This document shows, in pieces, positions 1 to 55,040 of a stretch of DNA of 55,040 nt. The notes below the pieces were generated by a model. The model was not told the DNA's origin. It ran no database searches and saw nothing but the letters and a program-made list of their open reading frames with translations. Source of the stretch: Candidatus Prevotella equi (GTDB taxonomy: Bacteria > Bacteroidota > Bacteroidia > Bacteroidales > Bacteroidaceae); assembly GCA_018065145.1 (NCBI GenBank), contig JAGHTW010000201.1, positions 1 to 55,040 of the forward strand, in the 5' to 3' direction. Every line of letters begins with the position of its first letter. The stretch's first letter is position 1. Made by a program: the position numbers and the translations under genes.

Positions 1-91
<91 letters not shown>

Positions 92-101
92 TTAAAAAGT
101 C

Positions 102-141
102 GAGAGTCCTTGGTTCTAGTGAACTGAGGACTCTCTTTTTT
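102..141 (+). terminator. Rho-independent terminator of the rRNA operon
   Basis: GAGAGTCCT (102-110) pairs perfectly with AGGACTCTC (127-135). An inner GTTC/GAAC stem (113-116/121-124) extends the hairpin, and a run of T residues follows from 136. It lies 11 nt after the 5S rRNA and reads in the same direction. Confidence 0.9.
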
Positions 142-227
142 GTTGAATAGAATGAATTCAATATAGATTTATTAGAACATCTTCTAATAATATTATGTGT
201 GATTTATGATTAAACTATCTTTAGAAT

Positions 228-266
228 AAAAGAAGGACCTCAATATAATATTGAAGTCCTTCTTTT
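228..266. terminator. Bidirectional terminator between rRNA operon and the minus-strand genes
   Basis: An 11-bp stem (228-238 with 256-266, AAAAGAAGGAC/GTCCTTCTTTT) continues past one mismatch into TCAATA/TATTGA. A on one side and T on the other make it usable from both strands, which suits its place between convergent transcription units. Confidence 0.75.
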
Positions 267-334
267 GGTTATTTATTTGATGGTTACCTTATTTGTTAAA
301 TGTAGATAACATTAACTTATCCATCACAATTTAA

Positions 335-772
335 TCACCAGCAACCAGGGCGCTTTTTGTATTTGGCACGTTTACGTTGTTGTTCTTTATATAAATAGTT
401 TGCGTAAGTGTCTATTGCGTTTTCTTGATGGTCAAGTCTAACCATTTTTCCTGGTGTGCCAACTATGCAAATGGTATCTATGCGAAGGTCCAGATTCCAT
501 AAGTTGTAAAATCTCCGATATGCTGTTGATGCTTTGAGTATGTTGTTTTGTTTCTCAAGTGTTATGGATTCTACAGGATCTTTGAAGTAATCGCTTGATC
601 TTGTTTTTACCTCAACGATTAGTAGTGTTGTCATATTTGCATCAATGCATACTATATCCAAGTCTCTATGTTTATCTCTCCAATCACGATGTCGTATGTA
701 CCATCCTTTTTCTTCAAGATATTTAGCGGCTTGCTCTTCGCCCCATTTTCCTAGATCGTTATGCCATGCCAT
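335..772 (-). CDS. UPF0102 (YraN family) endonuclease-like protein
   Basis: 145 residues, the normal length for UPF0102/YraN. The family adopts a restriction-endonuclease/Holliday-resolvase-like fold of uncertain cellular role. The start HNDLGKWGEEQAAKYLEEKG is the family N-terminal helix, and the nuclease-type acidic motif is present as D39 (RDLDIV) and E54-V-K56 (LIVEVKTR). The ATG at 772 lies 5 nt after the stop of the DUF4301 gene, so the two are probably co-transcribed from the promoter upstream of the latter. Family assignment is firm; biochemical function is only inferred. Confidence 0.85.
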   Translation of the reverse strand: MAWHNDLGKWGEEQAAKYLEEKGWYIRHRDWRDKHRDLDIVCIDANMTTLLIVEVKTRSSDYFKDPVESITLEKQNNILKASTAYRRFYNLWNLDLRIDTICIVGTPGKMVRLDHQENAIDTYANYLYKEQQRKRAKYKKRPGCW

Positions 773-777
773 GTGGT

Positions 778-2295
778 TTATTGATGCTGATCACGTAGTA
801 GGTCATTAACCGTCTTTACTGGGTTGAATGTTCCGAGAGGTACTTCTACAAATATTGTTGACCAATCAGACATAGCTCCATTCCAAAGACCTGGCAATTC
901 CAATGCTCTTAATTCTTTACCATTTTTACTCTTAGAGGAAATGAATCCAGTTGTAATATCAACGAAATCTGGTAAGTTAAATGCTTCACCTTCAGCGTTC
1001 TTTACAGCGCATACGAGATCAACAGGGTTAAAGTGTGTTCCTTCTGTGAACATCTTCATGTATTCTGTGTTACTCTTGTCAATCTGGCTAGATTCAAGGA
1101 TTTGTAATGAAACAGTGCCATCCTGATTGTATGTAAGGAAAGGACCACCGCCAGGCTCGCCAACATTCTTTACAACACCACAGACACGCATAGGTCTATT
1201 AAGCTTATTCTTGAGGTATATTACTAATTCTGCATCCTCAAGTTCCTTTATGTCATGCTTGCGACAACAGAGATTCTGCTGTACGAATCGTATTATTTCT
1301 TCGAGTTTAGCGTGATCATATTTACCAGAATTCAGTACATCAAGATATTCAAATGCTCTCTTCTGTAGAGTAACGAGAACGCCTGCAATAACTTGCTTCC
1401 ACTGTACTGTTTCGTCTTTGAGACGGTCAGGTACAACGTTATCAATGTTCTTTATAAATATAACGTCAGCATCAATCTCGTTAAGGTTTTCTATGAGTGC
1501 GCCGTGTCCACCTGGACGGAATAACATTGAACCGTCAGAGTTACGGAACAATGTATTGTCAGGATTTACCGCAACAGTATCTGTAGAAGGCTTTTGTTCT
1601 GAGAAAGAGATATTGTATTTTACACCAAACTTGTCAGCGTACTGCTTCATCTTGTCAGCAACTTTCTGTTTGAAGAAAGGAACGTGCTCATGTGAAACTG
1701 TGAAGTGAACATTTGCCTCACCGTTAGAGGCTGCATACAATGCACCTTCTACGAGATGCTCTTCCATTGGAGTGCGAGCACCTTCTGCATATTTATGGAA
1801 TAGCAGCATGCCCTTTGGTAACTGTCCGTAGTTGAGTCCCTCTGCCTTGAGCATATTAGCAGCAACAGCTTTGTAATTTCCTTCAGCAATAAGAGTATCA
1901 ATGTCCTTTCCTTCATTCTTCTGACAAACCGCATTCAGCTCATCATAGAAAGCAAAATTCTTGAGTTGTGCAAAATATTTCTTTTCGAAATCTGTTGTTG
2001 GTTCATTGTATTCTGCATCAACGAAAGAGAACATGTCTTTGAACATACGGCTTGCAGCGCCAGATGCTGGTACGAACTTAACAATTTTCTTTCCTGAAGC
2101 TTTATAATCTTCCCATGCCTTCACATATGCATCAGCCTCTGACTTTGAAGGAGCAAGAATACCTTGTTCAATTGATGCCGCTGCTTCAAGTTTAAGGAAA
2201 GGAAAGCCTGTTTCAAACTGTTTGATTTGTGTCTCGATCTGCTGCTGGCTGATTCCTTTTTCAGCAAGCTGCTTAAGGTCTTTTTCTTCTAACAT
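778..2295 (-). CDS. DUF4301 family protein
   Basis: 505 residues, matching the large DUF4301 family common in Bacteroidetes. It contains a glycine-rich VPASGAASRMFKDM segment (about residues 76-89) and a FRPGGHGALIENLNEIDADVIF region (about 259-280) that resemble nucleotide/sugar-phosphate binding loops, so a nucleotidyltransferase-like role is possible; I know of no assigned function. It has a good promoter (TTTG, 20 bp, TAACTTTG) on the minus strand at 2384-2353. The UPF0102 gene follows 5 nt downstream. Confidence 0.85.
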   Translation of the reverse strand: MLEEKDLKQLAEKGISQQQIETQIKQFETGFPFLKLEAAASIEQGILAPSKSEADAYVKAWEDYKASGKKIVKFVPASGAASRMFKDMFSFVDAEYNEPTTDFEKKYFAQLKNFAFYDELNAVCQKNEGKDIDTLIAEGNYKAVAANMLKAEGLNYGQLPKGMLLFHKYAEGARTPMEEHLVEGALYAASNGEANVHFTVSHEHVPFFKQKVADKMKQYADKFGVKYNISFSEQKPSTDTVAVNPDNTLFRNSDGSMLFRPGGHGALIENLNEIDADVIFIKNIDNVVPDRLKDETVQWKQVIAGVLVTLQKRAFEYLDVLNSGKYDHAKLEEIIRFVQQNLCCRKHDIKELEDAELVIYLKNKLNRPMRVCGVVKNVGEPGGGPFLTYNQDGTVSLQILESSQIDKSNTEYMKMFTEGTHFNPVDLVCAVKNAEGEAFNLPDFVDITTGFISSKSKNGKELRALELPGLWNGAMSDWSTIFVEVPLGTFNPVKTVNDLLRDQHQ

Positions 2296-2352
2296 AGTAT
2301 TTTATTTGTTTGGTTATGAAGTAATTTAGTTGTTTTATTATTCAGGTTTTTG

Positions 2353-2384
2353 CAAAGTTACATTTTTTTTTTGTAAAAAGCAAA
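2353..2384 (-). promoter_or_regulatory. Bacteroidetes-type promoter for DUF4301-UPF0102 unit
   Basis: On the minus strand TTTG (2384-2381) is followed after exactly 20 bp by TAACTTTG (2360-2353), matching the Bacteroidetes housekeeping consensus TTTG/TAnnTTTG. Predicted transcript start is near 2346, about 50 nt before the ATG at 2295. Confidence 0.75.
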
Positions 2385-2409
2385 GAAGTAAGGACATTTT
2401 TTCTTATCC

Positions 2410-2928
2410 TTATAAGAAATATTGTAATTGTATGGCGTCAATCCATCCTTCCGAAGTTAAAATCCAGTCCTTCAATATTGTTTCATTTGAGAATCCAACC
2501 TTTCGTAACATGTTTATGGATGGTTCGTTGTTTATTGGCACGATGCAGTAAATCTGATGCAGATGCAGTGTTATGCGACAGTAATCTATAAGTTTTTGTA
2601 CGGCATTCTGTGCGTATCCCTTTCCTTGTTCGTGCTTTAGAATAGCTATTCCGAGTTCTGCCCTAAGATGTTTAGGCTCAAAGTTGAAGAGATCTATGAG
2701 GCCTATTGTGTCTGATGCGTCAGAAGAATATGCATTATTCCCCTTTCTTACAACGAGTCGTAACTGTTTGTCAGCATAAATATCAGCCTTCTGATTGACG
2801 ATATAATCTCTCAAAGCGTATCGGCTGAAGTGTACGTTAGAATTGCTGACTATCCACAACGAAGTGTCATTCTCTATTGTGTAGAGCAATTCCAGATCCT
2901 CAGGTTCCAGGGCTGTCAGTTTTATCAT
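2410..2928 (-). CDS. GNAT-family N-acetyltransferase, RimJ/RimL type
   Basis: 172 residues. The N-terminal LEPEDLELLYTIEND and the middle IGLIDLFNFEPKHLRAELGI followed by the acetyl-CoA loop segment EQGKGYAQNAVQKLIDYC (Q/RxxGxG/A) are typical of the RimJ/RimL and spermidine-acetyltransferase-like branch of GNATs. The end NEPSINMLRKVGF is the usual last strand. It would transfer an acetyl group to an amine or a protein N-terminus; the substrate cannot be read from sequence. It sits 15 nt downstream of the small membrane-protein gene on the same strand. Confidence 0.85.
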   Translation of the reverse strand: MIKLTALEPEDLELLYTIENDTSLWIVSNSNVHFSRYALRDYIVNQKADIYADKQLRLVVRKGNNAYSSDASDTIGLIDLFNFEPKHLRAELGIAILKHEQGKGYAQNAVQKLIDYCRITLHLHQIYCIVPINNEPSINMLRKVGFSNETILKDWILTSEGWIDAIQLQYFL

Positions 2929-2943
2929 GTGTAGATTTTGTTA

Positions 2944-3315
2944 TTATTTTCTTGCAAAGAACATGGACAGATATGTCATTACGGCAAGATAGTAGAATGA
3001 TGCGTTTGGCAGGAAGAAGTAAGCAGCTGTGTTGAGCATGGTAAGTGATGCTAATATGCACATACGAGTTATCAGGAATGATTTGTATGTTTCTTCCTTC
3101 TTGAAGCGTTCCCTGCGCACAAACCACAGCAATACAGGTATGGCGATAATTGTCAGCAAGGTCATGATGAACTGAAGAATAAAACTTTCTGACGTGATAA
3201 CAGTAGTGTCTGGCAATCCAAAAGTGACAGATAGCAACACAAATAGCATTAGAGGAAATGCCATTATACCGTAAAACACATATGTAAGCGATTTGAGTTC
3301 TTTCTCGTTTTCCAT
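2944..3315 (-). CDS. Small integral membrane protein, unknown function
   Basis: 123 residues with about four hydrophobic segments: roughly residues 11-33, 45-65, 80-100 and 105-120, with a basic loop RRERFKKEE around 67-75. No recognised domain. It is placed between the FBPase gene (23 nt upstream) and a GNAT gene (15 nt downstream) on one strand, suggesting co-transcription. The function is unknown. Confidence 0.65.
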   Translation of the reverse strand: MENEKELKSLTYVFYGIMAFPLMLFVLLSVTFGLPDTTVITSESFILQFIMTLLTIIAIPVLLWFVRRERFKKEETYKSFLITRMCILASLTMLNTAAYFFLPNASFYYLAVMTYLSMFFARK

Positions 3316-3338
3316 TATATAATTTCGTTTTGATGTTA

Positions 3339-5333
3339 TTATTTTACTTCCTTAATAAAACCATGTCTGTAAGCATACAGCAGTTCTCTTAAGTCTGCAA
3401 TTTGTTTATTGAGTTCTTGTCCTAGGTCTGTGTCTGCAACGAGCAGTCTATGTCCTGTCTTAGCTACGATGTTAGCAGTTGATTTAATATCTCGTCCTTC
3501 CCTCACAGCATCTTCTACATTTGTGAAAGGTTCATGCTGAACAAGTTCGAATTCACGGCTATGATAGACGAGTGTATATCCTGCTATGCCTGTTTCCTTA
3601 TGATAAGGTTCTGCGAAACCTCCATCTATTACCATCAACTTGCCGTTAGCCTTTATAGGTGTTTCTCCTTTCTTTACGTGAACCGGCACGTGACCATTGA
3701 TTATGTGTCTGTTTTCTCCTATCACTCCGAATGCATCAAGAATTGTGTCTGCCATCTTTTCTGCAACGCTATCATCATCTCTCATGCGGAAGAAAACACC
3801 CTTCTTTTCAATGTGTGTCTCTTTTTCAACAATAAAATAACGTTCAAAAGTAGCCATCTTGGATTTGTCGAACAAACATGAATCCTTACCGCACCACAAG
3901 TATAGGAAATAATCCTTTGCATACTCCTTTTCTTCCTTAGGCGTATCATTTTGGAATGCTGATCTTACCAGCATTCCTGTGTTCTTTAGTAATAAATGTC
4001 CAGACAATTTAGTGCCTGGCATTATCTCCACTTCTTTTAGCGTTCCGTCTTCGTTAAGTGGAATAGAAGCATGGAAAAGAAGGTTGTTGTTATACACCGC
4101 ATACATACATCCGTGTGAAAGCATCGTCTTAATATGTCTCTGCAACTTTTCTGATATACGGAACGAATGTACCAGTTTCTTCATTAGCAATTCCTCTTCT
4201 TCTGTGAATGCATTAGGATTCTCAGGATCCACCGTAGGGAAATTCATGTCGAGCATAGCATATTCTTTTCCGTCAATGCGGCATACTCCCTTTTCAAAGT
4301 CTATTGCACTGAGCATGCATCTGTCCTCCATCTGCCATGAAGGATTACGTTTGAATATCTGTGCCTCGGCCTTAAACTGCAGTACGCTGATAGCCTTATG
4401 CATCATTGTCATCAGTCTCAGTGTTTTCTTGTCAAACTTATCTTTATTCTCCGAGTTGAGTATAGGTTTGAAAGCTTCACATGTGTCCTTTCCGTATGTC
4501 TCCATTGCGAATGTCGCCAATGGCATAAGATTAATGCCATAGCCATCCTCCAGTGTCATGAGGTTAGCATATCTCAATGACAATCTTATCACATTGCATA
4601 TACAACCGATGTTTCCTGCGCAGGCTCCCATCCAAAGGATGTCGTGATTACCCCATTGTATATCCCATGAGTGATATTCTCCAAGTTTATCCATTATGAT
4701 ATGTGCTCCTGGACCTCTGTCATACACATCTCCAAGAATATGCAACTGGTCAATAGCCAGTCTTTGAATCACGTTTGCCAATGCCGTTATGAAGTCATCT
4801 GCGCTGTCTGTAGAGATAATTGTATCAATGATGACATTCACGTATGCGACTTTGTTTGCTTCTTCAGGTCGCTCATGTAACAATTCCTCGAGAATATAAC
4901 TATATTCATCTGGCAAAGATTTACGGACTTTCGAGCGTGTGTATTTTGAAGATATCTCTCTGAACACTTTCACTAATTGGTGAAGAGTCATGCGATACCA
5001 ATCTTCTAGATCTTCCGTCTGACTTTTTATAAGCTCCAGTTTCTGTTCTGGGTAGTATATCAGTGTGCACAATTCCTTCTTGGCATACGCAGGAAGGTAT
5101 TCACCGAATATGTCGTCCACCTTTTTTGATATACGTCCCGATGCATTCTTCAGTACATGTATAAACGCCTCGTGCTCTCCATGAATATCCGCAAGGAAAT
5201 GCTCTGTGCCCTTAGGGAGATTCATAATTGCAGAAAGGTTAATTATCTCCGTTGAAGCAGATGCAACGTTAGGAAATGATTTTGAGAGCAACAGCAAGTA
5301 ATGCATGTCGCGCTCTATGTCGTATTTGCTCAT
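3339..5333 (-). CDS. fbp: Fructose-1,6-bisphosphatase, class III
   Basis: 664 residues, the usual length of class III FBPases (Firmicutes and Bacteroidetes), which hydrolyse fructose 1,6-bisphosphate to fructose 6-phosphate in gluconeogenesis in the cytosol. Metallophosphoesterase motifs are visible in order: FLADIHGEHEAF (about residues 42-53), LGDVYDRGPG (about 200-209), QWGNHDILWMGA (about 226-237) and later NGHVPVH near 555 followed by DGGF. These supply the metal-binding Asp/His/Asn residues. The ATG at 5333 is preceded by a 24-nt gap after the glycosyltransferase gene. Confidence 0.95.
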   Translation of the reverse strand: MSKYDIERDMHYLLLLSKSFPNVASASTEIINLSAIMNLPKGTEHFLADIHGEHEAFIHVLKNASGRISKKVDDIFGEYLPAYAKKELCTLIYYPEQKLELIKSQTEDLEDWYRMTLHQLVKVFREISSKYTRSKVRKSLPDEYSYILEELLHERPEEANKVAYVNVIIDTIISTDSADDFITALANVIQRLAIDQLHILGDVYDRGPGAHIIMDKLGEYHSWDIQWGNHDILWMGACAGNIGCICNVIRLSLRYANLMTLEDGYGINLMPLATFAMETYGKDTCEAFKPILNSENKDKFDKKTLRLMTMMHKAISVLQFKAEAQIFKRNPSWQMEDRCMLSAIDFEKGVCRIDGKEYAMLDMNFPTVDPENPNAFTEEEELLMKKLVHSFRISEKLQRHIKTMLSHGCMYAVYNNNLLFHASIPLNEDGTLKEVEIMPGTKLSGHLLLKNTGMLVRSAFQNDTPKEEKEYAKDYFLYLWCGKDSCLFDKSKMATFERYFIVEKETHIEKKGVFFRMRDDDSVAEKMADTILDAFGVIGENRHIINGHVPVHVKKGETPIKANGKLMVIDGGFAEPYHKETGIAGYTLVYHSREFELVQHEPFTNVEDAVREGRDIKSTANIVAKTGHRLLVADTDLGQELNKQIADLRELLYAYRHGFIKEVK

Positions 5334-5357
5334 AGTATGATATATATAGTTAGGTTT

Positions 5358-6512
5358 TTAGTAAATATTGTATCCCTCTTTTAGGGCAAACATTTTTGTT
5401 AGTTTCTTTTGCAATTTTATGGTGAAAGATTTTAGTCCCATTCGTTTCAGTTCTTCAGCAACGATATCCTCATTGAAATCTGTATTTCGGAACAGTCTGT
5501 ACAACTCAAGATAATTTCTCAGTGTCATTCTTTTCATTCCCAGACTTTTAGCTTTGGCTATCTGATCCACAGCAACCTGCTCCATCTTATATTCTTCTGA
5601 AATCTTATGTCGCTTGCTGTTATTAACATTGTTTATAGAACTACGTACCTTTGCCTTGCGGATTTTGTATCTTGGAACCTTCTCCACTTCCATCAATGTC
5701 GGAATGGCAACCCCCATCTTATGTGCTCCAATCATCATCTGCTCTGTTACGTCCTCATCATAGGCATAGAAGAAAATGTTTCTAAACGACAATCCTTCAG
5801 TCTTTGGTGCTCTCAGTTCCACGTCTTTATCTATTGCGGTTGCCTGAACCATCGTAGCCACAAAGTCTTTTTCTGCATCCGTTATATGCTTGTAGTACAT
5901 CGTGTCCAGGGCTTTTCGATATGTCGCCATCATTGCATCACGTACAGGACCTGCCGATTCTAAATCTCTTGGTATTGTAGGTAATACCTCAATTCTTTTC
6001 TTCAGTCCCAACGAAATAATGTTCTCTTTCTCTTTTTCATTCATCGCAATGACTGCAGTGCAGAATCTCACCATCCATATCTGGTAAGCCAATAGTCGCC
6101 AAAGCTTTTTTTTCCAGAAGTCGATATTTATTATCTCAGGTGACAGAGCGCGATGAGGAGAAACTATAGTAACGATATTACTATGCCTTGCGGCGTGTTC
6201 TACCATAGCCGCTAAAACATTCCATGCCCCATGAACATGTACTACGTCAGGTTTTATTTCTTGTAATGTCTTACGTATGTTTTGATAAACAGATATCAGT
6301 GCTATCGGGTTCTTGTCAGCTATAGGTGGCAGATAATGTATCGCCACCCCGTAGCGTTCTTTCCATACGATAGCATCCTCCTGTGACAACGCAACATTAG
6401 TAATAAAATGAGTCTCTACTACTTTTGCGGTACATGCCATCATCATCTGCACAGAACCGGCAATAGGTCCTGCATTGGAGGTAATATCTGATATGTAATG
6501 AACTATTCTCAA
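5358..6512 (-). CDS. Glycosyltransferase-like protein with GT4-type N-terminal domain and atypical C-terminus
   Basis: 384 residues starting MRIVHYISD with a TTG codon that overlaps the stop of the upstream glycosyltransferase (TTGA), so it is probably translationally coupled. The N-terminal half is a GT-B acceptor domain: DVVHVHGAWN (about residues 90-99), VSPHRALSPEII, and AVIAMNEKEKENI. After about residue 180 the usual nucleotide-sugar domain with its EGFG/E-x7-E motif is not visible. Instead a helical, Lys-rich region occupies the C-terminus, so sugar-donor binding is in doubt. Likely involved with the neighbouring GT2 enzyme in a surface polysaccharide; product unknown. Confidence 0.7.
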   Translation of the reverse strand: MRIVHYISDITSNAGPIAGSVQMMMACTAKVVETHFITNVALSQEDAIVWKERYGVAIHYLPPIADKNPIALISVYQNIRKTLQEIKPDVVHVHGAWNVLAAMVEHAARHSNIVTIVSPHRALSPEIINIDFWKKKLWRLLAYQIWMVRFCTAVIAMNEKEKENIISLGLKKRIEVLPTIPRDLESAGPVRDAMMATYRKALDTMYYKHITDAEKDFVATMVQATAIDKDVELRAPKTEGLSFRNIFFYAYDEDVTEQMMIGAHKMGVAIPTLMEVEKVPRYKIRKAKVRSSINNVNNSKRHKISEEYKMEQVAVDQIAKAKSLGMKRMTLRNYLELYRLFRNTDFNEDIVAEELKRMGLKSFTIKLQKKLTKMFALKEGYNIY

Positions 6513-7756
6513 AGCTTATGAGTTATAAAATCGTTTTTATCTGCAAATCTATAGCGTATAGCGAGGGCAATGTTACGGAACGTCATCGTCCATTCAAGGA
6601 TGATAGCCAGGAATGGATTGATGTAGGAATAATCCTCATAGTCAGAATTCGTGATAGTGAACGCCTTGAGCACCGGACGGTAAATGAAGAACCTGACAAT
6701 CTGTGAGATAAGCCATATCACTACAAATACTGCCAACATAATGTAGCAAAACATCATTACATCCGGATTAACAGGTATCTTCTCACTTTCATGCCATATA
6801 CAGAGGCATGCAATGACGATACAGAACATCATCACGATGTTGAATACATGTATCAGGTCGTTATCAAGATAAGACCAGAACTTAAACCACCCTTTACGTT
6901 TCATGCCCTTCATCGCATCAAGTGAGAAGAGTTGTCGTCCCATCAGTCGTTTCTTATTTGGATTAAACTGCTGTAACCATGCTCCTGGAGCGATGGCTAT
7001 GGCAGTTTTTCTTTTTTCTGCGAATTTGTTTACAAGGAATTCAAACTCAGCGCGAGTATATTCCAGATTACCGCTGAAACCTTTCTGTTTGAAGAACTCG
7101 CTCTTTCGTATCGCCACCATTGACTGGTTTGTACTGAAAGCAATGCTCTTCTCTGCCTGACGCAAATGATAGAGCATGGTTCGCAGGTGGTTGAAGCGTT
7201 GATAAACAGGTGCTTCATCCTCGAAAGGCGTCATGCCAAGCACAAGATTCTTGTCCTCTGTGCAGCATTTTGCAAAATGATTGAGCCACTGGTTAGAAGT
7301 AGGAACACAGTGAACGTCCGTCACCACCACCCAGTCGTACTTTGCTGCACGCATACCCAGTGTTATGCCCAGTTTCTTTCTGCTGAGATAACGCGAGGTG
7401 ATAGGCAGTTTCGTGTAATACAAATGCGGATTATCATTCAAGCGTTTTAGTACATCCTCTGACTCTGAGTCATTCTCATCTATTACTACCACAACCTGAT
7501 AATCAGCACTATATTCCTGCGAAAGATACTTTGGCAGGATCTGTTCCAGTCTGAATGCACTGTCATGTTCTACTATTACGATAGATATCGGCACAGCCTT
7601 TGCAGCAGGTTGTGTTTCTTCATCGTATTCTGTAGTCCCTTCCTCATTTACAACATATTTCAACAGCCTGCGAGCTCTGAAGAAAGGACTGAAAAGCGGA
7701 GTTACTAATGCAAACATTAGTAACACCGCGAATAGAAATATGGTTGTTATATTCAT
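6509..7756 (-). CDS. Membrane-anchored GT2 family glycosyltransferase
   Basis: 415 residues. A signal-anchor helix occupies about residues 3-27, then a GT-A catalytic domain with VSIVIVEHDS (strand 1), VVVVIDENDSESEDVL, and the metal-binding DxH/DxD-like region WVVVTDVHCVP (about 142-152). Two or three hydrophobic helices (about 308-328, 336-362) and a polytopic C-terminus follow. GT2 enzymes move sugars from nucleotide donors onto lipid or polysaccharide acceptors at the inner membrane. First gene of a two-gene unit with a good promoter upstream (7829-7798, minus). Confidence 0.85.
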   Translation of the reverse strand: MNITTIFLFAVLLMFALVTPLFSPFFRARRLLKYVVNEEGTTEYDEETQPAAKAVPISIVIVEHDSAFRLEQILPKYLSQEYSADYQVVVVIDENDSESEDVLKRLNDNPHLYYTKLPITSRYLSRKKLGITLGMRAAKYDWVVVTDVHCVPTSNQWLNHFAKCCTEDKNLVLGMTPFEDEAPVYQRFNHLRTMLYHLRQAEKSIAFSTNQSMVAIRKSEFFKQKGFSGNLEYTRAEFEFLVNKFAEKRKTAIAIAPGAWLQQFNPNKKRLMGRQLFSLDAMKGMKRKGWFKFWSYLDNDLIHVFNIVMMFCIVIACLCIWHESEKIPVNPDVMMFCYIMLAVFVVIWLISQIVRFFIYRPVLKAFTITNSDYEDYSYINPFLAIILEWTMTFRNIALAIRYRFADKNDFITHKL

Positions 7757-7797
7757 ACTTTATATTCTTGATTTTTTATAACAAACAATTACTTATG

Positions 7798-7829
7798 CAA
7801 AAGTACATATAAATTCTCATTCATGCAAA
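7798..7829 (-). promoter_or_regulatory. Promoter of the glycosyltransferase pair
   Basis: On the minus strand TTTG (7829-7826), exactly 20 bp, then TACTTTTG (7805-7798), a close match to TTTG/TAnnTTTG. Predicted start near 7791, 35 nt before the ATG at 7756. It is back to back with the MNT-HEPN promoter at 7913-7944. Confidence 0.75.
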
Positions 7830-7912
7830 AAAATAGCAATAAACTTTCATGTTCTGTCCGTAATATTTGACTGTAAGAGCAAAAACAAAGTAATCAAAAA
7901 GTACATGAAAAG

Positions 7913-7944
7913 TTTGGGAGTTTCGCTAATTCTTTGTAAATTTG
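7913..7944 (+). promoter_or_regulatory. Promoter of the MNT-HEPN pair
   Basis: TTTG (7913-7916), 20 bp, TAAATTTG (7937-7944): a full match to the Bacteroidetes consensus. The transcript would start near 7951, leaving about a 29-nt leader before the ATG at 7980. Confidence 0.8.
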
Positions 7945-7979
7945 CATTCAGAAAGGTTTACTCTAAACATATTCAATAA

Positions 7980-8315
7980 ATGAGAAAGACAGAAACACAT
8001 AGAATGAATAATGTTATTAAAGGAATACGCGATGTAGCATCTCGCATTATGCCTGCTGGAAGCAAAGTGCTTCTATACGGATCACGTGCTAGAGGCGACA
8101 ATCGTGATGATTCTGATTGGGATGTACTTTTATTGGTAAACAAACCTTCTGTGGAACAAGAAGATTACAGGACTATTGTGTATCCCATCACATCATTCGG
8201 TTGGGATATCAATGAAATGATAATTCCAATCATCAAGACAAAGAAAGAGTGGGAGGAAGATACATGCACTAACTTCCATAAGAACGTGGAACATGATGCA
8301 ATCACAATATTATGA
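7980..8315 (+). CDS. mntA-like: MNT-domain nucleotidyltransferase (antitoxin of HEPN/MNT pair)
   Basis: 111 residues with the minimal nucleotidyltransferase signature GSRARGDNRDDSDWD, i.e. GS-x10-DxD (about residues 37-51), and a third acidic position in GWDINEMII (about 78-86). In characterised MntA/HepT systems the MNT protein neutralises the HEPN RNase by adding AMP to a tyrosine near its active site. The stop overlaps the HEPN start (ATGA), the usual coupled arrangement. Antitoxin action here is inferred from family and operon order. Confidence 0.88.
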   Translation: MRKTETHRMNNVIKGIRDVASRIMPAGSKVLLYGSRARGDNRDDSDWDVLLLVNKPSVEQEDYRTIVYPITSFGWDINEMIIPIIKTKKEWEEDTCTNFHKNVEHDAITIL

Positions 8316-8716
8316 GTCTAACAGAAACAGAACGTGAAATAATAGTAAAGCGTGAATACGAAAAGGCAATAACATTCATGGAACAAGCGGAAGGTAATGC
8401 TACTATGGGATATTGGGAAGTTGTTGCTAATAGAATGTATTATGCCGTTTTTCATGCGGTGTCTGCACTACTAATCAAAGACGGACATAAGGTGAATACG
8501 CACAGAGGAACTGTAATGGCGTATGGTCAGCACTATGTAAAGACTGGTATTGTTACCCATGACGAAGGTTCTCTTTATTCCCAGTTGCAATCCATGCGAG
8601 AGGATGCCGATTACAATTGTGCCTTCAAATCAGAGCCAGAGAAGATGAAAACACTTCTTCCGCAGGCAAAAACTTTGATTTCTAAGATAGGAAACTTATT
8701 GGACATCAGTGATTAA
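8312..8716 (+). CDS. hepT-like: HEPN-domain protein (UPF0332-like putative RNase toxin)
   Basis: 134 residues, all helical in appearance. The HEPN catalytic motif R-x4-6-H is visible as RMYYAVFH (about residues 44-51), and the downstream HRGT and REDADY elements are those of the UPF0332 branch. HEPN toxins cleave RNA; the YY within the motif region could be the AMPylation target of the partner. Translation is coupled to the MNT gene by a 4-nt overlap. The pair lies next to the left end of a prophage but does not look like a phage gene. Confidence 0.87.
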   Translation: MSLTETEREIIVKREYEKAITFMEQAEGNATMGYWEVVANRMYYAVFHAVSALLIKDGHKVNTHRGTVMAYGQHYVKTGIVTHDEGSLYSQLQSMREDADYNCAFKSEPEKMKTLLPQAKTLISKIGNLLDISD

Positions 8717-9181
8717 GTAAGGGGGGCAAAACGAAATGTGGTAATGGAGTGTGAGAGCCTTAAATCAGTGAAAGCGTTGGAAACAAAGGAGTTGGGAGGT
8801 GTTGAGGCTTGGAGAGGATGAGACAAAAGGCAAAAACGAAACGTTACATCTGCTTTACGTTTATGTTACGTTTGGAAACCATTTGAATGGTGTTTTAAGG
8901 GGGAAATGTTACATGGCAGCTCAAAAGGCTGCTTTTATTGTATCAGGACGGATCGTGTGGCGGTACATGGGCGCTCATCAGCGTGGAGGTCCCATCTGTG
9001 CTGTGGTGGCGTTAGAACGCCTTATTCCCTGTGTTTATGGGCTTTCTGGGGCATTTAAGACGCTTTAGCGTGTGTTGGTAAGGAAGAGGAAGAAAAAGGC
9101 TGTCAGAGGCGTGTTTCTTTGGCTCTTATTATATATAATGAACGTGATGAGGCTTTGAACAGTGTGTTTTAATCTATATCC

Positions 9182-9209
9182 AGGGGAGGCAGTTCGCTTC
9201 CCCTTTTTT
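9182..9209 (+). terminator. Rho-independent terminator
   Basis: AGGGGAGGC (182-190) pairs with GCTTCCCCT (196-204) through nine positions with one G-T pair and a 5-nt loop, followed by six T residues. It would end plus-strand transcripts coming from the MNT-HEPN side before the prophage. Confidence 0.7.
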
Positions 9210-9225
9210 ATGCCCAAAATTGGGG

Positions 9226-9315
9226 TTGGGTGGACACTTGGGTGGACGTTTGGGTGGACAAAATAGACCTTGCAAAAACGAAATGTCTTGATTGGGTGGA
9301 CGTTTGGGTGGACAC
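9226..9315. repeat. Short tandem repeats TTGGGTGGACRY
   Basis: The 12-bp unit TTGGGTGGAC(A/G)(C/T) occurs three times in tandem (9226-9237, 9238-9249, 9250-9261, the last degenerate after GGACA) and twice again (9292-9303, 9304-9315). The spacing of 12 bp means roughly one helical turn between units. Function unknown; it lies within about 40 bp of the probable prophage left end. Confidence 0.85.
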
Positions 9316-9351
9316 TTTTAACACTTTTGGAATATGATTCAGTGGGTAGTA

Positions 9352-9425
9352 TGGTTGTTTGAACGTGCGAAAAGTGTGTATTTCTCATTTTTCAAGGGGC
9401 GAAATACACAATAAAAAGCATTATT
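9352..9425. other. Probable prophage left end with transposase-binding-like motifs
   Basis: This stretch carries GTTTGAACGTGCGAAAAG then GTGTATTTC and a second GGGCGAAATACAC. The same succession (GTTTCAAAAACGAAAAG, then GTATTTC, then AACGAAATGCG) appears in inverted orientation at 46965-46905. Inverted, multi-copy end motifs flanking the repressor and the last phage gene are expected for Mu-type ends. A TG dinucleotide at 9352-9353 is a possible terminal base pair. The exact junction and target duplication could not be fixed. Confidence 0.5.
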
Positions 9426-9533
9426 CAAGCAGCACTTTTTACACGAAAGTGCCTAAAATCAATTAGTTGGCAAAAAAGAGGTGAGAAAAGGATGCGCGTT
9501 TCGTTTATCTGCTGCGTACAATGGTAAGCCATT

Positions 9534-9941
9534 CTACACGGCATCTGCAATGCCAGAAGTCAGGGCATCCGATACATTTTTCCCTTTTTCTCGTTTCAAC
9601 TGTCTAATCTGTTCACGTAGGGATCCTATTTCTATAGCTTGATCCGTGATTTGTGCCACAAGTCTCTCAATGGTAGAATCTGAACTGCATGGAACATCCT
9701 GATCTGCATTCTGTGGAACTTGTACCATATTACCAACACCAGTAAGAAGCCAAGTAGCTGACAATTGCGGATAAGCGTATAGAATTTTTTCAATATTTGC
9801 AGAGTTCAGCCCTTTGGTGATTCCTTTGCGCATTTTCCCGACAACACCAACCGACAGCCCTGCGCTGACAGTCATCTGATTGTCGTTAATGCCTTCTTTT
9901 TCCATAAAAAGGAGCAATCTATCAATAAAAGTGGAGTCCAT
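9534..9941 (-). CDS. Phage repressor-like HTH protein
   Basis: 135 residues. The N-terminal part (residues 1-65) is an XRE-like helix-turn-helix: NDNQMTVSAGLSVGVVGKMRKG, then the LSATWLLTGVGNM sequence that follows the HTH in many Bacteroidetes S24-type repressors. The C-terminus is a coiled-coil-like stretch (about 84-118) instead of a peptidase domain, so it is a short cI/Mu-c type repressor. It is the leftmost prophage gene, transcribed away from the transposase, the position of c in Mu. It probably binds the operators at 9970-10061. Confidence 0.8.
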   Translation of the reverse strand: MDSTFIDRLLLFMEKEGINDNQMTVSAGLSVGVVGKMRKGITKGLNSANIEKILYAYPQLSATWLLTGVGNMVQVPQNADQDVPCSSDSTIERLVAQITDQAIEIGSLREQIRQLKREKGKNVSDALTSGIADAV

Positions 9942-9969
9942 ATTGCAGAATTTCTATAATTTTTACCCT

Positions 9970-10061
9970 TATATTGAAAAAAATCAATAAAAAGTTTTTG
10001 TATATTGAAAATTTTCTATACCTTTGCAGGCAAATCAAATTGTGAACACGTTGCAAAGGTA
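9970..10061. promoter_or_regulatory. Lysis-lysogeny switch region: facing promoters and operator-like repeats
   Basis: The plus-strand early promoter is TTTG (9997-10000), 18 bp, TACCTTTG (10019-10026). A mirror copy TACCTTTG lies on the minus strand (10061-10054), so that TACCTTTGCA (10019-10028) and TGCAAAGGTA (10052-10061) form a perfect 10-bp inverted repeat with face-to-face transcription. TATATTGAAAA occurs twice as direct repeats (near 9970 and 10001) and is a candidate operator. The -33 element of the minus promoter is weak. Confidence 0.65.
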
Positions 10062-10115
10062 CACAAAAAAGCTCAAATAAACGAATAAAGTTTAATTTTT
10101 AACAATATATCGCGT

Positions 10116-10286
10116 ATGAAAAGAATAGTTTTGGACTATGGCAAGGCAAACAAGATAGCCTTTGCCTTCAGATGTTCTCGTGAAATGGTGAGCAAAGCAC
10201 TTCATTTCAAGAAGAACAGTGAGTTGGCTCGTAAGATCCGTTACGTGGCAGTAAAAGAGTATGGTGGAATCGAAGTCGGCAAGTAA
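10116..10286 (+). CDS. Small HTH-like early phage protein (Ner/Cro position)
   Basis: 56 residues starting MKRIVLDYGKANKIA and ending EYGGIEVGK. The middle (FRCSREMVSKALHFKKNSELARKI in two parts, about residues 18-41) has the pattern of a short helix-turn-helix: CSREMVSKAL as recognition-helix region. Position directly after the early promoter and divergent from the repressor matches ner of Mu. No database check was possible, so Ner function is inferred from place and HTH pattern. Confidence 0.7.
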   Translation: MKRIVLDYGKANKIAFAFRCSREMVSKALHFKKNSELARKIRYVAVKEYGGIEVGK

Positions 10287-10288
10287 CT

Positions 10289-10516
10289 ATGAAAGATGCA
10301 ATGAAAGAGCTCTTCGGAGCAGAAATCGTCTGGTTCAAGAACTTGACCAGGTGGGAGAAGGTGAAGGCTGTTGTCAGTGTATTGCTGATGAACGTGTTCT
10401 TTGTGATGGTATGCTGTGACAATGCCCCATTGTGGTGGTACGGCATCAGTCTGTTGGTTCTTATTGTATCAGCAGTGTTGGCAAGTAGCTGTCCTTGGGA
10501 CAAATTAGAGGAATAA
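10289..10516 (+). CDS. Small two-helix membrane protein
   Basis: 75 residues, starting 2 nt after the previous stop. Two hydrophobic helices, about residues 25-44 and 49-66, with a short WKNL amphipathic N-terminus. It precedes the transposase gene by 20 nt. Its role in an early phage operon is unknown; superinfection or membrane-linked functions are possible but unsupported. Confidence 0.6.
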   Translation: MKDAMKELFGAEIVWFKNLTRWEKVKAVVSVLLMNVFFVMVCCDNAPLWWYGISLLVLIVSAVLASSCPWDKLEE

Positions 10517-10536
10517 TCATTTTAGCGAAACAGGAA

Positions 10537-12603
10537 ATGGAGTATTTCAACAAGATATTGTGCGTTACCTTTGATGAGTTAGCTGGTGGTGACAGTCCTG
10601 TCATTACTGGTCCTACTCTGATGAAGAATGTACAAAGAGGCAATATCCAGTGTGCTCGTCGCGGTGGTGGCGAATGCACAATCGCGCTCTATGTGTATGC
10701 TTCTCTTCCTGTAAAGTACAGAATGAAGTTTGAAGAGAAGTACGGCAAGCCAGCGGACGTGTTGAAGCAACAGGAGCTGAAAGACTGGGTGCGTGAGGAT
10801 GGCAAGGCACGAGAGTTCTTTGAGGTGTTTGAATATGATTTGAATGGTGTTCAAACGCGTCTCAGCCAGAAGCTCATTGATGAATACACAAGCAATGCAA
10901 CAGTGCTTGGCTTGCTATGGCAGAAGATGAACGAACTGACCGCTACGACTCACGCCCTTGGTGGTGGCAGACGCAGCGACCTCTGGGACATCATCTTTGC
11001 CCAGAGCGAGAAGCTGAGAGAGGTGACAAGCCACACCCTTCCAAAGAATCTTTCTCGCTTGAAGGAGAAGATGAGCCAGTTCAAGAAAGAGGGCTATGGT
11101 ACTCTGATCAGCGGCAAGATTGGCAACAAGAACACGTTGAAGATTACGGAAGAGGCATCAAGGAGGCTGATAGCGCTGAAGCGCAGCAGGGTTCCTGTGC
11201 TTACAGACTCGCAGATATTCGAGACCTTCAACGCAGAGGCAGAGGGCAAGGGCTGGAAGCCATTGAAGAGCATCAGGAGCTTGAAGACATGGCTTGACAG
11301 CGCAGCCATCGAACCATTGTGGCATGATGCCGTATATGGCGAAATGAGCGCCCACCAGAAGTTTGACCGCAGACACAAGACACAGTTGCCAACTATGCGC
11401 GATGCTCTCTGGTATGGTGATGGCACAAAGCTGAACTTATACTACAGAGACGATGACGGCAAGGTTAGGACCACAAGCGTGTATGAAGTCATTGACGCAG
11501 CCACAGAAACATTCCTTGGTTTCCATATCAGCGACAATGAGGACTACGAAGCACAATACATGTCATACCGCATGGCTATTCAGGTGAGTGGACACAAGCC
11601 ATACGAGATAGTACATGACAACCAGGGCGGCCACAAGAAGCTGCAGAACCAGCAGTTCTTTGACAAGCTCTGTCATATCCACAGAACGACCGCACCTTAC
11701 AACGGTGCATCGAAGACCATTGAAAGCGTGTTTGGAAGATTCCAGCAACAGGTACTTCACAAGGACTGGCGCTTCACAGGTCAGAACATCACGGCAAAGA
11801 AGGACAACAGCCGTGCGAACCTCGAATTTATAGAGGCGAACAAAGATAAGCTTTACACTCTGGCGGAACTGAAAGCCGCCTACTTGAAGGCAAGAACAGA
11901 GTGGAACGAAATGGCTCACCCTGCAACTGGAGAGCAGCGCATAAAGATGTATGAGAACAGCACGAATCCTGAGACTCCAGTTGTGACCGCAAGCGACATG
12001 ATAGATATGTTCTGGGTGACTTGCGACAGGATGAGCACCTTCACGAGCAGTGGCATAGAAATCACGGTGAAGGGACAAAAGAGGACTTACGAGGTGATGA
12101 GCGCTCCTGGCACTCCAGATATAGAATGGCGCAGGAAGCACACCTATCAGAAGTTTGTGGTGAAATACGATCCTTACGACTTTAGCAGCATCCGCCTCTA
12201 CTGGAAGGACAAAGCCGGTGAACTTCGCTTTGAGCGTGTTGCAGAGCCTTACCTTCTTATCCATCGTGCAATCCAGGAGCAGACGGAAGGCGAAGCAGCC
12301 TTCATCAGAGCTCAACAGACAGCCACAGAGCAGAGCCGCATAGAGCGTCAGGTGGTAGCGAAGGAAATAGAATATGCAGAAGGCGTTGCCCCTGAGCAGA
12401 ACGGTCTTGTTACTCCAGACTTGAAGGGAGTGAGCGCAGACGTGCAGAGGCAGATAGACAGGCGCACAAGGAAGTACAGTGCAGCACCTGAGGAACTGAG
12501 CCTTGGCAAATGGACTAAACGAGTCAGCTCAATAGACTTCTCTGAAATTCTGGAGCAGAAGAAGATTGAAATGGATGCCAAGAAGGTGGCAGGTAAGCTA
12601 TAG
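10537..12603 (+). CDS. MuA-type DDE transposase
   Basis: 688 residues from the ATG at 10537 (a longer frame begins with TTG at 10495 but overlaps the upstream gene). It catalyses prophage integration and replicative transposition, binding the phage ends. The RNase H-like catalytic core has D295 (WYGDGTK), D361 (VHDNQGG) and E396 (SKTIESVFG), a DD35E arrangement. N-terminal residues 1-280 hold the end/enhancer-binding domains; residues 540-600 include a beta-barrel-like domain typical of rve transposases (YDPYDFSSIRLY). MuB-like ATPase follows 40 nt later. Confidence 0.95.
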   Translation: MEYFNKILCVTFDELAGGDSPVITGPTLMKNVQRGNIQCARRGGGECTIALYVYASLPVKYRMKFEEKYGKPADVLKQQELKDWVREDGKAREFFEVFEYDLNGVQTRLSQKLIDEYTSNATVLGLLWQKMNELTATTHALGGGRRSDLWDIIFAQSEKLREVTSHTLPKNLSRLKEKMSQFKKEGYGTLISGKIGNKNTLKITEEASRRLIALKRSRVPVLTDSQIFETFNAEAEGKGWKPLKSIRSLKTWLDSAAIEPLWHDAVYGEMSAHQKFDRRHKTQLPTMRDALWYGDGTKLNLYYRDDDGKVRTTSVYEVIDAATETFLGFHISDNEDYEAQYMSYRMAIQVSGHKPYEIVHDNQGGHKKLQNQQFFDKLCHIHRTTAPYNGASKTIESVFGRFQQQVLHKDWRFTGQNITAKKDNSRANLEFIEANKDKLYTLAELKAAYLKARTEWNEMAHPATGEQRIKMYENSTNPETPVVTASDMIDMFWVTCDRMSTFTSSGIEITVKGQKRTYEVMSAPGTPDIEWRRKHTYQKFVVKYDPYDFSSIRLYWKDKAGELRFERVAEPYLLIHRAIQEQTEGEAAFIRAQQTATEQSRIERQVVAKEIEYAEGVAPEQNGLVTPDLKGVSADVQRQIDRRTRKYSAAPEELSLGKWTKRVSSIDFSEILEQKKIEMDAKKVAGKL

Positions 12604-12643
12604 ACAAGAAACGAACTGAATTTTTACATATAACATCAACATC

Positions 12644-13531
12644 ATGGAATTGACATCAAGAGAAAAAGAGCAGATCCGCAAGCAGCTGAAAGCGTATGTG
12701 GATAAGTACCCAAGCCAGAACAAGGCTGTGGGCAGCTTGAAGAACACCAGTGCCGGCACAGTGAGCAACATCCTCAACGGCAAGTGGGACAACATCAGTG
12801 AAGAAATGTGGCGCAAGATTGCCGACCAGGTTAAGACCGTCAGCGGAACAGACGGAAACGGTGGCGATGGCTGGCAGATTGTAGAGACAATGGCGTATCA
12901 GGAAATCAGCTATGCCCTTGATGACGCTCAGCAGTGGAAAAACGTGACATGGGTCATTGGTGAAGCCGGATGTGGCAAGACCACCACGGCGAAGATCTAT
13001 GCAGAGAGCCACAAGGAAGTCTTCTACATGCAATGCTCGGAAGACCTGTACAAAGGTGAGTTTGTGCGAGAGATCGCGCGCTTGGTAGGCATCAGAGGCG
13101 AGGGCTTCACCGTGCGAGAGCTCTGGAAAGAGATCCTTGCGAACCTGATTCTGATGGATGCCCCTCTTCTGATATTCGATGAGGCAGACAAACTGACTGA
13201 AAGCGTGTTCCACTACTTCATCAGTCTTTACAACAAGCTCGAAGACAAGTGCGGTGTGGTGTTCATGAGTACGGACTACATCAAGAAGCGCATCAAGAAC
13301 GGCTTGCGCTGGGAGAAACCAGGATATAAGGAGTTCTACAGCCGTATAGGTCGCAAATACTTTGAACTGGAAGAAACCACTCCACATGATGTATATGCCA
13401 TCTGTACCGCGAACGGTCTTTCAGAGCGCAAGGACATCGATGAGGTGATGAAGGATGCCGAAGCATGTGACTTCGACCTCAGAAGAGTAAAGAAGAGCAT
13501 CCACAGAGTTAAACGAGAAAACAGCAAGTAA
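12644..13531 (+). CDS. MuB-type transposition ATPase (AAA+)
   Basis: 295 residues. An N-terminal HTH (about residues 26-62, NKAVGSLKNTSAGTVSNILNG) precedes an AAA+ domain with Walker A GEAGCGKTT (106-114) and Walker B LLIFDEAD (175-182), sensor MSTDY near residue 206. In Mu, B binds target DNA and delivers it to the A transposome, and confers target immunity. The gene directly follows the transposase on the same strand, as in Mu-like phages. Confidence 0.93.
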   Translation: MELTSREKEQIRKQLKAYVDKYPSQNKAVGSLKNTSAGTVSNILNGKWDNISEEMWRKIADQVKTVSGTDGNGGDGWQIVETMAYQEISYALDDAQQWKNVTWVIGEAGCGKTTTAKIYAESHKEVFYMQCSEDLYKGEFVREIARLVGIRGEGFTVRELWKEILANLILMDAPLLIFDEADKLTESVFHYFISLYNKLEDKCGVVFMSTDYIKKRIKNGLRWEKPGYKEFYSRIGRKYFELEETTPHDVYAICTANGLSERKDIDEVMKDAEACDFDLRRVKKSIHRVKRENSK

Positions 13532-13535
13532 AATA

Positions 13536-14177
13536 ATGGGCAGAGCATTAACAGTAAACGAGGTTCTGAAAAGAAAGCGTCACACGTTCCCTTTTGAAGG
13601 GGCGTGGGCGCAAGCCTTCGGACAGCCGGAACGTACTGGAGTATGGTTCATCTGGGGCAACTCAGGCAACGGCAAGAGCAGTTTCGTGATGCAGTTGTGC
13701 AAAGAGCTGTGCAAGTATGACCGCGTTGTGTATGACAGTCTGGAGGAAGGTGACAGCATGACGATGCAGCAGAGCATGATGAGGCACGGCATGAGCGAGG
13801 TAGACCGTCGTTTCAATCTGTTGAATGCAGAGCCTATGGAAGACCTCAGGGAGCGTCTGAGCAAGCGCAAGAGCTGGAACATTGCCGTCATCGATTCCTT
13901 CCAATATACGCAGATGAGCTACAGGGACTACATCAGGCTGAAAGAGCAGAACAAGGACAAGCTGCTTATCTTCATCAGCCATGCCAAGGGCAGAGCGCCC
14001 AGAGGCAGCGCAGCGGAAAGCGTGATGTATGATGCCACTCTGAAAATATGGGTGGAAGGCTTCAAGGCATTCAGCAAAGGTCGCTTCATCGGTACCAGTG
14101 GTGAATATACCATCTGGGATGAAGGTGCAGCGCGGTACTGGGGAAATCTGAACCAAACTATGGAGGAAATCAGATGA
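13536..14177 (+). CDS. Second P-loop ATPase of the early region (RecA-like)
   Basis: 213 residues. Walker A is GNSGNGKSS (41-49), Walker B is IAVIDSFQ (116-123), and a following LLIFISHAKGR motif resembles the sensor of RecA/KaiC-like ATPases. Starts 4 nt after the MuB-like gene and overlaps the next start (ATGA). Such a second ATPase is seen in transposable phages of Bacteroidetes; its role in transposition or replication restart is not established. DNA-dependent ATPase activity is an inference. Confidence 0.75.
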   Translation: MGRALTVNEVLKRKRHTFPFEGAWAQAFGQPERTGVWFIWGNSGNGKSSFVMQLCKELCKYDRVVYDSLEEGDSMTMQQSMMRHGMSEVDRRFNLLNAEPMEDLRERLSKRKSWNIAVIDSFQYTQMSYRDYIRLKEQNKDKLLIFISHAKGRAPRGSAAESVMYDATLKIWVEGFKAFSKGRFIGTSGEYTIWDEGAARYWGNLNQTMEEIR

Positions 14178-14524
14178 TAGTACAAGATCCAAAAGGAAAC
14201 AAGTATCGTCTTCCGCTAATAGCACAATATGACTCCATCCCATACGAACCAATGCTATGTTGTTCGCATTGCTACCACTTCCGCAGTGGCTATGGCAATT
14301 GGATGGAAGAAATGTCAACAGACAAGGTCGCTGGCTATGTCGTTAACCCAGAAGGAGAATACGAGATAGTGCTTGAATGTAAATACTGCGGTCAGAAGTA
14401 TAGATTCCACATGTTTAAGGAATACCCAGGTGGAATATATGATGCAGAAGGGTGGAAAGATGAAATTGCATTGCATCTTCTTGTGAGGAAACATGATTAT
14501 CTGAAAATAGTCACGGAGGAATAA
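14174..14524 (+). CDS. Small zinc-ribbon-like early protein
   Basis: 116 residues with two Cys pairs that could bind zinc: CCSHC (about residues 29-33) and CKYC (about 70-73), followed by a basic/aromatic C-terminus. No named family. Its start overlaps the ATPase stop by 4 nt, so it is co-translated within the early operon. Function unknown. Confidence 0.65.
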   Translation: MIVQDPKGNKYRLPLIAQYDSIPYEPMLCCSHCYHFRSGYGNWMEEMSTDKVAGYVVNPEGEYEIVLECKYCGQKYRFHMFKEYPGGIYDAEGWKDEIALHLLVRKHDYLKIVTEE

Positions 14525-14527
14525 ACG

Positions 14528-14755
14528 ATGAGTAAGACAAAACAGATATTGGAGCTATGCAGCCCCACATTGAAAGCAAAAAAGGAGCATCTGAAAGGCC
14601 TCACCCAGACCTGCAACTATTGCAGCGGAAACGGATGGTTCTGGGGCAGGGATGAAGAAACCTTTGAAGGTATTAAGGTACCATGTCCTATGTGCGGAGG
14701 TTCCGGAAGGATGTACCCAGAAATTACGATCGAGTGGAAACCAAGTAAAGAGTAA
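14528..14755 (+). CDS. Small DnaJ-type zinc-finger protein
   Basis: 75 residues. Two CxxCxGxG repeats, CNYCSGNG (about residues 23-30) and CPMCGGSG (about 47-54), form the pair that binds one zinc in DnaJ Cys-rich domains. There is no J domain, so it is not a DnaJ itself. Possibly a protein- or nucleic-acid-binding adaptor of the early region. Starts 3 nt after the previous stop. Confidence 0.7.
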   Translation: MSKTKQILELCSPTLKAKKEHLKGLTQTCNYCSGNGWFWGRDEETFEGIKVPCPMCGGSGRMYPEITIEWKPSKE

Positions 14756-14758
14756 ACA

Positions 14759-14938
14759 ATGGAAAATAATGACTATATCGTTTTGAAAATCCGTCAAGAA
14801 GATGGAACTATAAAGATTGAGAATTACGGGCGTTTGACGGAACTGACCAAGAGAATGAAAAAGCTTGTTGCTTATGGAACATATTTCCAAGTAATTCACG
14901 ATCCTGTAATAAAACCAAAGCACGAACTAAACATATAA
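14759..14938 (+). CDS. Small early-region protein, unknown
   Basis: 59 residues beginning MENNDYIVLKIRQEDG and ending PKHELNI. No recognised domain; alternating charged residues suggest a small soluble fold. Supported by tight spacing (3 nt after the preceding stop, 4 nt before the next ATG) in an uninterrupted early operon. Function unknown. Confidence 0.6.
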   Translation: MENNDYIVLKIRQEDGTIKIENYGRLTELTKRMKKLVAYGTYFQVIHDPVIKPKHELNI

Positions 14939-14942
14939 CTAA

Positions 14943-15110
14943 ATGGAACAGATAATAAACAAGATTCTGGAACAGACCAAAGCGGAGATTGAGGACTTTG
15001 GCAACCTTGACAAGGTGCAGATTCTTAATGCCCTTTCAAATGCTCTACTGAGTGCATCTGACATGTATCTTCAAATGGAATACGGAATAATAGATGACGA
15101 AGAAGAATGA
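14943..15110 (+). CDS. Very small acidic helical protein, unknown
   Basis: 55 residues starting MEQIINKILEQTKAEIEDFG and ending in the acidic run DDEEE. Predicted helical. Its stop overlaps the start of the next gene (ATGA), indicating translational coupling and supporting that it is a real gene. Function unknown. Confidence 0.6.
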   Translation: MEQIINKILEQTKAEIEDFGNLDKVQILNALSNALLSASDMYLQMEYGIIDDEEE

Positions 15111-15529
15111 AACAGCAGATAGATAACTTTTCGAGGTTCTACAGCCTCTTGAAAAAGATTCCCTATGAAGGTGACAAGGAAGATCTGAAATGCGACCTTG
15201 TAAGCCAGGGGACCAATGGCAGGACAAGCAGCTTGAAAGAAGTCACTCGCAAGGAGTATGACAGCATCTGTGATACGATGGAAAAGCTTTGCCCCAACAA
15301 TGGCAGGGAGAAGTTTGAAGCACGTCGCAGAAAGTCCAGAAGCGTATGTCTGAAACTCCTTCAAAAGATAGGTGTTGACACTACGGACTGGAACGCCATC
15401 AACGACTACTGCAGAAGTCCAAAGATTGCAGGTGTTCCTTTCAGGGAACTTGACATCGAAGCTCTGGACAAACTCAGTATCAAACTCAGGGTGATTCTGA
15501 AAAAGAAGGAAGACCAATTGGGATCATAA
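15107..15529 (+). CDS. Mu gp16/GemA-like early protein
   Basis: 140 residues. The mid-to-C-terminal pattern (WNAINDYCRSPKIAG, then FRELDIEALDKLSIKLRVI) resembles DUF1018/Mu gp16-GemA, in which a short helical repeat ends with a leucine-rich helix. GemA of Mu is an early protein that affects host gene expression and DNA supercoiling. The assignment is by pattern and by position just upstream of Gam; the identity is moderate. Confidence 0.55.
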   Translation: MKQQIDNFSRFYSLLKKIPYEGDKEDLKCDLVSQGTNGRTSSLKEVTRKEYDSICDTMEKLCPNNGREKFEARRRKSRSVCLKLLQKIGVDTTDWNAINDYCRSPKIAGVPFRELDIEALDKLSIKLRVILKKKEDQLGS

Positions 15530-15536
15530 ACATATT

Positions 15537-15564
15537 TTCAAAAACAATTAAAAAACCGTTCAAA
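15537..15564 (+). promoter_or_regulatory. 28-bp start-codon-proximal element, copy 1 (upstream of gam)
   Basis: Variant copy of TTTGAA-N16-TTCAAA: here TTCAAA at the left, then AATTAAAAAACCG and TTCAAA at the right. It ends 2 nt before the gam ATG. Further copies sit at 35449-35476, 45217-45244 and, inside the portal gene, 19096-19069. Confidence 0.6.
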
Positions 15565-15566
15565 CA

Positions 15567-16085
15567 ATGGCAAAACGAGCAAAAAAGACCATCATCAGCG
15601 GCGTGACACGCGAACAGGCTGATGCAGCTTTCGCCCAGTATGCGAAGGCAACCGCACAGAGTGAGAAAATCACAGCAGAGATTGAGCTGCAGTGTGCAAA
15701 AATCCGTGAGAAGTATGCAAGTCAGCTTGCTACCCTCAACAGCGATGCAGAGCAGGCATTTGACACCCTGCAGAGCTTCGCGACAGAGAACCAGGCAGAA
15801 CTCTTCACCAAGAAGAAGAGCCTTGAAATGGCACATGGTACCATCGGTTTCCGTACCGGTACGCCAAAGCTCAAGACCTTGAAGGGCTTCACCTGGGCAA
15901 GTGCGTTGCAGTTGGTTAAGGAGTTCCTTCCTGACTTCATCCGCAAGACAGAAGAGATTGCGAAGGACAAGATGCTTGCAGATCGCGAGAGTGAAGGCAT
16001 GGTTGAAAAACTCTCAAAGTGTGGCATCACAGTTGCCCAGGATGAAACTTTCTTCGTTGAACCAAAGAAGGAAGATGCAGCCTAA
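15567..16085 (+). CDS. gam: Host-nuclease inhibitor Gam
   Basis: 172 residues, full length for Mu Gam. Gam dimers wrap linear double-stranded DNA ends and protect phage DNA from RecBCD/AddAB-type exonucleases; it is related to Ku. The long N-terminal coiled coil (about residues 14-75), the central GTIGFRTGTPKLK motif (about 90-102) and the C-terminal KDKMLADRE helix are family features. Last clear gene of the early operon, with a terminator 57 nt after the stop. Confidence 0.92.
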   Translation: MAKRAKKTIISGVTREQADAAFAQYAKATAQSEKITAEIELQCAKIREKYASQLATLNSDAEQAFDTLQSFATENQAELFTKKKSLEMAHGTIGFRTGTPKLKTLKGFTWASALQLVKEFLPDFIRKTEEIAKDKMLADRESEGMVEKLSKCGITVAQDETFFVEPKKEDAA

Positions 16086-16141
16086 AACGACATCGAAACT
16101 GTAAGAAACTCAGTGTTTTGTACATACTGTGAACTGAAAAT

Positions 16142-16170
16142 GAGGCATTCCGTATGGGATGCCTCTTTTT
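16142..16170 (+). terminator. Terminator of the early operon
   Basis: GAGGCATTCC (142-151) pairs with GGGATGCCTC (156-165, one T-G pair) around a GTAT loop, followed by TTTTT. It separates the early operon from the next gene, which has its own promoter. Confidence 0.85.
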
Positions 16171-16196
16171 AATGCCTTTATCTCATCTTTTTTTAG

Positions 16197-16204
16197 TAAC
16201 TTTG
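16197..16204 (+). promoter_or_regulatory. Promoter -7 box immediately upstream of an ATG
   Basis: TAACTTTG matches TAnnTTTG. The ATG at 16210 begins only 5 nt after the box, so the transcript probably starts at or beside the start codon (leaderless). The -33 element is not recognisable. The 14-mer GTAACTTTGCACCC here is identical to that in front of the DGR template (43568-43581). Confidence 0.55.
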
Positions 16205-16209
16205 CACCC

Positions 16210-16518
16210 ATGAAACGAGGACGCAGCAAGACACTGGTGGAAGCTCGCGACCAAAGAATGTTCGAGAGGTACTACTATTGGACTGAAATACGGCGATTGC
16301 GTTTTGATGATGCAATCAAGAAGTTAAGCGAAGAAGAGTTCTTCGTTTCAGAAGGTCGTGTCATGCAGGTAATACGCCGAATGATTCAGAACGGTGCTAC
16401 TGTTGACGGCAAGCAGATTGAAAAGCCATTGTTTACCGGTTTCAAGGTAAAGGCTTGCCGACAGCGATCTTCACCTTCACCTTCTCCAATGCCACTGTTT
16501 CCTGAATTTTGTCCGTGA
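16210..16518 (+). CDS. Small HTH-like phage protein at the early/late junction
   Basis: 102 residues from the ATG at 16210 (an upstream ATG at 16159 would lie inside the terminator hairpin). The basic start MKRGRSKTLVEARDQRM is followed by a helical YYWTEIRRLRFDDAIKKL and VSEGRVMQVIRRM pattern that looks like a helix-turn-helix. It lies where Mu carries mor, the middle-gene activator, but similarity to Mor is not visible. Its last 26 codons overlap the 3' end of the convergent minus gene (16442-16518). Confidence 0.7.
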   Translation: MKRGRSKTLVEARDQRMFERYYYWTEIRRLRFDDAIKKLSEEEFFVSEGRVMQVIRRMIQNGATVDGKQIEKPLFTGFKVKACRQRSSPSPSPMPLFPEFCP

Positions 16519-16942
16519 CAGATATTGAGTAGAGAGCTTCGTAAACCTTGATGCCGTGGTTCCATGTGTAGAACCTGGACTTTTCCCTTATCAGTTCCCC
16601 ATCCTCAATAGGACGGAAGCCCTGCATAAGTTTGTGCAGTTCCTTGACCTTCTGAGCACGTTCCAGAATCGCCTCTGTTGTTCCTGATGAATAATGAGTG
16701 TCATCGTAACAGTCGATGATGAGTTTCACCCCTACCTTGGCATTTCCCTTCTGGCTCTTGTTGGCAATGCAGGACCAATCACATTCAGGCACGTCGAGAA
16801 GGACGGCAGGGAACGTGATGGGGTACATATCGACATCTTCTTTGTCAAGAGCCTCCAGCTGTCCGTAGTCTTCATCTACGGTGGAGAGTTCAGGCATGTT
16901 TTCCTTAATGTGGCTAATGAGCCGATAAAGCAGTAATTCCAT
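16442..16942 (-). CDS. Tail terminator/gp37-like protein
   Basis: 166 residues, the last gene of the minus-strand head block. The pattern MELLLYRLISHIKENMP at the start, a central FPAVLLDVPECDW strand and a C-terminal YSISVTDKIQETV are those of Mu gp37/DUF1834-like proteins, small head-tail joining or tail-terminator proteins. Assignment rests mainly on the position after the gpG-like gene (29-nt overlap at its start). Its 3' end overlaps a plus-strand gene by 77 bp. Confidence 0.6.
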   Translation of the reverse strand: MELLLYRLISHIKENMPELSTVDEDYGQLEALDKEDVDMYPITFPAVLLDVPECDWSCIANKSQKGNAKVGVKLIIDCYDDTHYSSGTTEAILERAQKVKELHKLMQGFRPIEDGELIREKSRFYTWNHGIKVYEALYSISVTDKIQETVALEKVKVKIAVGKPLP

Positions 16943-17531
16943 CTTTTATTTTCTGGATTGATTCGTTAATAAGTTTGTTTACCTTGGTACGCAGTTCCGC
17001 AGAGTCACCCATGAACTGACGCTTGGGTATGTGTGCATGTACGGTGAGGTGAGACTTCTTTGTCAGGGCAATGCTTTTCCACATGCCAGCCTCCTTTGGC
17101 AGTTCCTTGGGTAGTTTGCCCTTGCCTTTGACTCCAGCAAGCGAATAGACCATGTGCCAGGCGAATTTCTTCAATCTTGCTGTAACTGTTGGGTGTGAAG
17201 TAATATCCCCACCGTCATTGTGTATGGCAGCGTATGGCACAGGGTTCTCGACGGAGACCACTCCAGGAGAAGTCTTCGCCTGTATGGAAGACATCATGTG
17301 ATTGCGTCTGGATGTAAGCGGACCGTATTTCGCATCTGGAGATTTTGACTGTTGCCTACGGGTACGCTTCCACGGATGCAGACCATTGTCAAGCCAACCA
17401 CCATCGCGAAAGTTCTGCTTGAAGTGATTGACAGCTACGACACCAACCTTGCGCGGAAGACGGTCATAAACCTCTTTTTCAACCTCTTCTTTGATGCGTT
17501 CAGCAAGTTTTTGTATGTTTTTTGCGTCCAT
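16914..17531 (-). CDS. Phage virion morphogenesis protein (Mu gpG-like)
   Basis: 205 residues. Family signs: the N-terminal helix ending FKQNFRDGGWLDNG, the WKRTRR basic segment, PYAAIHNDGG (about residues 99-108) and the late RQFMGDSAEL motif. Mu gpG-type proteins act in tail completion and head-tail joining. It is followed by the gp37-like gene with a short overlap and preceded by a 170-nt spacer holding a possible antisense small RNA. Confidence 0.85.
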   Translation of the reverse strand: MDAKNIQKLAERIKEEVEKEVYDRLPRKVGVVAVNHFKQNFRDGGWLDNGLHPWKRTRRQQSKSPDAKYGPLTSRRNHMMSSIQAKTSPGVVSVENPVPYAAIHNDGGDITSHPTVTARLKKFAWHMVYSLAGVKGKGKLPKELPKEAGMWKSIALTKKSHLTVHAHIPKRQFMGDSAELRTKVNKLINESIQKIKDGITALSAH

Positions 17532-17591
17532 AGAGCAAGTTTTTTACAATTTCTTTTCGTAGTTCAAGAATTATTTGTAATTTTGCAGCAA

Positions 17592-17705
17592 ATCATCTGA
17601 CACAAATCGGGAGGTTAGCCTTCTGCAATACGTTGGACCCCCCTTCGGAATCTCCATTCGCTCATACAGGATTTGTTTGTCCGCGAGGTTTGGAGATTTT
17701 TTTAT
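17592..17705 (+). ncRNA. Candidate small RNA between two minus-strand head genes
   Basis: On the plus strand a -7 box TAATTTTG (17578-17585) predicts a start near 17592, and a hairpin AATCTCC (17649-17655)/GGAGATT (17692-17698) followed by seven T residues would end transcription near 17705. The stretch codes for nothing clear on the plus strand and separates the gpF-like and gpG-like genes. No -33 element is evident, so this is a moderate-to-weak candidate. Confidence 0.35.
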
Positions 17706-18913
17706 TTCTCATAGAGCGAATAGAATTGCTCATACCCATTTTCACATTCTGCCAATTTCACAACAAAGGTTCTTCCATTATAGTCGAACTCATATTGGTT
17801 AAAGTGTACGAAATGTAGTTCTTCCCTCTTTTTCCTGATATTCTCCTGGTTCTTTGGCAAAGACATATCTTTACCTTCCCCAAGTGGACAAGGACGAACA
17901 AAGCCTAAGTCTTCAGGATGATTCCAGATATGAACAGCAGCTTCCACATCATAGTCATGATGGCAATGCTTGAACAACTGATTCCTCACTTTGTAGGTTC
18001 TATTAAGTTCACCAGTTTGAACGTGCTCACAAGGTAATTTGTCCAGTTTAGGCATCAAGTCATTTCTTTTAACCTCCTGCTTCTTTTCCCATGCGGCTTG
18101 TTCAATAGGTCTCTTCGCTTCAGCTCTGTCAATACATCCATCAATATATGGACAGTTATAGCAGTCCTTCTTGCGATTCTCGAAGATGCTTTTCAGTTTA
18201 TTCGTGAAGCCCGAGGCTCCACGCACAGGACAATGGTTGCAGTCCTTTGGGAAGTAAGGATGTGAGTCATTGAAGGTGTGTCCGTCCTTGCCAGGATTGT
18301 TTTCAAGACCGCGCTGTGGCTTGGTAGGTTCCATGTCATCAGGACGGTTGACAGGTTCATCCGTTGCTTCGAGAGAGCACTTGCAGTTCCATCGGTCGCC
18401 AGGGTGATGGTCATTCCAGAACGGATCATCAATAGGCAGTGTGAGTCCCATCTGCCAGTATTGTCGATGGCTGCTTTCCGGTTCAGGTGAAGTTGTAGGC
18501 ATCCATCTGAGGTTAGGCATGATGTCACGGTTGCGCTCAAACTCCTTCCAGTCAGCAGCTGCATGAGCACGGATGACAGCGGTGTCATACTCTGTCTGCA
18601 ACCAGGACCCTACCTGATGGCTTGCGATAGAACTGACATCACGCGCCCATTTATCGAATGGTTTGAGTTTGCCGTTTGCGTCATAGAGCTTTGCAGCCAT
18701 TTCATTCCCCATAGTGTGAACCTTGAATGCTGCAAATATCTCGTTGGAGTGTCGCAGTTCCCTGTAGAAGAGTTCATCATGTGTCGGCGGTACTAGAGCC
18801 TGGGAGAGTCCTTCAACAGTTCCTTCATTGATTATCCTCAGAACCTCACGCCATGCCGTAGGTTCTATCTCAGAAGCTGTGTCAAAACCATTATAGACTT
18901 TCTTCATGAACAT
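17702..18913 (-). CDS. Mu gpF-like minor head protein with nuclease-like C-terminal extension
   Basis: 403 residues from the first ATG. Residues ~80-215 form the SPP1 gp7/Mu gpF head-morphogenesis domain: SSHRQYWQMGLTLPIDDPFW, then HHPGDRWNCKCSLEATDEP with the conserved Trp-x-Cys-x-Cys. A Cys-rich linker (CPYIDGCIDRAE) leads to a C-terminal ~110 residues ending FDYNGRTFVVKLAECENGYE. Such C-terminal additions on gpF-like proteins are often BECR-fold nucleases. An in-frame coding-like extension upstream reaches a CTG at 19012 that overlaps the portal stop, so the true N-terminus may be 33 residues longer. Confidence 0.85.
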   Translation of the reverse strand: MFMKKVYNGFDTASEIEPTAWREVLRIINEGTVEGLSQALVPPTHDELFYRELRHSNEIFAAFKVHTMGNEMAAKLYDANGKLKPFDKWARDVSSIASHQVGSWLQTEYDTAVIRAHAAADWKEFERNRDIMPNLRWMPTTSPEPESSHRQYWQMGLTLPIDDPFWNDHHPGDRWNCKCSLEATDEPVNRPDDMEPTKPQRGLENNPGKDGHTFNDSHPYFPKDCNHCPVRGASGFTNKLKSIFENRKKDCYNCPYIDGCIDRAEAKRPIEQAAWEKKQEVKRNDLMPKLDKLPCEHVQTGELNRTYKVRNQLFKHCHHDYDVEAAVHIWNHPEDLGFVRPCPLGEGKDMSLPKNQENIRKKREELHFVHFNQYEFDYNGRTFVVKLAECENGYEQFYSLYEK

Positions 18914-19008
18914 AGACAGAACATCAGCATCAAAGCGGATGGAAGCAGCGTTTGTGAAATGGTGCTGTCCGCAGTGGCACTGATGATCACCATAATAGAG
19001 GGCATCTA

Positions 19009-20355
19009 TCAGAAGTCTGTGTCCGCCCCGTGGTCCGGGGCTAAACCGAAAAAACGGTTCAGTATGTTTTTGAACGGTTTTTTATCAGTGTTCAAACGGT
19101 CTTTGTCCGAAGGAGAACCTTCGGGAACGGTGGCGTTTTGGAGAGACTGGCGCAAGGCATCCTTGCGTGCTTCTGCTTCTGCTTTCTGCTGGTCGTAGTC
19201 CTTTGGCTTCTCAACGCTGAAAGTCTCGTACAGCCAATCGTCATCCATAGGGAGCCCCATATTTTTGAGACCTTGCACAATTTCCAGCTGCTGTTTAGGA
19301 TCCATCTTTTCCTTCTTGGCATAGACGAACTCACCACCCTCGATATTGAAGCCAAGGTCAGCGAAGATGTTGCGCATGTCGAAGTTCAGGACATCCAGGA
19401 TAAAGTCGCGATCATCCGCGTTCATGTCATCCTCTTCTTCCTTGTGGACGCTACCCAACGCCTGTGTGCCGGTTTCCTTCGCATCAGTAGTGAGCGTGTT
19501 GCCAAGCACTCGTATGGAGATCTTGGAATCCCAATAATCGGCAAAGGACTTGTAAAGCTCAGACGAACCAGTCTTGTTTCCAGCCTCTATCAGAGTGAGG
19601 TCAGAATCCTTCGGATGGATGTAAACAGCATTTGCACCCTGGCGACGCGCATCAGCGATAAGTCTCTTTCGAGCTGTCTCATCGCCGGCATCGTATGTGT
19701 ATTCACGGATTGGCATACCGAAGATGTTGCAGAACTGCGCCCAGTCAGCCATATCCCCACGCTTGTAAAGGACAGCAGGAAGCAGCTCTGAGAAAATGCC
19801 AAGTCCTCTTTCGGTACCGACAAACAGAATGTTCTCGAAATCGTCGATAGGCAATCCGTCCTGGTCGTTCTGGTATTTGAGCAATACACGGCGCACAGGA
19901 TCGTAATGCTTGCGGTCGATGAGGTCATATCTTATGTTACCATCTTCATCAAGATAGAACTGTACGAGAGTGAAGCCCCAGAACTCCGACATGATAAGGT
20001 CTTTGCAGAGGTTCTTGAACCATGGTGAGCGCAACTGTGCGTTTATGGTGTCATCAGGCTTGCCGTTTCGCTGAAACTCAATAGGAAGACGTGTGACACC
20101 CCTGAGACGCTTTGCCAACACGCCAGACAGATGCAGGTCAAGCTGTGCTGACTCGTACATATCGAAGAGGCGTGTGCGACAAGAATAGTCAATACTCTTT
20201 GCCTGAGTGACAGCACCCATATAGGCGTTCATGTCAAACATGAATATCTCAGGCATCTGTAGAACCACATCAGGAAGCTTCTGGCCATGTGGGACACGCA
20301 TACCACCCTGCGAGATATGCTTTTCTTTTGAAAGGGTCTTATTTTTCTTTTTCAT
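19009..20355 (-). CDS. Portal protein, DUF935 family (Mu gp29-like)
   Basis: 448 residues. DUF935 portals form the dodecameric ring at the head vertex through which DNA passes. Visible family segments: YESAQLDLHLSGVLAKR (about residues 67-83), WGFTLVQFYLDEDG (about 125-138), LFVGTERGLG, FGMPIREYTYDAGD (about 217-230) and GNTLTTDAKETGTQALGSVHKEEEDD (in two parts, about 285-310). It lies after gp36 and before the gpF-like gene in transcription order small terminase, large terminase, gp36, portal, F. The codons 19096-19069 contain a copy of the 28-bp TTTGAA-N16-TTCAAA element. Confidence 0.92.
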   Translation of the reverse strand: MKKKNKTLSKEKHISQGGMRVPHGQKLPDVVLQMPEIFMFDMNAYMGAVTQAKSIDYSCRTRLFDMYESAQLDLHLSGVLAKRLRGVTRLPIEFQRNGKPDDTINAQLRSPWFKNLCKDLIMSEFWGFTLVQFYLDEDGNIRYDLIDRKHYDPVRRVLLKYQNDQDGLPIDDFENILFVGTERGLGIFSELLPAVLYKRGDMADWAQFCNIFGMPIREYTYDAGDETARKRLIADARRQGANAVYIHPKDSDLTLIEAGNKTGSSELYKSFADYWDSKISIRVLGNTLTTDAKETGTQALGSVHKEEEDDMNADDRDFILDVLNFDMRNIFADLGFNIEGGEFVYAKKEKMDPKQQLEIVQGLKNMGLPMDDDWLYETFSVEKPKDYDQQKAEAEARKDALRQSLQNATVPEGSPSDKDRLNTDKKPFKNILNRFFGLAPDHGADTDF

Positions 20356-20367
20356 TTTGGGATAAAT

Positions 20368-20808
20368 TTATCTGAAAGTAGGTCTTACATCCTCTGCCTG
20401 GATCTGCCATGGTGAATTATCTCCAAGCTCTGGTTCCTCGATGAGTGGTGCGCCATCAATGGTGATGTCACCCTTCATCACTCCTTTGAGCCATTCCACG
20501 GCACGGTCATAGCGGTCCTGGCGAATCTTTGCCATCTTATAAGGATTGTGCTGGCAGAAGATATGATAAACAGTTATGTCGATGGCAAACATCAGTATGA
20601 GCGGATGGCGGTCAGCATCAGTCTGTGAGAAGATTTTGTCACAGTCATAGTTCTTGTTCAGATAGCTGCGCATTTCAGAGACAGCGCGGTCTTCGCAGAT
20701 CTCTATTATCTGAGGGTCGTATGTTGGCGCATCCTTGCGCAGCAGCGAGTCAAGAATCTCACGGTGGATGGTTGCGTCGTAGTCAGTTGTAGAAATGAAG
20801 TTTGCCAT
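20368..20808 (-). CDS. Mu gp36-like protein (DUF1320)
   Basis: 146 residues. The N-terminal ISTTDYDATIHREILDSL, the central RAVSEMRSYLNKNYD and the helix HPLILMFAIDITVYHIF match DUF1320/Mu gp36, a head-tail connector-type protein. Starts 2 nt before the end of the large terminase gene region on the same strand. Its exact virion position is not established. Confidence 0.85.
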   Translation of the reverse strand: MANFISTTDYDATIHREILDSLLRKDAPTYDPQIIEICEDRAVSEMRSYLNKNYDCDKIFSQTDADRHPLILMFAIDITVYHIFCQHNPYKMAKIRQDRYDRAVEWLKGVMKGDITIDGAPLIEEPELGDNSPWQIQAEDVRPTFR

Positions 20809-20810
20809 AT

Positions 20811-22340
20811 TTACATTCTGTATGGATTAAATTCTTTTAGTTCCTGATATGATATTGTCTCGGTTGGTTGCAGCTCAGCAGTCTTCTGTGCAATGATGGT
20901 GATGCCGCCTTCTATGCAGTCAGGACCATCGGCGTTGTATGGCAGGTGCATTTCAAAGAGCTTGAACTGATTGATAAGTTCCTGCATGTGCGGATTGTCC
21001 TTCTCTTCCTCGTTGAATACCCAGGCACCATTTCTGTCAATAGGTTCAAGGTTTGCCTCAATACGAGTCGCCTTTTCCGTCTTCTTGCGTTCATCGCCTC
21101 GGATGTAGAGGTCTTTGCGTCGTTTCTTCACTTCCTCACGCAAGAGAGGCTTGAACACCTGTTCAAAGAAAGGATCCTGCAGTTTGTTGTTCTCCATGTA
21201 GCAATACACATTGGTCTTCCCACCGACATATTCCATCAGGTCAAAATACCAACTGATGAAGACGGCATTGAGTTCACGCGCCAGGAAACCTTTGATGATG
21301 TAGTACACGCCTTTGTATTTGCCAATAAGCCACAGTGCCTTTGTAGAACTTGCTTTCTTCTTGGAATCCGAATAAGCAGGGTCGCCATAGATGATGAGGA
21401 ACGGAAATTTCTTCAATGCCGGTACCTTGCCAAATGGCAGGTTCTTGAAGATGGAACCTTCTGAAACAGGATTGTTGAAATACTCAGCCTGTGCGCTTCT
21501 TGAAGAAATGTTTGACAGTACGATGTCAATCTGTTCCTCAGTGTTCTTTGCCGGCCATGTTGATTTTCCGTTCTTGTCGCGTATGTTGACAATATCCCAG
21601 TGACGCGCACGTTCGCCAGCTCGCTTGATGCAACAGTCCTTTGCAATGATGTTACCGCACCAAAGCACAAGAGTAGGCTCAGAAATGGAACGTGTAGGAT
21701 AAAGAGCACCTTCAAACCATTCCCATTTCTTTTTCAGAGTCTCAGGATTGCGGCAGTCTTCGTCAGTGTCGTAGTCATCCATATAGATGACATCCGGACG
21801 GACTTCCTCGTTTCGTGCTCCACGAGGTGCGGAACCTGCACCAAGTGCAACGAACTTCGCGCCCTGTCTGATAGTGAACTCACCATCAGTCCATGAGCCA
21901 AGCGTTACCTGGTTGCCGTAGAACTGGCGCAGACGCGGATTGTTCTCGAAGTTCAGCTTGTATGGTGCAAGCAGTCGTTCCGCCGCCGTGATGGTTGCCG
22001 ATGCCAGTACGATGAACTTCTTCCGTTTTGTCATCACAAGGAACATGATGATGAACATTGCCACAGTTGACTTGGCAAGCTCACGACTCCACGAAAGGAC
22101 TTCGTACCACTCATCATGTTCTATGACACGACGAATGGCACGTATATGGAATGGGGCAAACTCGTATTTGGCGTATTTGGGGAAGAAGTAGCGGATCCAC
22201 TCAATAGGATCCTTTTCAAGTTCTGCGCGTTTCTTCTCAATATCCCTTGCCGACATCCAATCCTCGACGGGTATGTCAGCGGCAAGTGCCTTGTGGTGTT
22301 CACTCCACCGTTGGAGGGCTTTTTTGTCTTCCTGTGTCAT
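20811..22340 (-). CDS. Terminase large subunit (Mu gp28-like)
   Basis: 509 residues. The ATPase domain shows an atypical Walker A SRELAKST (85-92), as in other Mu-type terminases, and Walker B DVIYMDD (183-189). The RNase H-like nuclease domain begins around FLIIYGDPAYSD (D320) and includes NVYCYMENNKLQDPFF later. It cuts and pumps phage DNA into the prohead using ATP. The start overlaps the small subunit stop by one base (TAATG on the minus strand). Confidence 0.93.
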   Translation of the reverse strand: MTQEDKKALQRWSEHHKALAADIPVEDWMSARDIEKKRAELEKDPIEWIRYFFPKYAKYEFAPFHIRAIRRVIEHDEWYEVLSWSRELAKSTVAMFIIMFLVMTKRKKFIVLASATITAAERLLAPYKLNFENNPRLRQFYGNQVTLGSWTDGEFTIRQGAKFVALGAGSAPRGARNEEVRPDVIYMDDYDTDEDCRNPETLKKKWEWFEGALYPTRSISEPTLVLWCGNIIAKDCCIKRAGERARHWDIVNIRDKNGKSTWPAKNTEEQIDIVLSNISSRSAQAEYFNNPVSEGSIFKNLPFGKVPALKKFPFLIIYGDPAYSDSKKKASSTKALWLIGKYKGVYYIIKGFLARELNAVFISWYFDLMEYVGGKTNVYCYMENNKLQDPFFEQVFKPLLREEVKKRRKDLYIRGDERKKTEKATRIEANLEPIDRNGAWVFNEEEKDNPHMQELINQFKLFEMHLPYNADGPDCIEGGITIIAQKTAELQPTETISYQELKEFNPYRM

Positions 22341-22783
22341 TACTTCATCTGTTCTTTAAGGAAAGCGTCAAGCAGCTCATTGAACTTCTTTGCCATTTCA
22401 AGGTCAAGCGGACGCAGCCAGTTTGTGAAACGTATAGCAACATCCACGATGTCGGCAATGCCTACATCACTCTCAATCTTCTTGATGGCAGATGCAAGTT
22501 TCGCAAGGGTGTCTGCTTCTGAGACGGTGGCGAATCGCTTGCCCTCTTCACGCTCATTGATGTTGTTGTTAATCTCTACTATCTGGCGGTTGAGTCCAGC
22601 CAGAATCTGTGTCGGTGTGATGGTGAATGATGCTTTGAGCTCTTCCCACCCACCTTCTTTCACCCACCTTGAAACTGTCTGGCGAGTGGTACCGACCTTT
22701 GCAGCAATCTCTTCCTGAGTGAAGCTGCCATTGAGATAAAGCGATTTTGCAATATCTTTCTTGTCAATGTTTGTCTTTCCCAT
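22340..22783 (-). CDS. Terminase small subunit (Mu gp27-like, DUF1804-type)
   Basis: 147 residues. An N-terminal helix-turn-helix (FTQEEIAAKVGTTRQTVSRW, about residues 17-36) followed by W-rich KEGGWEELK and a helical oligomerisation region is the usual small-terminase layout of Mu-like phages. It recognises phage DNA and regulates the large subunit. First gene of the minus-strand head block, downstream of the divergent promoter region at 22784-22955. Confidence 0.85.
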   Translation of the reverse strand: MGKTNIDKKDIAKSLYLNGSFTQEEIAAKVGTTRQTVSRWVKEGGWEELKASFTITPTQILAGLNRQIVEINNNINEREEGKRFATVSEADTLAKLASAIKKIESDVGIADIVDVAIRFTNWLRPLDLEMAKKFNELLDAFLKEQMK

Positions 22784-22955
22784 GTTTTTATTCTAAAAAA
22801 TCACTGCAAAGTTCCTAATAATAAGTGGAATAACAAAACTGTATTTTTATGATGACATCCGTGGAGTATATGATATTCGTGGTGGCGTATATGATAAAAA
22901 CAGCGTTTTGCTGGGCGAAAAAAAATGATGAACTTTGCATCAAAAATCGTACGAC
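22784..22955. promoter_or_regulatory. Divergent phage promoter region
   Basis: Two identical GAACTTTGCA boxes face away from each other: on the minus strand at about 22812-22803 (reads GGAACTTTGCAGTG toward the terminase genes) and on the plus strand at about 22930-22939 (toward the protease/capsid genes). Each is close to the TAnnTTTG -7 consensus but with GA for TA, which may reflect activator-dependent late promoters. Between them GTATATGATA-like words are repeated (22867 and 22889). Confidence 0.55.
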
Positions 22956-24065
22956 ATGACAAAGAAATTCTTTAACATTATTCCTGGTGAAGGACACGCC
23001 ACACTGCTTTTGTATGGCGACATTGGCGACGGCTACAAAGTAGAGAGCGGTCGCATCGTAAGTGAACTTATCTCATTGCAGTCACAGTATGATAAAATTG
23101 ATGTGCGCATCAATAGCCGTGGCGGTGATGTGTTCAGTGGAATGGCAATCTACAACACCCTTCGCCAGTCGAAAAGTGACATTACAATATATATAGACGG
23201 AGTGGCCGCAAGTATCGCAGCCATCATTGCCCTCTGTGGGAAACCCCTCTACATGAGCCCATACGCGAAACTAATGCTTCATAGTGTGAGCGGCGGTACC
23301 TGGGGCAATGCCTCCGCCTTACGTCAGACAGCCGATCAGATGGAGCAGCTGCAGAAGGATCTTGCAAACATGATTGCAGGACGCTGTGGCATGAAGCAGG
23401 AAGACATCCTTGCAAAATACTTCGATGAGAAGGACCACTGGATCAATGCTGATGAAGCCCTCCAGATGAAACTTGTGGATGGTATCTACGACATGCAGCC
23501 ATCAGAGGAAGAGCCCAAGACAGAAGAAGAGATTTATCACTATTTTAATAACCGGCTTGTAACAGAGCCACAAATTCAAAACAAAATGGCATTATTAGAT
23601 GAAATCCAGGCAATCCCTTCGTTCAAGGACAAAGCGGATGCCAGTGCTGTAGTGGCACACATCAAGAGTCTGGAGAACAAGGCTACAAAGGTAGATGCTC
23701 TCCAACAGGCAAATGACGCTTACAAGGCTCAGATTGCACAGCTCCAGGCAAAGGAGATTGACACCTTCCTGAATCAGGCAGTGGCAGACGGTAAGCTTAC
23801 CAATGAGCAGCTTCCTTCTATGAAGAAGCTCATGCAGAGCGACCGTGCTTCCGCAGAAGAGCTTATCAACAGCATGAAGGCTCACAAGCCAGCCCCTCGC
23901 GCAGTTGAGTTCATCGACCACGACGGCAAGGGCAATGGCGGTTTCGAGAACAAGTCATGGGATGACCTTGACCGTGACAACCAGCTTGCCACTCTGAAAT
24001 CTCAGAACCCTGCGCTTTTCGCAGCCAAGTTCAAGGAGAAGTTTGGCACTGACTACAACGACTAA
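22956..24065 (+). CDS. ClpP-like head maturation protease with scaffold C-terminus
   Basis: 369 residues from the ATG at 22956. Residues 1-185 are a ClpP/S14-type serine protease: INSRGGDVFSGMAIYN, IDGVAASIAA with the catalytic S86, and LMLHSVSGG with H109. The remaining ~180 residues are Ala/Gln/Lys-rich and helical (about 220-330), as in the scaffold part of Mu I/Z. It would guide prohead assembly and then cleave scaffold and capsid proteins. It opens the plus-strand structural block, upstream of the capsid gene. Confidence 0.9.
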   Translation: MTKKFFNIIPGEGHATLLLYGDIGDGYKVESGRIVSELISLQSQYDKIDVRINSRGGDVFSGMAIYNTLRQSKSDITIYIDGVAASIAAIIALCGKPLYMSPYAKLMLHSVSGGTWGNASALRQTADQMEQLQKDLANMIAGRCGMKQEDILAKYFDEKDHWINADEALQMKLVDGIYDMQPSEEEPKTEEEIYHYFNNRLVTEPQIQNKMALLDEIQAIPSFKDKADASAVVAHIKSLENKATKVDALQQANDAYKAQIAQLQAKEIDTFLNQAVADGKLTNEQLPSMKKLMQSDRASAEELINSMKAHKPAPRAVEFIDHDGKGNGGFENKSWDDLDRDNQLATLKSQNPALFAAKFKEKFGTDYND

Positions 24066-24094
24066 GAACAATAACCCGTAAAAAGTAAAAAACA

Positions 24095-25000
24095 ATGGCA
24101 TTAAACAAGCAAATTTGGTTGACAACCATTCAGGAGAACTTCTACCCAGACAACTCTTTCGCTGTAAAGAGTATCGATGACTCTGCTTTCGTCAGCGTCA
24201 AGACAGTGCACATCCCTAACGCCGGTGCTCCATCTGGCGTTAAGATCAACCGTACCCAGAAACCTGCATCTGTAGCCCAGCGCACAGACAATGATCTCAC
24301 CTACGATCTGGACGAGTTGACAACGGATCCTATCTACATTCCAAACATCGACACCGTTGAGCTCAGCTATGACAAGCGCAACAGTGTTCTGACCAATGAC
24401 CGCCAGCAGTTGCAGACAACAGCTCAGCAGAACCTTCTCTACAAGTGGTACACAGGTGGCAACATCGTAAGCACATCAGGTGACGAGCGTGATGCCCATA
24501 CAAGCGCTACTGCAACCGGCAAGCGCAAGAAGATCACCAAGGACGATGTTCTTCGCCTCATGGTGCTTTTCAATCAGGACAATGTTGCCAAGGAAGGCCG
24601 TTACCTTCTTCTTGACAGCGTGATGTACGCTGACCTCATAGCCGACCTCTCTGAGAAGGAACTTTGGGCATTCCAGAACTCTGCAAACACAGAGAAGGGC
24701 ATCCTCGGTCAGCTGTTCAGCTTCAACATCATGGAGCGTAGCCAGGTTCTCCGTGTGGGAGCAGATGGCAAGTCACTCCTGGAGTGGGAGAAGAACGCCG
24801 TTGCCGGTGAGCTTGCTGCAGGTCTTGCATGGCAGCAGCAGTGTGTCAGCCGTGCTCAGGGTGAGGTGAAGATGTTTGACTCTACCGACAACCCTCTGTA
24901 CTACGGTGACATCTATTCATTCCTGATGCGCAGCGGTGGCAAGTACCGTCGCTTCGACAAGAAGGGCGTAGCCGCTATTGTTGAGGTTGCTGCTGCGTAG
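24095..25000 (+). CDS. Major capsid protein (Mu gpT-like position)
   Basis: 301 residues. It follows the protease/scaffold gene by 29 nt, the fixed order in Mu-like phages. The LTTIQENFYPDNSF start, the DLTYDLDELTTDPIYIP stretch (about residues 68-84) and the C-terminal YYGDIYSFLMRSGGKYRR fit Bacteroidetes phage coat proteins of HK97 fold. Homology to T proper is distant, so the call rests on order plus these segments. Confidence 0.85.
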   Translation: MALNKQIWLTTIQENFYPDNSFAVKSIDDSAFVSVKTVHIPNAGAPSGVKINRTQKPASVAQRTDNDLTYDLDELTTDPIYIPNIDTVELSYDKRNSVLTNDRQQLQTTAQQNLLYKWYTGGNIVSTSGDERDAHTSATATGKRKKITKDDVLRLMVLFNQDNVAKEGRYLLLDSVMYADLIADLSEKELWAFQNSANTEKGILGQLFSFNIMERSQVLRVGADGKSLLEWEKNAVAGELAAGLAWQQQCVSRAQGEVKMFDSTDNPLYYGDIYSFLMRSGGKYRRFDKKGVAAIVEVAAA

Positions 25001-25024
25001 TAACAAACCCTTAAAACGACTCTT

Positions 25025-26215
25025 ATGCAATTACCAAGAGTGAAAATTCAGTTTCTCAATGGTCAGTTAGGAACCGTCGGCGAAAGTGCCGACGGCCTCC
25101 TGGCCCTTGTCTGTGGTGCTGCGGCAGTTGCAGGAACCTTCGTTCTGAATACCGTTTACACCATCAGAAGCATGGATGACCTTGCGGCGCTTGGTGTAAC
25201 AGCGTCGAACAACGCCATCCTTTACAAGCATGTATCAGAGTTCTACGATGAGGCAGAGGTGGGAACAAAGCTTGTTCTCTATCCGGTTGCACCGACCTCA
25301 ACGATGACAACCCTCTGTGACTATACAAAGACTACAGAAGGCTGCATCCGTGACTTGGTGACAAAGCAGAATGGCGCACTTCGCGGAATAGGTATCGTGA
25401 ATGTCAATACAGCAGCAAGCGTGGCAAGTGCCAACGGTCTTGATCCTGATGTATTCACGGCCCTTCCTAAGGCTCAGCAGGTGGCAGAGTGGGCAACCAC
25501 AGAGCTCTATGCACCTTTGTTCATCATCCTTGAAGGTCGCAACTTTGACGCTTCAAAGGAGTTGAAGGACCTCACATCAGAGAAGTATGACCGTGCCGGC
25601 ATCATCATAGGCAATACAGAGCAGAGCAGCAAGGGCGCTTGCGTCGGCACTTTGTTTGGTCGTATTGCTTCCATCCCTGTGCAGCGCAACATCGGTCGCG
25701 TGAAGGATGGTAGCCTGTTCCCAACGGAAATGTATATCGGTGCCAAGAAGATTGACGAATCGGCAAGCACCGTTGCAACCATCTTCGAGAAAGGTTATAT
25801 CATCGCACGCAAGCATGTGGGCAGAAGCGGTTACTATTTCGCAGATGATCCTCTCGCATGTAATCCTGAGGGCGACTATTCACATATCACCAACCGCCGT
25901 GTTATCGACAAAGCTTATCGCATTGCATACGACACAATGCTTGACATGGTTCTCGATGAGCTGGAGGTAAATGTGGATGGAACGCTACAGGTTGCAGTCA
26001 TCAAGAGCTGGCAGCAGACGATGGAGAATGCCATCAATCGCAGAATGACCGCCAATGGTGAGTTGAGTGCAACAGACGGTGACGGTTGCAAGTGCTACAT
26101 TGATGAGACCCAGAACGTCCTGAGCACATCAAAGGTTCTGGTAAATCTCAAAGTGCGTCCTTATGGTTATGCTCGCTATGTTGACGTAAATCTTGGATTC
26201 CTCGTAACATCTTAA
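25025..26215 (+). CDS. Contractile tail sheath protein (DUF2586-type)
   Basis: 396 residues. The N-terminal LPRVKIQFLNGQLG, a central RAGIIIGNTEQSSKGACVGTLFGRIA (about residues 192-217, in parts) and the C-terminal VLVNLKVRPYGYARYVDVNLGF are the pattern of Bacteroidetes tail sheaths in the DUF2586 group. It polymerises around the tail tube and contracts at infection, which makes this a myovirus-type tail. The tail tube gene follows 13 nt downstream. Confidence 0.87.
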   Translation: MQLPRVKIQFLNGQLGTVGESADGLLALVCGAAAVAGTFVLNTVYTIRSMDDLAALGVTASNNAILYKHVSEFYDEAEVGTKLVLYPVAPTSTMTTLCDYTKTTEGCIRDLVTKQNGALRGIGIVNVNTAASVASANGLDPDVFTALPKAQQVAEWATTELYAPLFIILEGRNFDASKELKDLTSEKYDRAGIIIGNTEQSSKGACVGTLFGRIASIPVQRNIGRVKDGSLFPTEMYIGAKKIDESASTVATIFEKGYIIARKHVGRSGYYFADDPLACNPEGDYSHITNRRVIDKAYRIAYDTMLDMVLDELEVNVDGTLQVAVIKSWQQTMENAINRRMTANGELSATDGDGCKCYIDETQNVLSTSKVLVNLKVRPYGYARYVDVNLGFLVTS

Positions 26216-26228
26216 ACAAAGAAAGAAT

Positions 26229-26636
26229 ATGGTCAATACACGTGAATATGAGTGGTCAGACGTGAATATCGTCATGGCAGGTCGCCCCATCACAGGACTT
26301 CGTGGTGTGAAGTACGGTTCAAAGCAGGAGAAGGAACTTGTGCACGGTAAGGGCAATAAGCCCCACAGCATCCAGCGCGGCAACAAGACCTTTGACGGTG
26401 AAATCACACTGTTGCAGAGTGAGTATGAAGCTTTCCGCAAAGCCTGTGGTGGTGACATCCTTGACGCATCCGTTGACATTGTGGCAGCGTATGGCAACCC
26501 AACCAATGGTGATGCCATTACAACCGACATTCTTGTTTCCTGTGAGTTCACAGAAGACAACACGGAATGGAAGCAGGGTGATAAGTTCCAGGAGAAAGCA
26601 TTGCCTTTCATCTTCCTCGACAAGAAGAGTGTGTAA
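26229..26636 (+). CDS. Tail tube protein
   Basis: 135 residues, typical for contractile-tail tube subunits (Mu gpM equivalent). Beta-rich with VNIVMAGRPITGLRGVKYG at the N-terminus, the KPHSIQRGNKTFDGEITL strand pair and ILVSCEFTEDNTEWKQGD. Position directly after the sheath supports the call. Confidence 0.85.
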   Translation: MVNTREYEWSDVNIVMAGRPITGLRGVKYGSKQEKELVHGKGNKPHSIQRGNKTFDGEITLLQSEYEAFRKACGGDILDASVDIVAAYGNPTNGDAITTDILVSCEFTEDNTEWKQGDKFQEKALPFIFLDKKSV

Positions 26637-26651
26637 CAAACAAGTTGACGA

Positions 26652-27317
26652 ATGAAAAAGAAGATTGTCATACTGGGTACTGCACACGGTATCAATGTTG
26701 GTGGCAAGTGCAGCCCAGACAAGAGCTTCCGCGAGTACAAGTATAGCCGCGAGATCATCAAGCAGCTGAAAGCGGAACTGGAGGCAGCAGGCTACACTGT
26801 CATTGTGGACATTGAAGCTGATGAGGTTCCTGCAACGCAGAAAGTGGAACTTGCCAGCCGTTGCGCCATTGTTAACAAGATCTGCAAGGAGTATGGCACG
26901 GCAAACTGCATCTATGTTTCAATTCATGTCAATGCAGCCGGCAGTAATTCTCAGTGGCTTAATGCTGGCGGTTGGTGCGCATACACCAGCAGAGGCAAGA
27001 CAAAGGCTGATACACTCGCAACAAAGCTGTATGAAGCCGCTGAGGTGGAACTTGCGGACTACGCAGAGGCTATGGCAGACGGAAAGAAGTCTGGCGCATA
27101 CAGCGAGAAGCAGCGTCCTTTCCGCACCGACTATTCGGATGGTGACGCAGATCAAGAAAGTAACTTCTATGTATTGGCTCACACAAGTTGCCCAGCTGTC
27201 CTGACAGAAAATCTGTTTATGGATAACATGGCAGATGTAGCTTTCCTTGAAAGTGAGGTTGGTCGCAAGGCAATAGTCGCACTTCATAAGAAAGGCATTG
27301 TGAGCTATTTTGAATAG
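26652..27317 (+). CDS. N-acetylmuramoyl-L-alanine amidase (phage endolysin, Amidase_3)
   Basis: 221 residues, no signal peptide. Amidase_3 zinc ligands are visible: GTAHG (H near 11), a Glu in the following EYKYS segment, and SIHVNA (H near 94), with the catalytic Glu in LTENLFMDN (about 192-200). It cleaves the amide bond between muramic acid and the stem peptide. It lies between tube and tail chaperone genes rather than next to the holin-like gene, so release through the inner membrane would depend on the holin at 31988. Confidence 0.9.
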   Translation: MKKKIVILGTAHGINVGGKCSPDKSFREYKYSREIIKQLKAELEAAGYTVIVDIEADEVPATQKVELASRCAIVNKICKEYGTANCIYVSIHVNAAGSNSQWLNAGGWCAYTSRGKTKADTLATKLYEAAEVELADYAEAMADGKKSGAYSEKQRPFRTDYSDGDADQESNFYVLAHTSCPAVLTENLFMDNMADVAFLESEVGRKAIVALHKKGIVSYFE

Positions 27318-27346
27318 TGTTCAAACATCATTAAAACATCATTAAA

Positions 27347-27631
27347 ATGAACTATACAAAAGAACAGGTCGCAGAGTGGAAGGCAAAGCACGGCGACATT
27401 TTTGAAATCACTGTTGACGGCAAGAACTGCATCCTTCACAAGCCCACCCGTCAGAACCTGAGCTATGCAAGCGTAGTGAAGGATCCTATCAAGATGAGTG
27501 AGACGCTTCTTAAGCAGCTCTGGGTAGATGGTGACAAAGAGATCCTGGAGCAGGATGACCTTTTTATGGCAGTAGTCAACAAGATGGAAGAGGTCATGAA
27601 GGTCAAGGAGGCAGAAGTAAAAAAGCTTTAG
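27347..27631 (+). CDS. Tail assembly chaperone, short form (gpG analogue)
   Basis: 94 residues in the zero frame. Position between the tube/endolysin and the tape measure is the fixed place of the tail assembly chaperone. It ends with [10 protein letters not shown] just after a slippery heptamer at 27619-27625. The protein probably coats the tape measure during tube assembly. The -1 frame after the slip stays open to 27783. Confidence 0.85.
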   Translation: MNYTKEQVAEWKAKHGDIFEITVDGKNCILHKPTRQNLSYASVVKDPIKMSETLLKQLWVDGDKEILEQDDLFMAVVNKMEEVMKVKEAEVKKL

Positions 27632-27783
27632 CGGATGCCGATGTTCCAGATGCAGAAGATGGTGATGTCCTCTTCCTGAACACCCTTCTTCGGTACTACA
27701 TGCACATTGACCCAGATTCACTGAGTGATGAAGAATGGGCATGGACAATTAGGTATCTAATCGACATCCGCAATGAAGAATAA
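27347..27783 (+). CDS. Tail assembly chaperone, frameshifted long form (gpGT analogue)
   Basis: Predicted 145-residue product made by a -1 slip at A-AAA-AAG (27619-27625): 93 residues in the first frame, then 52 in the -1 frame beginning [14 protein letters not shown] and ending IDIRNEE before TAA at 27781. The -1 extension has a strongly patterned [18 protein letters not shown] segment and no stop, whereas no start codon precedes it in place, which supports frameshifting. This is the conserved strategy for tail chaperones in long-tailed phages. Confidence 0.8.
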
Positions 27784-27791
27784 GGCAAACA

Positions 27792-29555
27792 ATGGACAGC
27801 GTACTTAAATTTCTGATAAAATTACAGGCAGATGAGGGTAATGTGCTGAGCGTGGCGAAGCAGACTACCCAGCAACTGGACATTATATCCCGTAAGGCAA
27901 GTTCCGTTGGGACTCGCCTTCGGGAAGCCTTCTCGTTCTCCAGCTTCAAGACTTCTTTGTCTTCCTTGCCTGGCATGGAATTCCTGATGAACCCTTACAC
28001 GCTCATTGGTGCAGGTGTTGGTGCTATTTCAAGCATCGGTGCACAGGCAGAACAGACAAGTGTTGCATTCACGACCCTTGTAGGCAGTGAGGAAAAGGCA
28101 GCGTCCGTCCTTGCAAAGATAAATGACTTTGCGGCAAAAACGCCATACAACAATCTGGATCTTACGGACAACGCCAAAACCATGCTGAACTTCGGTGTCC
28201 AGGCAGATAAGGTCAATACCTATCTGCAACAGTTGGGTGACATTGCTTCTGGCGACAAAAACAAGCTCGGTGGCTTGTCTGTTGTCTTTGGCCAGGTTGC
28301 CAGTGCCGGAAAGATGAGCGGTCAGGATCTTATGCAGTTTATCAATCAAGGCTTCAACCCATTGAAGGAACTGGAGAAGATGACCGGCAAGACCTATTCT
28401 GAGCTGCAGGACATGATGAGCAAGGGACAGATTGGCTTTGATGCCGTTGCAGCTGCTATCAAACATGCCACAAGCGAAGGCGGTGCTTTTGCCGGCATGA
28501 GTGACAAACTGAGCCAGACAGTAAGCGGTAAGTTCTCAACGCTTGTAGGCAACATTCAGCAGAAGGCTGTTGACATGTTCAATAAGATCAAGCCGATTAT
28601 CAGCAATCTGATGGATCTCTTCATCGCGATTGTTCCACCAATAGCTTCTGCACTTGAAGGCATTTTCTCTGTTGTGGCTTCCGTCATTGGCTTTATTGTC
28701 AAGTGGAAAACAGAACTTGGTCTGCTTGCAGCTGTGGTTGCAGTAGGAACCGTTGCTTTCAACCTTCATACTATTGCCCTTTGGGGAATGGTGGGAGCCG
28801 TTAAGGTGGTGACTGCTGTAACAAAGGCATGGGAGGGTGTACAATGGTTGCTTAATGTAGCTTTGAACGCCAATCCGATAGGAAGAGTTATCACTGTCAT
28901 TGCAGCACTTGTCGCAGCCGTAGTATATTGCTGGAACAAGTTTGCTGGCTTCCGTGCTTTTATCCTGACGATGTGGGACACCATAAAAGGTTTCGGTGAG
29001 ATTATCAAGAACTATCTTATTGACAGGTTCAAGACTTTGCTCAGTGGCATCGGCAAAATCGGTGAAGCCATAGCAAAGCTGTTTGATGGTGATTTTAAGG
29101 GCGCGTGGAACAGTGCGACTCAGGGCGTAAAGGACATTACTGGAATGACCAGTGCAGAAAAGGTCTTCAACCAGACCCAAACCCTTGCATCAGGCATCAA
29201 GGCACAGTATGACAAGAACTATGCTGTAGAAAGCGCCAAGGATAAGCAAGGGGCAACTAAGACCGCAGCAATCACCTCACCAGGCACAAAGGGCAGTGCG
29301 ACAGAAGATGTTGTCTTCAATGCTGCATCAGGTGGTGGCGGTTCCAAAGGCAAAGGCAAGGGTAAGGGCAACAAGACCGCAGAGGCATTGGCAACAGGAG
29401 GCACACGCAGCACCAGCATAACAATGACCATAAGCAAGTTCTTCGATAACATAAACGTAACAATGATGGACAAGACCGACACGGCAGAACTTGAACGAAT
29501 AGTTCTGCAGTGCATGAACAGAGCTCTTGCCATTGCAACAAGTTCAGATCGATGA
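27792..29555 (+). CDS. Tail tape measure protein
   Basis: 587 residues. The N-terminal half has a TMP_2-type tape-measure domain: [17 protein letters not shown] (about residues 81-97), [21 protein letters not shown] and [21 protein letters not shown]. The middle (about 265-390) is strongly hydrophobic, expected for insertion into the membrane during DNA entry. The C-terminus has a GKGKGKGNK linker. Tail length would be short to medium for 587 residues. Stop overlaps the next start (ATGA). Confidence 0.9.
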
Positions 29556-30199
29556 AGACAACCAGATTCATATTGCAGAATATAGCACTAAGGGCGATGG
29601 GACTCATCAAGGTTCCACCCTATGGTTTGTTTCGTGAGAACAATTTCTATGGTGTCAATATGGGCTATATCAGGGGCAAGGAAATCCCTGATGGTGCAGA
29701 CTTTCATGTCGAAGACCTGAGTGATGCGGAACTTGAAGAGGTCGTGCGCACAAATGCGCTTGGCATCCCTATGGTCATGCCGTTGCGTTTCCAACTGGAA
29801 GAATCAGGAGCAAAGGACTGGCTCTTTCCCATAGAGCCAATGATCAGCATAAACGGTCAGAATATCCTTATCCGTCGTCATGTGAACAAAGGAACCATCA
29901 AGGGAAGCATCAAAGAACGCTGGACACAGGATGACTATACTGTCAGGATTGAGGGCGTTCTTATGTCTCGTGAAGGCAAATATCCGGAAGAGGATGTTGC
30001 ACAGCTCAGGAAATTCTGTGAGGCCGGCCATGTGAAGGCTCTTTGCCCATTGCTTGAAGTCTTCGGCATCAGTCAGCTTGCAATAGAAAGTTGGGACATT
30101 CCTTTCACTGTAGGAGTTACGAATCAGAACTACACCATTCAGGCATACAGCGATGACATCTACAAATTGCTGTTAAGCCGTGATGACCTAAACGCTTGA
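29552..30199 (+). CDS. DUF6046-like tail/baseplate protein
   Basis: 215 residues from the ATG at 29552, which overlaps the tape measure stop. [21 protein letters not shown] (in two parts, about residues 88-108) and [22 protein letters not shown] are the conserved centre of a Bacteroidetes-phage family (DUF6046 as I recall it). Position between tape measure and hub corresponds to Mu gpN (DNA circulation/tail). The exact role is inferred from place. Confidence 0.7.
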
Positions 30200-31158
30200 T
30201 GCCTATGTACACGATGGCTTATGACATATCAATCGGCAATTACAAACTTGGCATGTTGGACAGTGTTGAGGTTCACAAGAGCGTTGAACTGCTTGCGGAC
30301 ACGGCTGTCATAACATTGCCAGGCGCACAGTACAACGCCGCACTGGAGATAGAAGACAAACTAAAGCGCGGTGATAAGGTTTGCATCAAGTTTGGGTATG
30401 ATGAGAGCGGCATCGAAGAAGAGTTCTCAGGATGGTTGCAGCGTATCAGCACAGATGGCGGTGACATCAAACTGCATTGTGAGGATGACCTGTTCCTGTT
30501 CCGGAAGGAGATACCCAATGAAGTGATGAAGAAAGTCAAACTTGATGATCTTCTCAAAAAGGTTGTTTCCGGCTGTGGTCTCTCACTCAGTATCGAATGC
30601 ACTTATTCCTGGACATACGACAAGTTTGTCATCAATAATGCGACAGGGTACGATGTATTGAAGAAAGTGCATGAAGAGTGTGGTGCGGACATATACATAT
30701 CAGATGGGAAACTCCACATTCATCCGCCTGGAGAAAAGATGTATGACGAACGCTTTTATGACCTTGCCCTGAATGTCGAGGAAGAAGATCTGACTTACCG
30801 GCGTGCAGAAGACAAGAAAGTCAAGGTCGTTGTCAAGGCGCTCCTTCCTGATGGGAAAGTCAAGGAAGTTGAGGTTGGAAGTACAGGAGGCGACAAAATA
30901 GAAATCAAATGTCCCACGTCTGATGATGCTTCGATGAAGGCACGCGGAGAGCTGGAGGTCAAGCGCAGGACATTTGACGGCTATGAGGGAAGCATCACAG
31001 GCTGGCTCATTCCAATGTGCAGACCTGCTGACAGTGTAACCCTGCATGATAAGGACTACCCGTACAAGGACGGAACATACTTCGTGACAAGTGTCACAAC
31101 CTCATTCGGCAAAGATGGTGGCAAAAGAAAAATTGAATTAGGTTTCAGACTCAGTTGA
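30199..31158 (+). CDS. Baseplate hub protein (Mu gpP / T4 gp27-like)
   Basis: 319 residues from the ATG at 30199, which overlaps the previous TGA (TGATG). The succession DKVCIKFGYDESGIEEEFSGW (in parts), a tandem beta-barrel core, and RRTFDGYEGSITGWLIPMCRPAD near the C-terminus is the pattern of late-control/gpD-gp27-like hubs. It links tail tube and spike. The spike gene follows by 4 nt. Confidence 0.85.
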   Translation: MPMYTMAYDISIGNYKLGMLDSVEVHKSVELLADTAVITLPGAQYNAALEIEDKLKRGDKVCIKFGYDESGIEEEFSGWLQRISTDGGDIKLHCEDDLFLFRKEIPNEVMKKVKLDDLLKKVVSGCGLSLSIECTYSWTYDKFVINNATGYDVLKKVHEECGADIYISDGKLHIHPPGEKMYDERFYDLALNVEEEDLTYRRAEDKKVKVVVKALLPDGKVKEVEVGSTGGDKIEIKCPTSDDASMKARGELEVKRRTFDGYEGSITGWLIPMCRPADSVTLHDKDYPYKDGTYFVTSVTTSFGKDGGKRKIELGFRLS

Positions 31159-31162
31159 CAAT

Positions 31163-31672
31163 ATGGATAAATACAGGGAACTTGGCGAGAGCCTCAGGAA
31201 CATAGGAAGTGGCGGACGCACTATCACAATCTATCAAGGCATTGTGAATAGCGTGGACGGCAATCTGTGTGAGGTGCAAATCGGAAACATTGCCATTCCT
31301 GATGTACGCCTTCGAGCTTCCGAAGCTGACGATGACGGCGAAATGCTTATCACGCCAAAGGTGGGAACCGCTGTTACCATCGGAAGCCTCAGCGGTGATC
31401 TGAGCCAGTTGGTAGTGTTGCAGGTGGACCATATAGAGACCATTGTCATCAATGGTGGCAAACTTGGTGGGCTTATCAACATCGAACAGCTGACAGAGAA
31501 ACTTAACACCATCGAGGATGACATCAATTCTTTGAAGAATGTGATGAGTTCCTGGACCCCTGTAGCTCAGGATGGCGGTGCAGCATTGAAAACCTCAGTC
31601 TCCACATGGGCAGGTCAGGCATTGACAAAGAGCCAGAGGGGAGACTATGAAGATGAAACAGTAAAGCATTAG
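31163..31672 (+). CDS. Baseplate spike protein (Mu gp45-like, OB fold)
   Basis: 169 residues. Residues ~25-100 have the OB-fold pattern of gpV/gp45 spikes: GIVNSVDGNLCEVQIGNI, then MLITPKVGTAVTIGSL and VVLQVDHIETIVING. The C-terminus (about 110-169) is helical with repeated Leu/Ile. It forms the membrane-piercing tip of the contractile tail. Confidence 0.8.
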   Translation: MDKYRELGESLRNIGSGGRTITIYQGIVNSVDGNLCEVQIGNIAIPDVRLRASEADDDGEMLITPKVGTAVTIGSLSGDLSQLVVLQVDHIETIVINGGKLGGLINIEQLTEKLNTIEDDINSLKNVMSSWTPVAQDGGAALKTSVSTWAGQALTKSQRGDYEDETVKH

Positions 31673-31677
31673 ACAAT

Positions 31678-31983
31678 ATGACAGGAATACAACTCGCGGA
31701 CTTTGCTCCGCTGATAGACATAAAGAAGGACAGCCTTGGTCTGATACAGCGTGGCTTGACATTAGGTGATACGCTAAACCAAAACCAGGCTATCATCTTG
31801 GCTATGCACCAAGGGGAATTGAAAGAGCGTCCTATGATGGGAGTTGGTATCAGCGACATGCTGCTTGACAATGATCCTATTTACTGGAGAACAATGATCA
31901 AGGAGCAGCTGGAAATGGACGGTGAGAAGGTTGGCAGTGTCAAGATCACCCGAACAGGCATACAAATAGAAGCAAAATACTAA
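31678..31983 (+). CDS. Baseplate wedge protein (T4 gp25 / Mu gp46-like)
   Basis: 101 residues. LNQNQAIILAMHQGELKERP (about residues 34-53) followed by MGVGISDMLLDND and the C-terminal GSVKITRTGIQIEA matches small gp25-type wedge proteins. The order hub, spike, gp25-like, then J-like further on is that of contractile-tail baseplate operons. Confidence 0.75.
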   Translation: MTGIQLADFAPLIDIKKDSLGLIQRGLTLGDTLNQNQAIILAMHQGELKERPMMGVGISDMLLDNDPIYWRTMIKEQLEMDGEKVGSVKITRTGIQIEAKY

Positions 31984-31987
31984 AGAT

Positions 31988-32200
31988 ATGGAACAGCATT
32001 CAAAAGACAAAATTCAGTACGCAACAGCTGTTGTGACGCTGATCAGCGGCATAGTGATGTGCTATATCGCATTTTTCAGAAGTCCTGACGGTGACATTCC
32101 AAATGGTGCCCTCTGGTATTTCGGTCAGACATTAGTCTATGCCGCAACGATATTCGGCTTCAAACTGGCAGTGGATGAAATAATGCGTAGAAACAAATAA
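31988..32200 (+). CDS. Holin-like small membrane protein
   Basis: 70 residues with two hydrophobic helices (about 11-30 and 44-62) and a basic C-terminus EIMRRNK. Size and topology fit a class II-type holin that permeabilises the inner membrane and releases the endolysin. It is directly followed by a gene with unimolecular-spanin architecture, which strengthens the lysis call. No sequence-family match is claimed. Confidence 0.6.
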   Translation: MEQHSKDKIQYATAVVTLISGIVMCYIAFFRSPDGDIPNGALWYFGQTLVYAATIFGFKLAVDEIMRRNK

Positions 32201-32210
32201 AGTGAATAAT

Positions 32211-32723
32211 ATGAAGACAGTATTGAAAATGATTCTTCTTTTCCTTCTTGCCTTGAACTTTAGCAGTTGCAAGACGAAGGAGAAAGTAACAGAACGCTTC
32301 ACGGAGAAAGCCCAGGCAAGCACATCTGATGTGGTGAAGACAACTGGGCAGACAGAGCGTCAAGTAGAAAACAACAGTTCTGGAGAGACCACACACACGC
32401 AATGGAGTGACAGCATCGTGGAAAAGTTCCATGAACGCATAGTGACAGACTCCAGCGGTAATGTGCTTTGGCATGAGACAGAGCATAGCAAAGACCATTA
32501 TGTGGGAAAGTCTCATAACAAGACCAATCAATCAAATAGCAGCCAAGAGACGGCAACAGCCCAGAATGTGGCGATTACTCAGAAGCAAAAAGACTCCGTA
32601 TATAATGGAGGTGTTCTGCAAGAAGTGACAGTCGTAAAGAGTAAGCCGTGCAAATGGCTCTGGTATGTTGGTCTTTTGGCTCTTATTTTAGTTGGTGCAG
32701 TAATATACAAGATTAAGAAATGA
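32211..32723 (+). CDS. Unimolecular-spanin-like lipoprotein with C-terminal membrane helix
   Basis: 170 residues from the ATG at 32211 (a GTG at 32202 is also possible). A lipoprotein signal with lipobox LNFSSC (Cys near residue 20) is followed by a hydrophilic, Ser/Thr/Gln-rich periplasmic region of ~120 residues and one C-terminal transmembrane helix (WLWYVGLLALILVGAVIY). An outer-membrane lipid anchor plus inner-membrane helix in one chain is the defining layout of u-spanins, which fuse the two membranes at lysis. It follows a holin-like gene by 10 nt. Confidence 0.7.
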   Translation: MKTVLKMILLFLLALNFSSCKTKEKVTERFTEKAQASTSDVVKTTGQTERQVENNSSGETTHTQWSDSIVEKFHERIVTDSSGNVLWHETEHSKDHYVGKSHNKTNQSNSSQETATAQNVAITQKQKDSVYNGGVLQEVTVVKSKPCKWLWYVGLLALILVGAVIYKIKK

Positions 32724-33016
32724 AGACAGTGATTGTGAAGAGCGGTCAGACGCTCCTTGATATTGCCTTACAGGAAAAAGGTTCGATAGAGGCTATAGAA
32801 GAGATAGCCGCTCTGAATGGTCTGTCTATCACGGATGAGCTTTCTGCTGGCATGGAACTTACATTGCCAGCGAGTGCATGGAACAAACTTATTGAGAACT
32901 ATTGCAAGAATAATGATGTATCTCCAGCTACGGCATTGACCGATGATAACATGTACGATCTTTGGAAAGGCGGCATTGGTTATATGGTGGTTGGCGTGGA
33001 CTTCAAAATCGGATAA
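32720..33016 (+). CDS. LysM-like tail/baseplate protein (Mu gpX-like role)
   Basis: 98 residues. Residues 1-52 have a LysM pattern: VKSGQTLLDIALQEKGSIEAIEEIAALNGL (in parts) and ELSAGMELTLP. Short LysM proteins of phage baseplates help hub assembly. The start overlaps the spanin-like stop (ATGA), and the J-like baseplate gene begins 2 nt after its stop. Confidence 0.65.
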   Translation: MKTVIVKSGQTLLDIALQEKGSIEAIEEIAALNGLSITDELSAGMELTLPASAWNKLIENYCKNNDVSPATALTDDNMYDLWKGGIGYMVVGVDFKIG

Positions 33017-33018
33017 GG

Positions 33019-33864
33019 ATGGCAAGAACAATATCAGAAATAAAGAGCGCTATATGCGCGGAATGGATGGGCAATGAAGACGTTGCCAAGGCCTACGGCT
33101 TCACTCCAGGAGAAAGTTTCAGCAGCAAATACTCTGTTGTAAGTATTGAGAACCTGCTGTTCTATATCGTTGCGGTGACATCATGGATAGTAGAACGTCT
33201 CATCGATGCTCATAAGGAGGAGGTGACTACCGCGCTGGACTCCAAGATTCCCCATCGTGCGAAATGGTACCGAGACAAGGTACTTGACTTCATGAAGGGG
33301 AAGACACTTGCTGATGACACAGATGTATATGACACAAGCGACATGACAGTTGATGAGATAGAGGCTGCTAAAGTAGTGAAATATGCAGCTGTCAGCGAGA
33401 ACGCTTCAACGAGTATTCTGACCATCAAGGTTGCAGGTGTGAAGGATGGAAAGAAATCCGCTTTGGATGCCTCTACCAAACAACAGCTGGAGAACTACCT
33501 GAGAGAAGTCAAGGATGCAGGAGTACGCATCAATCTGGTCAACGAGAGTGCCGACCGTTTCAAATGTTCTCTTAGTATCTGCTATGACGGACTGCTGGAG
33601 GCAGAAGCTGTTGCAACAGCTGTATTGAATGCAGTCCAGAATTATGTAGAGAACCTTCCATTCAATGGCGTGTACTCAAATATGGCGCTTGTGGATGCCG
33701 TGCAGCATGTATCAGGCGTAAAGATCGCGGAGGTGAAGAACTCAGCTATCATGGCAAATGGTTCTGACAGTTGGGCAGACATCGATGTGAGAGCCGTTCC
33801 ACATAGTGGCTATATGAATGCTGCAAGCAGTGATGTAACGATAACGATGGAGGAATATGTATGA
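33019..33864 (+). CDS. Baseplate J-like protein (Mu gp47-like)
   Basis: 281 residues from the ATG at 33019 (an upstream in-frame ATG at 32962 lies inside the LysM gene). The N-terminus ARTISEIKSAICAEW and the central KVLDFMKGKTLADDTDVYDT are typical for Bacteroidetes J-like proteins; the C-terminal half (VKDAGVRINLVNESAD, then PFNGVYSNMALVDAVQHVSGV) matches the baseplate wedge fold. Stop overlaps the next start by 4 nt. Confidence 0.8.
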   Translation: MARTISEIKSAICAEWMGNEDVAKAYGFTPGESFSSKYSVVSIENLLFYIVAVTSWIVERLIDAHKEEVTTALDSKIPHRAKWYRDKVLDFMKGKTLADDTDVYDTSDMTVDEIEAAKVVKYAAVSENASTSILTIKVAGVKDGKKSALDASTKQQLENYLREVKDAGVRINLVNESADRFKCSLSICYDGLLEAEAVATAVLNAVQNYVENLPFNGVYSNMALVDAVQHVSGVKIAEVKNSAIMANGSDSWADIDVRAVPHSGYMNAASSDVTITMEEYV

Positions 33865-34442
33865 GTCTGTTTGATGTTGACCTAAGGCGATTGGCGTTGC
33901 AGATGCTTCCAATGTGTCTTCGCAAGCCTCTGATGGGTGCTTTGGTATATGCAGTGACGAAGCCTGTAGATCTGGAGTTGAATGACATGCTCAGCTACCG
34001 CAATGAGGTGAACGAGGAAATGAGGCGCAACGGGCAGACTTGCAACTTGCGCCGTGTACTCAATGACCTTTTTGACCCTCAGTATCGTGGCATTTCTATC
34101 ATCGAGACAGAACGTAAAACTGGCGTGACATTAAGCCGACGCGCTGACGGCAAGAAATTGGCAACCCCACAGATATTGAACAACCGTGGCTATGGTGGCA
34201 GTTCTGATCTGGATTTTGCCGTTCGTCTGCCAATCAGATTGAAAGGAGTAGTAGATGAGCGTCAAGTGAAAAGCGTAGTACGACGCTATAAATTAGCAGG
34301 AATGCGATTTGGCCTTGAATATATTGGATTTGACGCAATAGATTTGACGAGCTCTGAAATAATCAATATGGGATTCAGAGAATACGAATATGGTCAAGCA
34401 GCGATGGCGAAGCCCATAAAAATCAATTTTGACAAACAATAA
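33861..34442 (+). CDS. Baseplate/tail protein (Mu gp48-like)
   Basis: 193 residues. It follows the J-like gene with an ATGA overlap and precedes the tail fibre genes, the place of Mu gp48/P2 gpI. DVDLRRLALQMLPMCLRKP at the N-terminus and NDLFDPQYRGISIIE in the middle recur in Bacteroidetes transposable phages. It probably joins baseplate and fibres; assigned mainly by order. Confidence 0.65.
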   Translation: MSLFDVDLRRLALQMLPMCLRKPLMGALVYAVTKPVDLELNDMLSYRNEVNEEMRRNGQTCNLRRVLNDLFDPQYRGISIIETERKTGVTLSRRADGKKLATPQILNNRGYGGSSDLDFAVRLPIRLKGVVDERQVKSVVRRYKLAGMRFGLEYIGFDAIDLTSSEIINMGFREYEYGQAAMAKPIKINFDKQ

Positions 34443-34449
34443 ACAATGT

Positions 34450-35442
34450 ATGGAAAGAGTAATCGGAAACTATACGAGTCAGGAGAATCGTTCATTCCCC
34501 TTGGACTGTGAGACTCTGGAGGCAATCCAGAACAACATTGACATGCTGGGTGCTTTAGGCAATATGGTAGGCGATAAGACCATTCTCAGCGGCTGCCAGC
34601 CAAAGGCAAATGGTGGTAGAGAGGAAGGTTATGTCTTTTTGAAGACAACCGCCTATCCAATGGGTGAAGTTCTGCACTTTGCTGGAAGCAGTGAAAATTC
34701 AGACTATCTGCATCTGGTGACATCAAACGGCAATGTTACTCAGGGAGAAGTGACGTATAATGGCGCATATACTACGCGCCAAGTTGCACAAGGCACAGGT
34801 GCGGAACGATGGGCGTGGGCAGAACTGAAAGAACCTGTGGACATCGAGGCTATTGCTGCATCCCTTCGTGAACAGATGGCATCAATCCAAGTAGAAATGG
34901 CAAAGATAAAACCTGTTCCATTAGGTGTTGTGGAAATGTATAGTGGTTCCGCTATCCCTGATAATTATGCAATTTGTGATGGCCAGGCGTTTAGCCAAGC
35001 ACTTTACCCCGAACTTTACGCAGTACTTGGTACAAAGTTTAACAAGGCTGATACAGCTGCAGGCATGTTCTGTTTGCCTGACCTTCGAGGAAGGTTTATC
35101 GTGGGGCAAGGCTCAGATGCCGATTATAACACTATAGGCAAGACTGGTGGTGAGAAAACGCATTTGCTAACTCCACAGGAAACAGCGATGGTTGACCATA
35201 ATCATACAGCCACCTGTTCACAGGGGGGTGAGCATAGCCATAAAATATATTCAGAAAGTGGTAATGATGGCGGTAGTGGTCAGCATGAATTAGGTGGTGG
35301 TGATAATGGTGTTTATACAGGTTCTGCAGGTTCACATACACATACCATCGGTATTGGGCAATCTGGAAGTTGGAATGCTTCAAAGGCTCACGAGAACCGC
35401 CCCCCTTACTTTGTCCTGTTCTATATCATGCGCCTGAAATAA
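34450..35442 (+). CDS. Tail collar fibre protein
   Basis: 330 residues from the ATG at 34450 (a TTG at 34429 would overlap the previous gene). The C-terminal half is a phage tail collar domain: GVVEMYSGSAIPDNYAICDGQ (in two parts, about residues 159-180), then LPDLRGRFIVGQG (about 209-221) and the His/Gly-rich DHNHTATCSQGGEHSH and SHTHTIGIGQSG metal-site loops, ending ENRPPYFVLFYIMR. A short fibre that contacts the host surface. No adenine-type match to the DGR template is seen in it. Confidence 0.88.
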   Translation: MERVIGNYTSQENRSFPLDCETLEAIQNNIDMLGALGNMVGDKTILSGCQPKANGGREEGYVFLKTTAYPMGEVLHFAGSSENSDYLHLVTSNGNVTQGEVTYNGAYTTRQVAQGTGAERWAWAELKEPVDIEAIAASLREQMASIQVEMAKIKPVPLGVVEMYSGSAIPDNYAICDGQAFSQALYPELYAVLGTKFNKADTAAGMFCLPDLRGRFIVGQGSDADYNTIGKTGGEKTHLLTPQETAMVDHNHTATCSQGGEHSHKIYSESGNDGGSGQHELGGGDNGVYTGSAGSHTHTIGIGQSGSWNASKAHENRPPYFVLFYIMRLK

Positions 35443-35448
35443 ATACTG

Positions 35449-35476
35449 TTTGAATACTAATTAAAAACCGTTCAAA
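35449..35476 (+). promoter_or_regulatory. 28-bp start-codon-proximal element, copy 3 (upstream of adhesin)
   Basis: TTTGAA, 16 bases, TTCAAA, with the shared interior ACTAATTAAAAACCG. It ends 2 nt before the ATG of the 2665-residue adhesin. Confidence 0.65.
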
Positions 35477-35478
35477 AT

Positions 35479-38400
35479 ATGAGTACACAGAAAAGAAGCG
35501 TGCTAAAAAACTGGTTTCGCAAAGGTTTGATTCCTACACAGGTTCAGTTTGCTGATGTCTTTGACAGTTTCTTGCATAAGAGTGAAGACCTGATTCCCCT
35601 GAGTCAAGTGGATGGTCTTGTTGCAGAACTAAACAACAAGAAGTATGAGCTTCAGGAATATCTTAACGAGAAATTAAGAGAAGCCGTCGTCGAACTTGAC
35701 AACAGTGTCAATGACAACAGCAATGCCACGGTGTCATCGATAGACTTTGGTTTCAAAGAAGGCTATGGTCTATATATGGACTTGACAATGCTCAGTGGTG
35801 AAACAAAAAGAGTATCTTTGGATATTCCTTTAGCCACTTTAGAACATGATGGTCTGATGAGTTCTAATGACAAAGCGACTCTTGAAGATGCTGTAGAAAA
35901 CATCGAGAACCTTGATCATCGTAAGTTTGCGGAGTTTGACGGTCTCACAAAGACATCCGTCACAATAGAGATGCAGAGCGCTACAGCCCCATTTGAAGCC
36001 ATTCTGTACAGTCCTGCAGATGGTTGCTTCGTTGCAAGAAAGGGCGGTAAGTATTATGCAAGTTTTTATGGTTATCTCGAATATAATGATCATAGCTTAA
36101 AGGCTCGCAAAGACAAACTGTTCCTTCATAAAACGACACATAAGCCTTGGGCATGGAATAGTGAAGAAGGCACTCTTACCACCTTCAACAGTGAAGTTCC
36201 TGATGGTGCCATTGTTGAAACTATGCTCAGCGAAGAACTAAAGCATAAAGTGAACAAGACAGATGTGGTGATAATAGACTATTGGACAACGGAGACCCCA
36301 GGTATCATGAAAGACATGGTACGCAAGGAGGGGATCTATATGTACAATTATGAGACAAAGAAACTATATGTCTCATATTTTGATCAGGATTACTATTTCG
36401 GCAATGTTGATTTGTCTGCTGATGCCATCTATGTACGCAAGGAAAAGAACATTCCTTACATCTGGAAGTCAGGTGACATGGAACCTATTGCCCCAGAGGA
36501 CATCCCTGCAAGCATCTTCAACGCAACGAACGAGATTCCTGTCAGAGGCTACTATGTTCTGTGTGATCCAAACAACCAGGAACTGAGTGCCGTTCATGCA
36601 GCATGGAATGCAGGTAAAGCCGTCAGCGGTCTGATCATATCCTTTGAGAGTGGTACCAGCATCTGGAAGACCTTCCAGTATATCGGCAAGACTGTGACAG
36701 AATCAAACTGGCTTAATGAAGCCAACTGGAAGGACTTCGGTAGCCTTGCAGCTGGCAGTGAAAGCTATGTCGATATAAACAACCTTCTTGGCAACACAAC
36801 TGTTTACACACTCAGTGCAGCTCTGGAAGCCTTGAAGAACTATATGGAGAAGACCAACACTGACTACTGCAAGCAGGGAATGATCATTGCTTACAAGAGC
36901 AGTGAGAAATACGAAGTGGAGTGCAAACAGTACAAAGGTACAACAAAAGCAGACTTCTGGGAAAGCGGTCTTTGGCAGGACTTCGGCGGTGGCAACGTTG
37001 AAGCAGAAAACACCCCAGCTGAGGGCAGCACCACACCATTCAGCACAGGTGGCGCTTATGAGCATATCCCTACGGGAATCAATGTCAACACAGAGACAGA
37101 GGGAGTGGTAAAAGTGTCCTTGCGCAATGCTGCAGGTGAACAGATAGGTGATGAAGAGCAGTTTCCTGTTGGAAGTGGTACCGGTGGCGGTGTTGCTTCT
37201 GGTGCTGTTGTAAGCATCGCCTTGGAAGAATCCCCTGTTTATGTTGGTCTTGGTGGTACCGCAATAATCAAGGCAGCCATCCGAAGCATGAAGACAGACG
37301 GAAGCGGAACCTTGAACGGTATTTCACGCATTGACATCATTGACCGCGACAGCAGCCTGAGTGTTTACACCGACACGAAAGACCATGAGAGTTCTGATGA
37401 TCTGGAAGACTTCAAGTTTCGTATTGACCTCAGCAGCCTCATCAGCCAGGCAGGAACGCGCAAGTTCCGTATGACCGCAACGGATGAGGAAGGCAATACC
37501 GGTTCAAAGAATTTCCAGATTACAGCAGTGGATGTTACCTGTACCTGCATCCAGACACTCAACTACAGTGCGGCAAGCATCATCCCACAAGGTGGTTCCA
37601 AGACCATAGACCTTTACAAATTCGGCAACTACACGAGTGACAAAGGCATCCTTGTGACAACAGACATATTTATCGGAGGTGAATGGGTGAACGTAGGCAA
37701 GGCGACCGTCTATGATGCCTACAGCCACGCTGTAAGCTTCGATGCTGTAGCACTTGGTCTTTCTCATGGCAGCTATCTTGTCAGGATCCAGGGAGAAGAT
37801 GTTTCTTCTGGGGTGAAGGGAAACACCATCTATACAAGTGTCATGGTGATAGATCCTGAAAGCATCATCCCTGTTGTCTCTATCAGATACAATGATACAA
37901 CCGACGGTGAAGTGAAACGTTACAGCAGTGTAAAGATAGAGATTGCAGCCTACCAGAACGATAAGAACTATGTTGAGGGCGTGAGCCTGATGGAAGGCGA
38001 GAAGGCAATCAGCAACATCACCTGTGAGAAGGGAACAACCTATACCGTCACACGTCAGATACAATCCGGAGAAGACGGCAGCATCCTTGCTTTTTATGCA
38101 ATGGTTGCAGGTAGCGTGTCAGGCACTGTGCGCATGACCGTAAACGGAAGCGCTATCAAAGCCACATTGAAGGAGAATGCCATCTATGCCTTTGACTTCG
38201 GAAGCCGTAGCAATTCAGAGTCAGACCACAGCATAACGGATGGTGACTTCAAGATGGAGCTGACTGGAGTAAACTGGAGTTCCAACGGTTTCAAGAACTA
38301 TCTTGGCGAGGTGGCACTTCGCATCGCGGAGAATGTCAAGGGACAGCTCAATCACTACCCATTCAAGGCAGACAACCTTGAAAGTGCCGGTGCAGCCATA

Positions 38401-41400
38401 CAGTTTGCCTTCGCCTCGAACAACACCATCAATGATGACACAATGCTTCTGAAATGCTATGATGAAGGACTTGGTGCAGGTTTCTATGTGACAGGCAAGG
38501 TCATCGGCATCTATGCTAACGGAGGCATCAGCGGACGTGAGGAACGCGCATACGCTCAGGGTGAGAAGGTGACAGTGTGTGTTGTCGTAGAACCAGGATC
38601 TAAAACCGTGAGCAGGGACGGCAATACATATTCAACCATCAAGCTTTTCCTGAATGGTGAGGAAGTCGCTTGCATAGGCTATCAGCCAGGAGGCGGCAGA
38701 CTGTATCAGGAAAAGCCGATTGAGTATGACGGTACAGAGGGCGACCTGTATCTGTACTATATTCTTGCATGGGAGAGCTATGCAGAATGGGCAAAGTGTT
38801 TTGAGAACCATGTCGTGAAGCTTACAGATACAGCGGTGATGGCTCAAGAGTATGAAGAAAATGACGTGCTGACAGCCCAGATGCCAGACAGAACCAAGCT
38901 TGCGGATCTCGGAATGCCATATATCATAGAGTGCCCTTGCGAGGGCAGTGATGTAGGTGCTCTTGACAGTACGACAAGCACAAGCACCAAGAACTACATC
39001 ACCCTGTATTACTACAACCCTGCGCGCCCATGGACAAACTTCATGGCAACAGAGGTTCAGACAAGAAACCAGGGAACGACATCAGCCAAGCGCCCTGTCA
39101 AGAACAAGCGCTACTATCTGGCAAAGAGCAAGGGCAAGAACAAGAACACCATCATCACGCTTCTCAATCCTGACGAAACGACAGAGGAAGGGCGCAGGGC
39201 AATAGAGCTTGCCAAGATCAACAAAGTGCAGGTAGGCGACAACACAATCCCTGTGGATCTCATTACGGTGAAGGTCGATTATTCTGATTCCGGCAATGCA
39301 AATGACTGTGGCGTATGCGACATGATGAACAACACATTCCGCGCCCTCGGAGGTCAGTACCTTACCCCTGCGCAGAGAGCCTTTGATGGTACCTACGACA
39401 AGGGGGATGTGCATCTGGAAGGCTTGCAGATGAATCACTCGACGGCAAACCACAATGTCGCAACCTTCCGTTGTGACAACGAGGTTCCTTCAAGCGGAAA
39501 CATCATATTCCACGCAAAGGGCAACTGGAAGGAAGACAAGAGTGAACAGCTTGCACTCGGTTTCAAAGACACTCCTGGATATAACAAGGGATGCCTCAAC
39601 TATGGTGACGGCAGTTTCGTTGAATACTTCGGCAGAAGGGATGAGAGTCTTGTGGACATCAAGACACGATTCCGCAACGACTCCACCGTGAACACAGGCA
39701 AGCTTTACCTTCTCAGCCTCTACTGTGGCAGCTCATACTGTTTCATGAAGTATGATGCCACAAGAAGCGTATGGGAAGAGCAGGGTGGCAAGATGTATCA
39801 GGACAACAGCGGCAAGTGGCATGTTGAAGGTACGGTCTTAAATCCTGTCACTGGCTTTGAGCTCTTGAACTATCAGGGCTTTGACTGGTTCCAGGGCGTT
39901 TCTTCCCTTGATGACATGATGAATCCGCTGATCACAGTGGATGCAGAGGGAAACGAGACGGTGAGCACATCATCCTGGGTGAGAAAACTTGTCGATGCAG
40001 GTTCTATCACGGATCTCAGCGTTGTTCCTGCCTGGACCTTCTATTTTGAGTGTCTTGTGGATGACGATGACCTTGCCCTTGCGTATGCGTTAGGCAAGAA
40101 GTGCCCTTATGAACTATACCGCTGGCTCAGGTTCTGCGACGAATGTGATTATTCAAAGGTTCCTGAAGCCGTGTGGAAGGCAAAGTGGTATGCAGAACTC
40201 TACAAGTACGCATCACCTCAGAGCGTAATGGCTTACGATGTATTCACGGACTATCTGGCAGCCGTTGACCAGAGGGCAAAGAACACACAGCCTATGTGGT
40301 TCCTCGATGACGGCGGCAAGGTAGAGAATGGCATCTACAACAGCGATGAGAATGTCAGGATGTATCTGAACAAGGTCTATGACTGCGATACGACGAACAG
40401 CAAGGACAATGACGGTGGCTGTACTGTTGACGCGGAAATGGATCCAAACCGTGATACGGATGAGAACTACACAAACCCATACGCTGGATGGGGCTCTGTG
40501 CTGTTCCAGAACATCTACCATCAGCAGAATGTGAAATGTCCTACTCAGGAGAGTGGAGAGCTGTCACTGATGAATGTTGCTTCTGCCATGCGTTCCGTAC
40601 AGACCTCTGTTGATGGCGTGACCCTACAGCCATTCAGCCCAGAGGGAGCAAAATACTTCTTCATCACCAAGCGCCTCAAAAAGTGGCCGAAGGTGGTGAG
40701 CAGCTATGACGGTGAACGAAAGTACATCAATTTCACTGCAACCGCTGATGCCATATACTTCTATGCTCTGCAGGGACTCGGTCTTACAGCCCTTCCTTCT
40801 TTCATACAGCGCAGATGGCGCATCAGAGACGGTTTCTATGGTACAGGTTCCTTCACTGACACATATATCAGTTTCCGTCTTGCTGCGAAGTCAAGCGGCT
40901 ACTTGCGCATCAAGGCAGCCAAGACCGGATATTTCGGCATCGGTAATGACAACAGAGGCGTGATCCGTGAGAGCTGCTATATGGAGGCAGGTGAGACGCA
41001 TGACTTCAACATGGCAGTGTATGACAGCAACGCCCTCATATACATCTACCAATGCGACAGAATCAGCGCAATGGATATGAGCCAGGTAACGATGGCCAAC
41101 AGTGGCGGAACGCTCAATCTCGGCTCAATGACATTGCTGGAGGAACTGACGCTTGGCGGTACATGGCACGCAGAGGCAGCCAATGAGACAAGCTACCCAT
41201 ACATTACGGGATTGGCTTGTGGTGATATGCCATTCCTCAGGATGATCAATGCGGAGAACACCAAAGTTGAGACCATTTCAGCAGCTTCATGCCCTCGACT
41301 TGCAGAAGTGTATGCAAAAGGATCCGCGCTGACAACGATTGCCCTTGCAGAGACATCGCCAATAGAGACGCTTGAACTGCCATCGACTATGACATCACTT

Positions 41401-43476
41401 TCATTCACCAATCTGGCAAACCTGAAATATCCTGGTGGATTGAGCTTTGAAGGTGTTGGAAGTGTCAGAAGCATCCTTGTTTCCGACTGTGGCAAGATAG
41501 ACTGTGCACAGCTGCTTCTTGATATTATAGCCGGAGGTGCATCAATCAGATACATCCGTCTTGCAAATATCAATGTGACAGGTCAGTCAGGAGTATTGCA
41601 GACACTTATTGACGGAGGTGTGACAGGACTCAGTGCAAGCGGTGCCACATACGGCGAGAGTGGAAAGTGTACTGGACTGACAGGACGCTGGATAATGACG
41701 GACTTCGTAAGCAATGAGACCCTTTCATCCATGCGCTCATATTTCCCAGAGCTGAGCATCCACAACAGCCAGTACAGCTGCATCAGCTTTGCAGATACTG
41801 TTGGTGATCCCCAGAACATCACGAACCTGGACAACAGTACAGGCTATGAGTTTGGCAACAACTACACCCCTTCATCCCACATCAGCCAGATATGGGAAAA
41901 CATGAAGCCAGTCATTGGTCTCTATAGCCCAGGAGAGGAAAAGATGCGCTGCGTCCGCCTCGATGAGCGAGACTATACGAAGCTTGCAGATGGCCGTGCC
42001 CTGAATAATACATACGACAAGGGAGAGTATGACGCATTCATGTATAACCCTCACTACTGGTACAAGGGCATCAATGACTTCAAGAATGATAAGAAGTATC
42101 TTTTCCTGTCTTCCCTTGATGAAGAGCCTATTTCGTCAGCGAGTGTAGTACGTCGCTTCAAACTGTCAGAAATACTGCTTAAGGCTGGTTACTCTGTAGT
42201 TACAGACTCTACAGATACAGGAATCTTCACAGAGGATGGTGAGCTGAAATTTGATAGCAGCCAGGCATTTATTAGGACTAACAGCAGCTACAACACCTAC
42301 ATGATGGATGTGGAAGGAATGAAGCAAGTCCGTTGGCCAGGTGTGGCAAGCAGCAGAATTGGCGCGATTTTTGTTGATGAAGATGGCAAGATGCTTGATG
42401 TGTACACTCTTACAGGCATGGCAGCAGATTCCGACTTCACTGATGGCGACTATACCTTCACTAATGTTCCTACAGGAGCGAAATACATAGTCTTTGCAGC
42501 CAAAGTTGGTTTCACCAATGCAGAAGCCATCGCCGTTGACAGCAGTGAGCTTGAAGCCATAGAACCTGACTGGGTGGAGCACAAGCCTGACCTTTGCGGC
42601 ATCTACGCAGCAGCTATGGTGAACGGAACCCTTCGCAGTGTTTCGGGCGTACAGGCAAAGGTTGGTGACAGTAACAGCAACACATACACAGGATGGTCAT
42701 ACGACAAGGAAGGTCATGTTCTTCCAAAGGATCCTGCAGATGTGGCAGACCTGCCACTTCATTACACGGTGAAGGACTTCCAGAACCTGGCATGGCTCAG
42801 AGGCAAAGGCTATCAGATGATAGACTACGAAATGAGTAAGGACATTGCCAACCTGTTTTTTGCCATCGTCGGCAACAGAGACGGTCAGGCTGTATGCGGT
42901 CAAGGCAGAAGTGTAGGCAGTTCCAGCAGTAACGGCTGGCGCAATAACTACAACACTGGTGCATTTGATTCAATCGGCAAGGCAAACAGTGCGTGGACAT
43001 CAGGAAGCGGCAACAAGGTTCTTGGCATAGAGAACTTCATGGCATGTAACTCTGAGCCAATGGACAATGTGGCAGTGAACATTGCCGACTATGCTACCTA
43101 CAAGAAGAACAAGATGGTTCCGACTGGTGCAGATCCGACAGATGCCGTCTGGCACATCTTTGACCCTCTGACAAAGACAGAGCGCACAGTGCAAGGTTTG
43201 AATGTTCCATCAGGTTACTGCATCGGCAGAGTGAAGTTTGGCAGGTTTGCGGACGTTGTTCCATCAAAGACCACGAACGACAACAGCCGCTGGAACCAGA
43301 ACTATGGTGATGGATATTGGTACACTCATTCTACTGGCCGTGCCGTGTACCGCTCTTTCAACTATGCGAATGCGTGTGGCGGTCTCGTGTTCTCGAACGC
43401 GTTTTACGCCGCTTCGTACTCGAGCACGAACTACGGCGCGCGTCTGGCCTTCAGAGGAACGATAGAGTTGATATAG
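35479..43476 (+). CDS. Giant tail fibre/adhesin, DGR target protein
   Basis: 2665 residues. The N-terminus (SVLKNWFRKGLIPTQVQFAD, DSFLHKSEDLIPLSQVDGL) is the tail-attachment region of Bacteroidetes phage fibres. Residues ~700-950 are beta-rich Ig/Big-like repeats, ~960-1130 a jelly-roll/lectin-like part (IYAFDFGSRSN onward), and ~1870-2040 a leucine-rich-like stretch (LEELTLGG, LPSTMTSLSFTNLANL). The last ~130 residues have the C-type-lectin-like layout of DGR targets and end in the variable repeat: residues ~2620-2659, with variable sites FNY, C, F, FY, Y, S. It would display the diversified receptor-binding surface. Confidence 0.92.
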   Translation: MSTQKRSVLKNWFRKGLIPTQVQFADVFDSFLHKSEDLIPLSQVDGLVAELNNKKYELQEYLNEKLREAVVELDNSVNDNSNATVSSIDFGFKEGYGLYMDLTMLSGETKRVSLDIPLATLEHDGLMSSNDKATLEDAVENIENLDHRKFAEFDGLTKTSVTIEMQSATAPFEAILYSPADGCFVARKGGKYYASFYGYLEYNDHSLKARKDKLFLHKTTHKPWAWNSEEGTLTTFNSEVPDGAIVETMLSEELKHKVNKTDVVIIDYWTTETPGIMKDMVRKEGIYMYNYETKKLYVSYFDQDYYFGNVDLSADAIYVRKEKNIPYIWKSGDMEPIAPEDIPASIFNATNEIPVRGYYVLCDPNNQELSAVHAAWNAGKAVSGLIISFESGTSIWKTFQYIGKTVTESNWLNEANWKDFGSLAAGSESYVDINNLLGNTTVYTLSAALEALKNYMEKTNTDYCKQGMIIAYKSSEKYEVECKQYKGTTKADFWESGLWQDFGGGNVEAENTPAEGSTTPFSTGGAYEHIPTGINVNTETEGVVKVSLRNAAGEQIGDEEQFPVGSGTGGGVASGAVVSIALEESPVYVGLGGTAIIKAAIRSMKTDGSGTLNGISRIDIIDRDSSLSVYTDTKDHESSDDLEDFKFRIDLSSLISQAGTRKFRMTATDEEGNTGSKNFQITAVDVTCTCIQTLNYSAASIIPQGGSKTIDLYKFGNYTSDKGILVTTDIFIGGEWVNVGKATVYDAYSHAVSFDAVALGLSHGSYLVRIQGEDVSSGVKGNTIYTSVMVIDPESIIPVVSIRYNDTTDGEVKRYSSVKIEIAAYQNDKNYVEGVSLMEGEKAISNITCEKGTTYTVTRQIQSGEDGSILAFYAMVAGSVSGTVRMTVNGSAIKATLKENAIYAFDFGSRSNSESDHSITDGDFKMELTGVNWSSNGFKNYLGEVALRIAENVKGQLNHYPFKADNLESAGAAIQFAFASNNTINDDTMLLKCYDEGLGAGFYVTGKVIGIYANGGISGREERAYAQGEKVTVCVVVEPGSKTVSRDGNTYSTIKLFLNGEEVACIGYQPGGGRLYQEKPIEYDGTEGDLYLYYILAWESYAEWAKCFENHVVKLTDTAVMAQEYEENDVLTAQMPDRTKLADLGMPYIIECPCEGSDVGALDSTTSTSTKNYITLYYYNPARPWTNFMATEVQTRNQGTTSAKRPVKNKRYYLAKSKGKNKNTIITLLNPDETTEEGRRAIELAKINKVQVGDNTIPVDLITVKVDYSDSGNANDCGVCDMMNNTFRALGGQYLTPAQRAFDGTYDKGDVHLEGLQMNHSTANHNVATFRCDNEVPSSGNIIFHAKGNWKEDKSEQLALGFKDTPGYNKGCLNYGDGSFVEYFGRRDESLVDIKTRFRNDSTVNTGKLYLLSLYCGSSYCFMKYDATRSVWEEQGGKMYQDNSGKWHVEGTVLNPVTGFELLNYQGFDWFQGVSSLDDMMNPLITVDAEGNETVSTSSWVRKLVDAGSITDLSVVPAWTFYFECLVDDDDLALAYALGKKCPYELYRWLRFCDECDYSKVPEAVWKAKWYAELYKYASPQSVMAYDVFTDYLAAVDQRAKNTQPMWFLDDGGKVENGIYNSDENVRMYLNKVYDCDTTNSKDNDGGCTVDAEMDPNRDTDENYTNPYAGWGSVLFQNIYHQQNVKCPTQESGELSLMNVASAMRSVQTSVDGVTLQPFSPEGAKYFFITKRLKKWPKVVSSYDGERKYINFTATADAIYFYALQGLGLTALPSFIQRRWRIRDGFYGTGSFTDTYISFRLAAKSSGYLRIKAAKTGYFGIGNDNRGVIRESCYMEAGETHDFNMAVYDSNALIYIYQCDRISAMDMSQVTMANSGGTLNLGSMTLLEELTLGGTWHAEAANETSYPYITGLACGDMPFLRMINAENTKVETISAASCPRLAEVYAKGSALTTIALAETSPIETLELPSTMTSLSFTNLANLKYPGGLSFEGVGSVRSILVSDCGKIDCAQLLLDIIAGGASIRYIRLANINVTGQSGVLQTLIDGGVTGLSASGATYGESGKCTGLTGRWIMTDFVSNETLSSMRSYFPELSIHNSQYSCISFADTVGDPQNITNLDNSTGYEFGNNYTPSSHISQIWENMKPVIGLYSPGEEKMRCVRLDERDYTKLADGRALNNTYDKGEYDAFMYNPHYWYKGINDFKNDKKYLFLSSLDEEPISSASVVRRFKLSEILLKAGYSVVTDSTDTGIFTEDGELKFDSSQAFIRTNSSYNTYMMDVEGMKQVRWPGVASSRIGAIFVDEDGKMLDVYTLTGMAADSDFTDGDYTFTNVPTGAKYIVFAAKVGFTNAEAIAVDSSELEAIEPDWVEHKPDLCGIYAAAMVNGTLRSVSGVQAKVGDSNSNTYTGWSYDKEGHVLPKDPADVADLPLHYTVKDFQNLAWLRGKGYQMIDYEMSKDIANLFFAIVGNRDGQAVCGQGRSVGSSSSNGWRNNYNTGAFDSIGKANSAWTSGSGNKVLGIENFMACNSEPMDNVAVNIADYATYKKNKMVPTGADPTDAVWHIFDPLTKTERTVQGLNVPSGYCIGRVKFGRFADVVPSKTTNDNSRWNQNYGDGYWYTHSTGRAVYRSFNYANACGGLVFSNAFYAASYSSTNYGARLAFRGTIELI
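43335..43456 (+). repeat. DGR variable repeat (VR)
   Basis: 122 bp aligned without gaps to the template repeat 271 bp downstream. Mismatches to TR adenines: 43357, 43358, 43363, 43375, 43376, 43391, 43402, 43403, 43405, 43417, 43424, 43448, 43449, 43452 (ten or so A to T, two A to G, three A to C). One mismatch is not at adenine: 43411 (TR T, VR G). All TR C and G positions are retained. The GC-rich run CTACGGCGCGCGTCTGG (43431-43447) is the probable IMH-like initiation region. Confidence 0.95.
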
Positions 43477-43496
43477 CGTAACGACGAGAAAGCGTC

Positions 43497-43524
43497 AGAT
43501 GGAGGCCCGTAGGGAGCTCCATCT
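43497..43524 (+). other. Hairpin 1 downstream of VR
   Basis: AGATGGAG (43497-43504) and CTCCATCT (43517-43524) form a perfect 8-bp stem; inside, CCC/GGG (43506-43508/43512-43514) can pair around GTA. It begins 20 nt after the adhesin stop and 40 nt after VR. DNA hairpins just past VR are needed for efficient target recognition in the Bordetella phage DGR. Confidence 0.7.
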
Positions 43525-43532
43525 CTCACTTT

Positions 43533-43546
43533 CCGGCGTTAGCCGG
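43533..43546 (+). other. Hairpin 2 downstream of VR
   Basis: CCGGC (43533-43537), loop GTTA, GCCGG (43542-43546): a 5-bp all-GC stem with a 4-nt loop, directly after hairpin 1 and before the TR promoter box. Confidence 0.6.
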
Positions 43547-43568
43547 TCGATTTTTGCGAAAATTTTTG

Positions 43569-43576
43569 TAACTTTG
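43569..43576 (+). promoter_or_regulatory. -7 box of the DGR template RNA promoter
   Basis: TAACTTTG (43569-43576) matches TAnnTTTG; transcription would start near 43583, 23 nt before the TR. A TTTG at the normal -33 distance is not seen, so the promoter may be weak or activated. Confidence 0.55.
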
Positions 43577-43582
43577 CACCCT

Positions 43583-43859
43583 CAAAATAAGGTAGATAAT
43601 CTCAATGGCCGTGCCGTGTACCGCTCTAACAACAATGCGAATGCGAATGGCGGTCTCGTGTACTCGAACGCGAATAACGCCTCTTCGAACTCGAACACGA
43701 ACTACGGCGCGCGTCTGGAATTAAGAGCTACTGCCAAGCATGGCAGATAATCGCACCAATGCAGTGATGACGTGTCATCAGCGTATATGCGAGAGATTAG
43801 AGCCTCGGCAACAGCACGCAAGTGGAAAGCCGGAACATAACTAAGGGCCCTGAAGGCTT
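43583..43859 (+). ncRNA. Predicted DGR template RNA leader/TR/spacer
   Basis: From the predicted start at ~43583 through TR to the RT start codon. The 132-nt spacer after TR is non-coding and contains TGATGAC (43765-43771)/GTCATCA (43774-43780), a 7-bp hairpin. In the Bordetella phage DGR the RNA spacer beyond TR is required for cDNA synthesis and for RT-Avd binding; the same role is inferred here. Confidence 0.6.
43606..43727 (+). repeat. DGR template repeat (TR)
   Basis: 122 bp matching VR. It holds eleven AAY (Asn) codons when read in the VR frame, the usual TR design because mutagenesis at both adenines of AAY can give about fifteen amino acids and no stop. About 26 adenines lie before the GC-rich initiation-like run and 5 after. 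An 83-codon frame across it (43499-43750) is a by-product of this design, not a gene. Confidence 0.95.
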
Positions 43860-45209
43860 ATGAACAACATTTTTCCTCTGAATGATCTTATCCCTGAGAT
43901 TATATCAGAGAACAACATGTACGACAGCTTTGACTATGTTATAGATCATCTGGAGTATAAGCAACAAAGGGAGAAATACAGACCACATCGACAGTCCATT
44001 GTAGAGAAGTTGACAATGGACATCGGTAGCGGTACATTTCGCATCCTTCCGGAAGATGTGAGGGACATACATGTAAAGGACGGACCGAAAGAACGCGATT
44101 GCCAGGCACCAAAGGTTTATAAGCGAATCGGTATTCATGCAATCATGGTAATAGTGGAGAAATACACCTATACCACGTTGATAAAGAATACCGCAGCATC
44201 TGTCAAGGGGAAGGGAATGCACTGGCTTCATCACATCATTGAAGAAGACCTGCAGAACGCTCCTGAGCTCATGGCGTTCTATTACCAGAATGACATAGAG
44301 CACTTCTACGACAATATAGACCAGGATAAAATGAAGGAGGTCATCAGGAACTACATTTCAGATCCTGTGCTTCTGCCTATGCTTGACTGCTTCATCACGC
44401 TTCTGCCAAAAGGTCTTTCCAAAGGGCTCAGGTCATCACAGTGCTTTGCCAACCTCTTCCTGTCACCTGTGGATCATGTCATGCTTGAACATGTGAACAA
44501 GTACACTCTTAAAACTGTTGAAGGCGAGGAAACAAGATACCTGTATGACAGATATTGCGATGATACGGTATTTTGGTCAGATAATAAAAAAGACCTGTGG
44601 AAGCTGAGGGACATCTATGTCTCAGAGATTGAGAAGCTGGGACTGCGTGTGAAGAAGTCAGAAGCTGTGCGACCAATAGAGGAAGGGCTTGACCACCTCG
44701 GCTATGTTCACTTTGCAGAATACTCACTGATCCGTAAGAGGACAAAGCAGAAAGCAGCAAGGCATCTGGCAAAGGTAAAGAGTCGAAAAAGACGGCAAGA
44801 GATCATTGGCTCATTCAAAGGGATGGCTTGTCACGCAGATTGTAAACATTTATATTTCATATTAACAAATAAACACATGAAGAAGTTCAGCGAAATGGGT
44901 GTTGCGTACACCCCAGAGGACGGCAAGAAACGCTTTCCTGGTAAGGCAGTCAGATTGAGTGCCATTGTGAATAAGGAAATTGAGGTGCATGACTATGAGA
45001 AGGATGTTACCACCAAGAACGGTGATGGCAGATACATAGTAAGCTTTAGGGATGTGAAATCAGGTGAGTGGGCAAAGTTCTTCACTGCATCCGAAGAAAT
45101 GAAGCAGATCCTCGACAAAGTGAGTGACATTGAAGACGGTTTCCCATTCTCTACAGTCATAGAGAGTGAGGCTTTTGATGTAAACAAAATCAAATACCGC
45201 TTCACTTAA
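43860..45209 (+). CDS. DGR reverse transcriptase with C-terminal extension
   Basis: 449 residues. RT motifs in order: NDIEHFYDNID with the first catalytic Asp at D145; the DGR-type motif GLRSSQ (189-194; GxxxSQ) in place of the retroviral SPxxxQ; and the catalytic YCDD (232-235, at 44553-44564), where most DGR RTs have Y[MVI]DD. This low-fidelity RT copies the TR RNA and misincorporates opposite adenines; the cDNA replaces VR. Beyond the RT thumb (after about residue 340) ~110 residues form an additional domain with HDYEKDV, GRYIVSFRD and FFTASEEM. No separate Avd gene is seen nearby. Confidence 0.95.
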   Translation: MNNIFPLNDLIPEIISENNMYDSFDYVIDHLEYKQQREKYRPHRQSIVEKLTMDIGSGTFRILPEDVRDIHVKDGPKERDCQAPKVYKRIGIHAIMVIVEKYTYTTLIKNTAASVKGKGMHWLHHIIEEDLQNAPELMAFYYQNDIEHFYDNIDQDKMKEVIRNYISDPVLLPMLDCFITLLPKGLSKGLRSSQCFANLFLSPVDHVMLEHVNKYTLKTVEGEETRYLYDRYCDDTVFWSDNKKDLWKLRDIYVSEIEKLGLRVKKSEAVRPIEEGLDHLGYVHFAEYSLIRKRTKQKAARHLAKVKSRKRRQEIIGSFKGMACHADCKHLYFILTNKHMKKFSEMGVAYTPEDGKKRFPGKAVRLSAIVNKEIEVHDYEKDVTTKNGDGRYIVSFRDVKSGEWAKFFTASEEMKQILDKVSDIEDGFPFSTVIESEAFDVNKIKYRFT

Positions 45210-45216
45210 AATACTA

Positions 45217-45244
45217 TTTGAACACTGATTAAATACTTTTCAAA
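45217..45244 (+). promoter_or_regulatory. 28-bp start-codon-proximal element, copy 4
   Basis: TTTGAA-N16-TTCAAA with interior CACTGATTAAATACTT. It ends 1 nt before the ATG at 45246 and 7 nt after the RT stop. Confidence 0.65.
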
Positions 45245-45245
45245 G

Positions 45246-45722
45246 ATGGACAAAATTTATGGTACATCAATCCGCCAGGACGGATTGCAGAAAGTAGGCC
45301 GAAACCGTTGGGATTTGTTCTATGGCTTCGGCAAGGACGATGACAATGAGATGGGCTATAACTGGCGCACCACATTTGACCATCAGCCGACGATCGACGA
45401 AGTGAAGGGTGCAATCACTGCACAGATCAGTTCAAACGCACAGAAGGCTATTATTGAAGGCTACAGGTGGGATGGTATTGCTGTCTGGCTTTCGGATGAG
45501 AACCAAAGGAACTACACGCTTGCCTATAATCTGGCAAAAGATGGGAACCTTGGCAAGTTGCCGACAGTGAAGCTCGGTTCTGATGAAGAGCCAGTCCTTC
45601 ACACTTTCAAGGACACGAAGGAACTCACGGCATTTGTTCAGGGTATGCAGCAGCACATACAGATGTGCCTTGAATCTGCATGGCATGAGAAAGAACAAAT
45701 TGACTGGAGTATTTATGAGTAA
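45246..45722 (+). CDS. Phage protein after the DGR, unknown (possible fibre accessory)
   Basis: 158 residues. N-terminal YGTSIRQDGLQKVGRNRWDLFYGFG then YNWRTTFDHQPTIDEVKGAI recur in Bacteroidetes phages next to fibre genes as far as I can recall; the middle resembles tail-fibre assembly/DUF4376-like proteins (repeated DGIAVWLSDENQRNY). No Avd-like four-helix pattern. It could be a fibre assembly factor or a DGR accessory; neither is shown by sequence alone. Confidence 0.6.
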   Translation: MDKIYGTSIRQDGLQKVGRNRWDLFYGFGKDDDNEMGYNWRTTFDHQPTIDEVKGAITAQISSNAQKAIIEGYRWDGIAVWLSDENQRNYTLAYNLAKDGNLGKLPTVKLGSDEEPVLHTFKDTKELTAFVQGMQQHIQMCLESAWHEKEQIDWSIYE

Positions 45723-45729
45723 GGCTAAA

Positions 45730-45860
45730 GGGGACAAAGAGCCCCTGGCCGGTTAACAATCGTCTCACTTATTATTAACAACGCGCCATGCCGGCACACG
45801 ACCAGGGGCAATATACCTCTGCTCGTGCCGGTATGGCGTTTTTGTATAAATAAGTGAGAC
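45730..45860. ncRNA. Complex intergenic fold with terminator-like hairpin and alternative pairing
   Basis: An outer 12-bp perfect stem GTCTCACTTATT (45763-45774)/AATAAGTGAGAC (45849-45860) encloses a 14-bp stem CGCCATGCCGGCAC (45785-45798)/GTGCCGGTATGGCG (45826-45839) followed by TTTT. The inner loop holds CCAGGGGC (45803-45810), which can pair perfectly with upstream GCCCCTGG (45742-45749); that segment can instead fold with AGGGG (45730-45734). As DNA it may simply be a strong terminator; as RNA it has mutually exclusive folds. Confidence 0.65.
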
Positions 45861-45887
45861 AGTGCAAAGGTACACAATTTTTTTGAA

Positions 45888-46130
45888 ATGAAGGCAATAG
45901 AACTGTTAAAAGTGTCACAAAGCATGATAATTGCATTGAAAAATGCTAATTTGGGGCTTGATGACACCCAATATATCGGACTTTTTGATGAGTACACAGA
46001 CGGGCAAGCCTGTGGACTAAAGACATCGTATCTTGTTGCTTCGCTTGCCGACAAATACCAGATCAGCGAACGAAAGGTTTACAACCTTCTAAAGAAGTTC
46101 AAAAACGACTGCAAAATCCCTGCACCATGA
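45888..46130 (+). CDS. Small HTH protein at the prophage right end
   Basis: 80 residues. The C-terminal part (about 46-75), YLVASLADKYQISERKVYNLLKKF, is a helix-turn-helix like that of Mor/C-type and other Mu regulators, with the first half helical. It has no strong Shine-Dalgarno. It may regulate right-end or late genes; Mor-family membership is not proven. Confidence 0.65.
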   Translation: MKAIELLKVSQSMIIALKNANLGLDDTQYIGLFDEYTDGQACGLKTSYLVASLADKYQISERKVYNLLKKFKNDCKIPAP

Positions 46131-46197
46131 TTACTGATGCAGTTGCCTCTGTGTAGTATATTATGAGTAACTTTGCAGAGTTAAAAATCATGCAATT

Positions 46198-46836
46198 ATG
46201 AACAAATACTACAAAATGCTGGATAAGATTCTATCCAATGGCAAAATGCAACAGAACAAGAAGGGAAACATCAAGTACCTCTTGAATGAACAGTTATCAA
46301 TGACACCTGCAGATCTTCTCGACATCTTTGAGGGACACAGCATCGCAAGGAAGAAATTGAAGAGTGAACTCAAACTATTCATGCAGGGTGAGCGCAATGT
46401 GGAGAAATACCGCGAGGCTGGCATCTACTGGTGGGACTATTGCGGTTCAATCCTGGTCAATAGTTATCCAACCTATTTCGAGAAGTTACCGCCTCTTGTT
46501 GAGAAAATAAACCGTGAGAAGCGCAACAGCAAGAACTATGTGCTGTTTCTCGGCTCTACTGATGCAGAGAGCAACCAGACACCATGCCTGAGTCTTGTGC
46601 AGTTCCAGATTGATGAAGGGGAACTGGTTGTTTCTGCTTATCAGAGAAGTTCTGATGCTAACCTTGGTCTTCCTTCCGACATCTATCATCTGTACTTGAT
46701 GGCAAAGCAGATTGATCTTCCTTTGAAGTCTATTACATTGAATCTGGGAAATGTTCACATCTATGAGAGCAACATCGACAGGACTCATGAGCTTTTGAAT
46801 GGCTCAGAGAATGTCAAATTCGACTTGAATGTCTGA
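46198..46836 (+). CDS. Divergent thymidylate-synthase-family enzyme, putative pyrimidine (hydroxy)methyltransferase
   Basis: 212 residues, shorter than standard TS (~264). Order and spacing of TS landmarks are kept: KILSNGKMQQNKKGN (phosphate loop, the Arg of RTGT replaced by Lys), ELKLFMQGERNVEKYREAGIYWWD (in two parts, about residues 57-80), catalytic C130 in TPCLSLVQF, YQRSSD (R150, S151, D153), LGLPSDI, and HIYESN (H187, Y189). D161 stands where dUMP-specific TS has Asn177; Asp at this place is the hallmark of dCMP hydroxymethylases. Also GN in place of GD before the His. Last phage gene, with promoter-like TAACTTTG near 46168 and a strong terminator. Possible role: modified cytosine for phage DNA. 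Confidence 0.75.
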   Translation: MNKYYKMLDKILSNGKMQQNKKGNIKYLLNEQLSMTPADLLDIFEGHSIARKKLKSELKLFMQGERNVEKYREAGIYWWDYCGSILVNSYPTYFEKLPPLVEKINREKRNSKNYVLFLGSTDAESNQTPCLSLVQFQIDEGELVVSAYQRSSDANLGLPSDIYHLYLMAKQIDLPLKSITLNLGNVHIYESNIDRTHELLNGSENVKFDLNV

Positions 46837-46849
46837 TGTGATGGAAAAG

Positions 46850-46888
46850 AAAAAAGGCATCTGGAATTTGTGTTCAGATGCCTTTTTT
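46850..46888. terminator. Strong bidirectional terminator after the last phage gene
   Basis: AAAAAAGGCATCTG (46850-46863) and CAGATGCCTTTTTT (46875-46888) pair over 14 bp around an 11-nt loop, with T on the plus side and A on the minus. Confidence 0.9.
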
Positions 46889-46894
46889 ATGCTG

Positions 46895-46965
46895 ATAAAA
46901 TGTTTTTCAAACCGCATTTCGTTTTTGGTTGGGAAATACGCTTTTCGTTTTTGAAACCGCGCGCA
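46895..46965. other. Probable prophage right end with inverted transposase-binding-like motifs
   Basis: Read on the minus strand from 46965: TGCGCGCG, GTTTCAAAAACGAAAAG, CGTATTTC, then AACGAAATGCG. This copies the order at the left end (9352-9425) in opposite orientation. CA at 46964-46965 is a possible terminal dinucleotide. Junction not fixed. Confidence 0.5.
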
Positions 46966-47105
46966 TTTGGTTTTGCCGTGCTTATAAGATATGAAACTGT
47001 TATACCTTAAACATATAATAATTACGGTGAAAAAAATAGAACCCACCCTATGTCTAACAAAAAAATAAAGAATAACTGAGAAAAAGAAATTGAATTAAAC
47101 TAAGG

Positions 47106-47371
47106 ACGGTGCATCAAGGATGCATCCACTTGCGCTAACGTGTTAACTAATATTTTTAATCACGAGGGTAGGTAATCGTCCGAAATACATATCATACTTG
47201 AGCTTTCGCTCTTGTTCTCTCAAATCGAAACGGCCAATTTCAAAGCACGAGAACAAGATAGTGAATGGTTCATGTCCTGTTATGGGGCATAACCTTTCAT
47301 ATATACTTGTTTGTGCTAATGGTGCTTGGCCGTACCAGATTTGAGAACGAGTATTCGGAAAAAGGTTATGC
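47106..47371 (+). ncRNA. Candidate structured RNA upstream of lipoprotein genes
   Basis: A region of 562 nt (46837-47398) has no gene. Its right half is rich in complementary segments: CTCAAATC (47219-47226)/GATTTGAG (47338-47345), CGGCCAA (47231-47237)/TTGGCCG (47326-47332) and GCATAACCTTT (47287-47297)/AAAGGTTATGC (47361-47371). Local alternatives compete: TCTTGTTCTC (47210-47219)/GAGAACAAGA (47249-47258) and GTTATG/CATAAC (47279-47284/47288-47293). A small hairpin TGCATC/GATGCA lies at ~47110-47124. It lacks the conserved words of tmRNA, RNase P and SRP RNA that I looked for. Confidence 0.55.
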
Positions 47372-47398
47372 TCCTTCTTTATTTAATTATTTTATCAA

Positions 47399-47953
47399 AT
47401 GAAATCAAAATTTAATTTTATTGCTTGTTTGTTGAGTTTTCTTACGATTACTCTCTTGTTCTCTTGTGACAGTGATTCAAGTTCTGGTTCTGTATCTACA
47501 GGATGGTATAGTCGTGAATCTTTTCCTACGTTGTCAAAGTTTGACGCTATAAAAAATGACATAGACAAAGGGTACCTGAAAAAAACATCTCTCTTTTCTA
47601 CAGACGGTTCGTGGATAAATTATAACAGTTCTAAGTATGGAACAATTCCAACTACTATCTCGGTATTTAAGATAGAAAGTAGTAATACCATTATATATTA
47701 TTTTACTACATTGCGAAAAACTAGTTCAAGTTCATTTGGAACAAAGATTTATCCTATTATAACTTCAAGTGATAAAGATTACTACGAGACTATCGGAACG
47801 TTGTCATATTATGGTTCTCCTACCTACTACACTTATTACAAGGATGGAAATAAATTGTATGTTACGAATGGTGACATATTTACTATTACGAGTACAGGTT
47901 TGATTAAGGACGGAAGTTCAGCTAAATATACTAAATTTACCCCAAAGAAATAG
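47399..47953 (+). CDS. Lipoprotein, unknown function
   Basis: 184 residues. A type II signal peptide with lipobox LLFSC (Cys near residue 23) is followed by DSDSSSG, an acidic stretch consistent with the Bacteroidetes signal for export to the outer-membrane surface. The mature part is Ser/Thr/Tyr-rich and beta-like. No named domain. Codon use is A/T-rich compared with the phage genes. Paired with another lipoprotein 5 nt downstream. Confidence 0.75.
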   Translation: MKSKFNFIACLLSFLTITLLFSCDSDSSSGSVSTGWYSRESFPTLSKFDAIKNDIDKGYLKKTSLFSTDGSWINYNSSKYGTIPTTISVFKIESSNTIIYYFTTLRKTSSSSFGTKIYPIITSSDKDYYETIGTLSYYGSPTYYTYYKDGNKLYVTNGDIFTITSTGLIKDGSSAKYTKFTPKK

Positions 47954-47958
47954 GATTT

Positions 47959-48606
47959 ATGAAAATACAAAAATTGTGCAACATATCCTTAATAGCTTTT
48001 TGTGCTGTTGTCTTATCACTGAGTTTTATTTCATGTGGTGGTGAAGATGATGTGTTGCCAAATAATAATACTCAAAAAGAACTTAGCCGTAGTGATATAA
48101 GAAAAATAATAAACGATGATGTCGTTACGTTAGTATGCGAATACAGAGATGCAGATTTTCAGAAAGATCATATTAATAAAAATCCTTATGTGTATTGGGA
48201 ATTTAAATCATCGCTGCTTGAAAAGTTATCTGGTCATACTCTGAAGTATGGCGCTATCTATGGACATCCGGCTAATGATAACTATATAGTATCTGTTGAT
48301 GAATTAAATGAAGATACTATAGGTATAGGTTTGTCTCCAATATATACCTCGAGTTATCTATCGACAATCGCTTTTGAACGTCAGCATTGCAATACTTTAG
48401 CTGAAAGATACGAAGAAGGTAAAATGACATTAGAACAATACCAACTTAACTTGACTTTTTCTTGTAATTTAATATACGATGGAGTCAAATCCTCAAAAAA
48501 AGGATTTGAAGTGAGGTTCTTTATTGAGGTCGATGACGTTCGATATTTCATGATAGAAACAAGTTTCTCGGGTTCAACATTAAGGGTTAAAAAAGTGACG
48601 TCGTAA
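47959..48606 (+). CDS. Lipoprotein, unknown function
   Basis: 215 residues. Signal peptide with lipobox SFISC (Cys near residue 26), then GGEDD, again acidic after the Cys, suggesting surface exposure. The mature part has HGH/KYGAIYGHPAND and TLAERYEEGKM segments but no recognisable family. Co-transcribed with the lipoprotein upstream (5-nt gap) and closed by a terminator. Confidence 0.72.
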   Translation: MKIQKLCNISLIAFCAVVLSLSFISCGGEDDVLPNNNTQKELSRSDIRKIINDDVVTLVCEYRDADFQKDHINKNPYVYWEFKSSLLEKLSGHTLKYGAIYGHPANDNYIVSVDELNEDTIGIGLSPIYTSSYLSTIAFERQHCNTLAERYEEGKMTLEQYQLNLTFSCNLIYDGVKSSKKGFEVRFFIEVDDVRYFMIETSFSGSTLRVKKVTS

Positions 48607-48640
48607 TATAGCTTATAAAGATTTATACTATTAGTAAATA

Positions 48641-48674
48641 AAAAACACGAAATACATTGTATTTCGTGTTTTTT
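48641..48674. terminator. Bidirectional terminator between lipoproteins and lysA
   Basis: ACACGAAATAC (about 48645-48655) pairs perfectly with GTATTTCGTGT (48659-48669) and extends into A/T runs; the loop is ATT. Both flanking genes converge on it. Confidence 0.85.
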
Positions 48675-48704
48675 ATTTGTATATGCGTAGCGCAGAATTA
48701 TATC

Positions 48705-49841
48705 TTACATCAGGTACGCCTTTGGCAGCTTGCGGCAGTTGTACTGGCAAGCCATTATCTCGCCGTAGGCACCGGCAGAGCGGAGGGCGATGAGGTCGCC
48801 ACGATGACACTTCGGCAACTTCTCTTCCTTGCCGAATACGTCACTTGACTCGCAGATAGGACCTACAACGTCGTAAACCTCCTCAGCCTCAGTGCTTGAA
48901 AGGTTCTGTATCTCGTGGTGTGCGTCATAGAGAGCAGGGCGGATAAGGTCACTCATGCCAGCGTCAACGATAGCAAACTGCTTGATGTGACACTGCTTTA
49001 CATATAGCACCTTAGTGATAAGGCTACCCATCTGACCTACTACGGCACGACCGAGCTCGCAGTGCAACTGCTGACCTTCGCGAAGCTTGAGGTTCTTGGC
49101 GTAAGTATCGAAATACTTACCGAAGTCAGGTATTGGCTTACCATCAGGATCTGTGTAAGAGATACCGAGACCACCACCAACGTTGATGTTCTTAACGGTG
49201 ATGCCCTGTGCCTCCAGACGATCCTGCAGCTCATTGATACGGTTTGACAATGCTACGAAGTCATCCATCTCCAGTATCTGGCTACCGATGTGGAAGTGCA
49301 GTCCGATGAACTCTACGTTAGGCAGTTCGTTAGCCTCCTTTATTGCAAGTTCCATGTCCTCCATAGCTATACCGAACTTGTTCTCTGCCAGACCAGTAGT
49401 GATGTTAGCGTGTGTGTGAGCACCAACGTTAGGGTTGATACGGAAAGCAACACGTGCCACCATCCCCTTGACAGCAGCCAACTCGTTGATAATCTGGAGT
49501 TCAGGTTCAGACTCAACGTTAAAGCAGAAGATACCCGCCTCAAGACCAAGGTTAATCTCCCAGTCAGCCTTACCAACACCGGCATAAACAATCTTTGAAG
49601 CATCGAAACCCGCATTAAGGGCCTGCTGTATCTCGCCACCGCTGACAGCGTCAACGCCGAAGCCAGCCTTCTGAATCTCCTTCAATACGTCAATATTAGC
49701 ATTCGCCTTTATTGCATAGTGCAGGTGATAACCAGGATGCTTGTCCAACTCTGCCTTGATAGTGGCAAGAGTATCATCGAGCACCTTCTTATCATAATAA
49801 TAAAAAGGTGTTTCGATGTCTTTGAATTTAGAAATATCCAT
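48705..49841 (-). CDS. lysA: Diaminopimelate decarboxylase
   Basis: 378 residues from the ATG at 49841; a longer frame to 49940 only reads through a dispersed repeat and is not credible. PLP-dependent fold III enzyme converting meso-diaminopimelate to lysine, the last lysine step. HYAIKANAN (PLP lysine K45), GLHFHIGSQ (about residues 190-198), NVGGGLG and the C-terminal GPICESSDVF (substrate Cys/Glu) are all present, ending CRKLPKAYLM. lysC lies just upstream on the same strand, linking the first and last lysine enzymes. Confidence 0.95.
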   Translation of the reverse strand: MDISKFKDIETPFYYYDKKVLDDTLATIKAELDKHPGYHLHYAIKANANIDVLKEIQKAGFGVDAVSGGEIQQALNAGFDASKIVYAGVGKADWEINLGLEAGIFCFNVESEPELQIINELAAVKGMVARVAFRINPNVGAHTHANITTGLAENKFGIAMEDMELAIKEANELPNVEFIGLHFHIGSQILEMDDFVALSNRINELQDRLEAQGITVKNINVGGGLGISYTDPDGKPIPDFGKYFDTYAKNLKLREGQQLHCELGRAVVGQMGSLITKVLYVKQCHIKQFAIVDAGMSDLIRPALYDAHHEIQNLSSTEAEEVYDVVGPICESSDVFGKEEKLPKCHRGDLIALRSAGAYGEIMACQYNCRKLPKAYLM

Positions 49842-49846
49842 AGATA

Positions 49847-49881
49847 GACCCACCCCAACCCTCCCTGCGAGGGAGGGAGTC
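49847..49881. repeat. Dispersed GC-rich palindromic repeat, copy 1
   Basis: GACCCACCCCAACCCTCCCT then GCGAGGGAGGGAGT; CCTCCCT/AGGGAGG form a hairpin. The reverse complement of this unit recurs at 52404-52440, and a degenerate copy at 49937-49965. Confidence 0.8.
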
Positions 49882-49936
49882 CTAACCGCTGTGGGAATCA
49901 CGGTATTTGTTTGTGTTATTAATAAACTATCGCATT

Positions 49937-49965
49937 CCACCTCCTCACAGGGAGGGATGGGGAGT
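49937..49965. repeat. Dispersed palindromic repeat, degenerate copy 2
   Basis: CCACCTCCTCACAGGGAGGG followed by ATGGGGAG; same arrangement as the copies at 49847 and 52404 but with several changes. It lies just upstream of the lysC stop in the lysA-lysC gap. Confidence 0.6.
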
Positions 49966-49970
49966 GTATC

Positions 49971-51287
49971 TTAGTTGAACAACTTAGCTGAGAGGTTCTG
50001 CAATGCCTGCTTCTTGTCTGACTCCTTGATGAGGAATGAGATGTTATAATTAGAACCGCCGTAAGAAATCATACGTACTGGGATGTTAGCCATAGCGTCA
50101 GTAACGAGAGTCTCAAAACCAACGTTGCTCCAGTCAAGGTCACCTACCACGCAGATGATACACATGTCAGAGTCAACAGTCACAGTGCCGTACTTCTTCA
50201 GCTCATCCATGATCTTTGTGAGGTTAGCAGTCTTGTCGATAGTAACGCTAACACCTACCTCAGAGGTAGTAATCATGTCGATAGGAGTATTGTACTGCTC
50301 GAAGATTTCGAAGATCTTACGCAGGAAACCTGTAGCAAGGAGCATGCGTGAAGACTTAATCTTGATAGCAGTGATATTATCCTTTGCAGCAACAGCCTTG
50401 ATCTTACCGCGAACGAGGACATTGTCAACAACAGTGCCGTCAGCGTCTGGGTCCATAGTGTTCTTGATACGAACAGGAATACCAGCATACTTAGCAGGCT
50501 GTACACATGTAGGGTGCAGGATCTTAGCACCGAAATAAGCGAGCTCAGCAGCCTCTTCGAAGTTCAGCTGGTGTACAGCGTCTGTCTTATCCACGATACG
50601 TGGGTCATTGTTGTGCATACCATCGATGTCGGTCCATATCTGTATCTCGTCGGCAAGCATAGCAGCACCGATAAGAGAAGCAGTATAGTCAGAACCACCA
50701 CGCTGCAGGTTATCAACCTCGTCATAAGCATTGCGGCATACGAAGCCCTGAGTGATGTAAATCTGGTAACCCTGATTCTTCTTCATCACCTCAGCAAGGT
50801 GCTCCTTGATGTAAGCCATGTCAGGCTCTGCATTCTTGTCTGTGCGCATGAAGTCCAGTGCATCAAGAAGAATTGTCTTGATACCCTGCTCGTTAAGGTA
50901 ATTTGTCACCATGTTTGTTGACATTACCTCGCCCTGAGCAACAACAATCTTCTCCTCGAAAGAAGTGAATGTATCCTTAGTGAAAGAACGAAGATAGTCA
51001 AACTCCTTCTTCAGCAGTTCTGTTGTCTTCTTCTTCATTGCGTCAGTAGAGTAGAGCTCCTCCACGTGACCCATGTATTTCTTCTCCAGCTGGTTGATAA
51101 CCTCCTGTGCTCCCTCTGGGTTCTTCTTGTAGAGGTAGTCAGAGATTTCAACGAGAGAGTTTGTAGTACCAGACATTGCAGAGAGAACAACAAATGTTGG
51201 TTCTCCAGACTTTGTTACGAGCTTTGCGACTTCCTTCATGCGCTCTGGTGAGCCAACAGAGGTGCCGCCGAATTTCATTACTTTCAT
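49971..51287 (-). CDS. lysC: Aspartate kinase, monofunctional
   Basis: 438 residues. KFGGTSVGSPERM (about residues 4-16) is the kinase nucleotide/aspartate signature, and QGFVCRNAYDEVDNLQRGGSDYTASLIGA (in parts) the second. Two ACT-like domains follow (about 300-438), e.g. ITTSEVGVSVTIDKT and VDSDMCIICVVGDL, the usual sites of lysine or threonine feedback. Makes aspartyl phosphate, the entry to lysine, threonine and methionine. Not fused to homoserine dehydrogenase. Confidence 0.95.
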   Translation of the reverse strand: MKVMKFGGTSVGSPERMKEVAKLVTKSGEPTFVVLSAMSGTTNSLVEISDYLYKKNPEGAQEVINQLEKKYMGHVEELYSTDAMKKKTTELLKKEFDYLRSFTKDTFTSFEEKIVVAQGEVMSTNMVTNYLNEQGIKTILLDALDFMRTDKNAEPDMAYIKEHLAEVMKKNQGYQIYITQGFVCRNAYDEVDNLQRGGSDYTASLIGAAMLADEIQIWTDIDGMHNNDPRIVDKTDAVHQLNFEEAAELAYFGAKILHPTCVQPAKYAGIPVRIKNTMDPDADGTVVDNVLVRGKIKAVAAKDNITAIKIKSSRMLLATGFLRKIFEIFEQYNTPIDMITTSEVGVSVTIDKTANLTKIMDELKKYGTVTVDSDMCIICVVGDLDWSNVGFETLVTDAMANIPVRMISYGGSNYNISFLIKESDKKQALQNLSAKLFN

Positions 51288-51304
51288 TGTGTCCTTATTG
51301 TTTG

Positions 51305-51988
51305 TTATTGTTTGTATTCCTTTGTTATATCACTAATTTTTCCCTCTTCACACTGATAGACTATACCAGGGAATTTACTGAGCATAGGTAGGTTATGCGT
51401 GGTAATAATTACAGCCGTGCCAGTAGAAGCGATGTCTTTGAACAGTCCCATGATATTATCCGCAGTCTCTGGGTCAAGGTTTCCTGTTGGCTCATCTGCA
51501 AGAATCATCTTCGGGCTGTTGAGCATGGCACGTGCTATTGCGATGCGCTGTTGTTCTCCGCCAGACAGTTCGTGTGGCATCTTGTTCTCCACACCCTCCA
51601 TCTTTACGTCATGCAGCACTTCAGCTATACGCTTGTCTATGTCGTCCTTCGCCTTCCATCCCGTTGCCTTCAGCACAAACTCCAGGTTCTGTCTAACGCT
51701 ACGATCTGTCAATAGCTTGAAGTCCTGAAAGATGATGCCCATCTCTCTTCTCAGTGTCTGCACATCCTTGCGGCGTATCTTCATTAAATCGTGATCGAAG
51801 ACCTGTGCCTTTGAAGCCTCATCAATGTCTATGTCAGCGTAGAACGAGCGCAGCAGCGAACTCTTACCTGAGCCCACCTTACCTATTATATATATAAACT
51901 CCCCAGCATTGGCTTTGAAGTCAACGCTGTTGAGTACTGCCTCACCATCATCGTGAGTGATGTTTACGTTCTTATAATCTATCAGCAT
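51305..51988 (-). CDS. ftsE: FtsE-like cell division ABC ATPase
   Basis: 227 residues. Walker A GKVGSGKSS (36-44), signature LSGGEQQ (141-147) and Walker B MILADEPTG (161-169) with the FtsE-typical lengths and GIIFQDFKLL Q-loop. With FtsX it links periplasmic peptidoglycan hydrolases to the divisome. No ftsX is adjacent here. It lies between hisE and lysC on one strand. Confidence 0.92.
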   Translation of the reverse strand: MLIDYKNVNITHDDGEAVLNSVDFKANAGEFIYIIGKVGSGKSSLLRSFYADIDIDEASKAQVFDHDLMKIRRKDVQTLRREMGIIFQDFKLLTDRSVRQNLEFVLKATGWKAKDDIDKRIAEVLHDVKMEGVENKMPHELSGGEQQRIAIARAMLNSPKMILADEPTGNLDPETADNIMGLFKDIASTGTAVIITTHNLPMLSKFPGIVYQCEEGKISDITKEYKQ

Positions 51989-51993
51989 GGTCC

Positions 51994-52042
51994 AAATTGA
52001 AAGTTGAAAATTGAAAGTTGACTCAATTCTGAATTTTCAATT
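51994..52042. repeat. AT-rich heptad repeat TTGAAAG/TTGAAAA
   Basis: ATTGAAAGTTGAAAATTGAAAG then an inverted TTTTCAATT copy. The same 7-bp words recur at 54302-54365. Confidence 0.7.
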
Positions 52043-52049
52043 ATATATT

Positions 52050-52370
52050 TTAGTGTTTCTTCCAACCAGGGTTGTGACGCTCCATCAGTTCCTCTGCCAA
52101 CTGCTCTATGCGCAGTCCCTTAGAGGTGAGGAGAACGATGAGGTGGTACAACATGTCTGATCCCTCGTAGATCATGCGCTCGTTAGTACCATTACAAGCC
52201 TCGATGACAAGTTCCAATGCTTCCTCGCCAACCTTCTGTGACATACGGTTAACACCATCCTTGAAGAGTGATGTAGTGTAACTGCCTTCCGGCATTTCCT
52301 TGTGACGTGTCTCAATAAAATCCTGCAACTCGCTGAGGAACAGGAGTGGATTCTGTGAATTATTTTCCAT
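52050..52370 (-). CDS. hisE: Phosphoribosyl-ATP pyrophosphohydrolase
   Basis: 106 residues, a stand-alone HisE rather than a HisIE fusion. SYTTSLFKDGVNRMSQKVGEEALELV (in two parts) contains the MazG-like metal motif KxGEExxE, and SDMLYHLIVLL the following helix. It removes pyrophosphate from phosphoribosyl-ATP in histidine synthesis, acting just before HisI whose gene lies 73 nt upstream. Confidence 0.93.
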   Translation of the reverse strand: MENNSQNPLLFLSELQDFIETRHKEMPEGSYTTSLFKDGVNRMSQKVGEEALELVIEACNGTNERMIYEGSDMLYHLIVLLTSKGLRIEQLAEELMERHNPGWKKH

Positions 52371-52403
52371 TTATATATTAATTATTAATTTTTACTTATT
52401 ACT

Positions 52404-52440
52404 TTCTCCCTCCCTCTCAGGGAGGGTCGGGGTGGGTCTC
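52404..52440. repeat. Dispersed GC-rich palindromic repeat, copy 3
   Basis: TCCCTCCCTCTCAGGGAGGG then TCGGGGTGGGTC, nearly the exact reverse complement of the copy at 49847-49881. It lies in the hisI-hisE gap. Confidence 0.8.
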
Positions 52441-52443
52441 TTA

Positions 52444-52755
52444 TTACTTATTCTCTTCTCCCCAACAAGTGTCAGTACCAGTGTGGCATGTTGGTCCGTG
52501 CGGATGCACCTTCACGAGAAGAGTGTCATTGTCGCAGTCCACCTTGATATCAACCAAATCAAGGAAGTTTCCGCTTGTCTCTCCCTTTGTCCACAGACAC
52601 TGTCTGCCGCGGCTCCAGAATGTAACCTTCTTTGTCTCAAGAGTCTTCTTCAGTGACTCCTCGTTCATGTAGCCAAGCATCAGTACGTTCTTGGTATCTA
52701 CATCCTGTATGATGGCAGGGACCAAACCACCGCCCTTTTCAAAATCTACAGTCAT
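52444..52755 (-). CDS. hisI: Phosphoribosyl-AMP cyclohydrolase
   Basis: 103 residues. [27 protein letters not shown] (in two parts) and the zinc motif [15 protein letters not shown] near the C-terminus (about 85-99) are diagnostic. Opens the adenine ring of phosphoribosyl-AMP. Normal length, single domain. Confidence 0.94.
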
Positions 52756-52814
52756 CTTAATACTTATTACTTCTACCTTTTTTTCTTTTTACTTTCTAAA
52801 AGCCGGAAAGGCTT

Positions 52815-53570
52815 TTATATCCTCACCTCTACTCCTTCATTCCTCAGCCATTGCTTCAGGTCTGGAACCGGTATCTCACCGAAGTGGAATACCGATGCGG
52901 CGAGAGCAGCGTCAGCCTTACCCTCTGTGAAGACATCGCGGAAATGCTCTCTGCATCCTGCACCGCCACTGGCAATGATAGGTATAGGCAGCGCATCGGC
53001 GAGCATGGCGAGAGCTTCGTTCGCAAAGCCTTGCTTCACGCCGTCGTGGTTCATTGATGTGAAGAGAATCTCTCCCGCACCACGGTCTGCCACTTCCTTT
53101 GCCCAGTCGAGTAGGGTACGCTCCACGCGTATTCTGCCACCGTTGATATAGCAGTGCCATCCATCCTCATCGTTGCGGGCGTCTATGGCGCAGACGCAAA
53201 CCTGCGAACCGAACTTTGATGCTATCTCATCGATGAACTCTGGGCGACGCAGCGCAGCACTGTTCACGCTCACCTTGTCAGCACCAGCAGAAAGCATGCG
53301 GTCCACATCCTCTATGGCGTTGATGCCACCGCCCACGGTGAACGGAATGTTTATCTCGCGAGCCACGCGTGTCACCATATCGGTGAATGTCTTTCTTCCC
53401 TCGTGTGACGCGGTGATGTCGAGATAACAAAGCTCATCAGCACCCTCTTCACTATATCGTCTGCCCAGTTCCACAGGGTCACCTGCCGAACGGAGATTAA
53501 CGAAGTTCGTTCCCTTCACCGTCTCGCCGTTCTTAACGTCCAGGCATGGTATGATACGTTTTGCTAACAT
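52815..53570 (-). CDS. hisF: Imidazole glycerol phosphate synthase, cyclase subunit
   Basis: 251 residues, (beta/alpha)8 barrel. [15 protein letters not shown] carries catalytic D11; CAIDARND supplies the second catalytic Asp region; phosphate loops [11 protein letters not shown] and ASGGAG. With HisH it forms imidazole glycerol phosphate and AICAR; glutamine-derived ammonia passes through the barrel. hisA lies 16 nt upstream. Confidence 0.96.
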
Positions 53571-53586
53571 ATAATTCGTTAATTCG

Positions 53587-54300
53587 TTACATTGTCAATT
53601 CGTCAATTCGAATACGTCCCTCGTAGTACGCCTTGCCGAAAACTACGGCAGGGATATTCTTCGCGTTGAGGTCTTCTATGTCCTTGTTGCATGACACACC
53701 GCCAGAGGCAATGAGATGCAGACCAGGATATTCTGCCATGATACGCTCGTACAACTCTATAGCAGGACCAGCGAGAGTGCCGTCCTTGCTTATCTCTGTG
53801 CAGAGCACGTTCTTCACGCCCATGGCGATATATTTCTTCAGGAATGGCACCAGGTCCTCATCAGAGTCCTCTTTCCATCCGTTGATGCTTATCTTGCCGT
53901 TGCGCACGTCAGCACCGAGGATGATTTTCTCTGCGCCGTATTTCTTTATCCACTTCTCGCAGAGGTCAGGGTTCGTCACCGCCACGCTGCCCAATGTCAC
54001 CATCGTAGCACCAGCAGCGAAAGCCTTCTCTATGTCTTCCTCTGTCTTTATGCCGCCGCCGAAATCCACTACGAGACCTGTTGCCTCAGTGACAGCCTTC
54101 AGCACAGCGTCGTTGACGATATGCTTTGACTTGGCGCCGTCAAGGTCAACCATGTGCAGACGCTTGAAACCTAACGACTCAAACTCCTTTGCCTGAGCCA
54201 CAGGGTCTTCGTTGTATATCTTCTTGCTGTCGTACTCACCCTTTGTCAGGCGTACGCACTTGCCTTCTATGAGATCTATTGCTGGAATCAGTTCTATCAT
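53587..54300 (-). CDS. hisA: ProFAR isomerase
   Basis: 237 residues, barrel enzyme homologous to His[15 protein letters not shown] contains the catalytic D8, and [18 protein letters not shown] (about 166-183) the second catalytic Asp and phosphate site; [11 protein letters not shown] and ASGGVS are the phosphate loops. It isomerises ProFAR to PRFAR, the substrate of HisF-HisH. Confidence 0.96.
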
Positions 54301-54301
54301 T

Positions 54302-54365
54302 CAAATTGAAAGTTGAGAATTGAAAATTGAAAGTTGAGAATTGAGAATTGAAAGTTGAAAATTGT
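54302..54365. repeat. AT-rich heptad repeat between hisH and hisA
   Basis: About nine 7-bp units of the type TTGAAAG, TTGAGAA, TTGAAAA in tandem. Same words at 51994-52042. Confidence 0.8.
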
Positions 54366-54372
54366 TAGGGGA

Positions 54373-54978
54373 CTACAAGTTCACGAAGTTCTCGATAATC
54401 TTGTGTCCTACCATGCCACTCTTCTCTGGGTGGAACTGCGTAGCGAAGAAGTTATCCTTCTGTAACGCAGCGCTGTAAGGCAGGATGTAGTCAGACTGTG
54501 CTATGGTATTCTCGCACAACTCGCAGTAGTAGGAGTGAACGAAATATACGTAGTCCTTCTCGCCAAGTCCCTTGAATAGAGGTGAAACGCCATCAGAATT
54601 ATGAATTAACTCCAGCGAGTTCCATCCCATGCAAGGCACTTTCTCCTCGTGTTTGTTTGGTTGAAAACGCTTTACCTTTGTCGGGAAGATACCGATACAG
54701 TCGGTGTCGCCCTCTTCAGAATGCTCACACAACAACTGTTGTCCTATGCAAATGCCGAGGACAGGCTGTTTGAGGTCTGCTATTACTTTGTCGAGATTAC
54801 GTTTGCGCAGGTACTCCATGGCGTTGCTCGCCTCGCCCTGTCCAGGAAAGATAACCCTGTCAGAAGCCATCAACTCCTCTGGATTGTCAGTCCACAGAGG
54901 CTCAATGCCGAGACGTTTAACGGCATTGATAACGCTAAAAATGTTACCTGCGTTGTATTTTACTATTGATACTTTCAT
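54373..54978 (-). CDS. hisH: Imidazole glycerol phosphate synthase, glutamine amidotransferase subunit
   Basis: 201 residues from the ATG at 54978 (MKVSIVKYNAGN); an ATG at 55005 gives ten extra residues atypical of the family. Class I amidotransferase: oxyanion PGQGEASNAM, nucleophile Cys in GICIGQQLL (about residue 77) and the His/Glu of QFHPEKSG near the C-terminus. Supplies ammonia to HisF. First his gene of this unit in the window. Confidence 0.95.
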   Translation of the reverse strand: MKVSIVKYNAGNIFSVINAVKRLGIEPLWTDNPEELMASDRVIFPGQGEASNAMEYLRKRNLDKVIADLKQPVLGICIGQQLLCEHSEEGDTDCIGIFPTKVKRFQPNKHEEKVPCMGWNSLELIHNSDGVSPLFKGLGEKDYVYFVHSYYCELCENTIAQSDYILPYSAALQKDNFFATQFHPEKSGMVGHKIIENFVNL

Positions 54979-55040
54979 GCGCGTGTATAATATATCAAGG
55001 TGCAAAATTACTAATTTTCTGCGAAACTGCCAAATTATCA

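Follow-up and report, generated by a model that had tools for sequence, protein, structure and literature searches.

A Hankyphage-type diversity-generating retroelement in a Mu-like prophage of Candidatus Prevotella equi, with a predicted accessory domain fused to its reverse transcriptase

A 55,040-nucleotide contig of Candidatus Prevotella equi (the window) carries, inside a Mu-like prophage, a diversity-generating retroelement (DGR). We judge with a probability of about 0.75 that it is of the Hankyphage type, that its reverse transcriptase (RT) miscopies the adenines of a template repeat (TR) into cDNA that replaces a variable repeat (VR), and that a domain fused to the RT, here termed ACC, takes over, as predicted, from an absent Avd protein. 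A broader proposal, which we consider somewhat better than an even bet, is that ACC represents a new DGR accessory family which substitutes for Avd but has an unrelated fold. On this view ACC was originally encoded on its own, between VR and TR, and a single fusion joined it to the RT in the lineage shared by Hankyphage and the present prophage; further, the RNAs RT-3 and RT-17 would be structured spacers of the template RNAs employed by these systems.

The VR (43335..43456, on the forward strand, as are all features below) aligns without gaps over 122 bp to the TR (43606..43727). Realignment reproduced the values in an earlier note on this DNA, with 14 of the 15 mismatches at TR adenines. The TR contains 31 adenines, and none of the mismatches falls at a VR adenine (hypergeometric p 4e-9); the only other mismatch is a T in the TR that reads G in the VR, at 43411. 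The VR stops 20 bases short of the end of the target ORF. Differences between the VRs of the window and of a sibling phage (L006) are confined to 43357-43433, and 43434-43456 is likely to be the IMH, which at the level of sequence differs from IMH*. The three most 3' mismatches (43448, 43449 and 43452) are identical in the window and the sibling and in both are unlike the TR, and are therefore probably a fixed difference, more likely reflecting IMH versus IMH* than mutagenesis. With these set aside, candidate mutagenesis in the VR comprises 11 adenine-site changes and one T-site change, so that the earlier count of 14 adenine mismatches holds for their position, with three of them probably belonging to the IMH. 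Besides the TR and VR, a search of the window's own genome for a further TR copy returned just a 19-base match (E 4.4).

The sibling is 98.7% identical to the window over 9.1 kb and is integrated at another site. Of 121 differences in 9125 bp, 15 lie inside the 122-bp VR (Fisher p 5e-11), 14 of these at TR adenines, and the TR itself has none (0/122). A sibling with an identical TR but an altered VR implies that natural rewriting of the VR has taken place, and the invariance among relatives that the earlier note named as a refutation was not seen. Alignment of a second pair (L015/L021) gave 14 differences in 82 VR positions, every one at a TR adenine, with 0/82 in the TR and 53/3506 in the flanks. 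Across 21 loci of the fused type, a TR adenine lies opposite 249 of the 256 mismatches between VR and TR; this count takes in the window, the sibling and the near-copies L010 and L012, omits L033-L042 (not of the fused type), and uses ranges extended by a rule lenient toward A mismatches. The underlying scan omitted L009, L011, L014, L018, L028 and L032, and no pair was obtained from L005, L026, L041 or L043. The near-copies differ at 1 of 119 VR sites and give no signal. In more distant pairs many VR differences do not lie at TR adenines (L019/L020, 8/21; L008/L010, 11/24; L003/L017, 8/23), and there the TRs also differ (8/115, 16/122 and 8/110, respectively).

The prophage occupies about 38.3 kb (8718..46984), beginning with TAAGGGGGGCAAAACG... 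and ending with ...GGTTTTGCCGTGCTTA. These ends are the points of divergence from the sibling (L006/L058), accurate to a base or two, and similar short repeats lie close to both. The sibling's flanks match an uninterrupted homologous site on the window's own contig (C201), that is, an empty site. A MuA-like transposase (10495..12603; phrog_310, E 7e-94) and a MuB-like ATPase (12644..13531; phrog_296, E 5e-64) are present and, as in Hankyphage-like transposable phages, integration sites vary (n=2) and the target duplication is short: CAATT (5 bp) in the sibling and TAAGT/TAAGA, with one mismatch, in the window, or, on an alternative reading, 4 bp (CAAT and TAAG). The MuA and MuB families, both ends, the sibling's empty site, a DGR-type RT and the sibling's rewritten VR together uphold the earlier placement of the DGR inside a Mu-like prophage. 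Separately, HRDC gave one match in the own genome, off the window's contig.

The target gene (35479..43476) encodes 2665 residues, likely a tail fibre or adhesin, and holds the VR at its 3' end, as had been claimed. Residues 405-2664 match phrog_14959 (unknown function) and residues 2375-2658 match phrog_5302 ('tail protein'). The earlier description of an unusually large fibre did not survive comparison, since the size is ordinary for the group: the ORFs of relatives span 2246-2776 codons from stop to stop in all six cases not cut by the locus end, and that of Hankyphage has 2245 aa. The C-terminal domain is homologous to that of the Hankyphage target (33% identical), which carries a C-type lectin domain according to Benler 2018. 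An AlphaFold2 model of the VR domain, built from 18 sequences, was poor (pLDDT 37) and was not used, and the profile of this domain had no PDB match at E up to 10; neither result confirmed the C-type lectin fold anticipated in the earlier note.

The RT (43860..45209) is an intact ORF of 449 aa with the expected GxxxSQ (GLRSSQ) and YCDD motifs. Its best PDB profile match, 8ub7, is a chain named as a DGR RT (4.5e-49), compared with 2.9e-22 for group II and 2.6e-8 for retron Ec86. A tree that contained four group II introns and no retron rows placed it among the DGR RTs, that of BPP-1 included, and separated it from the introns (100/99). The alternative clades that the earlier note regarded as refuting were thus not indicated, by the tree for group II introns and by the PDB profile, which favours DGR over retron. 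RTs with fused ACC form a clade of modest support (83/95); those with separate ACC do not form a single clade, and the RTs of L034-L036 share a 27-row part of the tree with the fused clade (93/90). The RT model matches the BPP-1 RT fold over model residues 3-340.

An Avd accessory gene accompanies most, though not all, known DGRs. On the window's contig, no match to PF22296 or PF05635 was found at E 1e-3; PF05635 is only Avd-like, and PF22296, with BPP-1 Avd as positive control, was added. The retroelement had been called complete, and VR, TR, RT, repeats and -7-like box are indeed all present; because no Avd gene was found beside the RT, the cassette is incomplete in the sense of BPP-1, where the separate Avd is essential according to the literature. 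The same two families also returned no Avd beside ACC-bearing RTs. Twenty genomes, 12 of which have ACC, yielded 57 PF05635 places and 11 of PF22296; only in G075 did any of these share a contig with an ACC-bearing RT, at a distance of over 250 kb, in a comparison made by hand in which some contigs were short.

The ACC domain (RT residues 340-449; 44877..45206) comprises 110 residues, matches phrog_19665 and belongs to no Pfam family. It also occurs as separate ORFs (hhalign probability 97.8, E 1.2e-12). A survey of 200 genomes from the genus and 301 from the family, in overlapping draws, yielded 38 ACC places, of which 31 are fused to an RT and seven lie beside one; in all 38 the RT matches a DGR-RT profile, and seven of the 38 places had supplied rows to the ACC profile. 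Across the phylum at large, ACC was found in 1/296 genomes, namely the window's own. The separate gene is upstream of the RT in five of the seven unfused cases (L034, L035, L036, L113 and L123), and in L034-L036, the three of these examined for VR and TR, it sits between the two repeats, the position of avd. The separate form has 677 database relatives, whose genomic context lies outside the 38-place count. No ACC match was found within 1.5-kb flanks at L033/L039, though their RTs group with three separate-ACC RTs, nor at L037, L038 or crAssphage LMMB.

Between window and sibling the ACC protein is unchanged, with two silent changes, and across relatives its conservation only roughly equals that of the full-length RT (higher in L016, L008 and L004; lower in L007, L020 and L025). 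Neither the window's ACC nor four separate ACC proteins matched bAvd (PF22296) at E up to 1, a sequence search that leaves remote homology possible. The isoelectric point of ACC is 5.9, against 9.6 for BPP-1 Avd (separate ACCs, 5.5 and 9.3), and its fold in the RT model is predicted to be beta-rich, with block pLDDT of 80-91 at residues 361-449 and of 54 and 62 at 341-360. The Avd fold is helical. Given the lower isoelectric point and the beta-rich prediction, any role common to ACC and Avd would be analogy rather than homology. The ACC profile had no match among PDB sequences at E under 0.1, and, because at least one-fifth of the VIA rows cover just 1-348, the fold comparison with the PDB hardly bears on ACC. 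ACC probably replaces Avd in function. At 9/18 loci, among them the window, the A-richness upstream of the conserved Met340 ranks within the top 7% for positions along the RT, and many database proteins, which may be fragments, begin at Met340; these observations are suggestive only of additional translation of ACC alone.

Several RNA and regulatory elements complete the cassette. Two inverted repeats after the VR (43497-43524 and 43533-43546) are likely a retrohoming hairpin or cruciform region and/or a terminator, in agreement with the hairpins proposed earlier; the RNA fold of 43457-43560 has a z of -4.84, its minimum-energy form contains the first hairpin and not the second, and similar repeat pairs were seen by eye in several relatives. 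The previously noted box TAACTTTG (43569..43576) follows TAnnTTTG, which we take to be the -7 element of Bacteroidetes-type promoters, and is likely that of a promoter for the TR RNA. Such a box lies within 110 nt upstream of the TR in 14/18 loci, compared with 2-8% when these loci are cut into 110-nt tiles, and was not found in that interval in L003, L016, L017 and L025. An RT-3 RNA (RF03068; 43749..43895), scoring 76 bits against a gathering threshold of 40.5 (E 5.9e-18), extends into the start of the RT and is likely a structured spacer of the template RNA. RT-3 was present in 15 of 18 fused-type loci scanned and not found in L002, L031 and L032; the main scan of relatives took in 16 fused-type loci, with L005, L006, L009-L012, L014, L018-L021 and later-added fused-type loci outside it. 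The BPP-1 DGR RNA, RF03022, occupies the equivalent place between TR and RT, and of the separate-ACC loci L036 has RT-17 there and L034 and L035 have none at gathering.

Together, these elements appear to suggest a mechanism in which transcription from the TAnnTTTG box would yield a single template RNA comprising TR and RT-3, RT-3 would recruit the RT-ACC protein, and priming would occur within the TR-RT spacer. The RT would copy the TR RNA with errors at adenines, and the cDNA would replace the VR in the 3'-terminal part of the likely tail-fibre gene. The IMH, together with the inverted repeats that follow the VR, would guide this retrohoming, and the fused ACC would stand in for Avd. The benefit would presumably be changed receptor binding.

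An ordinary drifted duplication is scarcely credible as the source of the two repeats, as the earlier note had argued, since the mismatches concentrate at TR adenines and none falls at a VR adenine (p 4e-9), and the same pattern recurs in the sibling and in L015/L021. That the cassette once diversified but has since lost its activity seems quite improbable to us: decayed relatives do exist, L005 and L011 retaining a single TR-like copy in place of separate VR and TR, and L118 having a broken RT frame, but in the window RT, TR, IMH, repeats and RT-3 look intact, and its close sibling differs at 15 VR sites with the TR unchanged.

The remaining alternatives concern the accessory factor. The DGR could be an ordinary one supplied with Avd in trans by the host genome, ACC having some other role, for example one involving nucleic acids or tail assembly. 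The own genome does contain bAvd-like ORFs on C79 and C144, both below the cut-off and the former adjoining another RT (L095), and PF05635 matches on C144, C7 and C237. This explanation nevertheless appears unlikely given the contig survey above, the poor reliance that a transposing phage could place on a single host's Avd, and the location of every ACC place found at an RT. The factor could instead be the small DUF4376-like gene after the RT (45246..45722), or another small ORF adjoining the RT, and in papers on Hankyphage an 'Avd' is annotated close to the RT, a small RT-proximal ORF having been picked in Benler 2018 on the basis of its weight and isoelectric point. The window, BS-TP4, BKO1-TP3 and Hankyphage all have a DUF4376-like gene after the RT, but it has no bAvd match and its Pfam family is DUF4376, and a 64-aa ORF that lies between the two repeats in Hankyphage p00 matched nothing in Pfam; we regard such a factor as doubtful.

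If ACC does replace Avd, this family would account for some of the DGRs that lack a recognisable Avd. A gut-phage DGR lineage that includes Hankyphage seems to be without Avd beside its RT, with ACC as the candidate replacement, which calls the published 'Avd' assignment by isoelectric point and weight into question. The RT-3 and RT-17 Rfam families would likewise gain a likely job, and the fusion makes both the accessory role and the sufficiency of a single polypeptide directly testable. The novelty of ACC as an accessory domain is provisional, the literature search having been partial and an earlier description being possible: no ACC description was found in the accessible text of the Hankyphage papers, and neither an ACC-like domain nor a link of RT-3 or RT-17 to DGRs in that of PMC6199706, PMC12135933, PMC8143477, PMC7290462, PMC3240598, PMC12875486, PMC12386605, PMC6642488, PMC8144416, PMC10053308 and PMC7657543.

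Among named systems, Hankyphage (Bacteroides phage p00, BK010646) resembles the window's prophage in being Mu-like, in its order of target, VR, TR, RT and DUF4376-like ORF, in a thymidylate synthase further on, in its large target ORF, in an RT-3 RNA (146.6 bits) and in ACC at the RT C terminus. It has another host, and identities of 56-57% for MuA and 42.7% for RT fit the earlier suggestion of a related but separate version. The Hankyphage genus threshold is >70% intergenomic similarity in PMC12135933; the identities speak against membership, although they are of proteins and not of whole genomes. The closest named RT relatives in the phage collection are those of the Bacteroides phages BS-TP4 (50.3%) and BKO1-TP3 (49.7%), which likewise carry ACC, their targets being about 2640 aa long. 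They differ in having genomes of 64-65 kb; in BS-TP4 a toxin-antitoxin-like insert separates VR from TR, and in BKO1-TP3 the two repeats are collapsed into one copy. The Bordetella phage BPP-1 shares the VR/TR repeats, a structured TR-RT RNA and the RT fold, and, according to the literature, an IMH and hairpin after the VR, but its bAvd (PF22296) is a separate protein, its 328-aa RT lacks ACC, and its spacer RNA is RF03022 rather than RF03068. Finally, the DGRs of L034, L035, L036, L113 and L123 have the ACC family in common with the window, but carry it as a gene of its own, not fused to the RT.

The variable repeat (VR, 43335-43456) and template repeat (TR, 43606-43727) of the diversity-generating retroelement (DGR) are 122-bp repeats that align without gaps and lie 271 bases apart. 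They differ at 15 positions, of which 14 are adenine in the TR and none is adenine in the VR (p 4e-9). The VR forms the 3' end of the target reading frame (35479-43476, 2,665 aa), and the reverse transcriptase (RT) frame (43860-45209) is unbroken. Because the mismatches fall at TR adenines, the VR ends the target frame and the RT is intact, the earlier note's description of a DGR is correct at the coordinates it gave. Its observation of changes at Asn codons also holds: among the 11 codons that differ between the repeats, seven are TR Asn codons replaced by Phe, Tyr, Cys or Ser.

A sibling phage from IMG/VR (IMGVR_UViG_3300001598_000104; loci L006/L058) is 98.7% identical to the window across 9125 bp. 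The two TRs are identical (0/122 differences), whereas the VRs show 15 differences, 14 at TR adenines; at the remaining site, 43411, the sibling has the TR base. Of the 121 differences across the 9125 bp, 15 fall within the VR (Fisher p 5e-11). The window mismatches nearest the 3' end (43448, 43449 and 43452) are likely fixed differences between the 3' parts of VR and TR (IMH and IMH*), since the sibling has the same bases. A second pair of loci, L015/L021, behaves similarly, with 14/82 VR differences, every one at a TR adenine, 0/82 in the TR and 53/3506 in the flanks. The pair L010/L012 was uninformative (1/119 VR differences), and three more distant pairs, in which the TRs differ too, were mixed, with VR differences at TR adenines in 13/21 (L019/L020), 13/24 (L008/L010) and 15/23 (L003/L017). 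Both the order of the cassette parts and natural VR variation are direct observations.

Some relatives have altered cassettes. In L005 (BKO1-TP3, before 14875) and L011 (before 1806), VR and TR are apparently merged into one TR-like copy that forms the target-gene end, with the spacer RNA next; this is likely a natural deletion derivative. L003 (BS-TP4, 13968-14628) carries a VR-TR insert of ~0.9 kb annotated as a RelE-like toxin and a transcriptional regulator, and the VR-TR gap of L017 is similar in size.

The prophage, with MuA (phrog_310) and MuB (phrog_296) at 10495-13531, ends at ~8718 and ~46984. Contig C201 of the window's own genome carries, without interruption, the site that flanks the sibling phage; the left flank aligns there at 95.7% over 94 bp and the right flank at 81% over 648 columns. 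The window copy adjoins a HEPN gene; the two copies are therefore integrated at different sites, as expected of a transposable phage. The target duplication can be read as 5 bp, with CAATT in the sibling and TAAGT/TAAGA at the window copy, or as 4 bp in each; that of Hankyphage is given as 5 bp (Benler 2018, PMC6199706). The HEPN gene belongs to a nucleotidyltransferase/HEPN pair (7980-8716) immediately left of the prophage, its stop codon abutting the left end. Located 3' of the DGR are a long inverted repeat (45762-45860; 36-nt arms, 81% complementary), which follows a DUF4376-like gene, and a short thymidylate-synthase-like gene (46198-46836); Hankyphage has an annotated thymidylate synthase in a similar position. 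The host appears to be Prevotella-like, judging from RT relatives on titled genome contigs, which come from a Prevotella sp., a Bacteroidaceae and a Bacteroidales MAG.

Past its RT part, the window RT has ~110 further C-terminal residues, a predicted accessory domain (ACC) that matches phrog_19665, of unknown function in PHROG, and no Pfam family above its cut-off. Separate ORFs of 111-119 aa also match phrog_19665 (E 1e-24 to 2e-38), and a profile-profile comparison joins the fused and separate forms (probability 97.8, E 1.2e-12). With a joint profile, to which seven of the places found had contributed rows, ACC was detected in 12/200 genus genomes, 19/301 family genomes (the two draws overlap, and both include the window's own genome) and 1/296 phylum genomes, the last being the own genome. 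After split matches of one gene were merged (G144, G626, G792), there were 38 places, 15 from the genus draw and 23 more from the family draw. All 38 have an RT matching a DGR-RT profile (VR/TR were sought in some of the loci); 31 are fused and seven separate, and in one, L118, the RT frame is broken. Five separate ORFs lie upstream of the RT and two downstream, the latter both in genome G075 (138-aa ACC-like ORFs on contig C4, L086/L088). The 19 fused RTs in the tree form a single clade (support 83/95), which is consistent with a single fusion. L033 and L039, which gave no ACC match within 1.5-kb flanks, cluster with three of the RTs that have a separate ACC; L040 has an HRDC ORF in place of ACC. 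One 569-aa RT (L117/L124, G626) carries a tandem pair of ACC domains. Met340, at the ACC start (44877-44879), does not vary among 31 aligned RTs, and A-rich sequence often precedes it; from this codon ACC might be produced on its own as well. The own genome holds a second ACC-fused DGR with its own VR/TR pair (L002/L097, contig C87, RT ~10850-12201), whose RT reads YCDN, not YCDD, and which may be inactive or a variant.

Its association with DGR RTs and its position suggest that ACC may replace Avd, the usual separate accessory protein. In L034, L035 and L036 the separate ACC ORF lies between VR and TR, the position of avd in BPP-1. Across 20 genomes, 12 with ACC (family-draw genomes were left out), 0/57 PF05635 (Avd-like) and 0/11 PF22296 (bAvd) places shared a contig with an ACC-bearing RT, save in G075, where two and one such places, respectively, lie >250 kb away. 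A bAvd-like ORF (29 bits against a cut-off of 40) lies 285 bases from the frame of the own genome's third RT (L095, contig C79). The Hankyphage accessory was described as a small ORF chosen by similar isoelectric point and weight (Benler 2018, PMC6199706); two candidate ORFs of Hankyphage p00, either of which may differ from that one, gave no bAvd match. ACC is not the explanation for every avd-less DGR, because the RT of a crAss-like DGR reported without avd (PMC7290462) has no ACC match. A Pfam-based survey lists Avd, HRDC and MSL as accessories (PMC10053308); it would miss any domain that Pfam does not model.

Downstream of the TR, 43749-43895 matches the Rfam family RT-3 (RF03068, 76 bits). 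Scans of 18 fused-type loci detected RT-3 in 15 (the window, 13/16 of one set, and L003) and not in L002, L031 or L032; in the 13 of these 15 with a located TR it starts 9-44 nt past the TR, as measured by hand. It is likely the template-RNA spacer, because the BPP-1 spacer is reported to fold and recruit RT-Avd (PMC12875486). Among the 16 other loci scanned, L036, L037, L038 and L096 have RT-17 (RF03020) upstream of the RT, after the TR in the first three, and L033-L035, L039, L040, L042, L068 and L095 gave no RT-3, RT-17 or RF03022 match in the Rfam scan. A TAnnTTTG box occurs <=110 nt upstream of the TR in 14/18 loci, against 2-8% of control tiles.

We infer every enzymatic step by analogy with BPP-1 and the active Hankyphage DGRs (PMC12135933). 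The TAnnTTTG box likely drives a TR-spacer RNA, which the RT with its ACC likely binds; cDNA synthesis would place random bases opposite TR adenines, and the IMH and the repeats after the VR would guide VR replacement; such repeats are described as required for efficient homing in BPP-1 (PMC3240598). The tail-fibre tip would then differ among lysogens and virions.

The element is a genuine DGR that shows signs of recent activity, and it is a new member of the Hankyphage kind. Its ACC fusion and its link to RT-3 set it apart as a variant worth testing. In BPP-1 the RNA upstream of the RT is RF03022 (Phage DGR RNA), whereas here it is RF03068. Hankyphage is the closest described kind on the proteins compared, with 56-57% identity in MuA and 42.7% in the RT, values that bear out the proposal of a related but separate version.
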